Below are positions 1 to 51,165 of a stretch of DNA of 51,165 bases, one piece after another. Both the position numbers and the translations under genes were made by a program. Under the pieces are notes generated by a model. It searched no databases. It was not told the DNA's origin and saw only the letters and a list, made by a program, of their open reading frames with translations. How positions within the stretch are numbered: the stretch's first letter is position 1; each line of letters begins with the position of its first letter. Source of the stretch: Chitinophagaceae bacterium (GTDB lineage: Bacteria > Bacteroidota > Bacteroidia > Chitinophagales > Chitinophagaceae); contig CANGBH010000013.1 in NCBI GenBank assembly GCA_947451935.1, forward strand, positions 1-51,165, given 5' to 3'.

Positions 1-501
1 CGTAAAATGGTGGCCGGATTAAAACAATTAGGCATCAATACAGAAAAGGAATTAGCTACTTCGAATATTCAAAGTAATTACCGCTATTACGTATTGAAAC
101 AAAAAGATGTCTTAAAATCAAAAGAATACCAATTGAAAGTAGGTGATGCTGTAACAGCGACAAAGGTATTTATGAAACTAGAAGAGCTAGGTATTGCTAA
201 TACACAAATTGAAAAAGTGGGGCATAGTGAAATTGTGGCTATTAGAAATAGCTGCAGAACAAAGGCCATCTTAAATGCAAAAGACAAAGCAATAGCCTTA
301 ACAAAACCAATCAATCAAAATCTTGGTCCAGCGTTATTGATTTCTGACTACAGCAATGAAGGTGATGGGCAGGTTCAAGTAGAACGAACAAGTAATGTAA
401 GAATGATGATGACAGGGGCAGAAACAGCAGAGCTTCCTCAAATTGATTTTGAAAAAATACGTATAAGCCTTACAGTCGCCGTAAAGTTTTTACTAAAGTA
501 A
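1..501 (+). CDS. SIMPL domain (DUF541) protein, 5' end missing
   Basis: The reading frame is open from base 1, so the N terminus and any signal peptide lie outside the window; about 166 residues are visible. The sequence resembles the C-terminal part of SIMPL/DUF541 proteins: alternating short strands and helices, a stretch where residues such as 'NSCRTKAILNAKDKAIALT' match the family's conserved 'A...KA..lA' helix, and a final beta strand ending 'ISLTVAVKFLLK'. Members are usually periplasmic or surface proteins of about 230-250 residues with poorly defined roles. It converges on the lipoprotein gene to its right with a 22-base gap. Family assignment is by pattern only. Confidence 0.7.
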   Translation, partial: RKMVAGLKQLGINTEKELATSNIQSNYRYYVLKQKDVLKSKEYQLKVGDAVTATKVFMKLEELGIANTQIEKVGHSEIVAIRNSCRTKAILNAKDKAIALTKPINQNLGPALLISDYSNEGDGQVQVERTSNVRMMMTGAETAELPQIDFEKIRISLTVAVKFLLK

Positions 502-523
502 CTAAAGAGGAAATACCTGCCGA

Positions 524-1069
524 CTATTTTATGGTCTTGTCAAATCCGGTTTCCAACTGAGATGAAATATCAGTATGGTGATGAACCAATTTCCATTTGC
601 CCTCTTCTAAATGAAAAATATTAGTAGCACGGTGACTAACCTTGATAACCTTACCGTCTGGACCAATATTTTCTCCTTCTTCTACACAGCTAGTATACCC
701 CATATCCGCTCCAGCATATACATGCACATTGTTGGCACTGATTTTACCGCCCAACTTCATTGCAGCTACTTTTGCAAAATCATCACCTACTTCTTTCCAT
801 CCTGTCAACATACCACCGAATGGCCCCATATACGTAATAGAGTCACTGTGCGACCAAACATTATTCAATGGTTCTATGTCTCCAGTAAACATTTTATTTA
901 GTCCAGCATATAATTGATTATGCGCTTCGGTAAGCTCTGCTATTTTTGAATTAGTTGCTCCTGAATTTTCCATAGCTGTACTTTCTTTTTTAGTATTACA
1001 TGAATTAATAAAAATTATTGTCGTAGCAATCGCTAAGCCAATCATTAATAATGCTTTTCTTTTTTTCAT
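524..1069 (-). CDS. NTF2-like (SnoaL/DUF4440) lipoprotein
   Basis: A 181-residue protein. Residues 1-23 form a lipoprotein signal (lysine-rich start, hydrophobic core) ending in the lipobox 'INSC' with Cys24, so it is probably membrane-anchored outside the cytoplasm. The rest fits an NTF2-like/SnoaL fold of the ketosteroid-isomerase type: a helical start ('IAELTEAHNQLYAGLNKMF'), a 'W.HSDSITYMGPFGG..TGW' segment, and a C-terminal strand 'WKLVHHHTDIS' typical of DUF4440 proteins. Such proteins bind small molecules or act as stress-related accessory proteins; no substrate can be given. It lies downstream of katG but is separated from it by a strong terminator, so it is probably transcribed on its own. 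Confidence 0.75.
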   Translation of the reverse strand: MKKRKALLMIGLAIATTIIFINSCNTKKESTAMENSGATNSKIAELTEAHNQLYAGLNKMFTGDIEPLNNVWSHSDSITYMGPFGGMLTGWKEVGDDFAKVAAMKLGGKISANNVHVYAGADMGYTSCVEEGENIGPDGKVIKVSHRATNIFHLEEGKWKLVHHHTDISSQLETGFDKTIK

Positions 1070-1140
1070 TTGAATATCAGTTAATAGTTACAGGAAATAT
1101 AGTACTAAATTCCACACTGTATTTATTTTTCTTCTTCAAT

Positions 1141-1172
1141 AAAAAAAGGTGGCCCTTTTAAAGACCACCTTT
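1141..1172 (-). terminator. Rho-independent terminator of katG
   Basis: Inverted repeat AAAGGTGGCC (1145-1154) with GACCACCTTT (1163-1172), one G-U pair, 8-base loop. Read on the minus strand it is followed by a run of seven T (complement of 1141-1147). It begins 28 bases past the katG stop. Confidence 0.88.
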
Positions 1173-1199
1173 CTGTATAGATATTATGTTTGATAATGC

Positions 1200-3443
<2,244 letters not shown>

Positions 3444-3560
3444 TTAAGGGTGATAAAATTACGACAATATCGATTACTTCCTTAGAACAACTCGAATATG
3501 ACAGAAGTTTTACAGAACAGCAATAAAAGTAAAAAAACATTCATTGAACCTAATTAATAT

Positions 3561-3591
3561 AAAAAGGCTCTACAAATAAATGTAGAGCCTT
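3561..3591 (-). terminator. Rho-independent terminator after TonB-dependent receptor
   Basis: Perfect 11-bp stem AAGGCTCTACA (3564-3574) / TGTAGAGCCTT (3581-3591) with a 6-base loop. On the minus strand the stem is followed by a T run (complement of 3561-3565). It ends the rightward-to-leftward sulfur locus about 35 bases after the receptor's stop and isolates it from katG. Confidence 0.9.
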
Positions 3592-3626
3592 CTCATTATA
3601 TATGCGAAACGATAAACTTCTTACGC

Positions 3627-6563
3627 TTACTTCAATAAGCCATCAACTAAAATAGACACATAATATAATGCCCCAATTGTTGGACCACCTGCATATTGAA
3701 TCTTTCTATTGTTCAAGATATTTGTTCCACCAAATTTCACTGTTGATTTTACCTCCGGCAGTTTTAAAGAAATTTGCGCATCAATATTATTGATTGCTGC
3801 AACTTGTCCTGTAACCAACGGACTTTCCCATAAGAAACTATCTTGCCAATGCCACACTACATTAAAGCCGACATTTTTTGTAATAGCTCTATTCGCGAAT
3901 GAAATATTACTCGCAAATTTCGGAGTATTGAAACCGGTTACAAATAAATCTGGTGTGGTATTACCTTTGATAGCATTATAATTGATATTACCAGAAACAG
4001 TAAATGACTTATAAAAATTATACGTTAAGCCAAGCGATGATCCATAAGTGGCATATCTATTTTTCGCGTTAGTATAAACACGGTAACGATCTTGCCCTTT
4101 GCTCGCAGCATTACCACCACTGGCAACTGTTGCATCTCTATTTCTATCAATCATTGCAATGACGGCTGCATCAGATCCTACAACCTCACCTTTTGGTACA
4201 TATACTTGAACTTGTCCTAAGAAACCACCAAATAAATTATGATACAAATCAAAATCAATCACTAATTTATTATTCAATAAAACACTTTTGTATCCCAATT
4301 CAAAAGACCCAACCCCTTCAGGTCTTCCATCAGGCAATTTAGATTGTCTTAATAGTCCTCTATTAACTAGTGCTGCCGAGTCAGTGTTGCCACCCGCTTT
4401 TACTGCAGCATTAAATGCGGCTACAGAAGATTGAGAATAACTATTGTCCCTAAACCCTAATCCTTCATTGATAACAGACAAAATACCAACACGTCGAACA
4501 CGTCCATTATTAACATAACTCAAGGCTTCAAATAAAGCTGGGAATCGATGACCTTGTTGGAAAGTAAAACGGATGTTATGTACTTTTTGAATGGTGTACA
4601 CTGCAGCTAATCTTGGCGTCAAGACCGGTTTAAATTCAGGGTTATAGTCAGCACGTAAAGAACCCGTGAGTTTCAATCGTTCATCAAACAACAGTTTAGT
4701 AGCTTGTGCAAATCCACCAATCTTTTTATAATAGGTGTTCTTCCCAAATTTACCGTTGTCCAAAGGTTTATTCCTATCATCTATAGGCCTGGAAAAATCA
4801 ACAAAATTATTGCCATCAGGGATTAATTCATACACACGAGCATCTCCACCCAATAAAAGATTGAAATACTTTACTTGCTCAGTTAAATCCAACTGTCCTT
4901 CAATATGATATAGGTTACTCTTTTGAATCAACGCTGCACCACCAGTTACAGGAGCATTTGGAATGCTACTGGATTTAGCATCCCAGTTATTTATTTTAAT
5001 GATAGAATCTCTTACAATATTAAATCGTTCAGTGCCTGGTTCTACTCTTCCAGCATCTGCGCTTTGCCTTGCTACTATATTTGCCGCTGCAAGATTATCG
5101 GATGTTAGACCCCCATTGTTGTTAGCATAGTCAACCAATGCATTTTTATATTTTTTACTCCAAGCCGAACTTCCACCACCTGTATATAAATCTAAATTAT
5201 CTGCTAGTGGTTTAACGTTATATGAATCACCAGAATTTTCTAAAGAAGTATACGCCTTAATCGTATAATTCTTACCCTTCAATTCCAATTGATGATTCTG
5301 AACTACTACATTATCAAGCTTTACTTTATTTCCTCGCTGAAAAACTCCATCCATCTGACCTATACGATAAGTATAATTAATCTGAGTGGTACTATTGAGT
5401 TTATAAAATAATGCAGCATCAAATTTTAAATTATTAACCTTTGGATCGACCAAGTCTTTTTCCCAATAACCAGTTCGTGCAACATTGAGTGTTCTATTTG
5501 GAACATTATCAATGGTTAATCCAGTAACTGAAACAGTATTACTTGATGCCAATGCATCATCACCATACTTATTCCATCCATCAAATGCAGCATTATTTGA
5601 TCCGGACAATGATGGATAAGATGGATTAGCTGTATTTTTTGAATTTGGATTTTGATCAATTCTGCTATCTGAAATCCAATCAGTAGCTTGTAAATAACTC
5701 GCATTTAATTTAAAGGCAAATCGATCTTTGATTACTTTGGCATAACGGATAGCCGTCTCAAATAATATAGAAGGTGCATGATCAATGCCATCAACATGAT
5801 TAACCCCAGTACGTTGAAACACACTCAAGCCTTGAGATGTAAATGGATTTTTTGTAATCAGATTGGCCATGCCATTAATAGCGTTTAAACCATAGAGTGC
5901 TGAGGCAACACCAGGTGTAATTTCAATACTTTGAATATCCAATTCTGTCGGACCAATGGCATTACCAAGTGGAACACCTAATGTAGCCGCTTGCATGTCA
6001 ATACCATCAACCAATTGCATAAACCTAAAATTATTAGGTATGTTGAACCCTCTTGTATTAGGGACTTTAAATGTAATCGATGAAGTTGTTAGTTGAACTC
6101 CCTTCACATTAGCAAGTGCATCATAAAACGATGCGGCAGGCGTCTCCCTCAAACTTCTAATATCTAATTTTTCTATAGCAACAGGAGATTTCAAAATACT
6201 CTCCGCCATACGAGATGCTGTTACTACTATATCCGCACCCAAGTACTCTTGAGTGACGAGTTCAATTTGAAGTTTAGAATCTAGACTTTTTACTTCAAAC
6301 TCTTGTGCCTTGAAGCCCATAGATGAAAAGACTAGCGTAAAGGGAAGTTTACTTTTTGTTCTAAGCTTAAATGCGCCTGTAGAATTTGTTACCGTTCCTG
6401 TAACTGAACCCTTGATTTGAACGGTTACATCAGTTAAGGGCAATTTCTTTTCACCATCGGTAACTCTTCCTGAAATTTCAATCAGCACATTCTCTTGCGA
6501 GCTCACAGAATTAATAAAAAAGAGGTGCAAGAGTAAAAAATAAACTAAGTGTTTCTTTATCAT
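3627..6563 (-). CDS. TonB-dependent outer-membrane receptor (sulfur-locus associated)
   Basis: A 978-residue outer-membrane transporter powered by TonB-ExbBD. Order: signal peptide 1-22 ending 'NSVSSQ'; carboxypeptidase-D-like beta-sandwich at about 29-112 ('ISGRVTDGEKKLPLTDVTVQIKG'); plug domain at about 115-235 ('ADIVVTASRM', 'GVASALYGLNAINGMANLITKNP'); then a 22-strand barrel to the C terminus. It is not a SusC: no SusD partner follows and the plug is of the classical receptor type. It is the last gene of the sulfate-reduction locus and its promoter carries the same 15-bp palindrome as cysH and the siroheme/permease gene. I infer import of a sulfur-bearing ligand or of something needed for sulfur metabolism such as an iron complex. 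The ligand is unknown. Confidence 0.93.
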   Translation of the reverse strand: MIKKHLVYFLLLHLFFINSVSSQENVLIEISGRVTDGEKKLPLTDVTVQIKGSVTGTVTNSTGAFKLRTKSKLPFTLVFSSMGFKAQEFEVKSLDSKLQIELVTQEYLGADIVVTASRMAESILKSPVAIEKLDIRSLRETPAASFYDALANVKGVQLTTSSITFKVPNTRGFNIPNNFRFMQLVDGIDMQAATLGVPLGNAIGPTELDIQSIEITPGVASALYGLNAINGMANLITKNPFTSQGLSVFQRTGVNHVDGIDHAPSILFETAIRYAKVIKDRFAFKLNASYLQATDWISDSRIDQNPNSKNTANPSYPSLSGSNNAAFDGWNKYGDDALASSNTVSVTGLTIDNVPNRTLNVARTGYWEKDLVDPKVNNLKFDAALFYKLNSTTQINYTYRIGQMDGVFQRGNKVKLDNVVVQNHQLELKGKNYTIKAYTSLENSGDSYNVKPLADNLDLYTGGGSSAWSKKYKNALVDYANNNGGLTSDNLAAANIVARQSADAGRVEPGTERFNIVRDSIIKINNWDAKSSSIPNAPVTGGAALIQKSNLYHIEGQLDLTEQVKYFNLLLGGDARVYELIPDGNNFVDFSRPIDDRNKPLDNGKFGKNTYYKKIGGFAQATKLLFDERLKLTGSLRADYNPEFKPVLTPRLAAVYTIQKVHNIRFTFQQGHRFPALFEALSYVNNGRVRRVGILSVINEGLGFRDNSYSQSSVAAFNAAVKAGGNTDSAALVNRGLLRQSKLPDGRPEGVGSFELGYKSVLLNNKLVIDFDLYHNLFGGFLGQVQVYVPKGEVVGSDAAVIAMIDRNRDATVASGGNAASKGQDRYRVYTNAKNRYATYGSSLGLTYNFYKSFTVSGNINYNAIKGNTTPDLFVTGFNTPKFASNISFANRAITKNVGFNVVWHWQDSFLWESPLVTGQVAAINNIDAQISLKLPEVKSTVKFGGTNILNNRKIQYAGGPTIGALYYVSILVDGLLK

Positions 6564-6620
6564 AAAATAAAAATATTGACGTTGAATTTTTAAAGGGATT
6601 TTTTTATTTTTTAAATTAGT

Positions 6621-6635
6621 CTACAAATTTAGTAG
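6621..6635. promoter_or_regulatory. CTAC-N7-GTAG operator overlapping the -7 element of the TonB receptor
   Basis: The 15-mer CTACAAATTTAGTAG is a near-perfect palindrome. On the minus strand it contains TAAATTTG (complement of 6624-6631), an exact fit to the Bacteroidota -7 consensus TAnnTTTG, about 60 bases upstream of the receptor ATG. The surrounding 25 bases (6615-6639) match the site at 8251-8275 (read on the other strand) at 23 of 25 positions. A protein bound here would block the promoter. Confidence 0.7.
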
Positions 6636-6751
6636 AGTAAATTTCCAAAAAAATAGCAACTTATCTATACATAAGCCTATAAGTTAAAGGCAGCTTCATT
6701 TCGCGCATACTACAACAGGTTAATTGTTTCATACTTGTTTTTTTATAGTGA

Positions 6752-8233
6752 TTAAAATATTTTGATTAGTATTCGAATACTCCACCACATTACCAATAAG
6801 CCTAATAAAATAAATGATGCTTTTCTAGGTAACCTCCCCGCTAATTTTGCTGCAATAGGCGCAGCGATTACACCACCAATGATAAGTCCTATGATGGTTT
6901 GCCAATGACTTACACCTAAAACTGCAAAAAAAGTAAATGCACTTGCTAAGGTCACAAAGAACTCAGTTAAACTGACTGTACCGATAACGTATTTTGGTGT
7001 TCCTCCTTTAGTGATCAAGGTAGTTGTCACAATTGGTCCCCATCCACCTCCACCAAAGGAATCCAAAAATCCACCTGCACCTGCAAGTAATCCATACCGA
7101 TTAAATTTAGAACGAACTTTCAGTTTTTTAAATGCATTAATAAATATTCTTATCCCTAAGATTAATGTATAGCACGCAAGTACCGGACGAATATAATTAG
7201 AATGCTTATCACCAAGATAGTACAAGAGAAGAGCACCAAATATGGCTCCTAATACTCCAGGAATTACAAGTATTTTAAATAATTTCTTATTGACATTACC
7301 GAATTTATAATGACTATACCCACTTGCTCCACTTGCAAACATCTCAGCCGTATGAATGCTACCACTGATCGCAACGGGGGGAATGCCTGCCGACAATAAA
7401 ACAGTTGCACTGGTTACGCCATAACCCATACCTAACGCACCATCAACTAATTGTGCAACGAAACCCGCCAACAGCATGATACCAAAATTAGGGTCCAATG
7501 AATGATATACATCCATACTTGATTGTCCCATTTCTTTAAATGGTACATATGAGAAAATAAAATGGCCAATCAACATTAAAGCAAAAACCAAAGCAGAATA
7601 AGAAGCCACTTTTCTCCAACGCTTCTCACTTACACTATTTTCATTTTCAACCAAAACACTGGTAATGCTATTGAGTCTTTTAACTTTATCTTCAAAACTG
7701 CCCTTTAATCCGTTGCGAATCTGCTGAAGATTTTGCAACACATCATCCAACTCATCTGGTAATGTATGATTAAGCATCTCTTTTATGCGTTTAGCCGCAG
7801 TAGGGGATTTCCCATTCGTGGAGATAGCGATTTTTAAATTCCCCTTTTTCACTACAGAACTTAAATAGAAATCACATAAATCAGGCTTATCAGCGGCATT
7901 GACCAAAATACCTTTTGCTCTAGCATCTTGAACAACTTGAGCACTTACATCACCTTCATTAATTGCTGCAATAACCAAATCGATGTCAACAAGATCAGCT
8001 GAATTATAGGATTTTTCAAATAACCGAACATTCGGGTAGTCTATAACCAACTCTTTTATTTCAGTACTAATTTCACGTCCAACAATATGTATATGAGTTT
8101 CTGGTGAGTTATTTAGTACCGCTTGCAATTTTTCCATGCCAACATAACCGCCGCCTACAATAAGTAAACGCATGTTTTCCAATTTTAAAAAAATAGGAAA
8201 AAGATGATTTGTTTCGTTGATAACAGTCGACAT
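6752..8233 (-). CDS. Precorrin-2 dehydrogenase/sirohydrochlorin ferrochelatase fused to TauE/TSUP permease
   Basis: A 493-residue fusion. Residues 1-200 match the CysG N-terminal/Met8 family, which oxidises precorrin-2 with NAD and inserts iron to give siroheme: start 'LFPIFLKLEN', dinucleotide motif 'LLIVGGGYVGMEK' (about 23-35), and Asp115 in 'VNAAD' at the position of the catalytic Asp of CysG. Residues about 215-493 form a TauE/SafE (TSUP, DUF81) membrane domain with roughly eight hydrophobic segments, including 'QLVDGALGMGYG' and 'GGFLDSFGGGGWGP'. TSUP proteins move sulfite, sulfoacetate or related anions. The locus has no other sulfate permease, so the domain may import sulfate or release excess sulfite; direction is inference. 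It has its own promoter and operator and probably a leaderless start. Confidence 0.9.
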   Translation of the reverse strand: MSTVINETNHLFPIFLKLENMRLLIVGGGYVGMEKLQAVLNNSPETHIHIVGREISTEIKELVIDYPNVRLFEKSYNSADLVDIDLVIAAINEGDVSAQVVQDARAKGILVNAADKPDLCDFYLSSVVKKGNLKIAISTNGKSPTAAKRIKEMLNHTLPDELDDVLQNLQQIRNGLKGSFEDKVKRLNSITSVLVENENSVSEKRWRKVASYSALVFALMLIGHFIFSYVPFKEMGQSSMDVYHSLDPNFGIMLLAGFVAQLVDGALGMGYGVTSATVLLSAGIPPVAISGSIHTAEMFASGASGYSHYKFGNVNKKLFKILVIPGVLGAIFGALLLYYLGDKHSNYIRPVLACYTLILGIRIFINAFKKLKVRSKFNRYGLLAGAGGFLDSFGGGGWGPIVTTTLITKGGTPKYVIGTVSLTEFFVTLASAFTFFAVLGVSHWQTIIGLIIGGVIAAPIAAKLAGRLPRKASFILLGLLVMWWSIRILIKIF

Positions 8234-8238
8234 GGGTG

Positions 8239-8246
8239 CAAATATA
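8239..8246 (-). promoter_or_regulatory. -7 promoter element TATATTTG of the siroheme/permease gene
   Basis: Read on the minus strand the sequence is TATATTTG, an exact match to TAnnTTTG. Only five bases separate it from the ATG at 8231-8233, so transcription should start at or within a base or two of the start codon (leaderless mRNA). Confidence 0.6.
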
Positions 8247-8254
8247 TGAATACT

Positions 8255-8269
8255 CTACTAAATTAGAAG
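8255..8269. promoter_or_regulatory. CTAC-N7-GTAG-type operator upstream of the siroheme/permease gene
   Basis: The 15-mer CTACTAAATTAGAAG is a palindrome with one mismatch. It lies 8 bp upstream of the -7 element, in the spacer/-33 region, and its right flank runs into the hemB stop codon (8271-8273). Together with flanks it is almost identical to the site at 6615-6639. Confidence 0.65.
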
Positions 8270-8270
8270 A

Positions 8271-9269
8271 CTAATAACTAAGTTTTTTTTCGATCCACTC
8301 TTTTGCATTTCTAGATGCATAAGAAATAATCATGTTTGCACCACTCCGAACCAATGCAGTCCATACTTCTAAATGAGCTGCCTCCCTATTCATGTATCCT
8401 TGTTGAACCATAGACTCTATAGCTGCATACTCCCCACTTACATGATAAGCAGCCAAAGGCTTACTTGAATACTGTTTTAATGACGCAATGACATCAGTAT
8501 ATAACCCTGCTGGCTTCACCATGAGGATATCAGCACCTTCCAATTCATCTCGAAGACTACTTGAAATAGCATCCTCCACATTAAAAGGGGAGATTTGATA
8601 GGTCTTGCGATCTTTTATGCCTTGGGTATTCGGGGCAGAGTTGCAGGCATCCCTGAATGGTCCATACCATTGTGAGCTAAACTTAGCTGAATAACTCATG
8701 ATGCTTACATGATCAAGATGTATTTCATTGAGCCTTGACCTTATTGCCCCTATTCGCCCATCCATCATATCACTAGGAGCAATACAATCAACTCCTGCCA
8801 ATGCTAATTGTTCAGCATAATTAACCAAAACCTCTACAGACGCATCATTTAGCAATCTTGTATGATCTGAATTTAAAATACCACAATGGCCGTGGGTTGT
8901 ATAACTGCATAAACACAAGTCTGACGCCAGCCATATAGCTTCCCCAAATTCACTTTTGATGGCACTCACTACACGGGAAGCAAATGAAAAATCAAAATCA
9001 ACATCCACTTTATTTTCTGGAACTGGAAAAAGCAAAAACTTAGTAACTCCGTGTTCAATATCATGTTTAATTGACCTCAAAACAGAATCAATGGTCTCAG
9101 CATATATACCCTCTAATCCAGTTAATGGAGTTCGCACTTTATTTGTTTCATTCACAAACAATGGTTGGATAAAACTTTTGTGCGACAAATGAACAGAAGC
9201 AGTCAATTCACGTATTTGACTACTTGCTCTTAGTCTTCTCTGGGTTGCAGGATATTTTAAGCTAGACAT
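8271..9269 (-). CDS. hemB: Delta-aminolevulinic acid dehydratase (porphobilinogen synthase)
   Basis: A 332-residue cytosolic enzyme that condenses two 5-aminolevulinate molecules into porphobilinogen. Both active-site lysines are visible: the first in 'SYSAKFSSQWYGPFRDA' and the Schiff-base lysine in 'MVKPAGLYTD'. The segment 'DLCLCSYTTHGHCG' carries three cysteines, so this is the zinc-dependent type. 'DMMDGRIGAIR' and 'VSGEYA' are further family marks. The ATG overlaps the end of the upstream HemC-HemD gene by 13 bases, which suggests translational coupling. Its place between hemC-hemD and the siroheme-completing enzyme indicates that it feeds siroheme synthesis for sulfite reductase. A separate hemB for heme may exist elsewhere; that cannot be seen here. 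Confidence 0.97.
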   Translation of the reverse strand: MSSLKYPATQRRLRASSQIRELTASVHLSHKSFIQPLFVNETNKVRTPLTGLEGIYAETIDSVLRSIKHDIEHGVTKFLLFPVPENKVDVDFDFSFASRVVSAIKSEFGEAIWLASDLCLCSYTTHGHCGILNSDHTRLLNDASVEVLVNYAEQLALAGVDCIAPSDMMDGRIGAIRSRLNEIHLDHVSIMSYSAKFSSQWYGPFRDACNSAPNTQGIKDRKTYQISPFNVEDAISSSLRDELEGADILMVKPAGLYTDVIASLKQYSSKPLAAYHVSGEYAAIESMVQQGYMNREAAHLEVWTALVRSGANMIISYASRNAKEWIEKKLSY

Positions 9270-10759
9270 TGTAAAAATGATTTAATGTTAGGATAAACAA
9301 CTGGTGTAACACCTGCCTCTTGCAATAAATTCGCTGTTTCACCAGAAGAACAATAATGCATAGCCCCTTCTGCTAATAAAGATTTATAAAAATCGTATTG
9401 ATGAAAGCTTGTCCAAAAAAAGGCTTTAGCTAGCTTAATTTTTTCTTCCAATAAGCTATTTGACTTTATAGTAAAATTATAGGTAGAAACAACATTCCAG
9501 CCTTTTTTCTCCCAATTAGAAGATGCCTGATCTCCGGTAACCACACATACATTTTCTCTCGACACATTTAATAAAGGCATCTTCCAAGCATTTTCAAGAA
9601 AAACTAATCCAAATGCATCGGCAGAACCCATAACCCAAATTTTTTGCTTTGCTAATTCATACCAAGTCTTTGTGCCAGAAGCCCATACTTTTTTTGATTG
9701 TAGGAGATTGATTAAATATTCTTGTTTAATTGCTTTATAATTTGATACATACACATGAGGCTGTTGAATTTCAATCGTACTATCATGATATGTATAGCTA
9801 AAAAATTCTCCCATATACTCTGTAGTATTGAAGAAATATTCTTTCTGAAAATGTACCTCAGGTATACCAGTCCACACTGAAAACAATTCACCGCCCTCAT
9901 TTTCTCCCGCAGAATACAAGACCTTGCTTGCTTCACTATACTGAATAGTTGTAACGCCGAACTTTTGCAAACATCCGGTACCGTACGTAGAGGCTTGTCT
10001 CTTTTCAGCAATACAATCATTCATCTCATTTTCATCATTAATAGCTGCTAGAATATTAACTGCCAATATATTTGAATGATGGGCTTCTGCTACAATCGCA
10101 CCTTGACAAGGAGCCGGAACGCATTCAACCAATGGCAAGACCATCATTTTTTTATCCCCCAGCAATTGCTGAATGTATTCCTTATCGGTAGGACTTTCTA
10201 GAAGACGATTAATCCCCGCTGTCGCCAATATGATACCATCATACTCTCCTGAATCCAATTTCACAAGTCTTGTATCAACATTGCCACGGATACTTTTGGT
10301 TTCAATTTTAATATTATCACTCCATTGTGGTAATGCCCTTTTCAAAAAGACCATTGCCATTTGCTCCCTTCGTGGTGAACAAGTACCTATGACTATCGGT
10401 AATCCTGATCGAAGTTTATCTTCGATGTGTTGATTAAAAATAGCAACATCTCTTGTGTCATCACGTTCAACAACAGCAAATTTATTTCCTCCAAAAAAAT
10501 GACCAGCACTCATATCTTTCAATGAATGCACCGCTATGTCTGCCCCTCCACTTTCAAGAAGGTCAAATATATCTTGCGTAAAAAAATCACTGCCTTCCAC
10601 AGTATGCAATGGAACATTTTGCAATAAATCACCACGGCTATCCTTAGGGTAAAGTTCAACCTTCACATCAGGAAAAGCCCGCTCAATCTTATGCTTCGTT
10701 TTCAACATCTGCAACAGAGAGAGCCGAGAAGATCTCCCTGTTATGCGTATCGTCGCCAT
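9257..10759 (-). CDS. hemC: Hydroxymethylbilane synthase fused to uroporphyrinogen-III synthase-like domain (HemC-HemD)
   Basis: A 500-residue fusion. Residues 1-310 are HemC, which links four porphobilinogens: 'IRITGRSSRLSLLQ' at the start, 'AVHSLKDMSA' (about 76-85), 'SIRGNVDTRL' (156-165), and Cys263 in 'YGTGCLQKFG' as the attachment site for the dipyrromethane cofactor. The usual 'PA.GQGA' motif reads 'PAPCQGA' here. Residues about 340-500 are shaped like HemD, which closes and inverts ring D: a late Ser/Gly pair in 'CSSGETANLLQEAGV' and a final 'PVVYPNIKSFLQCL'. HemD is weakly conserved in general, so this half is less certain, but no other hemD is in the locus. The start overlaps the 5-aminolevulinate synthase gene by 71 bases; the next Met is past the conserved N terminus, so the overlap is real. 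Confidence 0.92.
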   Translation of the reverse strand: MATIRITGRSSRLSLLQMLKTKHKIERAFPDVKVELYPKDSRGDLLQNVPLHTVEGSDFFTQDIFDLLESGGADIAVHSLKDMSAGHFFGGNKFAVVERDDTRDVAIFNQHIEDKLRSGLPIVIGTCSPRREQMAMVFLKRALPQWSDNIKIETKSIRGNVDTRLVKLDSGEYDGIILATAGINRLLESPTDKEYIQQLLGDKKMMVLPLVECVPAPCQGAIVAEAHHSNILAVNILAAINDENEMNDCIAEKRQASTYGTGCLQKFGVTTIQYSEASKVLYSAGENEGGELFSVWTGIPEVHFQKEYFFNTTEYMGEFFSYTYHDSTIEIQQPHVYVSNYKAIKQEYLINLLQSKKVWASGTKTWYELAKQKIWVMGSADAFGLVFLENAWKMPLLNVSRENVCVVTGDQASSNWEKKGWNVVSTYNFTIKSNSLLEEKIKLAKAFFWTSFHQYDFYKSLLAEGAMHYCSSGETANLLQEAGVTPVVYPNIKSFLQCLA

Positions 10760-11945
10760 AGATTAATTTTTTTAAACTAAAAACCAAATGGTTAATATGC
10801 TTTGGCTCATGCCTACTTGTTACAATAATTCTTAAACATTCATTACCAATGGGAACAGTAGGAAAGTTGATTGGCTGCAAATACACGCCTTGAATTTTTA
10901 ATAAATCATCAGCCAGTTGTTTACACTGAGTAGCATTACCAATATGTATTCGGGTAATATGAGAATCATTCACTGAAAAAGGAAGCGCATTTTCTTCCAT
11001 CCTTTTTCTCAATAACAATACATTTTCGTGGAATTTTTTTCTGAGCGAATCATCACGTTGAATCAGTTGGATACTTTTTGTGGCAGCTGCACATACTGCT
11101 GGAGGCAATGATGTAGTAAAAATAAATCCAGTCCCAAAGCTTCTAATAAAGTCAATCAATATATTCGATGCAGCTATATACCCCCCAAATACACCTATTG
11201 CTTTAGATAGTGTACCATTAACTATATCAATTTCTTGCTCTAGATGTTCTTGCTCTACAATACCAGCTCCAGAATTACCATATAATCCTACTGCATGTAC
11301 TTCATCAACATACGTAAGTGCATTATATTTTTTTGCAAGAGCTACTATCTTCTTTATAGGGGCAATTGTACCCATCATTGAATAAACCGATTCAAAGACA
11401 ATAATTTTAGGTTGATCTATATTGATGCCTTGTAGAATTTCTTCTAGATGAATAAGATCATTGTGCTTGAATATTCTTTTTTCATTTCCAGAAGACTTAA
11501 TGCCTTCGATGATGGAAGCATGATTACATTCATCAGAAATAAAAACAAGATTATCAATATGCTTACCTAATGTTTTTAGTGTTGTCGTATTAGCCTGATA
11601 AGCGCCATTAAATAATAAGGCAGCTTCTTTCTTATGCCAATTAGATAAGGTATTTTCCAACTCCCTGTGATAAATGGTTGTACCAGAAATATTTCGGGTA
11701 CCGCTACTTCCTGTTCCACTACGATGTGATACAAAACTTAACTTAGCAATCACATCCTCATGGGTACTCATGCATAGATAATCATTGCTACACCAGTTAA
11801 TAGCTGAACGCTTTACCCCTTCCTCATTGGTATAATAAAAATTTGGAAAGTGTTGTGCACTCTTATTGACCTCTAAAAAATGACGATAAGAACCTTGTTC
11901 CTTAAGAGCATCCAATTTATGAGTAAACAATCCATTGTAATTCAT
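10689..11945 (-). CDS. hemA: 5-aminolevulinate synthase (C4 pathway)
   Basis: A 418-residue pyridoxal-phosphate enzyme that condenses glycine with succinyl-CoA to 5-aminolevulinate. It belongs to the alpha-oxoamine synthase family, and motifs single out ALAS rather than KBL or BioF: 'INWCSNDYLCMS', 'GTGSSGTRNISGTTIYHREL', 'SDECNHASIIEGI', 'VYSMMGTIAPI', 'VDEVHAVGLYG', the PLP lysine in 'NGTLSKAIGVFGGYIA', 'SFGTGFIFTTSLPP' and 'LQPINFPTVP'. Most Bacteroidota make ALA from glutamyl-tRNA, so a C4 enzyme here is unusual and may have been acquired. The last 23 residues overlap the hemC-hemD start in another frame. The gene follows cysI by 25 bases in the same orientation, tying ALA production to siroheme need. 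Confidence 0.95.
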   Translation of the reverse strand: MNYNGLFTHKLDALKEQGSYRHFLEVNKSAQHFPNFYYTNEEGVKRSAINWCSNDYLCMSTHEDVIAKLSFVSHRSGTGSSGTRNISGTTIYHRELENTLSNWHKKEAALLFNGAYQANTTTLKTLGKHIDNLVFISDECNHASIIEGIKSSGNEKRIFKHNDLIHLEEILQGINIDQPKIIVFESVYSMMGTIAPIKKIVALAKKYNALTYVDEVHAVGLYGNSGAGIVEQEHLEQEIDIVNGTLSKAIGVFGGYIAASNILIDFIRSFGTGFIFTTSLPPAVCAAATKSIQLIQRDDSLRKKFHENVLLLRKRMEENALPFSVNDSHITRIHIGNATQCKQLADDLLKIQGVYLQPINFPTVPIGNECLRIIVTSRHEPKHINHLVFSLKKLIYGDDTHNREIFSALSVADVENEA

Positions 11946-11970
11946 AATAATATTTTAAGCCTTAATGTGA

Positions 11971-13641
11971 TTATTCACCAAGGATATATTTTCGCTTAGT
12001 GAAATCTCCAAATCGCTCATCTTGATTTCTCTCATTTTTAAAAGAGTTAAATAACTGATCAAGTTCTGTAAGCAACTCATCCTCCCCTAAATTTTCTTTG
12101 TATGTTTTATTCAATCGATACCCTTCGTAATCACCACCCAATTGCAAATTGTATTTATTTGGTGCGGTACCAATGAATCCAATTTCAGAAATAGCTGAAC
12201 GACCACAACCATTCGGACAGCCGGTCATTCGTGTAATAATATCTTGTTGAGCTAACTCATGCTTGACTAATAATGGTTCAATTTTATCAATCAAACTGGG
12301 TAAATACCGCTGTGCTTCAGCTAAGGCTAAAGGACAAGTAGGTAATGCCACACAAGCCATAGAATTTTTACGTATACCTGAAGCACTGTCTGTGTGTGCT
12401 ATGATATCATACTTCTCTAAAATAGTTTGAACAGCTTCTTTGTCCTCAGCCTTTACATCTGTCAATATCAAATTTTGATTACCTGTAAACCTAAAATTCC
12501 CCTTACCAAGATTAGCTAATTCGAGTAAAGCGGTTTTTAATGCAACTTTTTCATCATCAAGAACACGCCCATTTTCAACAAAAATGGTATAATGCCATAA
12601 ACCTCTGTCGCACTCTTCCCAACCATAATAATCTTTACGCTCAGTAAATAAATAAGGCTTTGCCTCTTCTAATGAAAATCCAATCCGTTTATTCAGCTCC
12701 GTTTTGAAAGCCTCAACACCCATGTTATCTATGGTGTATTTTAACCTGGCTAATTTCCGATCGGCACGATTTCCAAAATCCCGTTGTATGGTTACAACTT
12801 CATATACTATTTTAAATAAATCGTCCTTGGTAGAAGCAAATCCTATCAGTGTAGCCGCTCTTGCATATGTTGCGGTATTACCATGGGTTGCTGACAAACC
12901 TCCACCTACAGCTATATTGAACCCTTGTAGTTTACCGTCTTGAATTATTGCAATCAATCCGATATCGTTGGCAAAAATATCAACATCATTATTCGGAGGA
13001 ATAGCAATTGCAATTTTGAACTTACGCGGCAAATATCGATCTTGATATAATGGGTCTTCTTCACTATGTTCTATCAACTTTTCTTCATCGAGCCATATAT
13101 CATAATAGCTTCTTGTTTTAGGCAACAACAACTTACTTATCTCATCAGCATAAGCATATATCTCTTCATGCAGTGAGGATTGTTTAGGATTGGGGGAACA
13201 TAATACATTTCTATTTACATCGCCACATGCAGCAATAGAATCCAATTTCAACGTATCAAATGCCTGAATGGTTGGCTTAATATGACTCTTAACTATTCCA
13301 TGAAGTTGAACAGTTTGTCGCGTAGTAATTTTAATTACCCCTGTAGAATGCTCTCCAGCTAAATGATGCAAACCAATCCATTGTTCAGGTGTGAGAAAAC
13401 CACCGGGCAAGCGAAGGCGTATCATGAAAGAATATAACCACTCTAATTTTTTTTCACTGCGCGCTTCCCTTTTATCCCTATCGTCTTGCTGGTATAAACC
13501 ATGAAATTTAATAAGCGATTGATCATCGTCTCTCAACGAACCTGTTACAGCATCGTTTAGGCTTTCTTTTAATGTACCGCGCAATCCATCACTAGACGTT
13601 TTTATACGCTCAACTGGTGATAACTTTTTTTCATTACTCAT
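11971..13641 (-). CDS. cysI: Sulfite reductase hemoprotein subunit
   Basis: A 556-residue cytosolic subunit that reduces sulfite to sulfide with six electrons at a siroheme coupled to a 4Fe-4S cluster. The two-repeat nitrite/sulfite reductase layout is clear, with 'GVIKITTRQTVQLHGI' in the first half and 'GNFRFTGNQNLILTDV' in the second. Cluster and siroheme ligands are Cys430 and Cys436 ('ACVALPTCPLA') and Cys475 and Cys479 ('TGCPNGCGR'). Length and the adjacent flavoprotein gene fit the NADPH-dependent CysJI type. It starts 62 bases after cysJ and is followed at once by siroheme-synthesis genes. Confidence 0.97.
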   Translation of the reverse strand: MSNEKKLSPVERIKTSSDGLRGTLKESLNDAVTGSLRDDDQSLIKFHGLYQQDDRDKREARSEKKLEWLYSFMIRLRLPGGFLTPEQWIGLHHLAGEHSTGVIKITTRQTVQLHGIVKSHIKPTIQAFDTLKLDSIAACGDVNRNVLCSPNPKQSSLHEEIYAYADEISKLLLPKTRSYYDIWLDEEKLIEHSEEDPLYQDRYLPRKFKIAIAIPPNNDVDIFANDIGLIAIIQDGKLQGFNIAVGGGLSATHGNTATYARAATLIGFASTKDDLFKIVYEVVTIQRDFGNRADRKLARLKYTIDNMGVEAFKTELNKRIGFSLEEAKPYLFTERKDYYGWEECDRGLWHYTIFVENGRVLDDEKVALKTALLELANLGKGNFRFTGNQNLILTDVKAEDKEAVQTILEKYDIIAHTDSASGIRKNSMACVALPTCPLALAEAQRYLPSLIDKIEPLLVKHELAQQDIITRMTGCPNGCGRSAISEIGFIGTAPNKYNLQLGGDYEGYRLNKTYKENLGEDELLTELDQLFNSFKNERNQDERFGDFTKRKYILGE

Positions 13642-13703
13642 AAATAAAATTTGACCCTAGCTTGATAATTAAAAATGCTAAACTCAGACAGAACAGAATG
13701 AAC

Positions 13704-15413
13704 TTAATACACTTCCTTTTGATATCGTCCTTCATTTTTCATGGTATCCCAATATGATTTAGCTTCTTCAGAAGACATCTGCCCATATTTTTCAAAAACA
13801 TGAAGTATCGAATTTTCTACATCGAAACTCATCGGATCTTTCGTGCCACTTAAATAAATACTCGCTCCACTTTTTACCCAATTGAAAAACTCTTCTCCTT
13901 CTTCCATCATTCGATCTTGTACATACACTTTTTTGGGTTGATCTCGGGAGAATGCAAGACTAACTTTCTGCAAAACATCAGTTTGCAGATAATTTTGAAT
14001 TTCTGTTTGATACAAGAAATCTTTTTGAAAATAATGCTCTCCAAAGAACAACCAATTTTTACCGGACGCACCAACCGCATCACGCTCAGCTAAGAACGAA
14101 CGAAATGGTGCAATACCAGTACCCGGACCAATCATGATTAAATCTTTATCATGATTAGGAAGTTTGAAATGCTTATTCTTATGTATATAAAAATTAATTG
14201 TTGATTCTACAGGAGTTAACCCTAATAGCTGACTACAATGCCCATATCCTTTAGAACCATCAGAAATATATTCATCCCGGCGTACAATAATATGTACTTC
14301 GGTATCATGAATTTTTGGTGATGATGAGATGGTATAAAGCCTTGGTGCTATTGGTGTTAAAACACCAATCACCTCTATGAATTGTGCATTATCCTTCACA
14401 GGATATGTATTAAGCAAATGGAGAAGATCAGTTCTAATATCTTGAATGTCTTCACCAATAAGTGAGGCGTACTTCTTAATCGTTGAATTTAATAGATAAC
14501 TAATATTCAAATGATTTAGCAAAAGTTCCTTAACAGTTCCGCTGTGCTTTGCAGTAGTAATGAGTGTCTCTGAATCAATACCCACTTTTTTTAATATTGA
14601 ATCCACAATTGATTCATCATTAGAGGGAATCATAGCTAAAGCATCTCCAGCTTCATACTCAATCACTTCATCACTCGTTATTTCAATATGATAGGTCTCC
14701 TTAAGTGACCCACTATCATTTAAATTAATATTTGTAACGACTTCTCCTTTATAATATTTTTTTCCAACTTTTTTTGCAACTGATTGCTTAGCAACTTCGC
14801 TTTCAGCTTGAGCTAAATTAATTTTTGAAGATGTACTATAACCAAGTATCTGCTGAAACCAATCTTTTGCATCTTCTTCGTAATCAACATCACATTTCTT
14901 TAATGAGAACAACCTTGTTGCTCCAAGTAAATTCAATTGATTATCTATGTCCTCTCCTGTTTTACAAAAAAGGGGATACGACGAATCTCCTAAAGCCAAA
15001 ATACCATAATTGATATGGCTCAGAGACAATGAATTATCATGAATATAGTCATAGAATTTTTTGGCCGTTTCGGGAGGCTCCCCTTCACCATGTGTGCTTA
15101 CAACAATAAATAAATACTCTTCCTTAGATAAATCACTAAGACGATATTGATCCAGTCCACCATGTTTTACCATCACACCTTGCTTTTTTGCAGCACTGGC
15201 AAACTGTATGGCTAAATTTTTTGAATTACCTGTCTCTGTCCCAAAAAGGATTGTCATTTTTTTAATACCACTTGATGCGATTGCAGCGCTTGTCAACTTG
15301 GGTGACTTAGCTGATAAGATATTATTTAGATAGCCATTTATCCATATCAACTCATCTTGAGTAGACGAATCTATTATTTCTTGTAACTGTTTAAATCGAG
15401 TCTCCTGAAGCAT
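13704..15413 (-). CDS. cysJ: Sulfite reductase flavoprotein subunit
   Basis: A 569-residue diflavin reductase that passes electrons from NADPH through FAD and FMN to CysI. Order: N-terminal helix region 1-50; flavodoxin-like FMN domain about 52-195 ('ILFGTETGNSKNLA', 'VVSTHGEGEPPETA', 'LGDSSYPLFCKTG'); FAD domain about 215-430 ('RLYTISSSP', 'GYGHCSQLL'); NADPH domain to the end ('MIGPGTGIAPFRSFLAER'), closing 'EGRYQKEVY' with the C-terminal aromatic residue that stacks on the FAD ring. All parts of CysJ are present. It lies between cobA (14-16 bases upstream end) and cysI. Confidence 0.97.
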   Translation of the reverse strand: MLQETRFKQLQEIIDSSTQDELIWINGYLNNILSAKSPKLTSAAIASSGIKKMTILFGTETGNSKNLAIQFASAAKKQGVMVKHGGLDQYRLSDLSKEEYLFIVVSTHGEGEPPETAKKFYDYIHDNSLSLSHINYGILALGDSSYPLFCKTGEDIDNQLNLLGATRLFSLKKCDVDYEEDAKDWFQQILGYSTSSKINLAQAESEVAKQSVAKKVGKKYYKGEVVTNINLNDSGSLKETYHIEITSDEVIEYEAGDALAMIPSNDESIVDSILKKVGIDSETLITTAKHSGTVKELLLNHLNISYLLNSTIKKYASLIGEDIQDIRTDLLHLLNTYPVKDNAQFIEVIGVLTPIAPRLYTISSSPKIHDTEVHIIVRRDEYISDGSKGYGHCSQLLGLTPVESTINFYIHKNKHFKLPNHDKDLIMIGPGTGIAPFRSFLAERDAVGASGKNWLFFGEHYFQKDFLYQTEIQNYLQTDVLQKVSLAFSRDQPKKVYVQDRMMEEGEEFFNWVKSGASIYLSGTKDPMSFDVENSILHVFEKYGQMSSEEAKSYWDTMKNEGRYQKEVY

Positions 15414-15429
15414 AATAACTGTTTACCGT

Positions 15430-16215
15430 TTATTTTACCAATTCCCTAAACACACTGCCTTTTTCAACATCAACATTTAACCAATTGAAGCGCTGATGAA
15501 GTTCAACTACATCGCCAATAATTACTAAAGATGGTGAACTGAACTGTTTGTCTCTAAAATCATGCTCACACTGCTGCAATGTTGTTGTATGTATTTTCTG
15601 ATGAGCAGTTGTTGCTTGCTCAATCAATGCCATAGGGGTATTAGGCTTTTTGGTATAGCGCAATAAGATTTCTGCTAAGCCACATATATTTTTTACCGCC
15701 ATATAAAATACGAGGGTATCATTACTTGTAGCAAGTTGCTTCCAGCCTTCTTGTGTATAATTGATGTTTGGATTGTAGGTTAAAAATCTTACTCCTTGTG
15801 CATACCCTCGTCCTGTTAAGGGTATACCAGAATAGGCCGAGGCACCTGAAGCGGCAGTTATCCCGGGAATAATTTCAAATTCAATCTCATGTTGTTCAAT
15901 AGCAACTAACTCATCCAATACATTGCTAAAAAATGCCACATCCCCACCTTTCAATCGAAGTACATTCTTCCCGTCTAATGCATTCTTAATCATCAATTCA
16001 TTTATCTCTTCCTGGGTATATGATGCATCATTGTATCCCTGCTTTCCGGAAAGAATAATTTCAGCAGTTGGATTTGCAAATTGACTAATAATATCAGGAT
16101 TCACTAAACGATCTGTGAGAATAACATCTGCAGACGCTAATCTTCGTTGAAGTTTAAGTGTGATCAACTCAACGTCTCCAGGTCCAGCTCCAGCCAAAAT
16201 TATTTTCCCTTTCAT
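15430..16215 (-). CDS. cobA: Uroporphyrinogen-III C-methyltransferase (SUMT)
   Basis: A 261-residue enzyme that methylates uroporphyrinogen III at C2 and C7 with S-adenosylmethionine, giving precorrin-2, the branch point from heme to siroheme. Family signatures: 'GKIILAGAGPGDVELITLK' at the N terminus, 'ADVILTDRLV', 'VLRLKGGDVAFF', and 'PGITAASGASAYSGIPLTGRG'. I chose the ATG at 16213-16215; a TTG two codons upstream is in frame but less likely. It stands alone rather than fused to a CysG N-terminal domain; that activity is supplied by the permease fusion at the far end of the locus. Gap of about 35 bases to cysN. Confidence 0.96.
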   Translation of the reverse strand: MKGKIILAGAGPGDVELITLKLQRRLASADVILTDRLVNPDIISQFANPTAEIILSGKQGYNDASYTQEEINELMIKNALDGKNVLRLKGGDVAFFSNVLDELVAIEQHEIEFEIIPGITAASGASAYSGIPLTGRGYAQGVRFLTYNPNINYTQEGWKQLATSNDTLVFYMAVKNICGLAEILLRYTKKPNTPMALIEQATTAHQKIHTTTLQQCEHDFRDKQFSSPSLVIIGDVVELHQRFNWLNVDVEKGSVFRELVK

Positions 16216-16250
16216 CCTCAATATATTTTATAAAATTTCCTATACTATTA

Positions 16251-17492
16251 CTAAATGAATAAAACAGCTGCCACAGTACTATTACTCGTTTCATCAATTA
16301 AAATAGCACTTCCATTTGCTCTCAATTTTTCATATGAATCAAATACCAATTGAGAAGAAGTCTTGATCTTAGCTTTAACCACTTCATTCAATTTCACTTG
16401 TCCCTCAACTGATTGATGCTCCAACGTGTTTACATCAATTCGATACGCTATCTCTTTAACAATAGCTCGTTGTAATTGACTATTATGTTGGATATAATAT
16501 TTATTGCCAGACTGTAATGGTTTATCATCCATCCAACATAACAATACGTCAAGTTCGTTACGTGTAGTAGGAAGGTTATTAGTATTCACGATTGAATCAC
16601 CTCTACTAATATCAATATCATCAGCAAGAAGTATGGTGGCACTTTGTGGAGCAAAAATTTCAGAAACTTCTTCTCCTGCAATTTCCAATTTTGAAATACG
16701 CGTTTCAATGCCCGCTGGTAAAATAGTTACTGCATCTCCTTTCCTATAAACACCACTTATAACCTTACCCGCATAACCTCGATAATCATGCAAATCTTCT
16801 GTTTGAGGACGAATTACAAATTGAACCTGAAATCTAGGATCAGTTAAATTGATATCCTCATCAATGCTAACTTCTTCTAGTAAATGAAGCAATGGCTTGC
16901 CTGTATACCAATCCATTTTAGTACTGGCATCAACTATATTATCCCCCTGCAATGCACTGATGGGAACATAGGTTATATCGTTCAATCCGAGTTGTTCAGC
17001 AACAGATGCATAATCAGCAACAATCTTTGTATATACCTCTTCTGAAAAATCAACTAAATCCATTTTATTTATAGCCACTACTACATGTGGAATTTTCAAA
17101 AGAGAAGCTATAATAGAATGCCTTCTCGTTTGTTCTACTACACCCTGACGCGCATCAACCAATACAATAATCAAACTAGCATTTGATGCACCAGTAATCA
17201 TATTTCTAGTGTACTGAACATGCCCAGGGGCATCAGCAATGATGAACTTTCTCTTCGGAGTAGAAAAATACCTGTAGGCAACATCAATGGTAATTCCCTG
17301 CTCTCTCTCTGCACGTAAACCATCTGTAAGCAATGCAAGATCAATTGGACCAGCCTCTTTATTCTTAGTCTGCTTTTCCAATTGCTCAAGTTGATCAATT
17401 AAAATATTTTTACTATCGTAGAGCAAACGCCCAATCAATGTGCTTTTGCCATCATCAACACTACCTGCTGTAATAAATCTTAAAATATCCAT
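16251..17492 (-). CDS. cysN: Sulfate adenylyltransferase subunit 1 (GTPase)
   Basis: A 413-residue elongation-factor-like GTPase that works with CysD: GTP hydrolysis drives formation of adenylyl sulfate (APS) from sulfate and ATP. Motifs: P-loop 'GSVDDGKSTLIGRLLYDSK' (about 10-28), G3 'DAPGHVQYTRNM', G4 'NKMDLV', and the EF-Tu-like beta-barrel domains afterward. 'GLRAEREQGITIDVAYRYF' is the switch I region. The length shows there is no C-terminal APS kinase (CysC) domain, and no cysC is near, consistent with direct reduction of APS by the CysH encoded upstream. 54 bases separate it from cysD. Confidence 0.97.
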   Translation of the reverse strand: MDILRFITAGSVDDGKSTLIGRLLYDSKNILIDQLEQLEKQTKNKEAGPIDLALLTDGLRAEREQGITIDVAYRYFSTPKRKFIIADAPGHVQYTRNMITGASNASLIIVLVDARQGVVEQTRRHSIIASLLKIPHVVVAINKMDLVDFSEEVYTKIVADYASVAEQLGLNDITYVPISALQGDNIVDASTKMDWYTGKPLLHLLEEVSIDEDINLTDPRFQVQFVIRPQTEDLHDYRGYAGKVISGVYRKGDAVTILPAGIETRISKLEIAGEEVSEIFAPQSATILLADDIDISRGDSIVNTNNLPTTRNELDVLLCWMDDKPLQSGNKYYIQHNSQLQRAIVKEIAYRIDVNTLEHQSVEGQVKLNEVVKAKIKTSSQLVFDSYEKLRANGSAILIDETSNSTVAAVLFI

Positions 17493-17546
17493 TCTTTTTT
17501 TCTTTACACGCTTAAAAATTAAGCATTTGTATTACTACGTTGCTAA

Positions 17547-18455
17547 CTAGAAATATCCGTTCTTCTTTCTATCTTCCATGGCAGCTTCAGTAACCCTATC
17601 ATCAATTCTTGTTTCTCCACGTTCACTTATTTTAGCTGCTGTAATTTCACTTATCACTTCATCTAATGTTAATGCATTAGATTCCACCGCTGCAGTACAC
17701 GTCATATCACCTACTGTTCTATAGCGTATGCGCTTTGTTACAATTACATCTGTTGATTCCCTCAACACAAAATCAGACAGGGCAACTAACTGACCTTCAT
17801 GTACAATCAATTCACGTTCATGTGAAAAATAGATAGAAGGAAGAGCTATATTTTCATGCTTGATATAATTCCAGATATCTAATTCAGTCCAGTTGCTAAT
17901 TGGGAATACGCGAACATTCTCCCCTTTATTAATTCTTCCATTATATGTATTCCATAATTCAGGACGCTGAAGCTTTGGATTCCACTGACCAAAATCATCC
18001 CTAACAGAAAAAATACGTTCTTTTGCTCTTGCCTTCTCTTCATCCCTTCGCGCTCCACCAATACACGCATCAAATTTAAATTCCTCAATCGTATCCAATA
18101 AAGTGTATGTCTGTAGCCAATTTCTACTTGGAAATTTTCCTTTGGCCTCCGTTAAACTTTTAGCCTTAATCGTATCCTCTACTTTTCGGACGATAAGATC
18201 TGCATGAATACTAGCCGCCATTGCATCTCTGTAATCAAGGGCTTCTTGAAAATTATGACCCGTATCGATATGCACTAAGGGAAAAGGAATTTTACCAGGA
18301 GCAAATGCCTTTCTAGCAAGATGCACCAACGTAATAGAATCCTTACCGCCACTGAATAATAGCGCAGGTCTTTCAAACTGTGCTGCAATCTCACGAAAGA
18401 TATGTATGCTTTCCGCTTCTAATTGCTCCAAATAATTTAAATGATGGTTGCTCAT
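17547..18455 (-). CDS. cysD: Sulfate adenylyltransferase subunit 2
   Basis: A 302-residue catalytic subunit of ATP sulfurylase; it joins sulfate to AMP from ATP with help from the GTPase CysN. The PP-loop pyrophosphatase motif is 'LLFSGGKDSITLVHLA' near residues 32-47. 'VHIDTGHNFQEALDYRD', 'CIGGARRDEEKARAKERIFS' and 'VFPISNWTELDIWNYI' are characteristic of CysD. The C terminus 'MEDRKKNGYF' is the typical ending. It starts only three bases after the cysH stop, so the two are translationally coupled. Confidence 0.98.
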   Translation of the reverse strand: MSNHHLNYLEQLEAESIHIFREIAAQFERPALLFSGGKDSITLVHLARKAFAPGKIPFPLVHIDTGHNFQEALDYRDAMAASIHADLIVRKVEDTIKAKSLTEAKGKFPSRNWLQTYTLLDTIEEFKFDACIGGARRDEEKARAKERIFSVRDDFGQWNPKLQRPELWNTYNGRINKGENVRVFPISNWTELDIWNYIKHENIALPSIYFSHERELIVHEGQLVALSDFVLRESTDVIVTKRIRYRTVGDMTCTAAVESNALTLDEVISEITAAKISERGETRIDDRVTEAAMEDRKKNGYF

Positions 18456-18458
18456 AGA

Positions 18459-19223
18459 CTATGATTTATCTATTGGAGAATTACTAATAATTGAATCACT
18501 TGGTGTATGGGGATCATGTACATGCAAACCACATTCCTTTTTATCACTCTCTTCCCACCACCAACGACCGGCCCTAAAATCCTCACCAGGACGAATAGCT
18601 CTTGTACAAGGCAAACAACCAATACTTACAAATCCTTTGTCGTGAAGCGGATTATATGGGATGTCATGAAGTTTAATGTATTTCGTAACCTCTTCAGTAG
18701 TCCAATGCAATAATGGATGATACTTAATGATGTCATTCACTGCGTCATATTCTACCAAAGGCATATCACTTCTGCCATTAGAATGCGCTGCTCGAATCCC
18801 AGTGATCCAAATAGATCTACCCTTCAACGCACGCTGCAATGGCTCAATTTTACGAATGGCGCAACAACGTTTTCTATTCTCAACAGACTCATAAAAAGAA
18901 TTTGGACCCTTTTCAGTCACGAAATCCTCTAAAGAATCAGCAGAAGGATAATAAGCCTGGATTTTCTTTTGATATAATCCAACCGTATTATTCCACGTAC
19001 TGTATGTTTCAGAAAACAATCGTCCTGTATCCAATGTGAATACATCTACGTTGATGCCATGCTTGAAAATGATATCACTAATCAATTGATCCTCCCAACT
19101 AAAACTCGTTGAAAAGACAACCTCCCCTGAATATGTATCAACTAAATTGCTTATACTTTTGGCAATGTCTTCAGGATGAATAAGTTGAGAGACTTTATTT
19201 ATATACGTTGACCTATTATCCAC
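18459..19223 (-). CDS. cysH: Adenylyl-sulfate (APS) reductase, CysH family
   Basis: A 254-residue reductase that turns activated sulfate into sulfite using thioredoxin. Cys120-Cys121 ('RKRCCAIRKIEPL') and Cys203/Cys206 ('IGCLPCTRAI') are the 4Fe-4S ligands that mark the APS-using branch rather than the PAPS-using enterobacterial one. Catalytic Cys231 is in 'KECGLH'. The start is GTG at 19221-19223: an in-frame stop lies about 40 bases further up with no ATG between, and the next Met is far inside the conserved region. It is the first gene of the operon, behind a -7 element (19351-19358) and operator (19335-19349), with a leader of about 120 bases. Confidence 0.96.
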   Translation of the reverse strand: MDNRSTYINKVSQLIHPEDIAKSISNLVDTYSGEVVFSTSFSWEDQLISDIIFKHGINVDVFTLDTGRLFSETYSTWNNTVGLYQKKIQAYYPSADSLEDFVTEKGPNSFYESVENRKRCCAIRKIEPLQRALKGRSIWITGIRAAHSNGRSDMPLVEYDAVNDIIKYHPLLHWTTEEVTKYIKLHDIPYNPLHDKGFVSIGCLPCTRAIRPGEDFRAGRWWWEESDKKECGLHVHDPHTPSDSIISNSPIDKS

Positions 19224-19273
19224 ACTATAAAAATTAAAATAGAAAAATAAATCGCAGAAATCTACCTATTCCA

Positions 19274-19318
19274 CTGTAATAATCAACACAATTATTTATG
19301 TAAACAATTGATTTACAG
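19274..19318 (-). other. Imperfect hairpin in the cysH 5' leader
   Basis: CTGTAATAATCAA (19274-19286) can pair with TTGATTTACAG (19308-19318) with a two-base bulge, giving an AU-rich stem in the untranslated leader of cysH. It does not resemble a known sulfur-related riboswitch that I recognise. It may be chance in AT-rich DNA. Confidence 0.3.
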
Positions 19319-19334
19319 CAATAAAAATAGAACT

Positions 19335-19349
19335 CTACCATTTTGGTAG
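19335..19349. promoter_or_regulatory. CTAC-N7-GTAG operator at the cysH promoter
   Basis: CTACCATTTTGGTAG, a perfect palindrome around its central base apart from the A/T core. It lies one base downstream of the cysH -7 element, so it should cover the transcription start. It has the same arms as the sites at 6621-6635 and 8255-8269, and on one strand all three share GTAGAGT at the right edge. Confidence 0.75.
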
Positions 19350-19350
19350 G

Positions 19351-19358
19351 CAAAAGTA
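19351..19358 (-). promoter_or_regulatory. -7 promoter element TACTTTTG of the cysH operon
   Basis: On the minus strand the bases read TACTTTTG, an exact match to the Bacteroidota TAnnTTTG element. A clear -33 TTTG is not present; TTTT occurs at about the right distance. Predicted start of transcription is near 19343, inside the operator. Confidence 0.6.
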
Positions 19359-19557
19359 AATACTTATTCTATAAAATGAGTAGACTTTTCAACATTTTTT
19401 AATAATCTTTCATGATAGAAAAATGTGACCAAAGCAAAATTTAAATTACATATACCCCAAATAGACATATCGCTATCAAAAATTTGATGTAGTAAAACCT
19501 CCTCTTCAAGTGAGCGTACTCATGAAATAGTTAACTTAGCTGAAACAACGTTTTCTC

Positions 19558-22500
19558 ATGGCATTGAGGCTAAAATACATTTCAATTTCTATCGTTCTAG
19601 GACTCCTATTTTTTGCCTGCCATCAAAAAAACACCACACCACTGCTTTTTGAATTAATACCAACAGAACAATCTGGTATTTCGTTTACGAATGAGATCAA
19701 AGAGGATGAAAAACTCAATATTCTCACATTCGAATATTTCTATAACGGAGCTGGAGTAGGGATTGGCGATTTCAATAACGATGGCCTAAAAGATGTGTTT
19801 TTTTCATCAAATATGGGGAAAAGCAGGCTCTACCTTAATAAAGGTAATTTTTCATTCCAAGACATAACCGACGCATCAGGAATCAATACAACAGGGAAGT
19901 GGGCGGCAGGAGTATCTGTTGTCGACATAAACCAGGATGGATATCAAGATATTTACCTATGCTTTGGTGGACCGAATGCCGCCGACAAAAGAGCCAATGC
20001 ATTTTACATCAACAATGGCAACAACACCTTTACTGATAGGGCTAAGGAATACGGCTTAGCAGATACTGGTCATAGCGTACAGGCAGTTTTTCTTGACTAC
20101 GACAAAGACAATGACTTGGATATGTATCTGCTAACTAACATTACCGATGAACTCGGACCAAATGTCATAAGACCTAAACGTAACAATGGTGAGATGATCA
20201 ATACGGACAGGCTATACCAAAACAATGGAAATGGCACATTCTCCAATGTATCAAGGCAAGCAGGTATTTTAAAAGAAGGTTATGGATTAGGTGTATCCGT
20301 TTGCGACATCAACCAAGATGGGTGGCCTGATATCTTCGTCTCCAATGACTACGTTTCAAACGACCTCTTGTATATTAATAACCACGATGGCACATTCACC
20401 GATCAGGCATCAAGGGTTTTCAAACACACGAGTTATTCAGCAATGGGTAATGATGTAAGCGACTATAACAATGATGGCCTATTGGATCTAATAGAAGTGG
20501 ATATGCTTCCTGCTGATAATTATAGAAAAAAAATGATGCTAGGAGCTACCAACCATGACCGCTATCGCTCTGAAATCCAATATGGCTATGATCCTCAATT
20601 CATGCGCAACTCCTTACAATTAAATCAAGGACTTGATCATGATGGAGTTCCTAATTTCAGTGAAATTGGTATGCTAGCTGGAGTTTCTGCTTCAGATTGG
20701 AGTTGGTGCCCCTTGTTTGCCGATATCGACAACGACGGATGGAGAGACTTAATCATCACAAATGGTTATCCTAGAGACATTACGAACCGCGACTTTATCA
20801 ACTACCGTGCGCAAGAGTATATGCAACAAAACCAACAACAAGGTGGTGGTTCAAAAATTTATTCCGCACTTCAAAAACTCGATGGAGCCTTTCTAAACAA
20901 CTTCATTTTCCAAAATAAAAAAAACCTGGGTTTTGAAGATGTATCGAAAAATTGGGGATTCACACAAAGCTCATATTCAACCGGTGCAGCTTATGCTGAC
21001 TTAGATAATGATGGTGACTTAGATATGATTGTAACGAATACGGGCATCCCAGCATTTGTATATAAAAACAATACAGACAGCATCTATCATAATAATTTTT
21101 TAACCATTAGCCTAAATGGACCAACTGGAAATAAAAATGGTTATGGCACAAAAATTAATCTCTATGCGAATGGATTGAATTCATTTCAAGAACATCAAAC
21201 TATTCATGGCTATCAATCCAGTATGCAAGATGAAATTCATTTTGGACTTGGGAAAGCAACACACGTTGATTCAATTGTAATTACATGGCCAAATGGACAA
21301 CTTCAACATCTTACTAATGTAAAAGCCAATCAAATATTAAAAATTAATTTCACAGAAAGTAAAACTGAAACTTTCCAAAATAAAAAGATAGAATCCGACT
21401 GGATAACTAATGCAACTAATCTAGGAATCAATTTTTTACACAAAGAAACTCCTTACACTGATTTTAATATTCAACCACTTCTTCCTCACAAATTTTCAAT
21501 GGCTGGTCCTGGCATCGCAGTTGGAGACATGAATGGAGATAAACTTGATGACTTTTTTATTGGAGGTGCATACAACCAATCAGGTGAATTATTTTTCCAA
21601 CAGGCGAATGGAAAATTCACTTCTCGCCAACTTGATGTAGGAAAAAAATACGAAGAGGATATGGGTTCGTTATTGTTTGATGCAGACAATGACAACGACC
21701 TTGATTTGTATGTAGTAAGCGGAGGGAATGAATTTGCCGATGCATCAATGTATTACCAAGATCGATTGTATTTCAATGATGGCAAAGGAAATTTTACAAT
21801 CGACAGACAAGCATTACCTAGAAATTTTACCAGCGGATCATGTGTTACCGCTTCTGATTTTGACGCCGATGGCGACCTTGATCTTTTTGTTGGCGGAAAA
21901 ATAAAACCACAACATTATCCCGAAGGAGGAACAAGTCAGTTGCTTGAAAATAGTGGTGGTAGATTCATCGATATAACCACTAAGATAGCACCAGGACTAA
22001 ACCATATAGGAATGGTTAACGCTGCTGTATGGTCGGATGTAAACAACGATAACTTACCCGATCTTATCGTAGTGGGTGAGTGGATGCCAATCACTGTGTT
22101 TATTAACCATGGAAAATCATTTCAAAATATCACCAATGAACTTGGATTAGCGAACAGCATTGGCTGGTGGAATAGCATTCAAGCTTCAGATATCAATCAT
22201 GATGGATACATTGATTATCTCGTTGGTAATCATGGGCTAAATAGTCGCTATACAACATCATCAGAAAACCCACTTCAAATTTATGTAAACGACTTTAGTG
22301 GTAACGGGAATAACAATGCCATCATTACGTACACAAAGGATGGTAAAACATACCCAATCCATCCTAGAGATGATCTTATGCAACAATTACCTGGACTAAG
22401 AAAAAAATTCCTTCTATACCATGACTATGCAAATGCAACACTTCACGATATTTTCTCAGAAGAAAAAATAAAAGAGGCAAGTTCATTTACTGTAAATACC

Positions 22501-23064
22501 ATGCAGACCTCTCTAGTAATCAATCATGGTAATTCGGAATGGAAAATTAATCCACTTCAGGTTGAGGCACAATTTGCTCCAGTATTTGGGTCTTTAATAA
22601 ATGATTATGATGGTGATGGCAATGATGATCTCTTACTCATCGGAAATGACTATAGTGCTGAAGTAATCAATGGTCGATATGATGCATTCAATGGATTAAT
22701 GCTGAAAGGAAATGGGAAAGGAAATTTCATAAAAGCAGCAAGTCAGTTTAATGTAAATGGTGATGGAAAAGGTCTCGTACAACTTTTAGCGCATGATAAT
22801 ACACCTCTACTAATTGCTACACAAAACAATGATCAATTGTTAACCTTCGCTGTTAAGAAAAGAAACATTGATAGAATCATACGAGCCAATTCAAATGATG
22901 CATATGCAATCATCAAGCTTGCAAATGGAGCAACTATAAAGAAAGAAGTGTACTATGGTTCAGGATATCTTTCTAGTTCAAGCAGATATTTTCAAATTCC
23001 AAAATCAGCAACTTCGGTAGAAATATATAACTACCAAGGTCAGAAAAGAAATGTGCTATTTTAG
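19558..23064 (+). CDS. Large FG-GAP/VCBS repeat lipoprotein with ASPIC/UnbV domain (Sus locus 1)
   Basis: A 1168-residue surface or periplasmic lipoprotein: signal peptide ends in 'LFFAC' with Cys21. Many FG-GAP/VCBS beta-propeller blades follow, each with a calcium-loop motif such as 'DFNNDGLKD', 'DINQDGYQD', 'DYDKDNDLD', 'DLDNDGDLD' and 'DFDADGDLD'. At about 520-600 an ASPIC/UnbV domain is seen ('GYGTKINLYANG', 'IHFGLGKATHVDSIVITWPNG'). A second propeller fills the C-terminal half. Such proteins often sit beside SusC/SusD pairs in Bacteroidota and may bind glycans or proteins; no catalytic site is visible. It is a paralogue of the protein at 41072-44443. Its 3' end overlaps the convergent small lipoprotein gene by 9 bases. 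Confidence 0.93.
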   Translation: MALRLKYISISIVLGLLFFACHQKNTTPLLFELIPTEQSGISFTNEIKEDEKLNILTFEYFYNGAGVGIGDFNNDGLKDVFFSSNMGKSRLYLNKGNFSFQDITDASGINTTGKWAAGVSVVDINQDGYQDIYLCFGGPNAADKRANAFYINNGNNTFTDRAKEYGLADTGHSVQAVFLDYDKDNDLDMYLLTNITDELGPNVIRPKRNNGEMINTDRLYQNNGNGTFSNVSRQAGILKEGYGLGVSVCDINQDGWPDIFVSNDYVSNDLLYINNHDGTFTDQASRVFKHTSYSAMGNDVSDYNNDGLLDLIEVDMLPADNYRKKMMLGATNHDRYRSEIQYGYDPQFMRNSLQLNQGLDHDGVPNFSEIGMLAGVSASDWSWCPLFADIDNDGWRDLIITNGYPRDITNRDFINYRAQEYMQQNQQQGGGSKIYSALQKLDGAFLNNFIFQNKKNLGFEDVSKNWGFTQSSYSTGAAYADLDNDGDLDMIVTNTGIPAFVYKNNTDSIYHNNFLTISLNGPTGNKNGYGTKINLYANGLNSFQEHQTIHGYQSSMQDEIHFGLGKATHVDSIVITWPNGQLQHLTNVKANQILKINFTESKTETFQNKKIESDWITNATNLGINFLHKETPYTDFNIQPLLPHKFSMAGPGIAVGDMNGDKLDDFFIGGAYNQSGELFFQQANGKFTSRQLDVGKKYEEDMGSLLFDADNDNDLDLYVVSGGNEFADASMYYQDRLYFNDGKGNFTIDRQALPRNFTSGSCVTASDFDADGDLDLFVGGKIKPQHYPEGGTSQLLENSGGRFIDITTKIAPGLNHIGMVNAAVWSDVNNDNLPDLIVVGEWMPITVFINHGKSFQNITNELGLANSIGWWNSIQASDINHDGYIDYLVGNHGLNSRYTTSSENPLQIYVNDFSGNGNNNAIITYTKDGKTYPIHPRDDLMQQLPGLRKKFLLYHDYANATLHDIFSEEKIKEASSFTVNTMQTSLVINHGNSEWKINPLQVEAQFAPVFGSLINDYDGDGNDDLLLIGNDYSAEVINGRYDAFNGLMLKGNGKGNFIKAASQFNVNGDGKGLVQLLAHDNTPLLIATQNNDQLLTFAVKKRNIDRIIRANSNDAYAIIKLANGATIKKEVYYGSGYLSSSSRYFQIPKSATSVEIYNYQGQKRNVLF

Positions 23065-23490
23065 AGAGTCTAATGGAATTTTAGTGAAGTAACGAATCAC
23101 ATACCTCACTTGCTTTTCACCAGGGAATAGTGGTGCACTCTCTTTTTTGAGAACGAGCTGACTAGAGTCTAACCTCAAAACAATATGCGGAGATGCTGGC
23201 GCACCAAGCGTATCGCTTATCATTAATTGATTGCCTTCAATGGAATAATAATATGGTCTCTCATGTCCCATTCCTCTCCTAAGCATAGTATGCTCTCCTT
23301 TATAAACGTGCACCTCTGCTGGTTGGGGATTTCTATTCATATAAGTAAACCCATTATAGAAATCATACAAAGAGTCAATTCGCCAAGCTCCTTGTAATTT
23401 TTTTTGATCGACACCAGAATTACACGAAATACTTACAAAAGCAAAAAAGAAAAATAACCATGTATAAGAGACCCTTTTTGTTGACATCAT
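23056..23490 (-). CDS. Small lipoprotein, lipocalin-like, function unknown
   Basis: About 144 residues. Lipoprotein signal with four consecutive Phe and a lipobox 'SISC' at Cys23. The mature part begins 'LQGAWRIDSLYDFYNGF', like the 'G.W.v.s' opening of lipocalin-like domains in Bacteroidota lipoproteins, and continues with alternating strands. I placed the start at the ATG at 23488-23490; a second ATG follows directly, and a TTG one codon upstream is less likely. It is downstream of SusD but beyond a strong terminator, so it may be expressed separately or by readthrough. Its stop overlaps the last codons of the convergent VCBS gene. Confidence 0.7.
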   Translation of the reverse strand: MMSTKRVSYTWLFFFFAFVSISCNSGVDQKKLQGAWRIDSLYDFYNGFTYMNRNPQPAEVHVYKGEHTMLRRGMGHERPYYYSIEGNQLMISDTLGAPASPHIVLRLDSSQLVLKKESAPLFPGEKQVRYVIRYFTKIPLDSLK

Positions 23491-23504
23491 CAAGTGTTAT
23501 TAAT

Positions 23505-23554
23505 TAAAAAACCGGCATCTTTATTTACGCTTAGGTAAAGTAAAGATACCGGTT
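23505..23554 (-). terminator. Terminator of SusC/SusD operon 1
   Basis: Long stem: AACCGGCATCTTTA (23510-23523) pairs with TAAAGATACCGGTT (23541-23554) with one mismatch, followed on the minus strand by a T run (complement of 23506-23511). It starts about 22 bases beyond the SusD stop. Confidence 0.88.
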
Positions 23555-23576
23555 ATAAATATTGATTCTAGTCTAT

Positions 23577-25043
23577 TTACTGATAATTAGGATTTTGAAC
23601 CAATACACCATTACTCAAATCGATTTCACGCTGAGGCAATGGGAAATAGTAATGCTTAGGGCGGCTAAATGATCTTGGACGCTTCCATTGACCTCTGTCT
23701 TGTGCATACAATGCAACAATGTCAACGATATTAGCTTTATCCCAACGGATAAGATCCAAATGACGCTCATTTTCACCAGCAAGTTCAACCCTTCTTTCGT
23801 GAATCAACGCATGCATGTCTGCACCACTTACAGGACTAAGCCCAGCACGTTCACGCACTGCATTAATTTCTGCATCGCCAGACTGACCAGAACGAATTTT
23901 AGATTCTGCTACAACAAGATAAATATCTGCAGCACGAAGTAGAGGGATATCTAAATCATGATTCATTCCAGTTCCGTCAGATTTTAATTTTGTATATTTT
24001 TTAAAATAGTGCCCTGCTTTACCACTCATTTCAGTTGCATTATATTGGAATGGTTCTCCATTAGATCCACCCTGAATGATATCTCCATCGCGGGCAACAG
24101 TATATTCCAATCTTGGATCACCTTCTTCGAATTCAGCTACTAAATCATCAGTTGGCTCTTGGAAACCCCATCCATCCCATGGCATATGCCTTGGAGCATA
24201 GTACCAAGAAGCATTATTATCTCCGGTCCATCCACCTGCAACTTGTTGAACATTAAATAGCATTTCAGGATTGTTATCTGTTGCTGGTTCAAAGTTATCA
24301 CCATAATTACTTGCAAGGGGATAAGGACCTGAAATCACTTTATTTCCGTATTCTATCGCCTTAGCAAAATCTTGCTTGTACAAATATAGCTTTGATAAAT
24401 ATCCCCAAGCAGCTCCTTTTGTTGCTCTACCAACATTTTCCGCATCATTAGTTGCTAACAACAAATCACCTGCCATTTTCAAATCACTCTCAATTCTAGC
24501 TTCAACTTCTTCCATAGTTCCTTTAGGAACATTGTAAGTATTGCTTTTTACATTTTCTTCTGTGATTACTGGAACCTGACCGTAATATTTATACAACTGC
24601 CAGTACATAAAGCCCCTCATGAAGTAAGCTTCACCGATAATCCTATCTTGAAGCGCTTTATCCATATCAATGTTAGGCACATTGAGCAAAACAGAATTCG
24701 CTCTAGATATGATTTCATATCTCATAGACCAAGACCATCCAAATTGAGGATTACTTGGATCAAACGTTAATTCTTCAAGTGCTTGTTCATTACCCCAGTC
24801 ACCTGATCTCCATTGGTCATCAGAACAGATGTCCCATGCTTGCTCTGGGTGTCCGAAAAACATTTCATCCTCAAGTAATGAATACAAGGCATTTGATGCT
24901 AAAACTGCATCTGTTGCATTTCTATAAAATGTATTTGACGTTACTTGACCATATGAAGTAGTGTCAAGTAAATCCTTCTTACATGCTGCCATGGATAAGG
25001 TCAACAGTATGAAAATCGCTTTGTAAAAATTGTTATGTTTCAT
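23577..25043 (-). CDS. SusD/RagB family glycan-binding lipoprotein (Sus locus 1)
   Basis: A 488-residue outer-membrane lipoprotein that forms the lid on the partner SusC and binds the substrate. Signal peptide ends in 'SMAAC' with Cys21. The N-terminal helix pattern 'TSNTFYRNATDAVLASNALYS' and helical TPR-like repeats ('EAYFMRGFMYWQLYKYYGQVP') are typical; the C-terminal SusD domain includes 'INAVRERAGLSPVSG' and 'HERRVELAGENERHLDLIRW', ending 'LPQREIDLSNGVLVQNPNY'. It lies 18 bases after SusC and is followed by a terminator. Confidence 0.97.
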   Translation of the reverse strand: MKHNNFYKAIFILLTLSMAACKKDLLDTTSYGQVTSNTFYRNATDAVLASNALYSLLEDEMFFGHPEQAWDICSDDQWRSGDWGNEQALEELTFDPSNPQFGWSWSMRYEIISRANSVLLNVPNIDMDKALQDRIIGEAYFMRGFMYWQLYKYYGQVPVITEENVKSNTYNVPKGTMEEVEARIESDLKMAGDLLLATNDAENVGRATKGAAWGYLSKLYLYKQDFAKAIEYGNKVISGPYPLASNYGDNFEPATDNNPEMLFNVQQVAGGWTGDNNASWYYAPRHMPWDGWGFQEPTDDLVAEFEEGDPRLEYTVARDGDIIQGGSNGEPFQYNATEMSGKAGHYFKKYTKLKSDGTGMNHDLDIPLLRAADIYLVVAESKIRSGQSGDAEINAVRERAGLSPVSGADMHALIHERRVELAGENERHLDLIRWDKANIVDIVALYAQDRGQWKRPRSFSRPKHYYFPLPQREIDLSNGVLVQNPNYQ

Positions 25044-25061
25044 ATTATTATCTTTTATCGT

Positions 25062-28000
25062 TTACAAACTAACATTAAGGCCTAAAGTCCATGTACGAGC
25101 TTGTGGATATTGAGCATAATCAACATTAAGTTGTTTGTTACCATCAATATAACCAAGCTCAGGGTCAAGACCTTTATATTTGGTGAAAGTCAATACGTTT
25201 TGTCCGCTTACATAGAAACGTGTACGACCAATACCTAACTTCTTGGTAAACCCTTCATTAAAGGTATAACCAAGAGAAATGTTCTTCAAACGTAAAAAAC
25301 TTCCATCTTCAATAAACATATCAGATGTTCTATAGTTCAGATTATTACGTTTAGTAGACATTCTAGGAATAGTGTTGCTTGTTCCAGGACCAGTCCAACG
25401 GTTAGCAGTTTCTGCATACATGTTGAACGGATATGTTGGGTCAATACCTTGCATTCTATCAGCATTGAAAATTTTCACACCTTGAGATCCCAAGAAAAAT
25501 AATGACAAGTCAAAACTCTTATAGTTGAAATCAGTGTTAAAACCATAAACCATTTTAGCATGAGGGCTACCTATATTAGTACGATCGCCTTCATCAATTT
25601 TACCATCACCATTGATATCAAGAAAACGAACATCACCAGGAGTAACTAATCCATCAGTTCTTCTTGAATCATTTTTCAAGTTTGGATCGCTGTCAATTTC
25701 AGCTTGTGTTTGGTACAAACCATTGGTTTTCCATCCGTAGAAAATACCAAGAGGTAATCCTTCGTAAGTCCTTGAAATTTCTTGGCTTTGACGACCATAA
25801 ATAGTAGATCCGATAAAGTTACCGTCGAACAATTTAATAACCTTATTTTGGATGAATGATGCGTTGGCACCAAGACGGTAAGAAAGCTCACCAATTTTAT
25901 TATTATAGCTCAAATCTATTTCAATACCCTTATTGCTCAATACACCTACGTTTTTATCAGGGATAGACAACCTACCCACTGTTCCAATTGTTGGAGGTGC
26001 AAGTAACATGTCGTTTGTAGTCTTGTTAAAATAGTTCAAGTTAACTTGTAAACTTTTATTGAACATTTCAGCACTCAAGCCAATATTAGTCATTTCTGCA
26101 GTTTCCCAAGAAATGCTATAGTTTGGCAATCTAACTTGTGCACTTGATACAACTTGATTATCTCCAAATACATAATGTCCAGCACCACCTATCAAGGCAA
26201 GGTATTGAAGGCTTGCAACATTTTGGTTACCCAATTGGCCCCAACCTCCAGTTAACTTCAAGTCATTGATGAATGATACATTAAAGAATTTCTCGTTTGA
26301 AATTCTCCAAGCTGCTGAAAACGCTGGGAAATAACCCCATCTGTTTGACTTATCAAATTTTGAAGATCCATCCGCACGGAAAGTAGCAGTTAACAAATAG
26401 CGTTTTGCAAAATCATAATTAACTCTTGCGAAGCCAGATTGCAAAGCATCATAACTGCGATTACCACCAATGCCACCAAAATTTTGTCCAGCATCTAAAT
26501 AACGTTGGCTAAAATCTTCATTAGGGAAATCACGCTTAGAAGCATAAAAGCCATCTCCATTAAATGTTTGTGCTGTATAACCAGCAACCGCATCAATTTT
26601 ATGCTTACCGAAGATTTTATTATATGATAAGAAATATTCGCTCAATAGTGAATACCCTTCTCCAAAACTCCTAGAAAGAGAGTTATTAGCTCTTGCTCTT
26701 GTTTGGCCTCTTATTATTTCAGCAAAATTTCTATTTGTACCTTGACTTCCGTCTACACCAAGATTGGCTTTAAACTTCAATCCTTCCAAAATTTTATATT
26801 CTGCATTTACATTAGCTAATAAACGTGTATTTATATTAGTTGCATCAACAGAATTAACAGTATAAATCGGATTGTTTATATCACCAAATTCATTTGCAGA
26901 CACCTGTGAAGAACCCCAAGTACCATCATCATTTTTGATTGGTAAAAATGGCATGAAACGAACTGCACTCCAAATCAAACCATCCTGAGAAGAAAGTGTA
27001 TTTAGACTATTATCAGTTCCACGAGTCAATTGAAGGCTTTGGCCAACTTTTAAACGGTTACTAATTTTATGATCAGAATTGATACGAAGGCTGTAACGTT
27101 TGAAATAAGAATTTTTGATAATCCCCTTTTCATTGTAAGATCCTGCAGAAATCATGTAAGATGATTTAGCAGAACCCCCAGTAAGAGATACATCTGTATT
27201 ATTAGTTAATCCATTTCCAAAAAGTTCATCCTGCCAATTGGTTCTTTGTACAAGATTATATGGATCATTCCAAGCCTCAACCATATCAATACCATCATTC
27301 AGATAACGCTCTTTTTTCAACGTTACTAATGTTTTAGCATCCAATACATCCAATGTCTTACGAGCTTTGGATATACCAGTATAACTATTCACAGTCACTT
27401 TAAGTGGTTGTTCGAAATTGCCTCTTTTAGTAGTTACTATAACAACTCCATTTGCAGCTCTTGTTCCGTAAATAGCAGATGCTGATGCATCTTTCAAAAT
27501 CTCTACAGAAGCAATATCATTTGGATTTACTGAATTTAGATCCCCAGAAGGAATTCCATCAATAACAATCAATGGATCAGCATTATTTATAGTACCTGTA
27601 CCACGAATACGGATAGAACCTGCATTACCAGGGCTACCACCATTACGTACTACGTTTACACCCGCAACCCTTCCTTGAAGTGCTTGAGTTGCTCCAGATA
27701 CAGGAAGGTTTTGGATTTGTTCTCCTTTAATAGAAGATACAGCACCAGTTACATCCTTTTTAGACTGGGAACCATATCCCACAACAACGATTTCTGAAAG
27801 TTTAGTAGAAGACATTGCCAACGAAACATCAATAGTGCTCTTACCACCAATTGCTATTTCTGTCTCAGCAAATCCAGTGCTAGAAAATACCAAACTAGCA
27901 TCTCCAGATTGAAGACTAAGCTTGTACACACCAGTTGAGCTAGTAGTTGTTCCCCTGTTAGAACCCTTAACGGTTACACTCACATTTGAAAGGGGAGCAC

Positions 28001-28115
28001 CTGTACTTTGGTCAGTAACCTTTCCCGTTACTGAGCTTTGTGCCATGGCCGCCTGGAAGGAAGCAACAGTCACAACTAAAGCAAAAAATCGCTTAAGCAT
28101 GAAACGTAATTTCAT
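25062..28115 (-). CDS. SusC/RagA family TonB-linked outer-membrane transporter (Sus locus 1)
   Basis: A 1017-residue outer-membrane importer for oligosaccharides or similar large nutrients. Order: signal peptide ending 'QAAMAQ' (about 1-26); carboxypeptidase-D-like domain 28-108 ('VTGKVTDQSTGAPLSNVSVTVKG'); SusC plug 115-235 with 'VVVGYGSQSKKDVTGAVSSI', 'IRIRGTGTINNADPLIVIDG' and 'ASAIYGTRAANGVVIVTTKRG'; barrel to the end. A calcium-loop-like motif 'DINGDGKIDEGDRTN' occurs in the C-terminal third, common in SusC. No STN signalling domain, so no anti-sigma-factor link. Expression is probably governed by the palindrome-rich region at 28149-28234. Confidence 0.97.
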   Translation of the reverse strand: MKLRFMLKRFFALVVTVASFQAAMAQSSVTGKVTDQSTGAPLSNVSVTVKGSNRGTTTSSTGVYKLSLQSGDASLVFSSTGFAETEIAIGGKSTIDVSLAMSSTKLSEIVVVGYGSQSKKDVTGAVSSIKGEQIQNLPVSGATQALQGRVAGVNVVRNGGSPGNAGSIRIRGTGTINNADPLIVIDGIPSGDLNSVNPNDIASVEILKDASASAIYGTRAANGVVIVTTKRGNFEQPLKVTVNSYTGISKARKTLDVLDAKTLVTLKKERYLNDGIDMVEAWNDPYNLVQRTNWQDELFGNGLTNNTDVSLTGGSAKSSYMISAGSYNEKGIIKNSYFKRYSLRINSDHKISNRLKVGQSLQLTRGTDNSLNTLSSQDGLIWSAVRFMPFLPIKNDDGTWGSSQVSANEFGDINNPIYTVNSVDATNINTRLLANVNAEYKILEGLKFKANLGVDGSQGTNRNFAEIIRGQTRARANNSLSRSFGEGYSLLSEYFLSYNKIFGKHKIDAVAGYTAQTFNGDGFYASKRDFPNEDFSQRYLDAGQNFGGIGGNRSYDALQSGFARVNYDFAKRYLLTATFRADGSSKFDKSNRWGYFPAFSAAWRISNEKFFNVSFINDLKLTGGWGQLGNQNVASLQYLALIGGAGHYVFGDNQVVSSAQVRLPNYSISWETAEMTNIGLSAEMFNKSLQVNLNYFNKTTNDMLLAPPTIGTVGRLSIPDKNVGVLSNKGIEIDLSYNNKIGELSYRLGANASFIQNKVIKLFDGNFIGSTIYGRQSQEISRTYEGLPLGIFYGWKTNGLYQTQAEIDSDPNLKNDSRRTDGLVTPGDVRFLDINGDGKIDEGDRTNIGSPHAKMVYGFNTDFNYKSFDLSLFFLGSQGVKIFNADRMQGIDPTYPFNMYAETANRWTGPGTSNTIPRMSTKRNNLNYRTSDMFIEDGSFLRLKNISLGYTFNEGFTKKLGIGRTRFYVSGQNVLTFTKYKGLDPELGYIDGNKQLNVDYAQYPQARTWTLGLNVSL

Positions 28116-28148
28116 AATTTTTAATTAAACAGTTAGTTATACAATATG

Positions 28149-28165
28149 GCAAAATCAGATTTTGC
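28149..28165. promoter_or_regulatory. Perfect inverted repeat GCAAAATC-A-GATTTTGC upstream of SusC 1
   Basis: Eight-base perfect arms around one central base, 34 bases upstream of the SusC start. On the minus strand its arm includes TGATTTTG, one mismatch from the TAnnTTTG promoter element, so it could be an operator on the promoter. Confidence 0.45.
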
Positions 28166-28186
28166 ATCGTAATATTACAACACTCC

Positions 28187-28213
28187 TTCAATAATGACAA
28201 ATTCATTATTGAA
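28187..28213. repeat. Perfect 11-bp inverted repeat upstream of SusC 1
   Basis: TTCAATAATGA (28187-28197) and TCATTATTGAA (28203-28213) are exact reverse complements with a 5-base spacer. No T run follows on either strand, so it is more likely a binding site than a terminator. Confidence 0.5.
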
Positions 28214-28221
28214 AACGTTTT
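28212..28221. promoter_or_regulatory. LacI-family-like operator core AAAACGTTTT
   Basis: A ten-base palindrome with central CG, the core form recognised by many LacI-family regulators. It abuts the preceding inverted repeat, about 97 bases upstream of the SusC start. No lacI gene is in the window; assignment is by core sequence only. Confidence 0.4.
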
Positions 28222-28365
28222 AGTAATGCACAGCCTCATTCAGACATGTATTTAATATGTAATGCTGCATGCTGTGCTCAAATAAATAATTTATATATAA
28301 ATGTATAAATTTCAATAACTTAAATGTTACTGATTGACAAAATCTAACCTATCCGTATTTATGTA

Positions 28366-29736
28366 TTAATTGAGTTTATAAACAATATCTACCTTTGGAT
28401 TTGCCCTCTTTCCAGCCTCAATTCCCAAAGAGTCCACCCTAGATTCCCAGACATACAGTTTTTTGAGCTTGGGCAATGTAACCAATTGATTTATAGCACT
28501 ATCTGAGACTAAAGTCCCATACAAATTCAAATATTCAACCTTAGGTAACCTAATTAACTCATTAAAACCTCGATCAGAAATCTTATTTCGGTTCAAATTC
28601 AGCTTGTAAAGATTTGATAAGCCACCAATTAACTTGAGGTCTTCGTCAGTGACTCCACAATTTATAAGCTGAAGCCAAACCAATTGGTCCTTTATGGGCT
28701 CAAGTAGGCTCAAATTAATCTTCTCATTGCTTGGCCCACTATATTTTACCTCTAAAAGGTTATTAGACTCACTTATCGCATGTACCTGAAACCCTGCTTT
28801 CAGCAAGTCAGACAATGCTTCCGACGAAGCAGGCTTTGCGGCATAGGAAAGAATAGCATCTCGACCTAACTGAAAGAAATCAGAAAAAATATCTTGGATA
28901 TGCTTATTCGGCTTCATACTTGAAATCATCATATTCCGCTGAGCACCTTGGTCTATCCACCATTCCAAAATGGCAATTTGATTTTCAGTTAATGGCTTCT
29001 TCCCACCTGTTGGCATAAATTCCTTGTGGCTAGGGGGAAGGGTAATGCGTCTAAAAATCTCACTAGTTGCCGTATTACCTGGAATAATGCCTGCCTTGGT
29101 TTTACCCCCTGCCAACATTTCCTCATAAGAGGTAAGCAACAATCCCCCTTTTTTCTTTTCAGCATTATGGCAGCTTACGCATTTAGACTGGACAATAGGT
29201 TGCACAGCATCTTTAAAGATATCTGCTGAATCTAAACTTGAAATGCGAGAAGCATGGTCCAACTTACTAGTAGAATCAGTTTGCACGAATGGAGCATATT
29301 CCATTAAATAATCATTCCCATGTGTTAACGTACCGCCCCAATGACCTGTTAATAAAAGAAATACAGCAATACTTGAAAGCACTATTTTTTGTGTAGTTTT
29401 TCTATAAGAAGCAAGCCATGGTAAGCGATAAAATGCCAGTATAAAACAACAAATGGAAAGAATCGAGAGGGTGATGCCTCCAATTTTATGCAATGACAAA
29501 ATCTCCTCATTGTACCCACCGCCAAGTGATAATATATATCCAGAAAGTGCAGATAAAACGGAACTCAATGCTGCCAAACCCCAAACAATGGGCAATACAG
29601 CATGTAGAGAAGCATTTGGCTTCCACCTCAAATAGAGCTCAAAAATTAGTGCAAAAACTAAAATACCTATTGGCAAGTGCACAAACAATGGATGGAATCG
29701 ACCAAAAAACATATATAAATCAGGGACTTCTTGCAT
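28366..29736 (-). CDS. Membrane-bound cytochrome c (PSCyt1-like) with leucine-rich repeats
   Basis: A 456-residue protein with three parts. Residues 1-135: four hydrophobic segments beginning 'FHPLFVHLPIGILVFALI', like DUF2231 membrane domains. Residues 170-265: a planctomycete-type cytochrome c domain with the heme site 'CVSCH' at 186-190, 'GGLLLTSYEEMLAGGKTKAGI' style core and possible axial Met241 in 'FMPTGG'. Residues about 350-440: leucine-rich repeats ('LYKLNLNRNKISDRGFNEL', 'VEYLNLYGTLVSDSAINQL'). It is probably inner-membrane anchored with heme and repeats in the periplasm. It is the last gene of the operon with the beta-propeller, DUF1501 and PSD1 proteins; a role in electron transfer linked to oxidation of a substrate is inference. 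Confidence 0.88.
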   Translation of the reverse strand: MQEVPDLYMFFGRFHPLFVHLPIGILVFALIFELYLRWKPNASLHAVLPIVWGLAALSSVLSALSGYILSLGGGYNEEILSLHKIGGITLSILSICCFILAFYRLPWLASYRKTTQKIVLSSIAVFLLLTGHWGGTLTHGNDYLMEYAPFVQTDSTSKLDHASRISSLDSADIFKDAVQPIVQSKCVSCHNAEKKKGGLLLTSYEEMLAGGKTKAGIIPGNTATSEIFRRITLPPSHKEFMPTGGKKPLTENQIAILEWWIDQGAQRNMMISSMKPNKHIQDIFSDFFQLGRDAILSYAAKPASSEALSDLLKAGFQVHAISESNNLLEVKYSGPSNEKINLSLLEPIKDQLVWLQLINCGVTDEDLKLIGGLSNLYKLNLNRNKISDRGFNELIRLPKVEYLNLYGTLVSDSAINQLVTLPKLKKLYVWESRVDSLGIEAGKRANPKVDIVYKLN

Positions 29737-29769
29737 ACTACTAAATCATAAAATTGATCACCTATAAAA

Positions 29770-30708
29770 TTATTTTAACGGAAGAGCTGACAATTTTTTG
29801 CCATTAGTAGTTAGTATTTGAAACTCATGAATACGATAACCACTATAACTCCATACCATTTTTTTATTAGTATCTACCTCAAATAATTTGATACCCTCAC
29901 TTGCGCCATAACTTGCAATAACGGTATTACCATTGATTAAACGTTGTGCACCACATGGATCACTGAATGGCTTTTCAGAAAAATCATCATTGGATATTTT
30001 CCAAACTACTTTTCCTGTAGCGTCGAATTCAACTACCTTATTGCCATGGGTAAGCGTAACCAACGTATTGTTATTCTTCAGACGAATAGCAGTAAAAGGC
30101 CAGTTCTCGGCAGCACGCCCACCCAACTCAGGAAGATCAGATTTAAACATACTCACCACTTCACCGGTAGGAGTATATTCTTTAATGCTAAATGCCAACA
30201 AATGCGGAACAAGGTAATTACCGTTAGGCAACTTGCGGGCCATCCTAGTTTGCATATGGGTATTGTCAGTCTCAGGAAGCAACGGCACAATCACTTTTTT
30301 ATTCCCCTTTTGATCTACTTCAATCAGTTTGGGTTCTTTTCCAGATTCTGTAATTAACGTATTGCCATTCTCTAAGCGAACTGCTGTACCCAACTCATTT
30401 TCAGGAGAAGATTTCGCGTAGGAAAAAATCACTTCTTTCTTCCCATCATATTCCTTCACTTCATCACCCCAACAGATTAATATATTACCATTAGGAAGTA
30501 CATACCCATCTCGCGCACCAGGTTTTCCTGAATTCCAAATTTCTTCTCCTTGCTCTCCAATGATGCCCGTAAAATCTGGACCAGCGATGAAAAAAGAATG
30601 GCGAATCGATGGTTTAGGATCAGTAGGTATATCACGTGCAGACAAGCCAAATACTACCATTAATAAAGCGATAGGCAATACATAAATTCTAGATTGTGAA
30701 GAGAGCAT
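29770..30708 (-). CDS. Secreted beta-propeller protein
   Basis: A 312-residue exported protein: signal peptide about 1-24. The rest has repeats of the type 'DGYVLPNGNILICWGDEVKEYD', 'AVRLENGNTLITESG', 'ARKLPNGNYLVPHL', 'AIRLKNNNTLVTLTHGNKVVEFD' and 'RLINGNTVIASYG', i.e. propeller blades with an 'L.NGNTL' signature seen in PQQ-like, NHL-like and arylsulfotransferase-like propellers. No PQQ-binding or sulfotransferase catalytic residues can be assigned. It sits between the DUF1501 gene (22 bases) and the cytochrome gene (33 bases), so it is likely part of the same exported machinery. Confidence 0.75.
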   Translation of the reverse strand: MLSSQSRIYVLPIALLMVVFGLSARDIPTDPKPSIRHSFFIAGPDFTGIIGEQGEEIWNSGKPGARDGYVLPNGNILICWGDEVKEYDGKKEVIFSYAKSSPENELGTAVRLENGNTLITESGKEPKLIEVDQKGNKKVIVPLLPETDNTHMQTRMARKLPNGNYLVPHLLAFSIKEYTPTGEVVSMFKSDLPELGGRAAENWPFTAIRLKNNNTLVTLTHGNKVVEFDATGKVVWKISNDDFSEKPFSDPCGAQRLINGNTVIASYGASEGIKLFEVDTNKKMVWSYSGYRIHEFQILTTNGKKLSALPLK

Positions 30709-30730
30709 AATTGAGTTTTTAAATTAAAAG

Positions 30731-32197
30731 TTACGCAAGAATATCCTTAACAACATTTCCATGTACATCAGTCAATCTAAAATCTCTTCCACCGAAGCGG
30801 AAGGTCAACTGCTTATGATCCACACCTAATAAATGAAGCATGGTAGCATGTAAATCATGTATTGTAACTGGATTATCAACAACACGGTATCCATAATCAT
30901 CTGTCGTTCCAAAAATGGTTCCACCTTTCACACCACCTCCTGCCATCCACATGCTGAATGCAGACGGATTATGATCTCTACCATCATCACCTTGTGCAAA
31001 AGGTGTTCTACCAAATTCCCCTGTCCAAACCACCAATGTCTCATCCAATAAACCCCTTAATTTCAAGTCTTTCAATAAACCAGCAATTGGCTGATCAACC
31101 GCATGAGCATTGCTTTCATGACCCAATTTTAAATTTGCATGTTGGTCCCATCGGTCTGCGCCATTGCCAACTGAAGGACAAGTCAATTCAATAAACCGGA
31201 CACCGCGTTCAACCAAACGGCGCGCCATCAAACATTGTGCTCCATAACTTCTTGTATGAGGATCTTGAGAATCTAATCCATATAATTTTTTAATTGCCTC
31301 TGATTCCTCTTTAAAATCTGTCAACTCAGGAATAGACGATTGCATCTTATATGCCATCTCATAATTTGAAATTGCAGACTCCACTTCATCAGCTGCACCC
31401 AATGAACTCAATAACGTTTTATCGCGACGCTTTAAAAATGCCAACTTTTCCTCTTGAATTCCTGCAATAGAATCAATTGGTTTTATATTGGCAATCGGCT
31501 CTGCACCCGTATGTAATATGGATGATTGAAAAGCGGCAGGAAGAAATCCATTTTTAAAATTATCTAGTCCACCAGGAGGAATCAAGCCTCCATCAAGCAA
31601 TACATATCCAGGAAGGTTATTGTTTTCACTGCCTAATCCATAATTTACCCAAGCACCCATACTTGGTCTTCCTTGTAATCCGCTACCCGTATGTAAAAAA
31701 TAATTCGCATTAGTATGCTCAGGGAAATTTGAAACCATTGAACGAATAAGCGCCATATCATCAACACAGGTAGCAATATGAGGAAACAATTCACTCACAT
31801 CCATACCGCACTCACCATGCTTAGAAAAAGACCAAGGACTTTTTAATATCTTACCTACATTATTAAATTGAGTAGCATCAACTTTAAACTTACTGCTCGG
31901 ATCTGATCCATTTTCTTTTTCCAATCGTGGTTTAGGATCAAAGGAATCCACTTGAGATACACCACCATCCATATATAAGAAAATAATATTCTTTGCCTTG
32001 GGTATGAATCCGGGAGCTATTGAACCACGTGTTAAATGATTAATTAAATCATCTTTACCACGTGTTGCATTTGAACAAGATGGAAGCAAACTTCCAAACA
32101 AACTAACCATAGCTACAGAACCAAATCCACACTTGCATATATCAAGCATTTCTCTTCGAGATACAGGTCGCTGAAATGGATGTTTATGGTGTGTCAT
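30731..32197 (-). CDS. DUF1501 domain protein (alkaline-phosphatase/sulfatase fold)
   Basis: A 488-residue protein. The N terminus 'VSRREMLDICKCGFGSVAM' carries a twin-arginine motif before a hydrophobic stretch, so Tat export is likely. DUF1501 motifs: 'AKNIIFLYMDGGVSQVDSFD', 'PGYVLLDGG', 'YGAQCLMARRLVERGVRFIE', 'LVVWTGEFGRTPFAQGDDG', 'RDHNPSAFSMWMAGGGVKGG' and 'HDLHATMLHLLGVDH'. The domain is a member of the alkaline phosphatase/sulfatase superfamily and is nearly always encoded next to a PSD1 (DUF1549-DUF1553) protein, as here: the ATG is one base after the upstream stop. The enzymatic activity of the family is not established. Confidence 0.95.
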   Translation of the reverse strand: MTHHKHPFQRPVSRREMLDICKCGFGSVAMVSLFGSLLPSCSNATRGKDDLINHLTRGSIAPGFIPKAKNIIFLYMDGGVSQVDSFDPKPRLEKENGSDPSSKFKVDATQFNNVGKILKSPWSFSKHGECGMDVSELFPHIATCVDDMALIRSMVSNFPEHTNANYFLHTGSGLQGRPSMGAWVNYGLGSENNNLPGYVLLDGGLIPPGGLDNFKNGFLPAAFQSSILHTGAEPIANIKPIDSIAGIQEEKLAFLKRRDKTLLSSLGAADEVESAISNYEMAYKMQSSIPELTDFKEESEAIKKLYGLDSQDPHTRSYGAQCLMARRLVERGVRFIELTCPSVGNGADRWDQHANLKLGHESNAHAVDQPIAGLLKDLKLRGLLDETLVVWTGEFGRTPFAQGDDGRDHNPSAFSMWMAGGGVKGGTIFGTTDDYGYRVVDNPVTIHDLHATMLHLLGVDHKQLTFRFGGRDFRLTDVHGNVVKDILA

Positions 32198-32198
32198 A

Positions 32199-35183
32199 TC
32201 AATTTAAATAAATGAACTCTTTCAAATTAAATATAGAATGAATATAATCCTTCCAAACTAACATCTCAAGATTACCCTTAACCCCTTTTGAAACATAGGT
32301 GTTTTTTAATTGCTTCATGTATTGCTGCGCATCAGCAATTTCATCATCGGAAGCATTTCGCGCAAGACTGCGTTGGTATACCCAATTAACTCTATCACTA
32401 AATTGATTCTGCTTTGTTGATAATAAATTTTTTGCCATCACAGTAGCTTCTTGAATGACAAATGGATCATTAAGCAAAATCAATGACTGTGCAGGAACGT
32501 TTGTTACAGTCCTCCTTCCATATGCTGTAGCAGGATTTGGTCGATCGAATGTAGACATCACTGGATCCAAAAAATTTCTTCTTACCTCGATATAAATACT
32601 TCTTCTTTTATCCCCATCAATTGGACCAGAAGTGTCAGGCTTTCCTCGACCATTCATAAATGATGTAATATGAACGGGCACTGGTTTCCCATACATGGTT
32701 TGTTTTAACTCACCTGATGCAGCCAACATAGCATCACGAATAGCTTCTGCCTCGAGACGACGCACAGGATAATGTGCAAGAAAAATATTGGAAGGATCTG
32801 TTTCTTTAGCGTTATCCTGTGCAACAGCTGATCGCTTGAATGCATCTGAAAGCATAATATCACGGATCATTTTTTTAATAGAGTAGTGGTCATGTTGAAA
32901 TTTAATCGCTAAATAATCCAGCAATTCAGGATGAGAAGGCAATTTCCCTTGCATACCAAAATTATCAACCGTCTCTACTATCCCTCTTCCAAATAAATGA
33001 TGCCAAATACGATTAACCATAACCCTTGACGTAAGGGTATTGCTTGGATCAGTAATAGCATTAGCCAATTGTAAGCGCCCACTTCCTTTCACATTAAAGT
33101 CAGGTGTAGAAACCTTAACGGCATGTATAAAGGCCCTATTTACGGCGGTTGGAGATAACTGCATATGACTTCCACGGATGAAAACAGGACTATTTTTCCC
33201 AAAACCATCAACAACGCCATTGAAAAATTCTATTGAATCTGTAAATGATTGCTGCAAGTGTTTACGAACCTCAAGCTGACTACTTAAAGTAGAAAATTGT
33301 CGTTCTAATTTGTTGGATTGAATAAGTGTATTGACGAAGCGGACATCAGAAATTTTGCCATTATTAGCAGCCAACGCTTGCAACGATTCATATAAGTTAT
33401 TATTCTGTTGAGGTATTTTTTTCGAAAAGGTCGATTCTATGTTATACGTTATTGCATACTGCGCTTCAACATAACTGCCCTTCTTCATTTTAAAAACATG
33501 GTTCTCAAAAACCCCTGGTAAAATTTCTACATACGCTTTATGTCCTTTCCACATGGTAACATCAAACACATATTTTTTAAAAATGTCTGAATCAACATGC
33601 TGATCCATATTTCCATATATAGGATAAGAGATTAATTGGAAATTATCAATAACAATTCTAATGGAAGAATTCTTCCCAGCAGCCATTACGCCAATAAAAT
33701 TTTTATCGATTTTAAAATCTGTAGAACGAAGTGCACCATAAATTCCTGTAGCTATCTTTCTACTCGATGCTTTCCCTTCTTGTAAAGCCATCAGTTTTCC
33801 TTGTTCACTAAACACCGGATCTCCAAGAGTTGTAGCATTACCAAACGCCATCCCATCTGATTTCCATCCACTCAAGTCTGCATTGGTAAAATCCCCCAAC
33901 ACAATAACATTAGTATCTATTTTAGTTGGTGCAGGTGCAACTTCCTTAGAATTCGAAGATGCTACATCACGTTGTTTAAACCAAGTTGTAATAACATGTT
34001 TACGAATAGAATCATTCAACAAGTTTAATTGCATGGCTTTCGGAATCGTTGCATTATTAGTTGCTGGGATAGGAGAGAAGCGTGTACCCTCCATGATTCC
34101 ATAGAAAGAATAATAATCCTTTGCACTGATTGGGTCAAATTTATGATCATGACATCGAGCACATGAAACGGTTAAGGCTTGAAATGTTTTTGCCGTTACA
34201 TCAATCATGTTATCTATTCGGTCTGCTTCGTCTTTACGAATATCTACGGGACTATGCGTTCCCTCTGCCATGGTATAAAAGACAGTTCCAAGGGCAGACT
34301 CATTTATTTTCGATTTTGAGTTAACCCTAGGTTTATCTAATAAATCACCAGCCAATTGCTCTCTTACTAATTGATCATAAGGCACATCATCATTGAATGC
34401 ACGAATTAAATAATCGCGGTATCGCCAAGCACCAGAAATAGTATAATCAAACTCATGCCCCTTGGTTTCGGCATAGCGAACTAAGTCCATCCAATGACGA
34501 GCCCATCGTTCACCATATTGAGGAGATTGTAAATATTGGTCAACTAACTTGGTATACGCCTCTTTCGAATCATCTGCGATATATTTTTGGATAGCCTCTG
34601 GAGTTGGAGGTAGACCTGTCAACAAATACGAAACTCGTCTAATCAGTGCATTCTTATCGGCTTGCTCCTGAGGTTCTAAATTATTTTCCTTTAACTTTTT
34701 TTCGATGAAATAATCAATCGGATTCCCTGAATACTTTTTTGCCTCTTCAGTTTCATGCGGTGCAATAAACGCCCAGTAAGGCTTCCATTCAGCACCTTGG
34801 TCAATCCATTTTTTTAACAATGCAATTTCTCGTTCTGTTAACTTCAATTTAGATTCAGGAGTAGGCATCATAACCTCGGGATCCTTATGATTGATACGAT
34901 ATAAAAGCAAACTCTTTTCTGAATGTATAGGATCAATGGCCTTTTCTCCATTTTTGGTTAACGCTGTTGCTCCTTCATAGGTGTCGAGGCGAAGGTTGCC
35001 TTTTCGGCTACTCGCATCTGGCCCATGACACAAATAACATTTTTGAACCAAAATTGGCCGAATATCATAATTGAAATCTACCTTATCTGCAAGGGCAGGT
35101 GAATAGGATTGTTTACATCCAACAAAAGCATATACAAAAAACAATACAGCTCCAATCGTCAAAAAAATATGCTTATTTTTCAT
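32199..35183 (-). CDS. PSCyt1-DUF1549-DUF1553 (PSD1) lipoprotein with two CxxCH motifs
   Basis: About 994 residues from the preferred ATG at 35181-35183, which gives a clean lysine-rich lipoprotein signal ('MKNKHIFLTIG...FVGC'); an upstream ATG at 35198 would add five residues. Numbering from the longer form: lipid Cys28; cytochrome c-like domain 40-140 with 'CYLCH' (54-58); DUF1549 domain about 155-365 with 'RWARHWMDLVRYAETKGHE' and a second 'CARCH' (346-350) in 'CARCHDHKFDPIS'; an insert of about 290 residues; DUF1553 about 690-960 ('SRVMVNRIWHHLFGRGIVET', 'RNFLDPVMSTFDRPNPA'). This family is abundant in Planctomycetota and occurs in some Bacteroidota. The role is unproven; association with polysaccharide breakdown is inferred from context. 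Confidence 0.93.
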   Translation of the reverse strand: MKNKHIFLTIGAVLFFVYAFVGCKQSYSPALADKVDFNYDIRPILVQKCYLCHGPDASSRKGNLRLDTYEGATALTKNGEKAIDPIHSEKSLLLYRINHKDPEVMMPTPESKLKLTEREIALLKKWIDQGAEWKPYWAFIAPHETEEAKKYSGNPIDYFIEKKLKENNLEPQEQADKNALIRRVSYLLTGLPPTPEAIQKYIADDSKEAYTKLVDQYLQSPQYGERWARHWMDLVRYAETKGHEFDYTISGAWRYRDYLIRAFNDDVPYDQLVREQLAGDLLDKPRVNSKSKINESALGTVFYTMAEGTHSPVDIRKDEADRIDNMIDVTAKTFQALTVSCARCHDHKFDPISAKDYYSFYGIMEGTRFSPIPATNNATIPKAMQLNLLNDSIRKHVITTWFKQRDVASSNSKEVAPAPTKIDTNVIVLGDFTNADLSGWKSDGMAFGNATTLGDPVFSEQGKLMALQEGKASSRKIATGIYGALRSTDFKIDKNFIGVMAAGKNSSIRIVIDNFQLISYPIYGNMDQHVDSDIFKKYVFDVTMWKGHKAYVEILPGVFENHVFKMKKGSYVEAQYAITYNIESTFSKKIPQQNNNLYESLQALAANNGKISDVRFVNTLIQSNKLERQFSTLSSQLEVRKHLQQSFTDSIEFFNGVVDGFGKNSPVFIRGSHMQLSPTAVNRAFIHAVKVSTPDFNVKGSGRLQLANAITDPSNTLTSRVMVNRIWHHLFGRGIVETVDNFGMQGKLPSHPELLDYLAIKFQHDHYSIKKMIRDIMLSDAFKRSAVAQDNAKETDPSNIFLAHYPVRRLEAEAIRDAMLAASGELKQTMYGKPVPVHITSFMNGRGKPDTSGPIDGDKRRSIYIEVRRNFLDPVMSTFDRPNPATAYGRRTVTNVPAQSLILLNDPFVIQEATVMAKNLLSTKQNQFSDRVNWVYQRSLARNASDDEIADAQQYMKQLKNTYVSKGVKGNLEMLVWKDYIHSIFNLKEFIYLN

Positions 35184-35316
35184 GCAAGTAACAGACATAA
35201 TTGACCTAATAATTCATTTAAATTAGTGAAATTTTTACTCATATATACCCGAACTTGAAAAGTAAAACAGACTAAATTTACCTACAACAGCATTTCTAAA
35301 ATTTCAAATTCATCTC

Positions 35317-36324
35317 ATGGTTAAAATTGGTATTCTCGGATTAGGTAGAATAGGGAAAATTCACCTCGAAAATCTTTGTACACGAATTCAAGGTGTTGAA
35401 GTAATTGCAGCCATGAATCCATCTGAAGAAGGAAGAAAATTTGCTGAAAAATTCAATGTGCCATTGATTACGTCAAATGCAGACGAAGTGATTAACCATC
35501 CTGCTATTGATGCTATACTCATTTGCACTTCTACTAACGTTCATGCAGATTATGTCATTCAATGTGCCAAAGCAGGTAAAGCAATTTTCTGCGAAAAACC
35601 ACTAGACCTTTCTTTACAGAAAGTACGGGATACATTAGCCATTGTAAAACAAGCAGGCGTGCCCTTAATGCTTGCCTTCAATCAACGCATGGACCCTAAC
35701 TTCCAAGAACTTAAACAAACTATTGTTGAAGGAAAACTTGGGCAACTTCGCTCCATACACTTTATCAGTAGAGACCCCGCACCTCCTCCAATACCATATA
35801 TCAAAGCTTCAGGCGGATTGTTCATGGACATGACCATACACAATTTTGATATGGCAGGCTATTTAGTAGATGATGAAGTGGAAGAAGTATTCGCAAGAGG
35901 ATTTAATTTAATAGACCCAGAAATTGGAAAAGCAGGAGATATTGATACAGGTTATGTTATGATAACGTTCAAAAATAATGTAACCGTAATTATAGAAAGC
36001 AGTCGTAATGCTTGTTATGGTTATGACCAACGAATTGAGGTATTTGGTTCTGAAGGAATGATGAAAGCAGAGAATCCGCTCAAAACAACGAATCAATTCA
36101 TAGGCAAGCAAGGAGTACAATTATCACGCAACCTCGACTTTTTCATTGATAGGTATGAAGAATCATATCTTTTGGAAATGACAACATTCATTGAGGCGTT
36201 ACAGCAAAATAAACCAATGCCCATCACAGGTGAAGATGGACTAAAATCAATGCTTCTAGCCTTAGCAGCAAAAAAATCAATGCTTGAAAATAGAATTGTT
36301 AAACTAAGTGAAGTGGATGTGTAA
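35317..36324 (+). CDS. iolG: Gfo/Idh/MocA oxidoreductase, inositol 2-dehydrogenase-like
   Basis: A 335-residue cytosolic NAD(P)-dependent dehydrogenase. N-terminal Rossmann motif 'IGILGLGRIGKIHLENL', the 'EKPLDL' motif with Lys94, and the catalytic pair Asp171 and His175 in 'GGLFMDMTIHNFDMA' match inositol dehydrogenase IolG, where a Lys-Asp-His triad oxidises myo-inositol to scyllo-inosose. Length is typical. It is alone on the plus strand, divergent from the PSD1 operon, with no other iol genes near, so the true substrate could be another sugar or polyol. Confidence in the fold is high and in the substrate moderate. Confidence 0.85.
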   Translation: MVKIGILGLGRIGKIHLENLCTRIQGVEVIAAMNPSEEGRKFAEKFNVPLITSNADEVINHPAIDAILICTSTNVHADYVIQCAKAGKAIFCEKPLDLSLQKVRDTLAIVKQAGVPLMLAFNQRMDPNFQELKQTIVEGKLGQLRSIHFISRDPAPPPIPYIKASGGLFMDMTIHNFDMAGYLVDDEVEEVFARGFNLIDPEIGKAGDIDTGYVMITFKNNVTVIIESSRNACYGYDQRIEVFGSEGMMKAENPLKTTNQFIGKQGVQLSRNLDFFIDRYEESYLLEMTTFIEALQQNKPMPITGEDGLKSMLLALAAKKSMLENRIVKLSEVDV

Positions 36325-36349
36325 ATTCACTTACACAAACTGATAGATT

Positions 36350-37783
36350 TTACTTTTTAAATCCTGTACTTGAAAATCCAAGTTCTGTTAATCCTTTTTG
36401 TATATCAGGAATTTGCATAAAAAGTTGCCATAACAGACCTGTTCGATAATTTTCAAGCATCACTACAATAGGCCCTTGATCGATGGCTATGTGACTTTTT
36501 GCATACCAATTGTGATGAATACTAAAGCCATCAACAAAACCATATGGACTCCAAATTTTATTTCCAAGCTGATCATAGAAATACCGTAATGCTTCCATAC
36601 TTTCTTTTGGAGTATAGGGCATAGATGAAATGGCAGCCGTAGGTTGAATTACACCAAAATCATTTTCCGGACTATGCGCAACATAGCCTTTGTAACTATC
36701 TCCTGCTGTTAATCCCCAGCATGTTGAACTATATCCTTTATACTTCTTTGGATTTTCAATACAATATGCCCTATTGATTAATGTATGATTTCTGCCTTGC
36801 TCGAAATAATCATTGCCATATGAATCAGTTAATCCATTTGGATTGATTCCTTGAAAAGTATATTGCTCAAAAAATAATGGTCCCCCTTTATCTTTATCAT
36901 AATTGCCTAATGGTAGCTTATACCCATAATAAGATTTACCATTTGCAAAACCTACACTTCCCGACCAGGTACTATCATATACTGCACGAGAAATAGGATG
37001 GTATGGAGAAGAAGCAGCCATGATATAGGTTATCAAACACTCATTCCATCCCCAAATAGGAAAATTCATATCGAAGCCATTATTAGGACTCCAATGCCAA
37101 AATAATTTAGTTTGATTGTTCGTGTGCCAATTCCAATTGGCCGTATTCCACATTTGTGTGATTCGCTTTCGCAAGTATACTTCCCTAGGATCTTCATGAT
37201 TGAAATATTCTCTTGCACATAAAAAACCCATCAATAAATAAGAAGTTTCTACCAAATCCGCCCCATCATCTAATCGATCAAACTTAATGGTCTTACCAGT
37301 TTTACCATTCATGAAATGCGGATAAATACCATGATAACAATCTGCATTAATTAAAAAATCTGCAATCTTCATTAATCTACGAACAGCAGTATCCCTTCCT
37401 ATCCAACCACGTTGAACGGCAACAATTGTACTCATGATTCCAAATCCTGTTCCACCAACAGCACATGCATCAGGACCAAATTCAGTTCTACTAAAATTTG
37501 GCTCCCCCCAAGCCTCATTTATATAATCCCAATAATGTTCAGCCAATACTGTATTACTTCTCTCCAAAGCCATCCCACTTATTGGATGTGCTCCATGCCA
37601 AAAAAATCGAAAGGTTTGACGCTGTACCACCTCAAGCAACTGATCATCTGTTAGCCCTTTTACTACTCCTATAGGAGCAATAGAATCAGGGTATGTATGT
37701 GCTTTTAATCGTGGCTTAATCTGAGAAGTGCCTATCGAAAAAATAAAAAGAGTTAAAAAAAATAATAAAAATATTTTGCGCAT
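36350..37783 (-). CDS. Glycoamylase-like protein, possible GH144 beta-1,2-glucanase
   Basis: A 477-residue exported hydrolase with a signal peptide (about 1-21, ending 'SIGTSQ'). The sequence has an alpha/alpha-barrel pattern and motifs of the glycoamylase-like family: 'QRQTFRFFWHGAHPISGMAL', 'GGTGFGIMSTIVAVQRGWI', 'FDRLDDGADLVETSYLLMGF', 'WGWNECLITYIMAASSP' and 'YRTGLLWQLFM'. Related enzymes from Chitinophaga and Bacteroidales belong to GH144 and act on beta-1,2-glucan. I infer a similar role, but family placement needs a search. It is the last gene of the cluster behind the second Sus locus, 74 bases after the barrel protein gene. Confidence 0.8.
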   Translation of the reverse strand: MRKIFLLFFLTLFIFSIGTSQIKPRLKAHTYPDSIAPIGVVKGLTDDQLLEVVQRQTFRFFWHGAHPISGMALERSNTVLAEHYWDYINEAWGEPNFSRTEFGPDACAVGGTGFGIMSTIVAVQRGWIGRDTAVRRLMKIADFLINADCYHGIYPHFMNGKTGKTIKFDRLDDGADLVETSYLLMGFLCAREYFNHEDPREVYLRKRITQMWNTANWNWHTNNQTKLFWHWSPNNGFDMNFPIWGWNECLITYIMAASSPYHPISRAVYDSTWSGSVGFANGKSYYGYKLPLGNYDKDKGGPLFFEQYTFQGINPNGLTDSYGNDYFEQGRNHTLINRAYCIENPKKYKGYSSTCWGLTAGDSYKGYVAHSPENDFGVIQPTAAISSMPYTPKESMEALRYFYDQLGNKIWSPYGFVDGFSIHHNWYAKSHIAIDQGPIVVMLENYRTGLLWQLFMQIPDIQKGLTELGFSSTGFKK

Positions 37784-37857
37784 GATATAAGTTTTATTAT
37801 GGTATGCTAGTAGAAGAATATATCGTTTTTAGCAAATTATATCAACCTGAATCTCTA

Positions 37858-38661
37858 TTAGAAATTCAATTGAATACCCGTTGAATAATTATAGGAAAAG
37901 GTGTTGATGGGTACAACACGCTTGGTATCTTTAATTTGATCCCAATGTAACAAAAAGTTTAAATGCTTACTAGCAGCAACGTATAAATTAGTTTCAAAAT
38001 ACCATCTTGGTTGAAAAAACTTTCCACTCAATGGAAATTGTAGATAGCTTGCTGAAACAATATCTACTACAGAAGAAAGTTGCCAAGACGCTTTACAATA
38101 AGAATTTAGTCTATATAACTGGCGCGATATATCTGGATGATTCAATGGAACTAACTCTTCCTTTACACCACTCCACCCCCATTTTTCCCATTCCCGAAAA
38201 ACACCTATTCCAGAATACAAATCATTTTTATTTAAATCAATCCACTTAATACGAAGATTTGCTCCAGTCAAATAACGGTACTGCATACCCCACGAACCAT
38301 TCCACTGATATTGTATGTATTCCTCAGGACTTATTTTTCTATGATCCCGATCCCGGAACCGAAGGTGAAACATACCTTGGTTTTGAATTGTAGCATGATC
38401 ATTGAAAATAGCATTATCCTTAAATACAAGTAATAATGTATAATTAGATTTAAAATTTCTATAAACTTCAATATCAGACTTAGTCTCCACTACACTTTGC
38501 TTCTGTTTATTAGCAGACAATGATAAACTAGTTATCAGCTCCCATTTTTGGGATGTACTATCCGGTATGATCTCTCTATCAATATTAAGAATTTGTGCAC
38601 AGAGAGAACCACTAAATAAAAATAACATAATGCTTATGATACAATACCGAAATTGAAACAT
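37858..38661 (-). CDS. Outer-membrane beta-barrel protein (DUF2490/DUF481-like)
   Basis: A 267-residue exported protein with signal peptide about 1-22 ('FLFSGSLCAQ'). The mature part alternates aromatic and polar residues in short strands ('NYTLLLVFKDNAIF', 'WGMQYRYLTGANLRIKWIDL', 'LYSGIGVFREWEKWGW', 'PRWYFETNLYVAASKHLNFL') and ends 'YNYSTGIQLNF' with a terminal Phe, as outer-membrane barrels do. It is reminiscent of DUF481 or DUF2490 proteins. Function unknown. It lies 54 bases after the DUF1684 gene. Confidence 0.6.
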   Translation of the reverse strand: MFQFRYCIISIMLFLFSGSLCAQILNIDREIIPDSTSQKWELITSLSLSANKQKQSVVETKSDIEVYRNFKSNYTLLLVFKDNAIFNDHATIQNQGMFHLRFRDRDHRKISPEEYIQYQWNGSWGMQYRYLTGANLRIKWIDLNKNDLYSGIGVFREWEKWGWSGVKEELVPLNHPDISRQLYRLNSYCKASWQLSSVVDIVSASYLQFPLSGKFFQPRWYFETNLYVAASKHLNFLLHWDQIKDTKRVVPINTFSYNYSTGIQLNF

Positions 38662-38715
38662 TACTCAATTTAAATATTATCTTCCCCTTATCCAAACGAT
38701 TGATTCAGGATGACA

Positions 38716-39612
38716 TTAATGTGAAACACTTTTTTCTCCAGCGTTAATGTCAATTGGAAGAATGTTCTGCTTAGGAGGTATAGGACAAGTCGCAAAAGAT
38801 GTAAATGCACAAGGAGGATTATATGCCTTATTAAAGTCTATATATGTAACCCCATTTTGATCAGGTTTAGGAACATACATAAATCTACCTGTATGATATG
38901 TTTCAATCCCATTAGTATTGTCACCAAAAATAACAAAGAAATCTCCCGTCCCTTCATCTAATGCATCAAGGGTATAGGATACATTATTAATGCTAAACCT
39001 AAGTTTTCCTGGAGATTGCTGCTGATTCGTTTGCCCAAGTACATTCGTTATAGCAATCGTAGAATACAAAGAAGGCTCAAAAACAGCTTTGATATTCCAT
39101 TTGGAATCAATAGTATATCTATTGATATGTGTCAAAGCCTGTAAAGCTGGACTATTTAAATCACGGAATCGAACACCAATTTTATTTTCCCTTTTTATGA
39201 TATTCCATTTGAATGATTTGTAGGATAAAGAAGGGTTGGCTGCAGAATCAATATCAAATACAGTTATTCGTTGAATTTTATTATCCTTCAACATTACCTC
39301 ATTGCCTTCACTAGTTATCCAATCGACTCTATTCGAAGAAACGACAAATGTTCCTAAACGTTTAGGAAATTCTGAATGACTAAATACGATATCACTTGTG
39401 GAATCACTGCCAAATGTATTACTACCTTCTTTTAACCAAAATAAACCAGCAAGATTGACCCAACCATTTGCAGCCTTTAGTGCATCAATTCGTTTACCAT
39501 CCCACAGTTCAATTTCCTTTTTGTACGCTCGTTTAGAAACTTGTGCATTCAAGTCGTTTTGAGCAAAAAGGACAAAGCATAAAAGTATTGGAAGCGTATA
39601 ACCTAATTTCAT
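38716..39612 (-). CDS. DUF1684 domain protein
   Basis: About 298 residues from the ATG at 39610-39612. A longer frame starting with TTG at 39628-39630 is unlikely, because that TTG is part of a perfect -7 promoter element. Signal peptide about 1-23 ('CFVLFAQNDLNAQ'). DUF1684 marks: 'WVNLAGLFWLKEGSNTFGSD', 'RYTIDSKWNIKAVFEP', 'FVIFGDNTNGIETYHTGRFM', 'TYIDFNKAYNPPCAFT' and 'CPIPPKQNILPIDINAGE'. The family is exported and widespread in Bacteroidota with no settled function. Confidence 0.92.
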   Translation of the reverse strand: MKLGYTLPILLCFVLFAQNDLNAQVSKRAYKKEIELWDGKRIDALKAANGWVNLAGLFWLKEGSNTFGSDSTSDIVFSHSEFPKRLGTFVVSSNRVDWITSEGNEVMLKDNKIQRITVFDIDSAANPSLSYKSFKWNIIKRENKIGVRFRDLNSPALQALTHINRYTIDSKWNIKAVFEPSLYSTIAITNVLGQTNQQQSPGKLRFSINNVSYTLDALDEGTGDFFVIFGDNTNGIETYHTGRFMYVPKPDQNGVTYIDFNKAYNPPCAFTSFATCPIPPKQNILPIDINAGEKSVSH

Positions 39613-39627
39613 CAATATGTATTTAGA

Positions 39628-39635
39628 CAAAGATA
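39628..39635 (-). promoter_or_regulatory. -7 promoter element TATCTTTG of the DUF1684 gene
   Basis: Minus-strand TATCTTTG fits TAnnTTTG exactly and lies 15 bases upstream of the ATG at 39612. It suggests a promoter within the GH29-to-glucanase gene row and settles the start choice for the DUF1684 gene. Confidence 0.5.
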
Positions 39636-39690
39636 CTTAAATATAATAGTATACAATATTAGTAGACTAAATAATTTATTTCAATAGGAC

Positions 39691-41028
39691 TCAGTGATAG
39701 CAGGCTAATTCTTTAATAAAAACATTGCCTTCAGATTTGCTAACTTCTAATTTAATGGCTTCAAAAACACCCTCCACAACTTCAATTCGCTTGTGACCAA
39801 CACTTGAACCGGTGGATAATAACTTCCATGCCCCATTCTCTTTTCCATAAAGATTATATTCTCGAATACGCTCTCCTTTCGAAATATCTTCCATCACTAC
39901 AATACGTGATACATGCTGAGGTACATCAAATGTTATATGAACTAATTTCCCTTGATTAACCTTTTTGGCGACTGGATGCGCATATTTCGCAGAAATTTCG
40001 TTTCCAAATTCTTCTAACCTCTTTACATCTACATCAGGAACCAATCCACGATCATCAACAACAACCCCCAATAACATGTTGGTATTTCTGCCAACGCTTT
40101 TACTATGCTTATCAACTAGTTCATCAATACTTCGAAGTTGGTCATCCTCATCCTTATGCCAAAACCAACCACCTTGAAAAGATGAATTCAAGCGCAATGG
40201 AAAATCAGATTCGCCCGGACACCAAAATAGTCCCTTCGGATTTCCATTTAACCCTTTGATCTCTACAACACCCGATGATGATGTAGTGGAATCTGCCGCA
40301 GACCAACACGGATAGGGGGCAACACCTTCTTCATTTCCTACCCAACGAATATTATGCTGATGGCCATAAGGACCTTGAAATGCAATGGCATCAGGTTGTT
40401 TATCTTTCAGCATAGACAATACATCAAAGCCCCCTTTTTCTGGAGGCAAGACACCTCCATCAAACCATACCTCAAACAACTTCCCATAATTTGTCCATAA
40501 TTCAGTCAACTGAGTACGCACAACCTCATTATATTTTTGTTGCTCCTCTTTATTACCAGAAACAACTTTTCCAGGATTATCGACTTGCAAATATCCATTA
40601 GCAGTTGTACTGGCGTATATCCCTGGCCTCAATCCATATTTTTTACAAGAAGCAATAAAATCTTTTACAATATCACCTTGACCATTTCTCCAGGGAGTAT
40701 TTTTTACACTATATGGATGTGCGGCTGTAGGCCAGAGACTAAACCCACTGCAATGCTTAGCAACAAGAATAGCATAAGTGGCTCCAGCTGCTTTTGACGC
40801 TTTAATCCATTGATCCGTATCCAATTGAGTTGGATTGAAGACAGAAAGGTTAGGATGATAATTCCAATCACTTCGGAAATCATACGACGGTTCAAACACA
40901 GGCATATCAAAATGAATCAATACCCCAATTTCTGCATCTGCCCATTTCAATTGAGCAGCAGTGGGTAAAACAGATTGGGCATGAGCAGATGAAATAAAAA
41001 AGAATAGAATGAGTAGACCATTTTTCAT
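39691..41028 (-). CDS. Alpha-L-fucosidase-like glycoside hydrolase (GH29)
   Basis: A 445-residue exported enzyme: signal peptide 1-18 ('FFFISSAHAQ'). The GH29 TIM barrel runs from about 22 to 330: 'LKWADAEIGVLIHFDMPVF', 'AGATYAILVAKHCSGFSLWP', 'CKKYGLRPGIYAS', and the nucleophile Asp190 in 'FEVWFDGG'. A C-terminal beta-sandwich at about 360-445 ('VPQHVSRIVVMEDISKGERI') is probably carbohydrate-binding. In classical GH29 the 'KHHDGF' motif is conserved; here it reads 'KHCSGF', so sugar recognition may differ from plain alpha-L-fucosidase. It starts 43 bases after the VCBS lipoprotein gene, likely in one transcript. Confidence 0.88.
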   Translation of the reverse strand: MKNGLLILFFFISSAHAQSVLPTAAQLKWADAEIGVLIHFDMPVFEPSYDFRSDWNYHPNLSVFNPTQLDTDQWIKASKAAGATYAILVAKHCSGFSLWPTAAHPYSVKNTPWRNGQGDIVKDFIASCKKYGLRPGIYASTTANGYLQVDNPGKVVSGNKEEQQKYNEVVRTQLTELWTNYGKLFEVWFDGGVLPPEKGGFDVLSMLKDKQPDAIAFQGPYGHQHNIRWVGNEEGVAPYPCWSAADSTTSSSGVVEIKGLNGNPKGLFWCPGESDFPLRLNSSFQGGWFWHKDEDDQLRSIDELVDKHSKSVGRNTNMLLGVVVDDRGLVPDVDVKRLEEFGNEISAKYAHPVAKKVNQGKLVHITFDVPQHVSRIVVMEDISKGERIREYNLYGKENGAWKLLSTGSSVGHKRIEVVEGVFEAIKLEVSKSEGNVFIKELACYH

Positions 41029-41071
41029 ACCAGTAATTGAAAATATATATAAAGGTTAACTATCCATTTTA

Positions 41072-44000
41072 CTATTCCACCTCGAAAAGAACCAGCTTCT
41101 GGTTATTTACACCCAACAACAAACCTGATTTATGATCAGGCAACTTTATAGATTTAATATCTCTGATTTCTCCATTTAACTTCTCAAATGAAGCAGGTAA
41201 TGGCATTACCACTTTAAAATTACCTTTATTATTTCCTATACCGAGTGTCAGCGCCATGCCATCATAACGACCTTCAAACGGTGTAGTTCCAAAAAAATTA
41301 CCTCCAGCAAGAATATCCTTTACTCCATCACCATTAAAGTCGTCTACTTCAAATGAAAATATGGGAGCCCATTGAAATGATGCAGGCAATGGCATTGGAA
41401 TATAATGTCCTTTACCATCATTTAATAAAAGAGTAGATGCGAGAGTAGAAGCACTAAATACTTTCGCACTATCTAACTTCTCTCCAAAAATTTCTTCAAT
41501 AGTTTTCCCAGCCATTGATCCATAATCCAAAAATTTCTTTCTAATATAGGGTAGCTGTCGTTCTATATCTTCTTTATTTAAAAAAGGGAAATACTGTGTC
41601 CCCTTCGCGATAGCCACAATTTGGTCATCCTTCCCAATATGGTTTATATCCTTACTATACATTTTAAGCGGATATCCCTCTTTAGCAGTTAGTTTACTGT
41701 TCAATCCATAATTACCCAATAAGAGATCATCAAATCCGTCACCATTGATATCAGCAGATTTCATGGAGCACCACCATCCAGTCAATGCATCATCATTCTT
41801 TGTCAACTCAGATTTAACTAACGTACCATGATTATTTTTAAATAGGGTAGGCTTCATCCATTCACCCACAATAACCAAATCAAGCCAACCATCATGATCA
41901 ACATCAACCCAACTAGCATCAGTTACCATCCCTAGGTGCTGCAAACTATTACTTATCGGTTCAGTTGAAAAAGAAAATTTTCCTTTCCCGTCATTCAATA
42001 ATAAATAAGAAGTTGGGGTCTTACTATAATTTTTTGAAATAGATCTTCCACCAATAAACAAATCAAGATCGCCATCATGATCAACATCTGCTGATCGAAC
42101 AACCGATTTATTTTCATACATATCAGGCAAGCCTTTACTTCGTGTAAAATGAGCGTGACCATCATTCAAGTATAATCTATCATTTAATAATGGTGTAATC
42201 CCTGAATATACATTCCCTCCACTCACCACATAAAGGTCCAAATCACCATCTCGATCAGCATCAAGAAAAAGTGCGTCAACATCTTCGTTATTTTTATCTT
42301 GTACAAATACAGTACTATCCGAAGAAATTTTAAATGCGCCATTCTTTTGTTGTAAAAAAATTGAACCTGCCTGATTTTTTGCACCACATACAAAAAAATC
42401 TTCTAATCCATCTCTATTCACATCTCCAACAGCAATCTTAGGACCTTGAGTTGAAAGCTCATGCGGAATAAACCATTGATCATTAAAATCAAAAAAATCA
42501 TCTTCTTCATGCTTAAAGTTAGTACCTAATTTTTCAGAAATATCTGATAATATAGGATTATCAGAGGAGTGTAAACTATGGGCAAGATAATCACGTTGAT
42601 TAAGGAGTAGTTGATTACCCGCATGTGTATACTGGATAGTTAACAAACTATCGCAATGTATATTTTTTAATAATTGAGAATAATTATTTGGCCAGATAAT
42701 CAAAAGACTATCTATTATTTTTCGTTCGCCTAAACCAAAATGCAAAACTGGCTCACCACTGCTCATAAACCCTCTTGTGGTTTGAACTTGTTTGAAATAA
42801 ACATCTCCTTGTGAAAATAAAAATGCCTTCGCCCCAATGGAAAATTTATTTGATTGTTCCCCAATAAGTTTAAGTCTCAAATAATGATTAGCTGGATTTA
42901 ATTCACGCGCATTATTTTTATAAATACCCGCTGGTTCATTCATGTTATTTGTAATGAGATCCAAATCACCATCCCCATCAAGATCTGCGTATGCAGCTCC
43001 TTGAGAGAGTGTCGCGTCACCAAAGCCCCAAGCAATAGATTGATCTTTAAAAATCAGTGAATCAGTCCCCTCAAAAATATAGTTATGCCATTTACCCGGA
43101 GGAAGGTGAGCAAGTATTTCTTTATCATGTTCCCTAGGGCCACCAGCAGGATTATTAGCAGATAGATTTGAAATGAATTTTATATAATCAAGATCATTAG
43201 GTCGATTTTTAATCCCATTGGAAATAAATAAGTCAATTTTACCATCGAGGTTATAATCTGCTATCAATGGTGACCAACTCCAATCAGTAGCAGCAACACC
43301 ACTATATAAAGCAATGTCCGCAAATTTCATTCCACGCCCAATATTCAACTGTAAACAATTGCGTGCATATTGATTAGCGTAGCCAAATTTTCTCAAGAAA
43401 CTATATATATCCAAAGGATCATCACCAAGCGATGATTTCAATACTTTTTCATCTGCTGGAAGCATATCTACTGTCATAACATCTAGCCAACCATCATTAT
43501 TAATATCAGCAATATCATTACCCATTGAAAACTTCGATTCATGACCAAACGCAACACTGCTCATTTCTTTAAAGGTACCATTGCCTTGATTCACATAATA
43601 ATAATCATTCTCGTGAAAATCATTGCTCACATACAGATCATCAAAGCCATCATGATTTATATCAGCAGCGCCAACCCCTAAGCCATACCCCAATGCACTG
43701 CTTATAATTCCTGAACCTTTTGTAACATCAAGAAAATGATTCCCTTCGTGTTTAAATAATTTGCCCCCACTTATTTCACTATAGGTATCACGCAATGATG
43801 AATTACCATACGAAGCAGTTTGATGTGTTGAATGCTGCAACTGAAACATATCCAAGTCCCCATCCTTATCGTAATCAAAAAAAACGGCTTGTGTATTATA
43901 CCCTTGAATATCCAACCCCCACTCAGCTGCCTGCTCAGTAAAAGTGTTATCATGATTATTAATTAATAATTTATTTCGGGAGTTCTTAAAATAAATATGA

Positions 44001-44443
44001 TTTTCCCCATGCTGAACATTAGGGTTATGATTAGATACAGTAGAAACATAAATATCTAGAAATCCATCCCCATTTACATCAGCCATAGTTACACCGGTCG
44101 TCCAATCAGATAATGCAGCTACCCCCGCTTTAATGGTTATATCTTCAAATTTAAAATTGCCTTTATTTAAAAATAATTTGTTGCCCTTAGTATTCGATGC
44201 AAAATAGATATCAGGTAAACCGTCATTATTAATATCGCCAACAGATACACCTGCACCATTATAATAATACAAATAATCAATAATACTCAATGTATCCGTA
44301 TCGATATTCTCATTGATGAATTCAATACCCGTTTGGGAAGCATGTAACTTAGTAAATAATGTTTTTTTGTCAGGTGAACAAGACCCGAGGGCAATTATTA
44401 AAAGCAAACTAAAGCACAAACATCTTCTAATGGGTATGTTCAC
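41072..44443 (-). CDS. Large FG-GAP/VCBS repeat lipoprotein with ASPIC/UnbV domain (Sus locus 2)
   Basis: About 1123 residues from a GTG at 44441-44443. This start gives a compact lipoprotein signal 'MNIPIRRCL' with hydrophobic core and lipobox 'ALGSC' at Cys22, and places a perfect -7 element (44464-44471) 20 bases upstream. A TTG at 44482 is in frame but would lie upstream of that promoter. The body has FG-GAP blades with 'DINNDGLPD', 'DVNGDGFLD', 'DYDKDGDLD', 'DLDGDGDLD' and 'DADRDGDLD' calcium loops, and an ASPIC/UnbV domain in the middle ('FSIGAKAFLFSQGD', 'VLHFGLGERKIIDSLLIIWP'). It shares order and many motifs with the protein at 19558-23064. Likely surface-exposed partner of the nearby SusC/SusD. 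Confidence 0.9.
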   Translation of the reverse strand: MNIPIRRCLCFSLLLIIALGSCSPDKKTLFTKLHASQTGIEFINENIDTDTLSIIDYLYYYNGAGVSVGDINNDGLPDIYFASNTKGNKLFLNKGNFKFEDITIKAGVAALSDWTTGVTMADVNGDGFLDIYVSTVSNHNPNVQHGENHIYFKNSRNKLLINNHDNTFTEQAAEWGLDIQGYNTQAVFFDYDKDGDLDMFQLQHSTHQTASYGNSSLRDTYSEISGGKLFKHEGNHFLDVTKGSGIISSALGYGLGVGAADINHDGFDDLYVSNDFHENDYYYVNQGNGTFKEMSSVAFGHESKFSMGNDIADINNDGWLDVMTVDMLPADEKVLKSSLGDDPLDIYSFLRKFGYANQYARNCLQLNIGRGMKFADIALYSGVAATDWSWSPLIADYNLDGKIDLFISNGIKNRPNDLDYIKFISNLSANNPAGGPREHDKEILAHLPPGKWHNYIFEGTDSLIFKDQSIAWGFGDATLSQGAAYADLDGDGDLDLITNNMNEPAGIYKNNARELNPANHYLRLKLIGEQSNKFSIGAKAFLFSQGDVYFKQVQTTRGFMSSGEPVLHFGLGERKIIDSLLIIWPNNYSQLLKNIHCDSLLTIQYTHAGNQLLLNQRDYLAHSLHSSDNPILSDISEKLGTNFKHEEDDFFDFNDQWFIPHELSTQGPKIAVGDVNRDGLEDFFVCGAKNQAGSIFLQQKNGAFKISSDSTVFVQDKNNEDVDALFLDADRDGDLDLYVVSGGNVYSGITPLLNDRLYLNDGHAHFTRSKGLPDMYENKSVVRSADVDHDGDLDLFIGGRSISKNYSKTPTSYLLLNDGKGKFSFSTEPISNSLQHLGMVTDASWVDVDHDGWLDLVIVGEWMKPTLFKNNHGTLVKSELTKNDDALTGWWCSMKSADINGDGFDDLLLGNYGLNSKLTAKEGYPLKMYSKDINHIGKDDQIVAIAKGTQYFPFLNKEDIERQLPYIRKKFLDYGSMAGKTIEEIFGEKLDSAKVFSASTLASTLLLNDGKGHYIPMPLPASFQWAPIFSFEVDDFNGDGVKDILAGGNFFGTTPFEGRYDGMALTLGIGNNKGNFKVVMPLPASFEKLNGEIRDIKSIKLPDHKSGLLLGVNNQKLVLFEVE

Positions 44444-44463
44444 TCGATTATGATTAAAAATAT

Positions 44464-44471
44464 CAAAAATA
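44464..44471 (-). promoter_or_regulatory. -7 promoter element TATTTTTG of the second VCBS lipoprotein gene
   Basis: Minus-strand TATTTTTG matches TAnnTTTG. With the terminator at 44503-44534 just upstream, it shows that the VCBS gene and the genes after it have their own promoter, separate from SusC/SusD 2. Confidence 0.5.
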
Positions 44472-44502
44472 GATGTATACAATTTAACGCTTTAAATAGA
44501 GT

Positions 44503-44534
44503 AAAAAAAAAGTAGCAACCAAATGGTTGCTACT
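44503..44534 (-). terminator. Terminator of SusC/SusD operon 2
   Basis: Perfect 10-bp stem AGTAGCAACC (44511-44520) / GGTTGCTACT (44525-44534) with an AAAT loop, followed on the minus strand by nine T (complement of 44503-44511). It begins 25 bases after the SusD stop. Confidence 0.93.
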
Positions 44535-44559
44535 CAGTATATATTCAATTGAAAAACTA

Positions 44560-46260
44560 CTAATTGTATCCAGGATTTTGTTGAATGTTTGGATTGTTCT
44601 GGATAACCCTTACTGGTATTGGTAATATATAGGTATGTTTATCCCCTGCATCTGCAGGCTTTTCTGGGAAAATTCTGCTTTCCATGAAATGACCAAAACG
44701 GATCATATCTTGTCTACGAACCATTTCCCAAGCTAACTCTCTAGCTCTTTCAGCATATATATTATCCAAAGTAAGCTCTCCTGAAACAAAATCAAAATCA
44801 TGACTTCCTGAATAAGCACGTCGACGAACTTCATTCACATTATCCAACGCATCGCCTAGGTCTTGAGCTAGACGAACCTCACATTCTGCCTTCATAAGAA
44901 GAATATCGGCATAACGGAAAAGAACAGCATCATTACTAATATTATCTCCTACATTCCCACCAGGTTCAGGCCAGTATTTAATATTTCTTAATCCTGCCAT
45001 CCTAAAAGAAGGGGCTGGATCAGAAAACAACACCATGTCGTCATAATATGCAAGAGGAAGTTGGGACTGATCATCATGAATTTCGATTGCAGTTGGATCT
45101 GAAGAAGCTAGACCAGCTGGCGCTTTATTACTACTACTGTAAAGAATATCTCTATGTGGAGGATACGTTATCCCTTTAACATATTGCTGACCAATCAAAA
45201 ACTGTCCAGTACGTTGATCATGAAATGTCCTATATACATTAGTATTGCCATCAACCACTCTTGTTGAATAGTCAGAAGTAGTATCATAAAACTGATAAAA
45301 TGGTCGAGTTGTACTCATCCCATTATTTCCCATCCCGTTTTGATTGAATGTAAGGCGGGCATTGTTAAATTGAATAGAAGAAACATTAATATAATTACCC
45401 CCGCCAGCAGGAAGAACATTCGCTTTTAACGGTGCAACCAATATATTTTCTGTTGAAGCTTCCTGAACTTGATCCCTGAAGTTATCATAATAGTTACTCA
45501 TTAATGAATACCCGCCAGCAGACACAGCATTACACTCATTTATACATTCCTGCCATCTTGGAGTTCCAGAATAAATTTCTGCATTCAAATACAATTTAGC
45601 CAAAATGAAATGTGCTACATATTTATTGAACTTGCCATACGTCTTAGCATTTACTTCTTCAGACAGATCAGGAATAACCGCCTGAAGATCTGTAACCAAT
45701 GAATCATAAACTTGAGCCCTTGGTGTAGTAGCAACAGTAGCAGGGTCTTGCTTAAAATTTGTTACATAAGGAATATTACCAAAAAGATCCATAGCTATAT
45801 AATAATAATAAGACCTTAATGCTCTCATTTCAGCTACATCAGATTTTAATGTTGCTGGTGCTGGATCTAAATGCTGAAGTGTATAGATGATATAATTACA
45901 CTTACCAATACCATCATATAAATTCCCCCAAGCCCAATCAGTCATTCCACTATTTTTATCTTCAGAATGGTACCAAATATTTGCCCAAAATCCACCATCG
46001 CCCCAATCACCTCCACGAGTTGGTGTAATCATTTCATCAGATCCAATCTCATTTTCCCAAAATACTCCTGAGTTACCTCCGAAGCTTTGCAAAATAGAAT
46101 AAGCTGGTGCTTTACCAGCAGAAATTTGTTCAGGAGTTTGCCAAAAATTTTCATTAACGATTTGGCTATACACCTTTGAGTCAAGCTTTGTACACTGCAC
46201 ACCTGTAATGGTTAAGGCTATAAAAGCCAACAGCATAAATTTGAATTGTATTTGTTTCAT
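44560..46260 (-). CDS. SusD/RagB family glycan-binding lipoprotein (Sus locus 2)
   Basis: A 566-residue outer-membrane substrate-binding partner of SusC. The signal peptide ends 'ITGVQC' with Cys23; Gln just before the Cys is unusual for a lipobox, though the position and following 'TKLDSKVYSQI' are typical of SusD. Family marks: 'NFWQTPEQISAGKAPAYSIL', 'EMRALRSYYYYIAMDLFGNI', 'LAKLYLNAEIY', 'LFRYADILLMKAECEVRL', 'VNEVRRRAY', and 'ERARELAWEMVRRQDMIRFG', ending 'IPVRVIQNNPNIQQNPGYN'. It follows SusC by 42 bases. Confidence 0.97.
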   Translation of the reverse strand: MKQIQFKFMLLAFIALTITGVQCTKLDSKVYSQIVNENFWQTPEQISAGKAPAYSILQSFGGNSGVFWENEIGSDEMITPTRGGDWGDGGFWANIWYHSEDKNSGMTDWAWGNLYDGIGKCNYIIYTLQHLDPAPATLKSDVAEMRALRSYYYYIAMDLFGNIPYVTNFKQDPATVATTPRAQVYDSLVTDLQAVIPDLSEEVNAKTYGKFNKYVAHFILAKLYLNAEIYSGTPRWQECINECNAVSAGGYSLMSNYYDNFRDQVQEASTENILVAPLKANVLPAGGGNYINVSSIQFNNARLTFNQNGMGNNGMSTTRPFYQFYDTTSDYSTRVVDGNTNVYRTFHDQRTGQFLIGQQYVKGITYPPHRDILYSSSNKAPAGLASSDPTAIEIHDDQSQLPLAYYDDMVLFSDPAPSFRMAGLRNIKYWPEPGGNVGDNISNDAVLFRYADILLMKAECEVRLAQDLGDALDNVNEVRRRAYSGSHDFDFVSGELTLDNIYAERARELAWEMVRRQDMIRFGHFMESRIFPEKPADAGDKHTYILPIPVRVIQNNPNIQQNPGYN

Positions 46261-46302
46261 AATTTTAATTTTTTACGTTTTACCTTTTTAATCTACTTCT
46301 CC

Positions 46303-49300
46303 TTACTTAAAAGATATATTAACACCTACCGTTACTGAACGAGCTTTAGGATAATAACCACCCGACCCACTGTATGTTAAATCTATAAAGGCAGGAGTCG
46401 CTTCATTGTTTGCTGTTGCAATCTCAGGATCCAATCCTTTGTAAGGAGTGATAACAAAAAGGTTATTCCCAGAAAGGTATAAACGCATATTCTCAATGCC
46501 CTTAATTTTAGGAAGATTGTATGACAATGTCATACTTTCCATTCTGAGAAAAGAAGCTTTTTCTAACCAATAATCAGATGGCGTAGGATTATCTCTCAAA
46601 CCACTAGTTACTGCCTCTTTCAACGTATTTACAGAAGGCAAATTATTATAGTTAGCTAAGTTCAGGTTAGTATTGTTGAAGATTTTAATACCTGAAACAC
46701 CTCGCATAAATGCACTAAATGCCCAATTCTTATAAACTAAATTGGTAGTAAACCCGTAATTGAATTTTGGATAAGGATCTATGTATTCATTTTTAGCTTC
46801 TAAATAATTTGTTGTCAAACTACCATCTTCTTTTGTGAATTGAGATAATCCATCAGCAGTTTTACCAACATAATGAGGAAGTAAGAAAGTATAAGGTGAT
46901 TTACCAACGACTAACCATGTGATTGGATTAGCACTCAATCCACGACCACTTGCAGAACCTACTGCTATATTATCAGTAGCTAATTTTTGGCCATTCCATG
47001 TTCCAGATAAACTAGTCACCTTAGTATTGATAGTAGTAATTTGTCCTCCAACTGATACTGAAAGATCTTTAGCACGATATACCTCTGTATTCAATTGTAT
47101 CTCAACGCCTTTATTCTTAAGTGAACCTACATTAGCTAACACATAAGGAACAAAATTTGGTGGAACCTGAACATTATAGGTAAACAATAAATTTTTTGTC
47201 AAATCATTGAATGCACTAATAGACCCTGATACCCTATTCTTGAAAAGGGAGAAGTCAGCTCCAATATTTTTACCGTGTCTTTCTTCCCAAAGCAAATCAG
47301 GATTTGGATTTTGGTTTGGTGCAAAACCAACAGGATAAAGATTATTGGTATTTGTTGGATCATATGTATTACCTGCTGCAGCTAGTGTAACCAATGTATT
47401 ATATGCTCCAATTGCATCTTGGTTTCCAACTACTCCATAACCAGCATTAATCTTCAATTCATCTATCCAACTAACATCTTGTAAAAATGCTTCGTTTTTC
47501 AAGCGCCATGCAGCAGAAATGGAAGGGAAATTACCCCATCTGTGATTTGCACCAAACTTAGATGAACCATCTTTTCTGAAAGAAGCTGTCAGATAATACC
47601 TTGAATCATAATTATATGTTGCACGTCCTAGGAAAGAAATAATCTTAAACTCTTCCTTAAATGAACTGATTTTATTCAAACTTGAATTACCATTCTGCAA
47701 TGAGTTATTGGTATTTGCATCTACAACAAAACCTTGACCAGTTGCACTATATGTATCAAACGTATAATAATTATATTCATATACGCCCGTAGCACTAAAA
47801 TTATGTTTGCCTATACTTTTTAGGTAATTAATGTGCATATCGCTTTTCTTAGAATCTCTATTATAGGAAGATTTGGTTGCAGAGTTGATATTACCCTGAC
47901 CAGGAATAACAGGCATGTAATAATCACCCTGAACATTAAACTTACTAAGTGAACCAGTTACGCCTACAGTGACATCTTTTAACAACTTATAATTAACAGT
48001 CGTATATTCTTGAGTAAGATGCTCTTTCGAAGCATTAGTAACCATATCTTGGTAAATAACCGGATTTTGATAATTATACTGGAACACAGGATTATCTGTA
48101 CCATCCTCTGCCTTAATTCTGATATAAGGAGGAATTACATTTGCCCAGTTGAAGATATTTCTGTTTACCAATTTTCTATTGGTTGTCGTATTTACCACAC
48201 CAAATTGAATATTAAGCTTTCCGTTCAATGCTTTTTGCTCAGCATTAAATCGTAAACCAACTTGTTGCTTTCCTGTATTAATTACAATGCCTGTTTGATC
48301 AAGATAGTTTAATGATCCACGATAGTTGAAATTCTCAGTTCCTCCAGAAATGCCAACTACATGATTGTTTGCTACCCCAGTACGTAAAATTGCACCAACC
48401 CAATCATTGGTTACACCAGATCCACTATTATAAGAATCATAAGCAGATGGATCAACACCAATTTTTTGAGATTCTGCATAAAATTCAGACGTAGTAAGCA
48501 ATTCAGGTTTCTTTGCAACTGTAGATGATGAAAGGTATCCTGAATAATCAACAAGCGTACGACCGCTGCGACCTTTTTTAGTATTAATTATAATAACCCC
48601 ATTCGCACCTCTAGACCCATAAATAGCTGTTGCAGAAGCATCTTTCAATACATCATATGATGTAATATCTCCAGGAGGAATATTTGAAATTTGATTTACA
48701 TCATCCAATATAACACCATCTAATACAAGCAACGGACTTTGTCCACCAGATAATGATGTTTGCCCACGCAAACGAATAATAATAGATGCATTGGGATCAC
48801 CATCAACTTTTGTAATGATCAAACCAGGCACTTTACCTTGTATCTGCTCCATCGGAGTAGCAACCAATCCTTGTGTAAAATCTTTTGATGATACACTAGA
48901 TACAGCTCCTGTAACATCCTTCTTACGAGCAGTGCCATATCCTACTACTACAATATCATTCAACCCTGTTGATTCTGATTTCAGTGAAACATTGATTGTA
49001 GAAGAATTTGTGATATTGATTTCTTGTGAAACAAAACCAACATAAGAAAATACCAATGTTTTGGCATTTTCATCTACATTAATGCTATAACTACCATCTG
49101 CAGCTGTAGTAGTTGCTGTACCCGATCCTTTGATCGAAACAGTTGCACCAGATAATGCCTCTCCTTTATCACTGGTAACTTTACCTGTGATTGGACGAGT
49201 AGCAAATGCAAATGAATTAGCCAAAATGCATAAGCTAAGAATGATCGTCAGTAAACATTTCGCTACTAGATCAAGCTTCAATACTGAAGTTTGAAAATAA

Positions 49301-49311
49301 TTCTTTCCCAT
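46303..49311 (-). CDS. SusC/RagA family TonB-linked outer-membrane transporter (Sus locus 2)
   Basis: A 1002-residue outer-membrane importer. Signal region about 1-36 ('LSLCILANSFAFA'); carboxypeptidase-D-like domain 40-115 ('ITGKVTSDKGEALSGATVSI'); plug about 120-235 with 'IVVVGYGTARKKDVTGAVSS', 'IIIRLRGQTSLSGGQSPLLV' and 'ASATAIYGSRGANGVIIINT'; barrel to 'SVTVGVNISFK'. No STN domain. It is about as similar to SusC 1 as paralogues of different substrate usually are; the barrels differ throughout. A 26-bp perfect palindrome lies about 75-100 bases upstream and is a likely operator. Confidence 0.97.
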   Translation of the reverse strand: MGKNYFQTSVLKLDLVAKCLLTIILSLCILANSFAFATRPITGKVTSDKGEALSGATVSIKGSGTATTTAADGSYSINVDENAKTLVFSYVGFVSQEINITNSSTINVSLKSESTGLNDIVVVGYGTARKKDVTGAVSSVSSKDFTQGLVATPMEQIQGKVPGLIITKVDGDPNASIIIRLRGQTSLSGGQSPLLVLDGVILDDVNQISNIPPGDITSYDVLKDASATAIYGSRGANGVIIINTKKGRSGRTLVDYSGYLSSSTVAKKPELLTTSEFYAESQKIGVDPSAYDSYNSGSGVTNDWVGAILRTGVANNHVVGISGGTENFNYRGSLNYLDQTGIVINTGKQQVGLRFNAEQKALNGKLNIQFGVVNTTTNRKLVNRNIFNWANVIPPYIRIKAEDGTDNPVFQYNYQNPVIYQDMVTNASKEHLTQEYTTVNYKLLKDVTVGVTGSLSKFNVQGDYYMPVIPGQGNINSATKSSYNRDSKKSDMHINYLKSIGKHNFSATGVYEYNYYTFDTYSATGQGFVVDANTNNSLQNGNSSLNKISSFKEEFKIISFLGRATYNYDSRYYLTASFRKDGSSKFGANHRWGNFPSISAAWRLKNEAFLQDVSWIDELKINAGYGVVGNQDAIGAYNTLVTLAAAGNTYDPTNTNNLYPVGFAPNQNPNPDLLWEERHGKNIGADFSLFKNRVSGSISAFNDLTKNLLFTYNVQVPPNFVPYVLANVGSLKNKGVEIQLNTEVYRAKDLSVSVGGQITTINTKVTSLSGTWNGQKLATDNIAVGSASGRGLSANPITWLVVGKSPYTFLLPHYVGKTADGLSQFTKEDGSLTTNYLEAKNEYIDPYPKFNYGFTTNLVYKNWAFSAFMRGVSGIKIFNNTNLNLANYNNLPSVNTLKEAVTSGLRDNPTPSDYWLEKASFLRMESMTLSYNLPKIKGIENMRLYLSGNNLFVITPYKGLDPEIATANNEATPAFIDLTYSGSGGYYPKARSVTVGVNISFK

Positions 49312-49384
49312 GTTGTATTATTTGTTAATGAATAATTGTATCTAAAGGAGAATAAGTTAAACATTAATTATAACTATAATATTA

Positions 49385-49410
49385 ATTTAGCGAAAAGCTT
49401 TTCGCTAAAT
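49385..49410. promoter_or_regulatory. 26-bp perfect palindrome upstream of SusC 2
   Basis: Each arm is 13 bases (ATTTAGCGAAAAG, 49385-49397, and its exact reverse complement, 49398-49410) with no spacer. No T run follows on either strand, so it is not a terminator. Symmetry and position fit a dimeric repressor or activator site. The rest of the 293-base region 49312-49604 holds no gene; a lesser repeat GCTAA-AGC-TTAGC is seen near 49510. Confidence 0.6.
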
Positions 49411-49604
49411 GCTATAACATAAGTAACATAATATTTACTAAAAATCATTTAATCAAATTTCGCCTTTGATAATGATTTCATAATTAATGCACAGCGTTTT
49501 GCTTTATATGCTAAAGCTTAGCAGATTATATTCAACTATTAATAACTAAAAGTTTTGTACAGTCCTTTATTCAAAAAGTTAGTTCATCTTGGTATATAGA
49601 GAAA

Positions 49605-50516
49605 TCAAGAATATACCTCCGCCATCATGCATCGAGCACTGCCACCCCCAATTGTTTCAATTGTATAAAGTGGACTATGTATTATAGGATTATAAAACTC
49701 TATCTTTTTTACCTGCTCTTTTGTGAGGTTTTCATAGGCCTGGGTAGACATCACTAAAAAAGAATGCCCTTCTACATTAGATACTTGTAACATATTACCA
49801 CAAAAATGCTCCATCTGATAAAAATTGATAGGAATGATTTCCTGTCCATTTTTTGCTAGTAAACTTACCAATTTATCTTTCTCAGCTTGATCTTGAATGG
49901 CATCAAGGCAAACAATAGCATACTTATCGGCAACACACATTAAAACATTCGTATGATAAATTTCTTTATCATTTCTATCTAATGCATGAAATAAGCATGG
50001 AGTATAATCCAACGCTTTACACCATAAATCAAGTACCTCAACATGTGTTCTATCCGATAAACACGCATAGGCAATTTTATGATTTCGATCTAGAACCATG
50101 CTCCCCGTACCTTCTAAAAATTTATTATCCTGTTCGAAATGGGTAAGATCAATTTTTTCACGAATAGTAAAGAATTCATTGACATCATTTAAAACAGTAT
50201 TCTTCCTTTCAGCTCTTCGGTTCTTTGCGAACATTGGATATAAAACAAGTTGACCTCCTTCATGAAACGAAATCCAATTATTTGGAAATATTGAATCTGG
50301 TGTTGGCGGGAAAGGAATGTCTTGAATCACATTAACCACTATCTCGTAATACCTAAGTAAGGATACAAAATCAGTAAATTCAGCCAATGCCTTTGCTTGA
50401 ACATCCTCAATCTTAACCATCTGTTGGAAATAATTATTCACTGCCGTTTCTTCATTGAATCCAAAACAAGTAGGCTCAATCATTAATATAGATGGAACAC
50501 GTGAAGAACTAGTCAT
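49605..50516 (-). CDS. ctlX: Citrulline-utilization hydrolase CtlX-like (amidinotransferase superfamily)
   Basis: A 303-residue cytosolic enzyme of the guanidine-modifying superfamily (arginine deiminase, DDAH, amidinotransferase). Motifs: 'PTCFGFNEETAVNNYFQ', 'IFPNNWISFHEGG', 'FLEGTGSMVLDR', 'IYHTNVLMCVADKYAIVCLD' with the active-site His, and the C-terminal nucleophile Cys296 in 'IGGGSARCMMAEVY'. Length and motifs match the CtlX family, which hydrolyses a citrulline- or arginine-type substrate. It follows the arginine deiminase gene by 55 bases in the same direction, so both likely serve arginine/citrulline breakdown. The exact substrate is inferred. Confidence 0.85.
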   Translation of the reverse strand: MTSSSRVPSILMIEPTCFGFNEETAVNNYFQQMVKIEDVQAKALAEFTDFVSLLRYYEIVVNVIQDIPFPPTPDSIFPNNWISFHEGGQLVLYPMFAKNRRAERKNTVLNDVNEFFTIREKIDLTHFEQDNKFLEGTGSMVLDRNHKIAYACLSDRTHVEVLDLWCKALDYTPCLFHALDRNDKEIYHTNVLMCVADKYAIVCLDAIQDQAEKDKLVSLLAKNGQEIIPINFYQMEHFCGNMLQVSNVEGHSFLVMSTQAYENLTKEQVKKIEFYNPIIHSPLYTIETIGGGSARCMMAEVYS

Positions 50517-50571
50517 AATTTTTAATCCCCTTATTATTTATGTAAATAGAAATACGGTATTCGTTTTAATA

Positions 50572-51165
50572 TTATAGTTGATTTCTATTCAATGGCATAC
50601 TCATACAGTGAAAACCACCTCTCGCACGAGATAATTCAGCAGAAGGCATCAATATAACGGTATCCTTAATATCATCTGGTAAAATCCTATCCATTTCTAA
50701 ATCCTCAATTAAATCTTGAACACGAATCAACGAAAAACCAGCCTGCTCAAATGCAGCATTCGTTTTTTCATTTCTATCATAAGATAGTACAACACCTTCC
50801 TTCAATGCAAGTAAATTACAAGAATCGGTCCACTGCTCCCTGGCTGAATAAGGATACTCATTGTTACCAGAAAAAATAATCTGAACATCATCACAGCCAA
50901 AATCATGTTTACTGATATCACGAAGCAATGCTTCTAAACTAGTGAAGTACTTAGGTTCAGTTAATTCACTTTTAGCAAATTGTAGTACACTAACATGATC
51001 TTCACTTTTACTAATCAAGAACTTCTCTATGGAAACAGAATTATGTTGATTATTCATCTGCTCTGAAAATAATCCCATCATCACCCATACATTTTTTTTG
51101 ACCTGTGTAAAGATGGTATCAATATGCATATAGTCTCGCTTATGCGGTATACTGACCATACTCAC
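50572..51165 (-). CDS. arcA: Arginine deiminase, N terminus outside the window
   Basis: The C-terminal 197 or so residues; the frame stays open to the last base, so the gene starts beyond 51165. Arginine deiminase hydrolyses arginine to citrulline and ammonia. Seen: the 'HID' of the catalytic His-x-Asp motif in 'DYMHIDTIFTQV', substrate-loop segments 'REQWTDSCNLLALKEGVVLS', 'YDRNEKTNAAFEQAGF', and the catalytic Cys in 'RARGGFHCMSMPLNR', ten residues from the end. It precedes the ctlX-like gene and is probably co-transcribed with it. Confidence 0.9.
   Translation of the reverse strand: MSMVSIPHKRDYMHIDTIFTQVKKNVWVMMGLFSEQMNNQHNSVSIEKFLISKSEDHVSVLQFAKSELTEPKYFTSLEALLRDISKHDFGCDDVQIIFSGNNEYPYSAREQWTDSCNLLALKEGVVLSYDRNEKTNAAFEQAGFSLIRVQDLIEDLEMDRILPDDIKDTVILMPSAELSRARGGFHCMSMPLNRNQL

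Follow-up and report, generated by a model that had tools for sequence, protein, structure and literature searches.

The DNA analysed, referred to here as the window, is a stretch of 51,165 nucleotides from a Chitinophagaceae bacterium (contig CANGBH010000013.1). It carries a sulfur locus on the reverse strand, in which cysH, cysD, cysN, cysI and a cysJ-like gene are found together with siroheme, hem and 5-aminolevulinate synthase (ALAS) genes, a precorrin-2 dehydrogenase/permease fusion gene (cysG-TSUP) and a gene for a TonB-dependent receptor (Table 1). The original prediction named three 15-bp palindromic sites in front of the cysH, cysG-TSUP and receptor genes. All three were confirmed in the sequence and are the only places in the window within one mismatch of CTACYAAWTTRGTAG; the agreement of two of them at 23 of 25 bases and the common GTAGAGT edge were also correct, the flanks being read by eye. 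However, this list of sites was incomplete: scans of the window and the genome showed that each 15-bp site sits within a longer palindrome of 23 bp, TAGTCTACTAAWTTAGTAGACTA, with the core YCTAY-N7-RTAGR, and two further copies had been missed, one at cysH and one 5' of a DUF1684 gene. The five sites of the window score 21.7-28.7 bits with the 23-bp matrix; the next best place reaches 7.3 bits. The two cysH sites have their centres 34 bp apart, one on either side of the -7 element, and the cysG-TSUP site overlaps the stop codon of hemB. In L119, which represents another genus of the family, the gene for a DUF1684 homologue (48.6% identity) is preceded at a distance of 39 bp by a site of 25.8 bits.

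Table 1. Genes, 15-bp sites and predicted 23-bp operators in the window.
Feature	Position	Strand	Remarks
TonB-dependent receptor	3627..6563	-	CarbopepD_reg_2 and Plug domains; relatives have sites before it
15-bp site, TonB receptor	6621-6635		CTACAAATTTAGTAG
Predicted operator, TonB-receptor unit	6617..6639		28.7 bits; promoter element TAAATTTG at 6624-6631 (-) within the palindrome
Precorrin-2 dehydrogenase (CysG N-terminal part) fused to TauE/SafE permease	6752..8233	-	
15-bp site, cysG-TSUP	8255-8269		CTACTAAATTAGAAG
Predicted operator, cysG-TSUP gene	8251..8273		22.3 bits; over the -33 side; TATATTTG at 8239-8246 (-)
hemB, porphobilinogen synthase	8271..9269	-	
hemC, hydroxymethylbilane synthase	9257..10759	-	C-terminal part: no Pfam match at E 0.001
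5-Aminolevulinate synthase	10689..11945	-	TIGR01821, 503.6 bits (cut-off 338.55)
cysI, sulfite reductase hemoprotein	11971..13641	-	
cysJ-like sulfite reductase flavoprotein	13704..15413	-	521.4 bits, under the cysJ equivalog cut-off of 668.15
cobA/cysG C-terminal part, uroporphyrinogen-III C-methyltransferase	15430..16221	-	
cysN, sulfate adenylyltransferase large subunit	16251..17492	-	
cysD, sulfate adenylyltransferase small subunit	17547..18455	-	
cysH, APS/PAPS reductase	18459..19223	-	
15-bp site, cysH	19335-19349		CTACCATTTTGGTAG
Predicted cysH operator 1	19331..19353		24.5 bits; immediately 3' of TACTTTTG at 19351-19358 (-)
Predicted cysH operator 2	19365..19387		21.7 bits; absent from the original prediction
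DUF1684 protein, predicted regulon member	38716..39630	-	
Predicted operator 5' of DUF1684 gene	39647..39669		21.9 bits; over the -33 side; promoter element TATCTTTG at 39628-39635; absent from the original prediction

Further sites of the source genome, outside the window, were found before metY, a carbonic anhydrase gene, a tRNA-Cys-like gene and a DUF2490 gene. Over the whole genome, the 23-bp form occurs 8 times within two mismatches (control, 2) and 27 times within three (control, 23). The 15-bp pattern gave 10 matches within three mismatches in the window, compared with 5.2 (sd 2.25) in shuffles; genome-wide it was not enriched over the reversed pattern (4 versus 5 places within one mismatch, 27 versus 50 within two), and the bare CTAC-N7-GTAG frame was uninformative (37 places versus 62 in the control). 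The 15-bp pattern by itself is weak evidence and the 23-bp form is informative; the former was dropped as a genome-wide test, and the 23-bp form and the matrices were used instead. Two candidate sites were rejected. One of the four 15-bp places within one mismatch, on contig C75, falls within an OmpA-domain coding sequence. The site C8:31257 is not regarded as a ppk1 operator because the tRNA-Cys-like gene adjoins it on the opposite strand, 24 bp from its centre. The anticodon loop of this tRNA-Cys-like gene is changed.

A matrix built from four sites of the source genome was scanned over the cysD loci of relatives. In the 78 cysD loci other than those of the source genome and its training set it picked out 132 sites in non-coding DNA; 200 column-permuted matrices gave a mean of 2.4 and a maximum of 25 in the same loci. 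Sites of at least 12 bits in 80 loci numbered 134 at 125,611 non-coding positions versus 27 at 1,229,863 coding positions, and 67 of the 80 loci have at least one non-coding site of at least 11 bits. Upstream of cysH, 10 bits were reached in 52 of 73 regions, compared with 1.4% of 1,460 shuffles. As had been anticipated for sulfur genes, the motif recurs in relatives before cysH, cysD, cysG-TSUP and metY; it also precedes cobA, ALAS, TonB receptor, peroxiredoxin, cysN, DUF1684 and Rrf2 genes. Sulfate-reduction, TonB and permease genes occur most often among the targets.

The promoter positions given earlier for the three operators were correct. The element TAnnTTTG begins 3 bases ahead of the operator centre at the TonB receptor gene, inside the palindrome, 16 bases ahead of it at cysH, and 16 bases past it at cysG-TSUP. 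Within 80 bp of 104 sites, TAnnTTTG was found 66 times on the gene strand and 4 times on the opposite strand. Most of these 66 elements (48) start in three registers from the centre: -17/-16 (13), -4/-3 (9) and +24 to +27 (26). The motif itself accounts in part for the -3 register, because the centre of the palindrome can spell TAAATTTG. Elements on or beside the operator, mostly in three registers, are consistent with the steric repression that had been proposed, and they support it as the probable mode of action.

The lack of genome-wide enrichment of the 15-bp pattern might suggest that AT-rich palindromes were picked by eye and are alike by chance; however, the conservation in loci outside matrix training excludes this, as does the drop in score from the five window sites to the next best place, and its probability is close to nil. 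The palindrome might instead be an RNA hairpin in the leader, serving as an attenuator, terminator or processing site. Perfect copies could fold, and several sites are located 12-30 bp ahead of start codons; but many sites lie on or upstream of the -7 element and would not be transcribed. Moreover, the mirrored positions of 139 distinct sites have no excess of paired changes. Two of 11 positions gave p<0.05; one of them has three deviating sites, and at the second the paired changes fall below expectation. The hairpin was rejected on this test as very improbable, since mirrored positions without base-pair covariation indicate a DNA operator.

A candidate regulator gene is present in the source genome at C45:6220-6672, outside the window and unlinked to the sulfur locus; the first 12,000 of the 14,475 bases of this contig contain no site above 9 bits. 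The C45 protein belongs to the Rrf2 family according to PF02082 (120.4 bits, cut-off 30) and TIGR00738 (120.8 bits, cut-off 73.3). The wing glycines of the GxxGG motif (G59, G62 and G63) were found in 100% of 112 Rrf2 sequences; an excerpt of PMC9973013 names the Rrf2 motif Gx2GGx2L. The residues C91, C100, C103 and C108 are invariant (112 of 112), with the spacing C-x8-C-x2-C-x4-C in 76 sequences and a last gap of x5 in 36. In its C-terminal half the C45 clade therefore has a conserved set of cysteines of the kind that serve as ligands in Fe-S Rrf2 regulators.

In relatives, Rrf2 orthologues frequently adjoin cysH with a site in between, and in L075, L077 and L102 the site lies between Rrf2 and a divergent cysH. 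Among 111 distinct Rrf2 genes, 54 have an adjoining site (8 upstream, 47 downstream, one both) and 57 have none. For loci outside matrix training, the proportion was 26 of 87, compared with 0.27% in shuffles; in the phylum-wide set it was 17 of 28. The expected nearness of the motif to an Rrf2 regulator gene was therefore seen in many genomes. Co-occurrence was analysed in 198 Bacteroidota genomes (phylum) and in 60 genomes of the family. In the phylum sample, the motif exceeds the control in the 38 genomes with an Rrf2 orthologue (216 matches versus 114) and not in the 160 genomes without one (132 versus 188). The family counts were 186 versus 64 in the 42 genomes with Rrf2, and 32 versus 26 in the 18 without.

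By group, the site tends to accompany Rrf2, with exceptions (G037, G023/L050, L057 and L078). For example, G037 (99% complete) and G023 (95% complete; same genes as L050) have no close Rrf2 and carry a good site in a real sulfur locus. Among five cysD loci without a close Rrf2 but with a usable promoter, three (L050, L057 and L078) have a cysH site, so that Rrf2 presence and the cysH site showed no association within the cysD loci, a small group (Fisher p 0.64). For 30 family genomes with a 23-bp-pattern locus, the best site reaches at least 20 bits in 19 of 23 with Rrf2 and in 3 of 7 without (p 0.06); in G042, which lacks Rrf2, the best site falls inside an ORF call. Five of the 160 Rrf2-less phylum genomes exceed the control by at least 3 (G135, G116, G169, G162 and G231). 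Every match in G135 and G116 has two mismatches and is AT-rich, one match in G169 falls in a coding ORF, and the single locus scored in G162 reaches 10.7 bits.

The comparative evidence favours the original prediction of one dimeric repressor of sulfur genes, which is probably an Rrf2 protein with its gene elsewhere in the genome. The group-level co-occurrence supports the claim of a single Rrf2 regulator; against it, good sites persist in some genomes that lack a close Rrf2. We put the probability at about 0.78 that a single homodimeric Rrf2 repressor, the C45 protein, has these sites as its operators and would control the sulfur-nutrition genes together. This winged-helix protein would bind the 23-bp palindrome where it lies on the -7 element, immediately follows that element or covers the -33 side, and would block RNA polymerase. 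The repressed genes would be those for sulfate reduction, siroheme/ALA supply, the permease, the TonB receptor, homocysteine synthase and a few accessory functions. In sulfur (cysteine or sulfide) shortage, the repressor might release the DNA and the genes would be turned on. The four invariant cysteines suggest that this sulfur status may be sensed through a predicted iron-sulfur cluster.

Another, unlinked dimeric regulator (e.g. of the LysR, TetR or Crp type) might bind the operator, with Rrf2 merely a member of the neighbourhood. This would agree with the unlinked position of Rrf2 in the source genome and with the good sites of G037 and G023/L050. However, it is quite improbable in view of the co-occurrence by group in both samples, the sites between Rrf2 and divergent cysH, those adjoining Rrf2 across the phylum, and an operator geometry that resembles RisR and NsrR. 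In G037 and G023, the ORFs of the 18-kb stretches, inspected by eye, include no conspicuous alternative regulator. Rrf2 might also be the regulator and respond to peroxide or thiol stress or to iron/Fe-S status, the sulfur genes being part of redox/Fe-S homeostasis. Such a regulator differs from the sulfur-responsive one in the signal alone and otherwise overlaps with it. The OsmC and peroxiredoxin genes flanking Rrf2, the site before peroxiredoxin, the TonB receptor, ALAS and siroheme genes behind sites, and the four cysteines all point this way; but the commonest targets speak for sulfur, and we consider a redox or iron signal possible though rather unlikely. The two signals are not exclusive, because an Fe-S cluster could report both.

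The result is a predicted operator, with its likely regulator gene and a set of targets that can be tested in culturable Chryseobacterium, Niastella or Terrimonas. A sulfur-responsive Rrf2 repressor would also tie siroheme/ALA supply, the TonB receptor and the DUF1684, DUF2490 and DUF2061 families to sulfur nutrition. In the open-licence literature, judged by titles and the beginnings of abstracts, searches for a regulator already described for Bacteroidota sulfate assimilation found none. A class-wide Bacteroidota sulfur regulon under a four-cysteine Fe-S Rrf2 protein is a speculative and unlikely extension. Cluster occupancy would then report cysteine-derived sulfur, with the IscR sensing principle moved onto sulfate assimilation; the regulon would include the tRNA-Cys-like RNA gene, whose altered loop might hint at a non-decoding, perhaps regulatory role.

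The analogy to CymR, the cysteine repressor of Bacillus and Staphylococcus, holds in part. CymR is assigned to cysteine metabolism and is also of the Rrf2 family, and the sequence of the C45 protein matches CymR chains; however, the C45 protein scores 65.1 bits against the CymR equivalog NF047409 (cut-off 195). According to an excerpt of PMC9338935, BsCymR binds no Fe-S cluster and works with O-acetyl-thiol-lyase when cysteine is present, whereas the C45 clade has four invariant cysteines. The Fe-S regulators IscR, NsrR and RirA share the family and the cysteine region with the C45 protein, but their target genes differ and it stays under all three curated cut-offs (IscR, TIGR02010, 89.1 bits versus 207.55; NsrR/RirA, NF008240, 51.6 versus 182, and NF008886, 56.7 versus 193). 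RisR of Myxococcus xanthus, an Rrf2 protein whose holo-form is the repressor, binds GAC-N7-GTC, similar to TAC-N7-GTA here. As far as the excerpt of PMC9973013 goes, RisR controls the isc and suf operons, has a GAC half-site instead of CTAC, and is described with three conserved cysteines (92, 102 and 108) instead of four. The ScNsrR site, described in the same excerpt as BsCymR, is 23 bp long with a central 7-bp region and resembles the 23-bp palindrome. The predicted operator thus fits the form of Rrf2 operators: an AT-rich, N7-spaced palindrome of about 23 bp.

The original prediction had placed one 15-bp palindrome of the CTAC-N7-GTAG type before the TonB receptor, the siroheme dehydrogenase/permease fusion (cysG-TSUP) and cysH. 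All three palindromes were found where predicted, and they are the only places in the window within one mismatch of that pattern. The 15-bp pattern alone was not enriched in the own genome (4 places against 5 for the reversed control with up to one mismatch, and 27 against 50 with up to two), and the contig C75 place, among its four best matches, falls within coding sequence. The case for an operator therefore depends on a longer, 23-bp site and on the relatives, and both support the palindrome as real.

A first 23-bp matrix was trained on four own sites only, namely the three above and one before metY, and was applied to 80 cysD loci, which had been collected through protein similarity and came, by title, mostly from Chitinophagaceae-type and Chryseobacterium-type bacteria. 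Scores of at least 12 bits were obtained at 134 of 125,611 non-coding versus 27 of 1,229,863 coding positions; the split used simple longest-ORF gene calls, and some of the "coding" matches fall in wrong starts. When L037 and L038, two loci with nearly identical cysD, were dropped, 132 non-coding sites were left; 200 control matrices, whose columns had been permuted symmetrically, averaged 2.4 (at most 25). In 67 of the 80 loci one or more non-coding sites scored at least 11 bits, and 52 of 73 usable cysH upstream regions reached 10 bits, versus 1.4% of 1,460 shuffled regions. The 148 non-coding sites of at least 11 bits in these loci have the consensus TAGTCTACTAAWTTAGTAGACTA.

With a matrix refined on 123 sites from the cysD loci, five window operators scored above 21 bits and the sixth-best place only 7.3; when 100 copies of the window were generated by a first-order Markov model, a score of at least 20 occurred once in total. 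These scores indicate that a pair of operators spaced 34 bp apart lies on either side of the cysH -7 element, and that the DUF1684 gene, at a distance of about 20 kb, is an additional target. Elsewhere in the family, in a different genus, a site lies 39 bp upstream of a DUF1684 homologue (48.6% identity). In the 2.56-Mb own genome, the 23-bp pattern with up to two mismatches occurred at 8 places versus 2 for the control, four of them in the window and one each on C7, C3, C171 and C8. With up to three mismatches the counts were alike (27 versus 23), so weaker sites are indistinguishable from chance by this count. The window also carries two very large FG-GAP/ASPIC-UnbV repeat proteins, the second followed by a SusD-family gene.

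Operators and other features of the window, the own genome and relatives
Feature	Position	Score (bits)	TAnnTTTG offset	Remark
Operator, TonB receptor	window, centre 6628	28.7	-3
Operator, cysH (first)	window, centre 19342	24.5	-16 and +18 (pair)
Operator, cysH (second)	window, centre 19376	21.7
Operator, cysG-TSUP	window, centre 8262	22.3	+16
Operator, DUF1684 gene	window, centre 39658	21.9	+23
Site, metY	C7		-3	24 bp before start
Site, carbonic anhydrase	C3		-21	23 bp before gene
Site, DUF2490	C171		+27	136 bp before gene
Operator, tRNA-Cys-like gene	C8:31257-31279 (L211:1501-1523)	24.3		24 bp before gene
tRNA-Cys-like gene	L211:1536-1607, +			ARAGORN, anticodon aca
tRNA-Cys (gca), relatives	L042:16201-16272; L055:16761-16832; L241:1702-1773			sulfur loci
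Rrf2 gene	C45:6238-6639
OsmC, Rrf2, operator, peroxiredoxin	L040:7650-9165
ALAS, hemC, hemB	window 8271-11945
CysG-type methyltransferase	window 15430-16221
Dehydrogenase-TauE/SafE fusion	window 6752-8233
FG-GAP/ASPIC-UnbV proteins	window 19558-23064; 41072-44482

The genes behind sites in the 80 cysD loci included cysH (51), tonB (29), cysD (13), cobA (9), cysG-TSUP (7), ALAS (5) and metY (2). A second survey covered genes within 300 bp of sites of at least 16 bits in 88 loci that the pattern had picked out in other genomes. Its 55 genes include peroxiredoxin, Rrf2, cysD, cysN, ALAS, TSUP, TonB receptors, DUF1684, sulfite/nitrite reductase homologues (about 25% identity to cysI), an amino-acid kinase with an ACT domain, S-adenosylmethionine synthetase and DUF2061 genes; the remainder have no assigned sulfur link. 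In the window, CysG is split into a separate methyltransferase gene and the dehydrogenase-permease fusion. ALAS (C4 route), hemC and hemB lie inside the sulfate-reduction array, and glutamyl-tRNA reductase (PF05201) was not found in the own genome (95.9% complete). Two relatives' loci (L050 and L052) have operator sites immediately in front of the ALAS gene.

The own-genome operator on C8 precedes a tRNA-Cys-like gene, which scored 38.9 bits with the Rfam tRNA model (cut-off 29). It has two non-standard acceptor pairs and, by eye, a CAACAAA loop without the usual U33 and a terminator-like hairpin 3' of the gene. Ordinary tRNA-Cys genes occur in three sulfur loci of relatives, two between the TonB receptor and DUF2490 and the third 190 bp behind a 25.7-bit site; of the 13 distinct tRNAs in the whole set of loci collected up to that count, 4 were tRNA-Cys.

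A palindrome before genes might also act as an RNA hairpin, which was ruled out because mirrored positions do not co-vary in 139 distinct sites. Watson-Crick-matched pairs were within 5 of the independence expectation at 10 of 11 positions, and at the eleventh they were fewer than expected (66 versus 77.3). This absence of co-change is that of a dimer reading two half-sites. The Bacteroidota -7 consensus is TAnnTTTG. A search up to 80 bp from 104 sites, each with a single gene downstream, found it 66 times on the gene strand versus 4 on the opposite strand. In 48 of the 66 it starts at -17/-16, -4/-3 or +24 to +27 relative to the centre of the operator; the -3 register is partly built in, since the palindrome centre can spell TAAATTTG. 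Several own sites are a few bases away from these peaks. Operators on or downstream of the -7 element are compatible with repression; for those over the -33 side, activation is also conceivable in principle.

The own genome has one Rrf2 gene above the Pfam cut-off, which adjoins dapB and is unlinked to the sulfur locus. In 26 of the 80 cysD loci an orthologue lies near cysH, typically as OsmC-Rrf2-[site]-peroxiredoxin-cysH-cysD or Rrf2-[site]-cysH; in L075, L077 and L102 it is divergent from cysH with sites in between. A site of at least 11 bits lies beside 54 of 111 distinct Rrf2 genes, upstream (within 300 bp) of 8 and downstream (within 250 bp) of 47, one having both. In loci outside the matrix training, a site of at least 12 bits was beside Rrf2 in 26 of 87, versus 0.27% of shuffles (phylum-wide set 17/28, family set 9/30, genomes picked for Rrf2 outside the cysD locus 0/29).

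The motif and Rrf2 also co-occur. In a 198-genome Bacteroidota sample, the 38 genomes that carry a close Rrf2 (E no higher than 5.5e-30) had 216 pattern matches versus 114 for the control, and the other 160 had 132 versus 188; in the 60-genome family sample the counts were 186 versus 64 (42 genomes with Rrf2) and 32 versus 26 (18 without), although p-values from such counts overstate the evidence because the genomes are related. There are exceptions. A locus with the 23-bp pattern was fetched from 30 family genomes; the best site reached 20 bits in 19 of the 23 that have Rrf2 and in 3 of the 7 that lack it, the site of one of these three (G042) lying within an ORF call. Of the Rrf2-negative genomes with a usable promoter in the cysD loci, 3 of 5 keep a cysH site. 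Five further Rrf2-negative genomes had excess matches (G135, G116, G169, G162 and G231); those of G135 and G116 are nothing but two-mismatch, AT-rich places, and one strong G169 place is in a coding ORF. The other two Rrf2-negative family genomes whose best site reached 20 bits carry sites within real sulfur loci: G037 (99% complete), with five sites of at least 14 bits in L317 (G037:C2:1-18000) and no match in the Rrf2 search, and G023 (95% complete), with the same genes as L050. The Rrf2 gene is possibly missing from these draft assemblies; alternatively, a second protein might read the site there.

The expectation of a sulfur-gene repressor was mostly right, and can be extended to a sulfur regulon of Bacteroidota that an Rrf2 repressor probably controls; this repressor would be of a kind distinct from CymR, and novelty is relative to the open-licence literature only. 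The C45 protein is an Rrf2 member by TIGR00738 and PF02082, and fell under the cut-offs of CymR, IscR, NsrR and RirA. Cysteines 91, 100, 103 and 108 are invariant in 112 Rrf2 sequences, with a spacing of 8-2-4 in 76 and 8-2-5 in 36. An OsmC gene, Rrf2, operator and 1-Cys-type peroxiredoxin gene follow one another in L040 and similar loci, linking thiol-peroxide defence to sulfur assimilation. With these neighbours a redox signal is also conceivable; for the proposed Rrf2 repressor, we infer an Fe-S cluster and a sulfur signal, by which it would repress while sulfur is plentiful. Cysteines 92, 102 and 108 of Myxococcus RisR probably hold its cluster, and the holo-protein is a repressor with the operator GAC-N7-GTC (PMC9973013); the ScNsrR consensus is 23 bp long, its central region 7 bp, and BsCymR does not bind a cluster (PMC9338935). 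The operator described here has this N7 frame as well. Together with the invariant cysteines, this comparison leads us to propose an Fe-S Rrf2 repressor.
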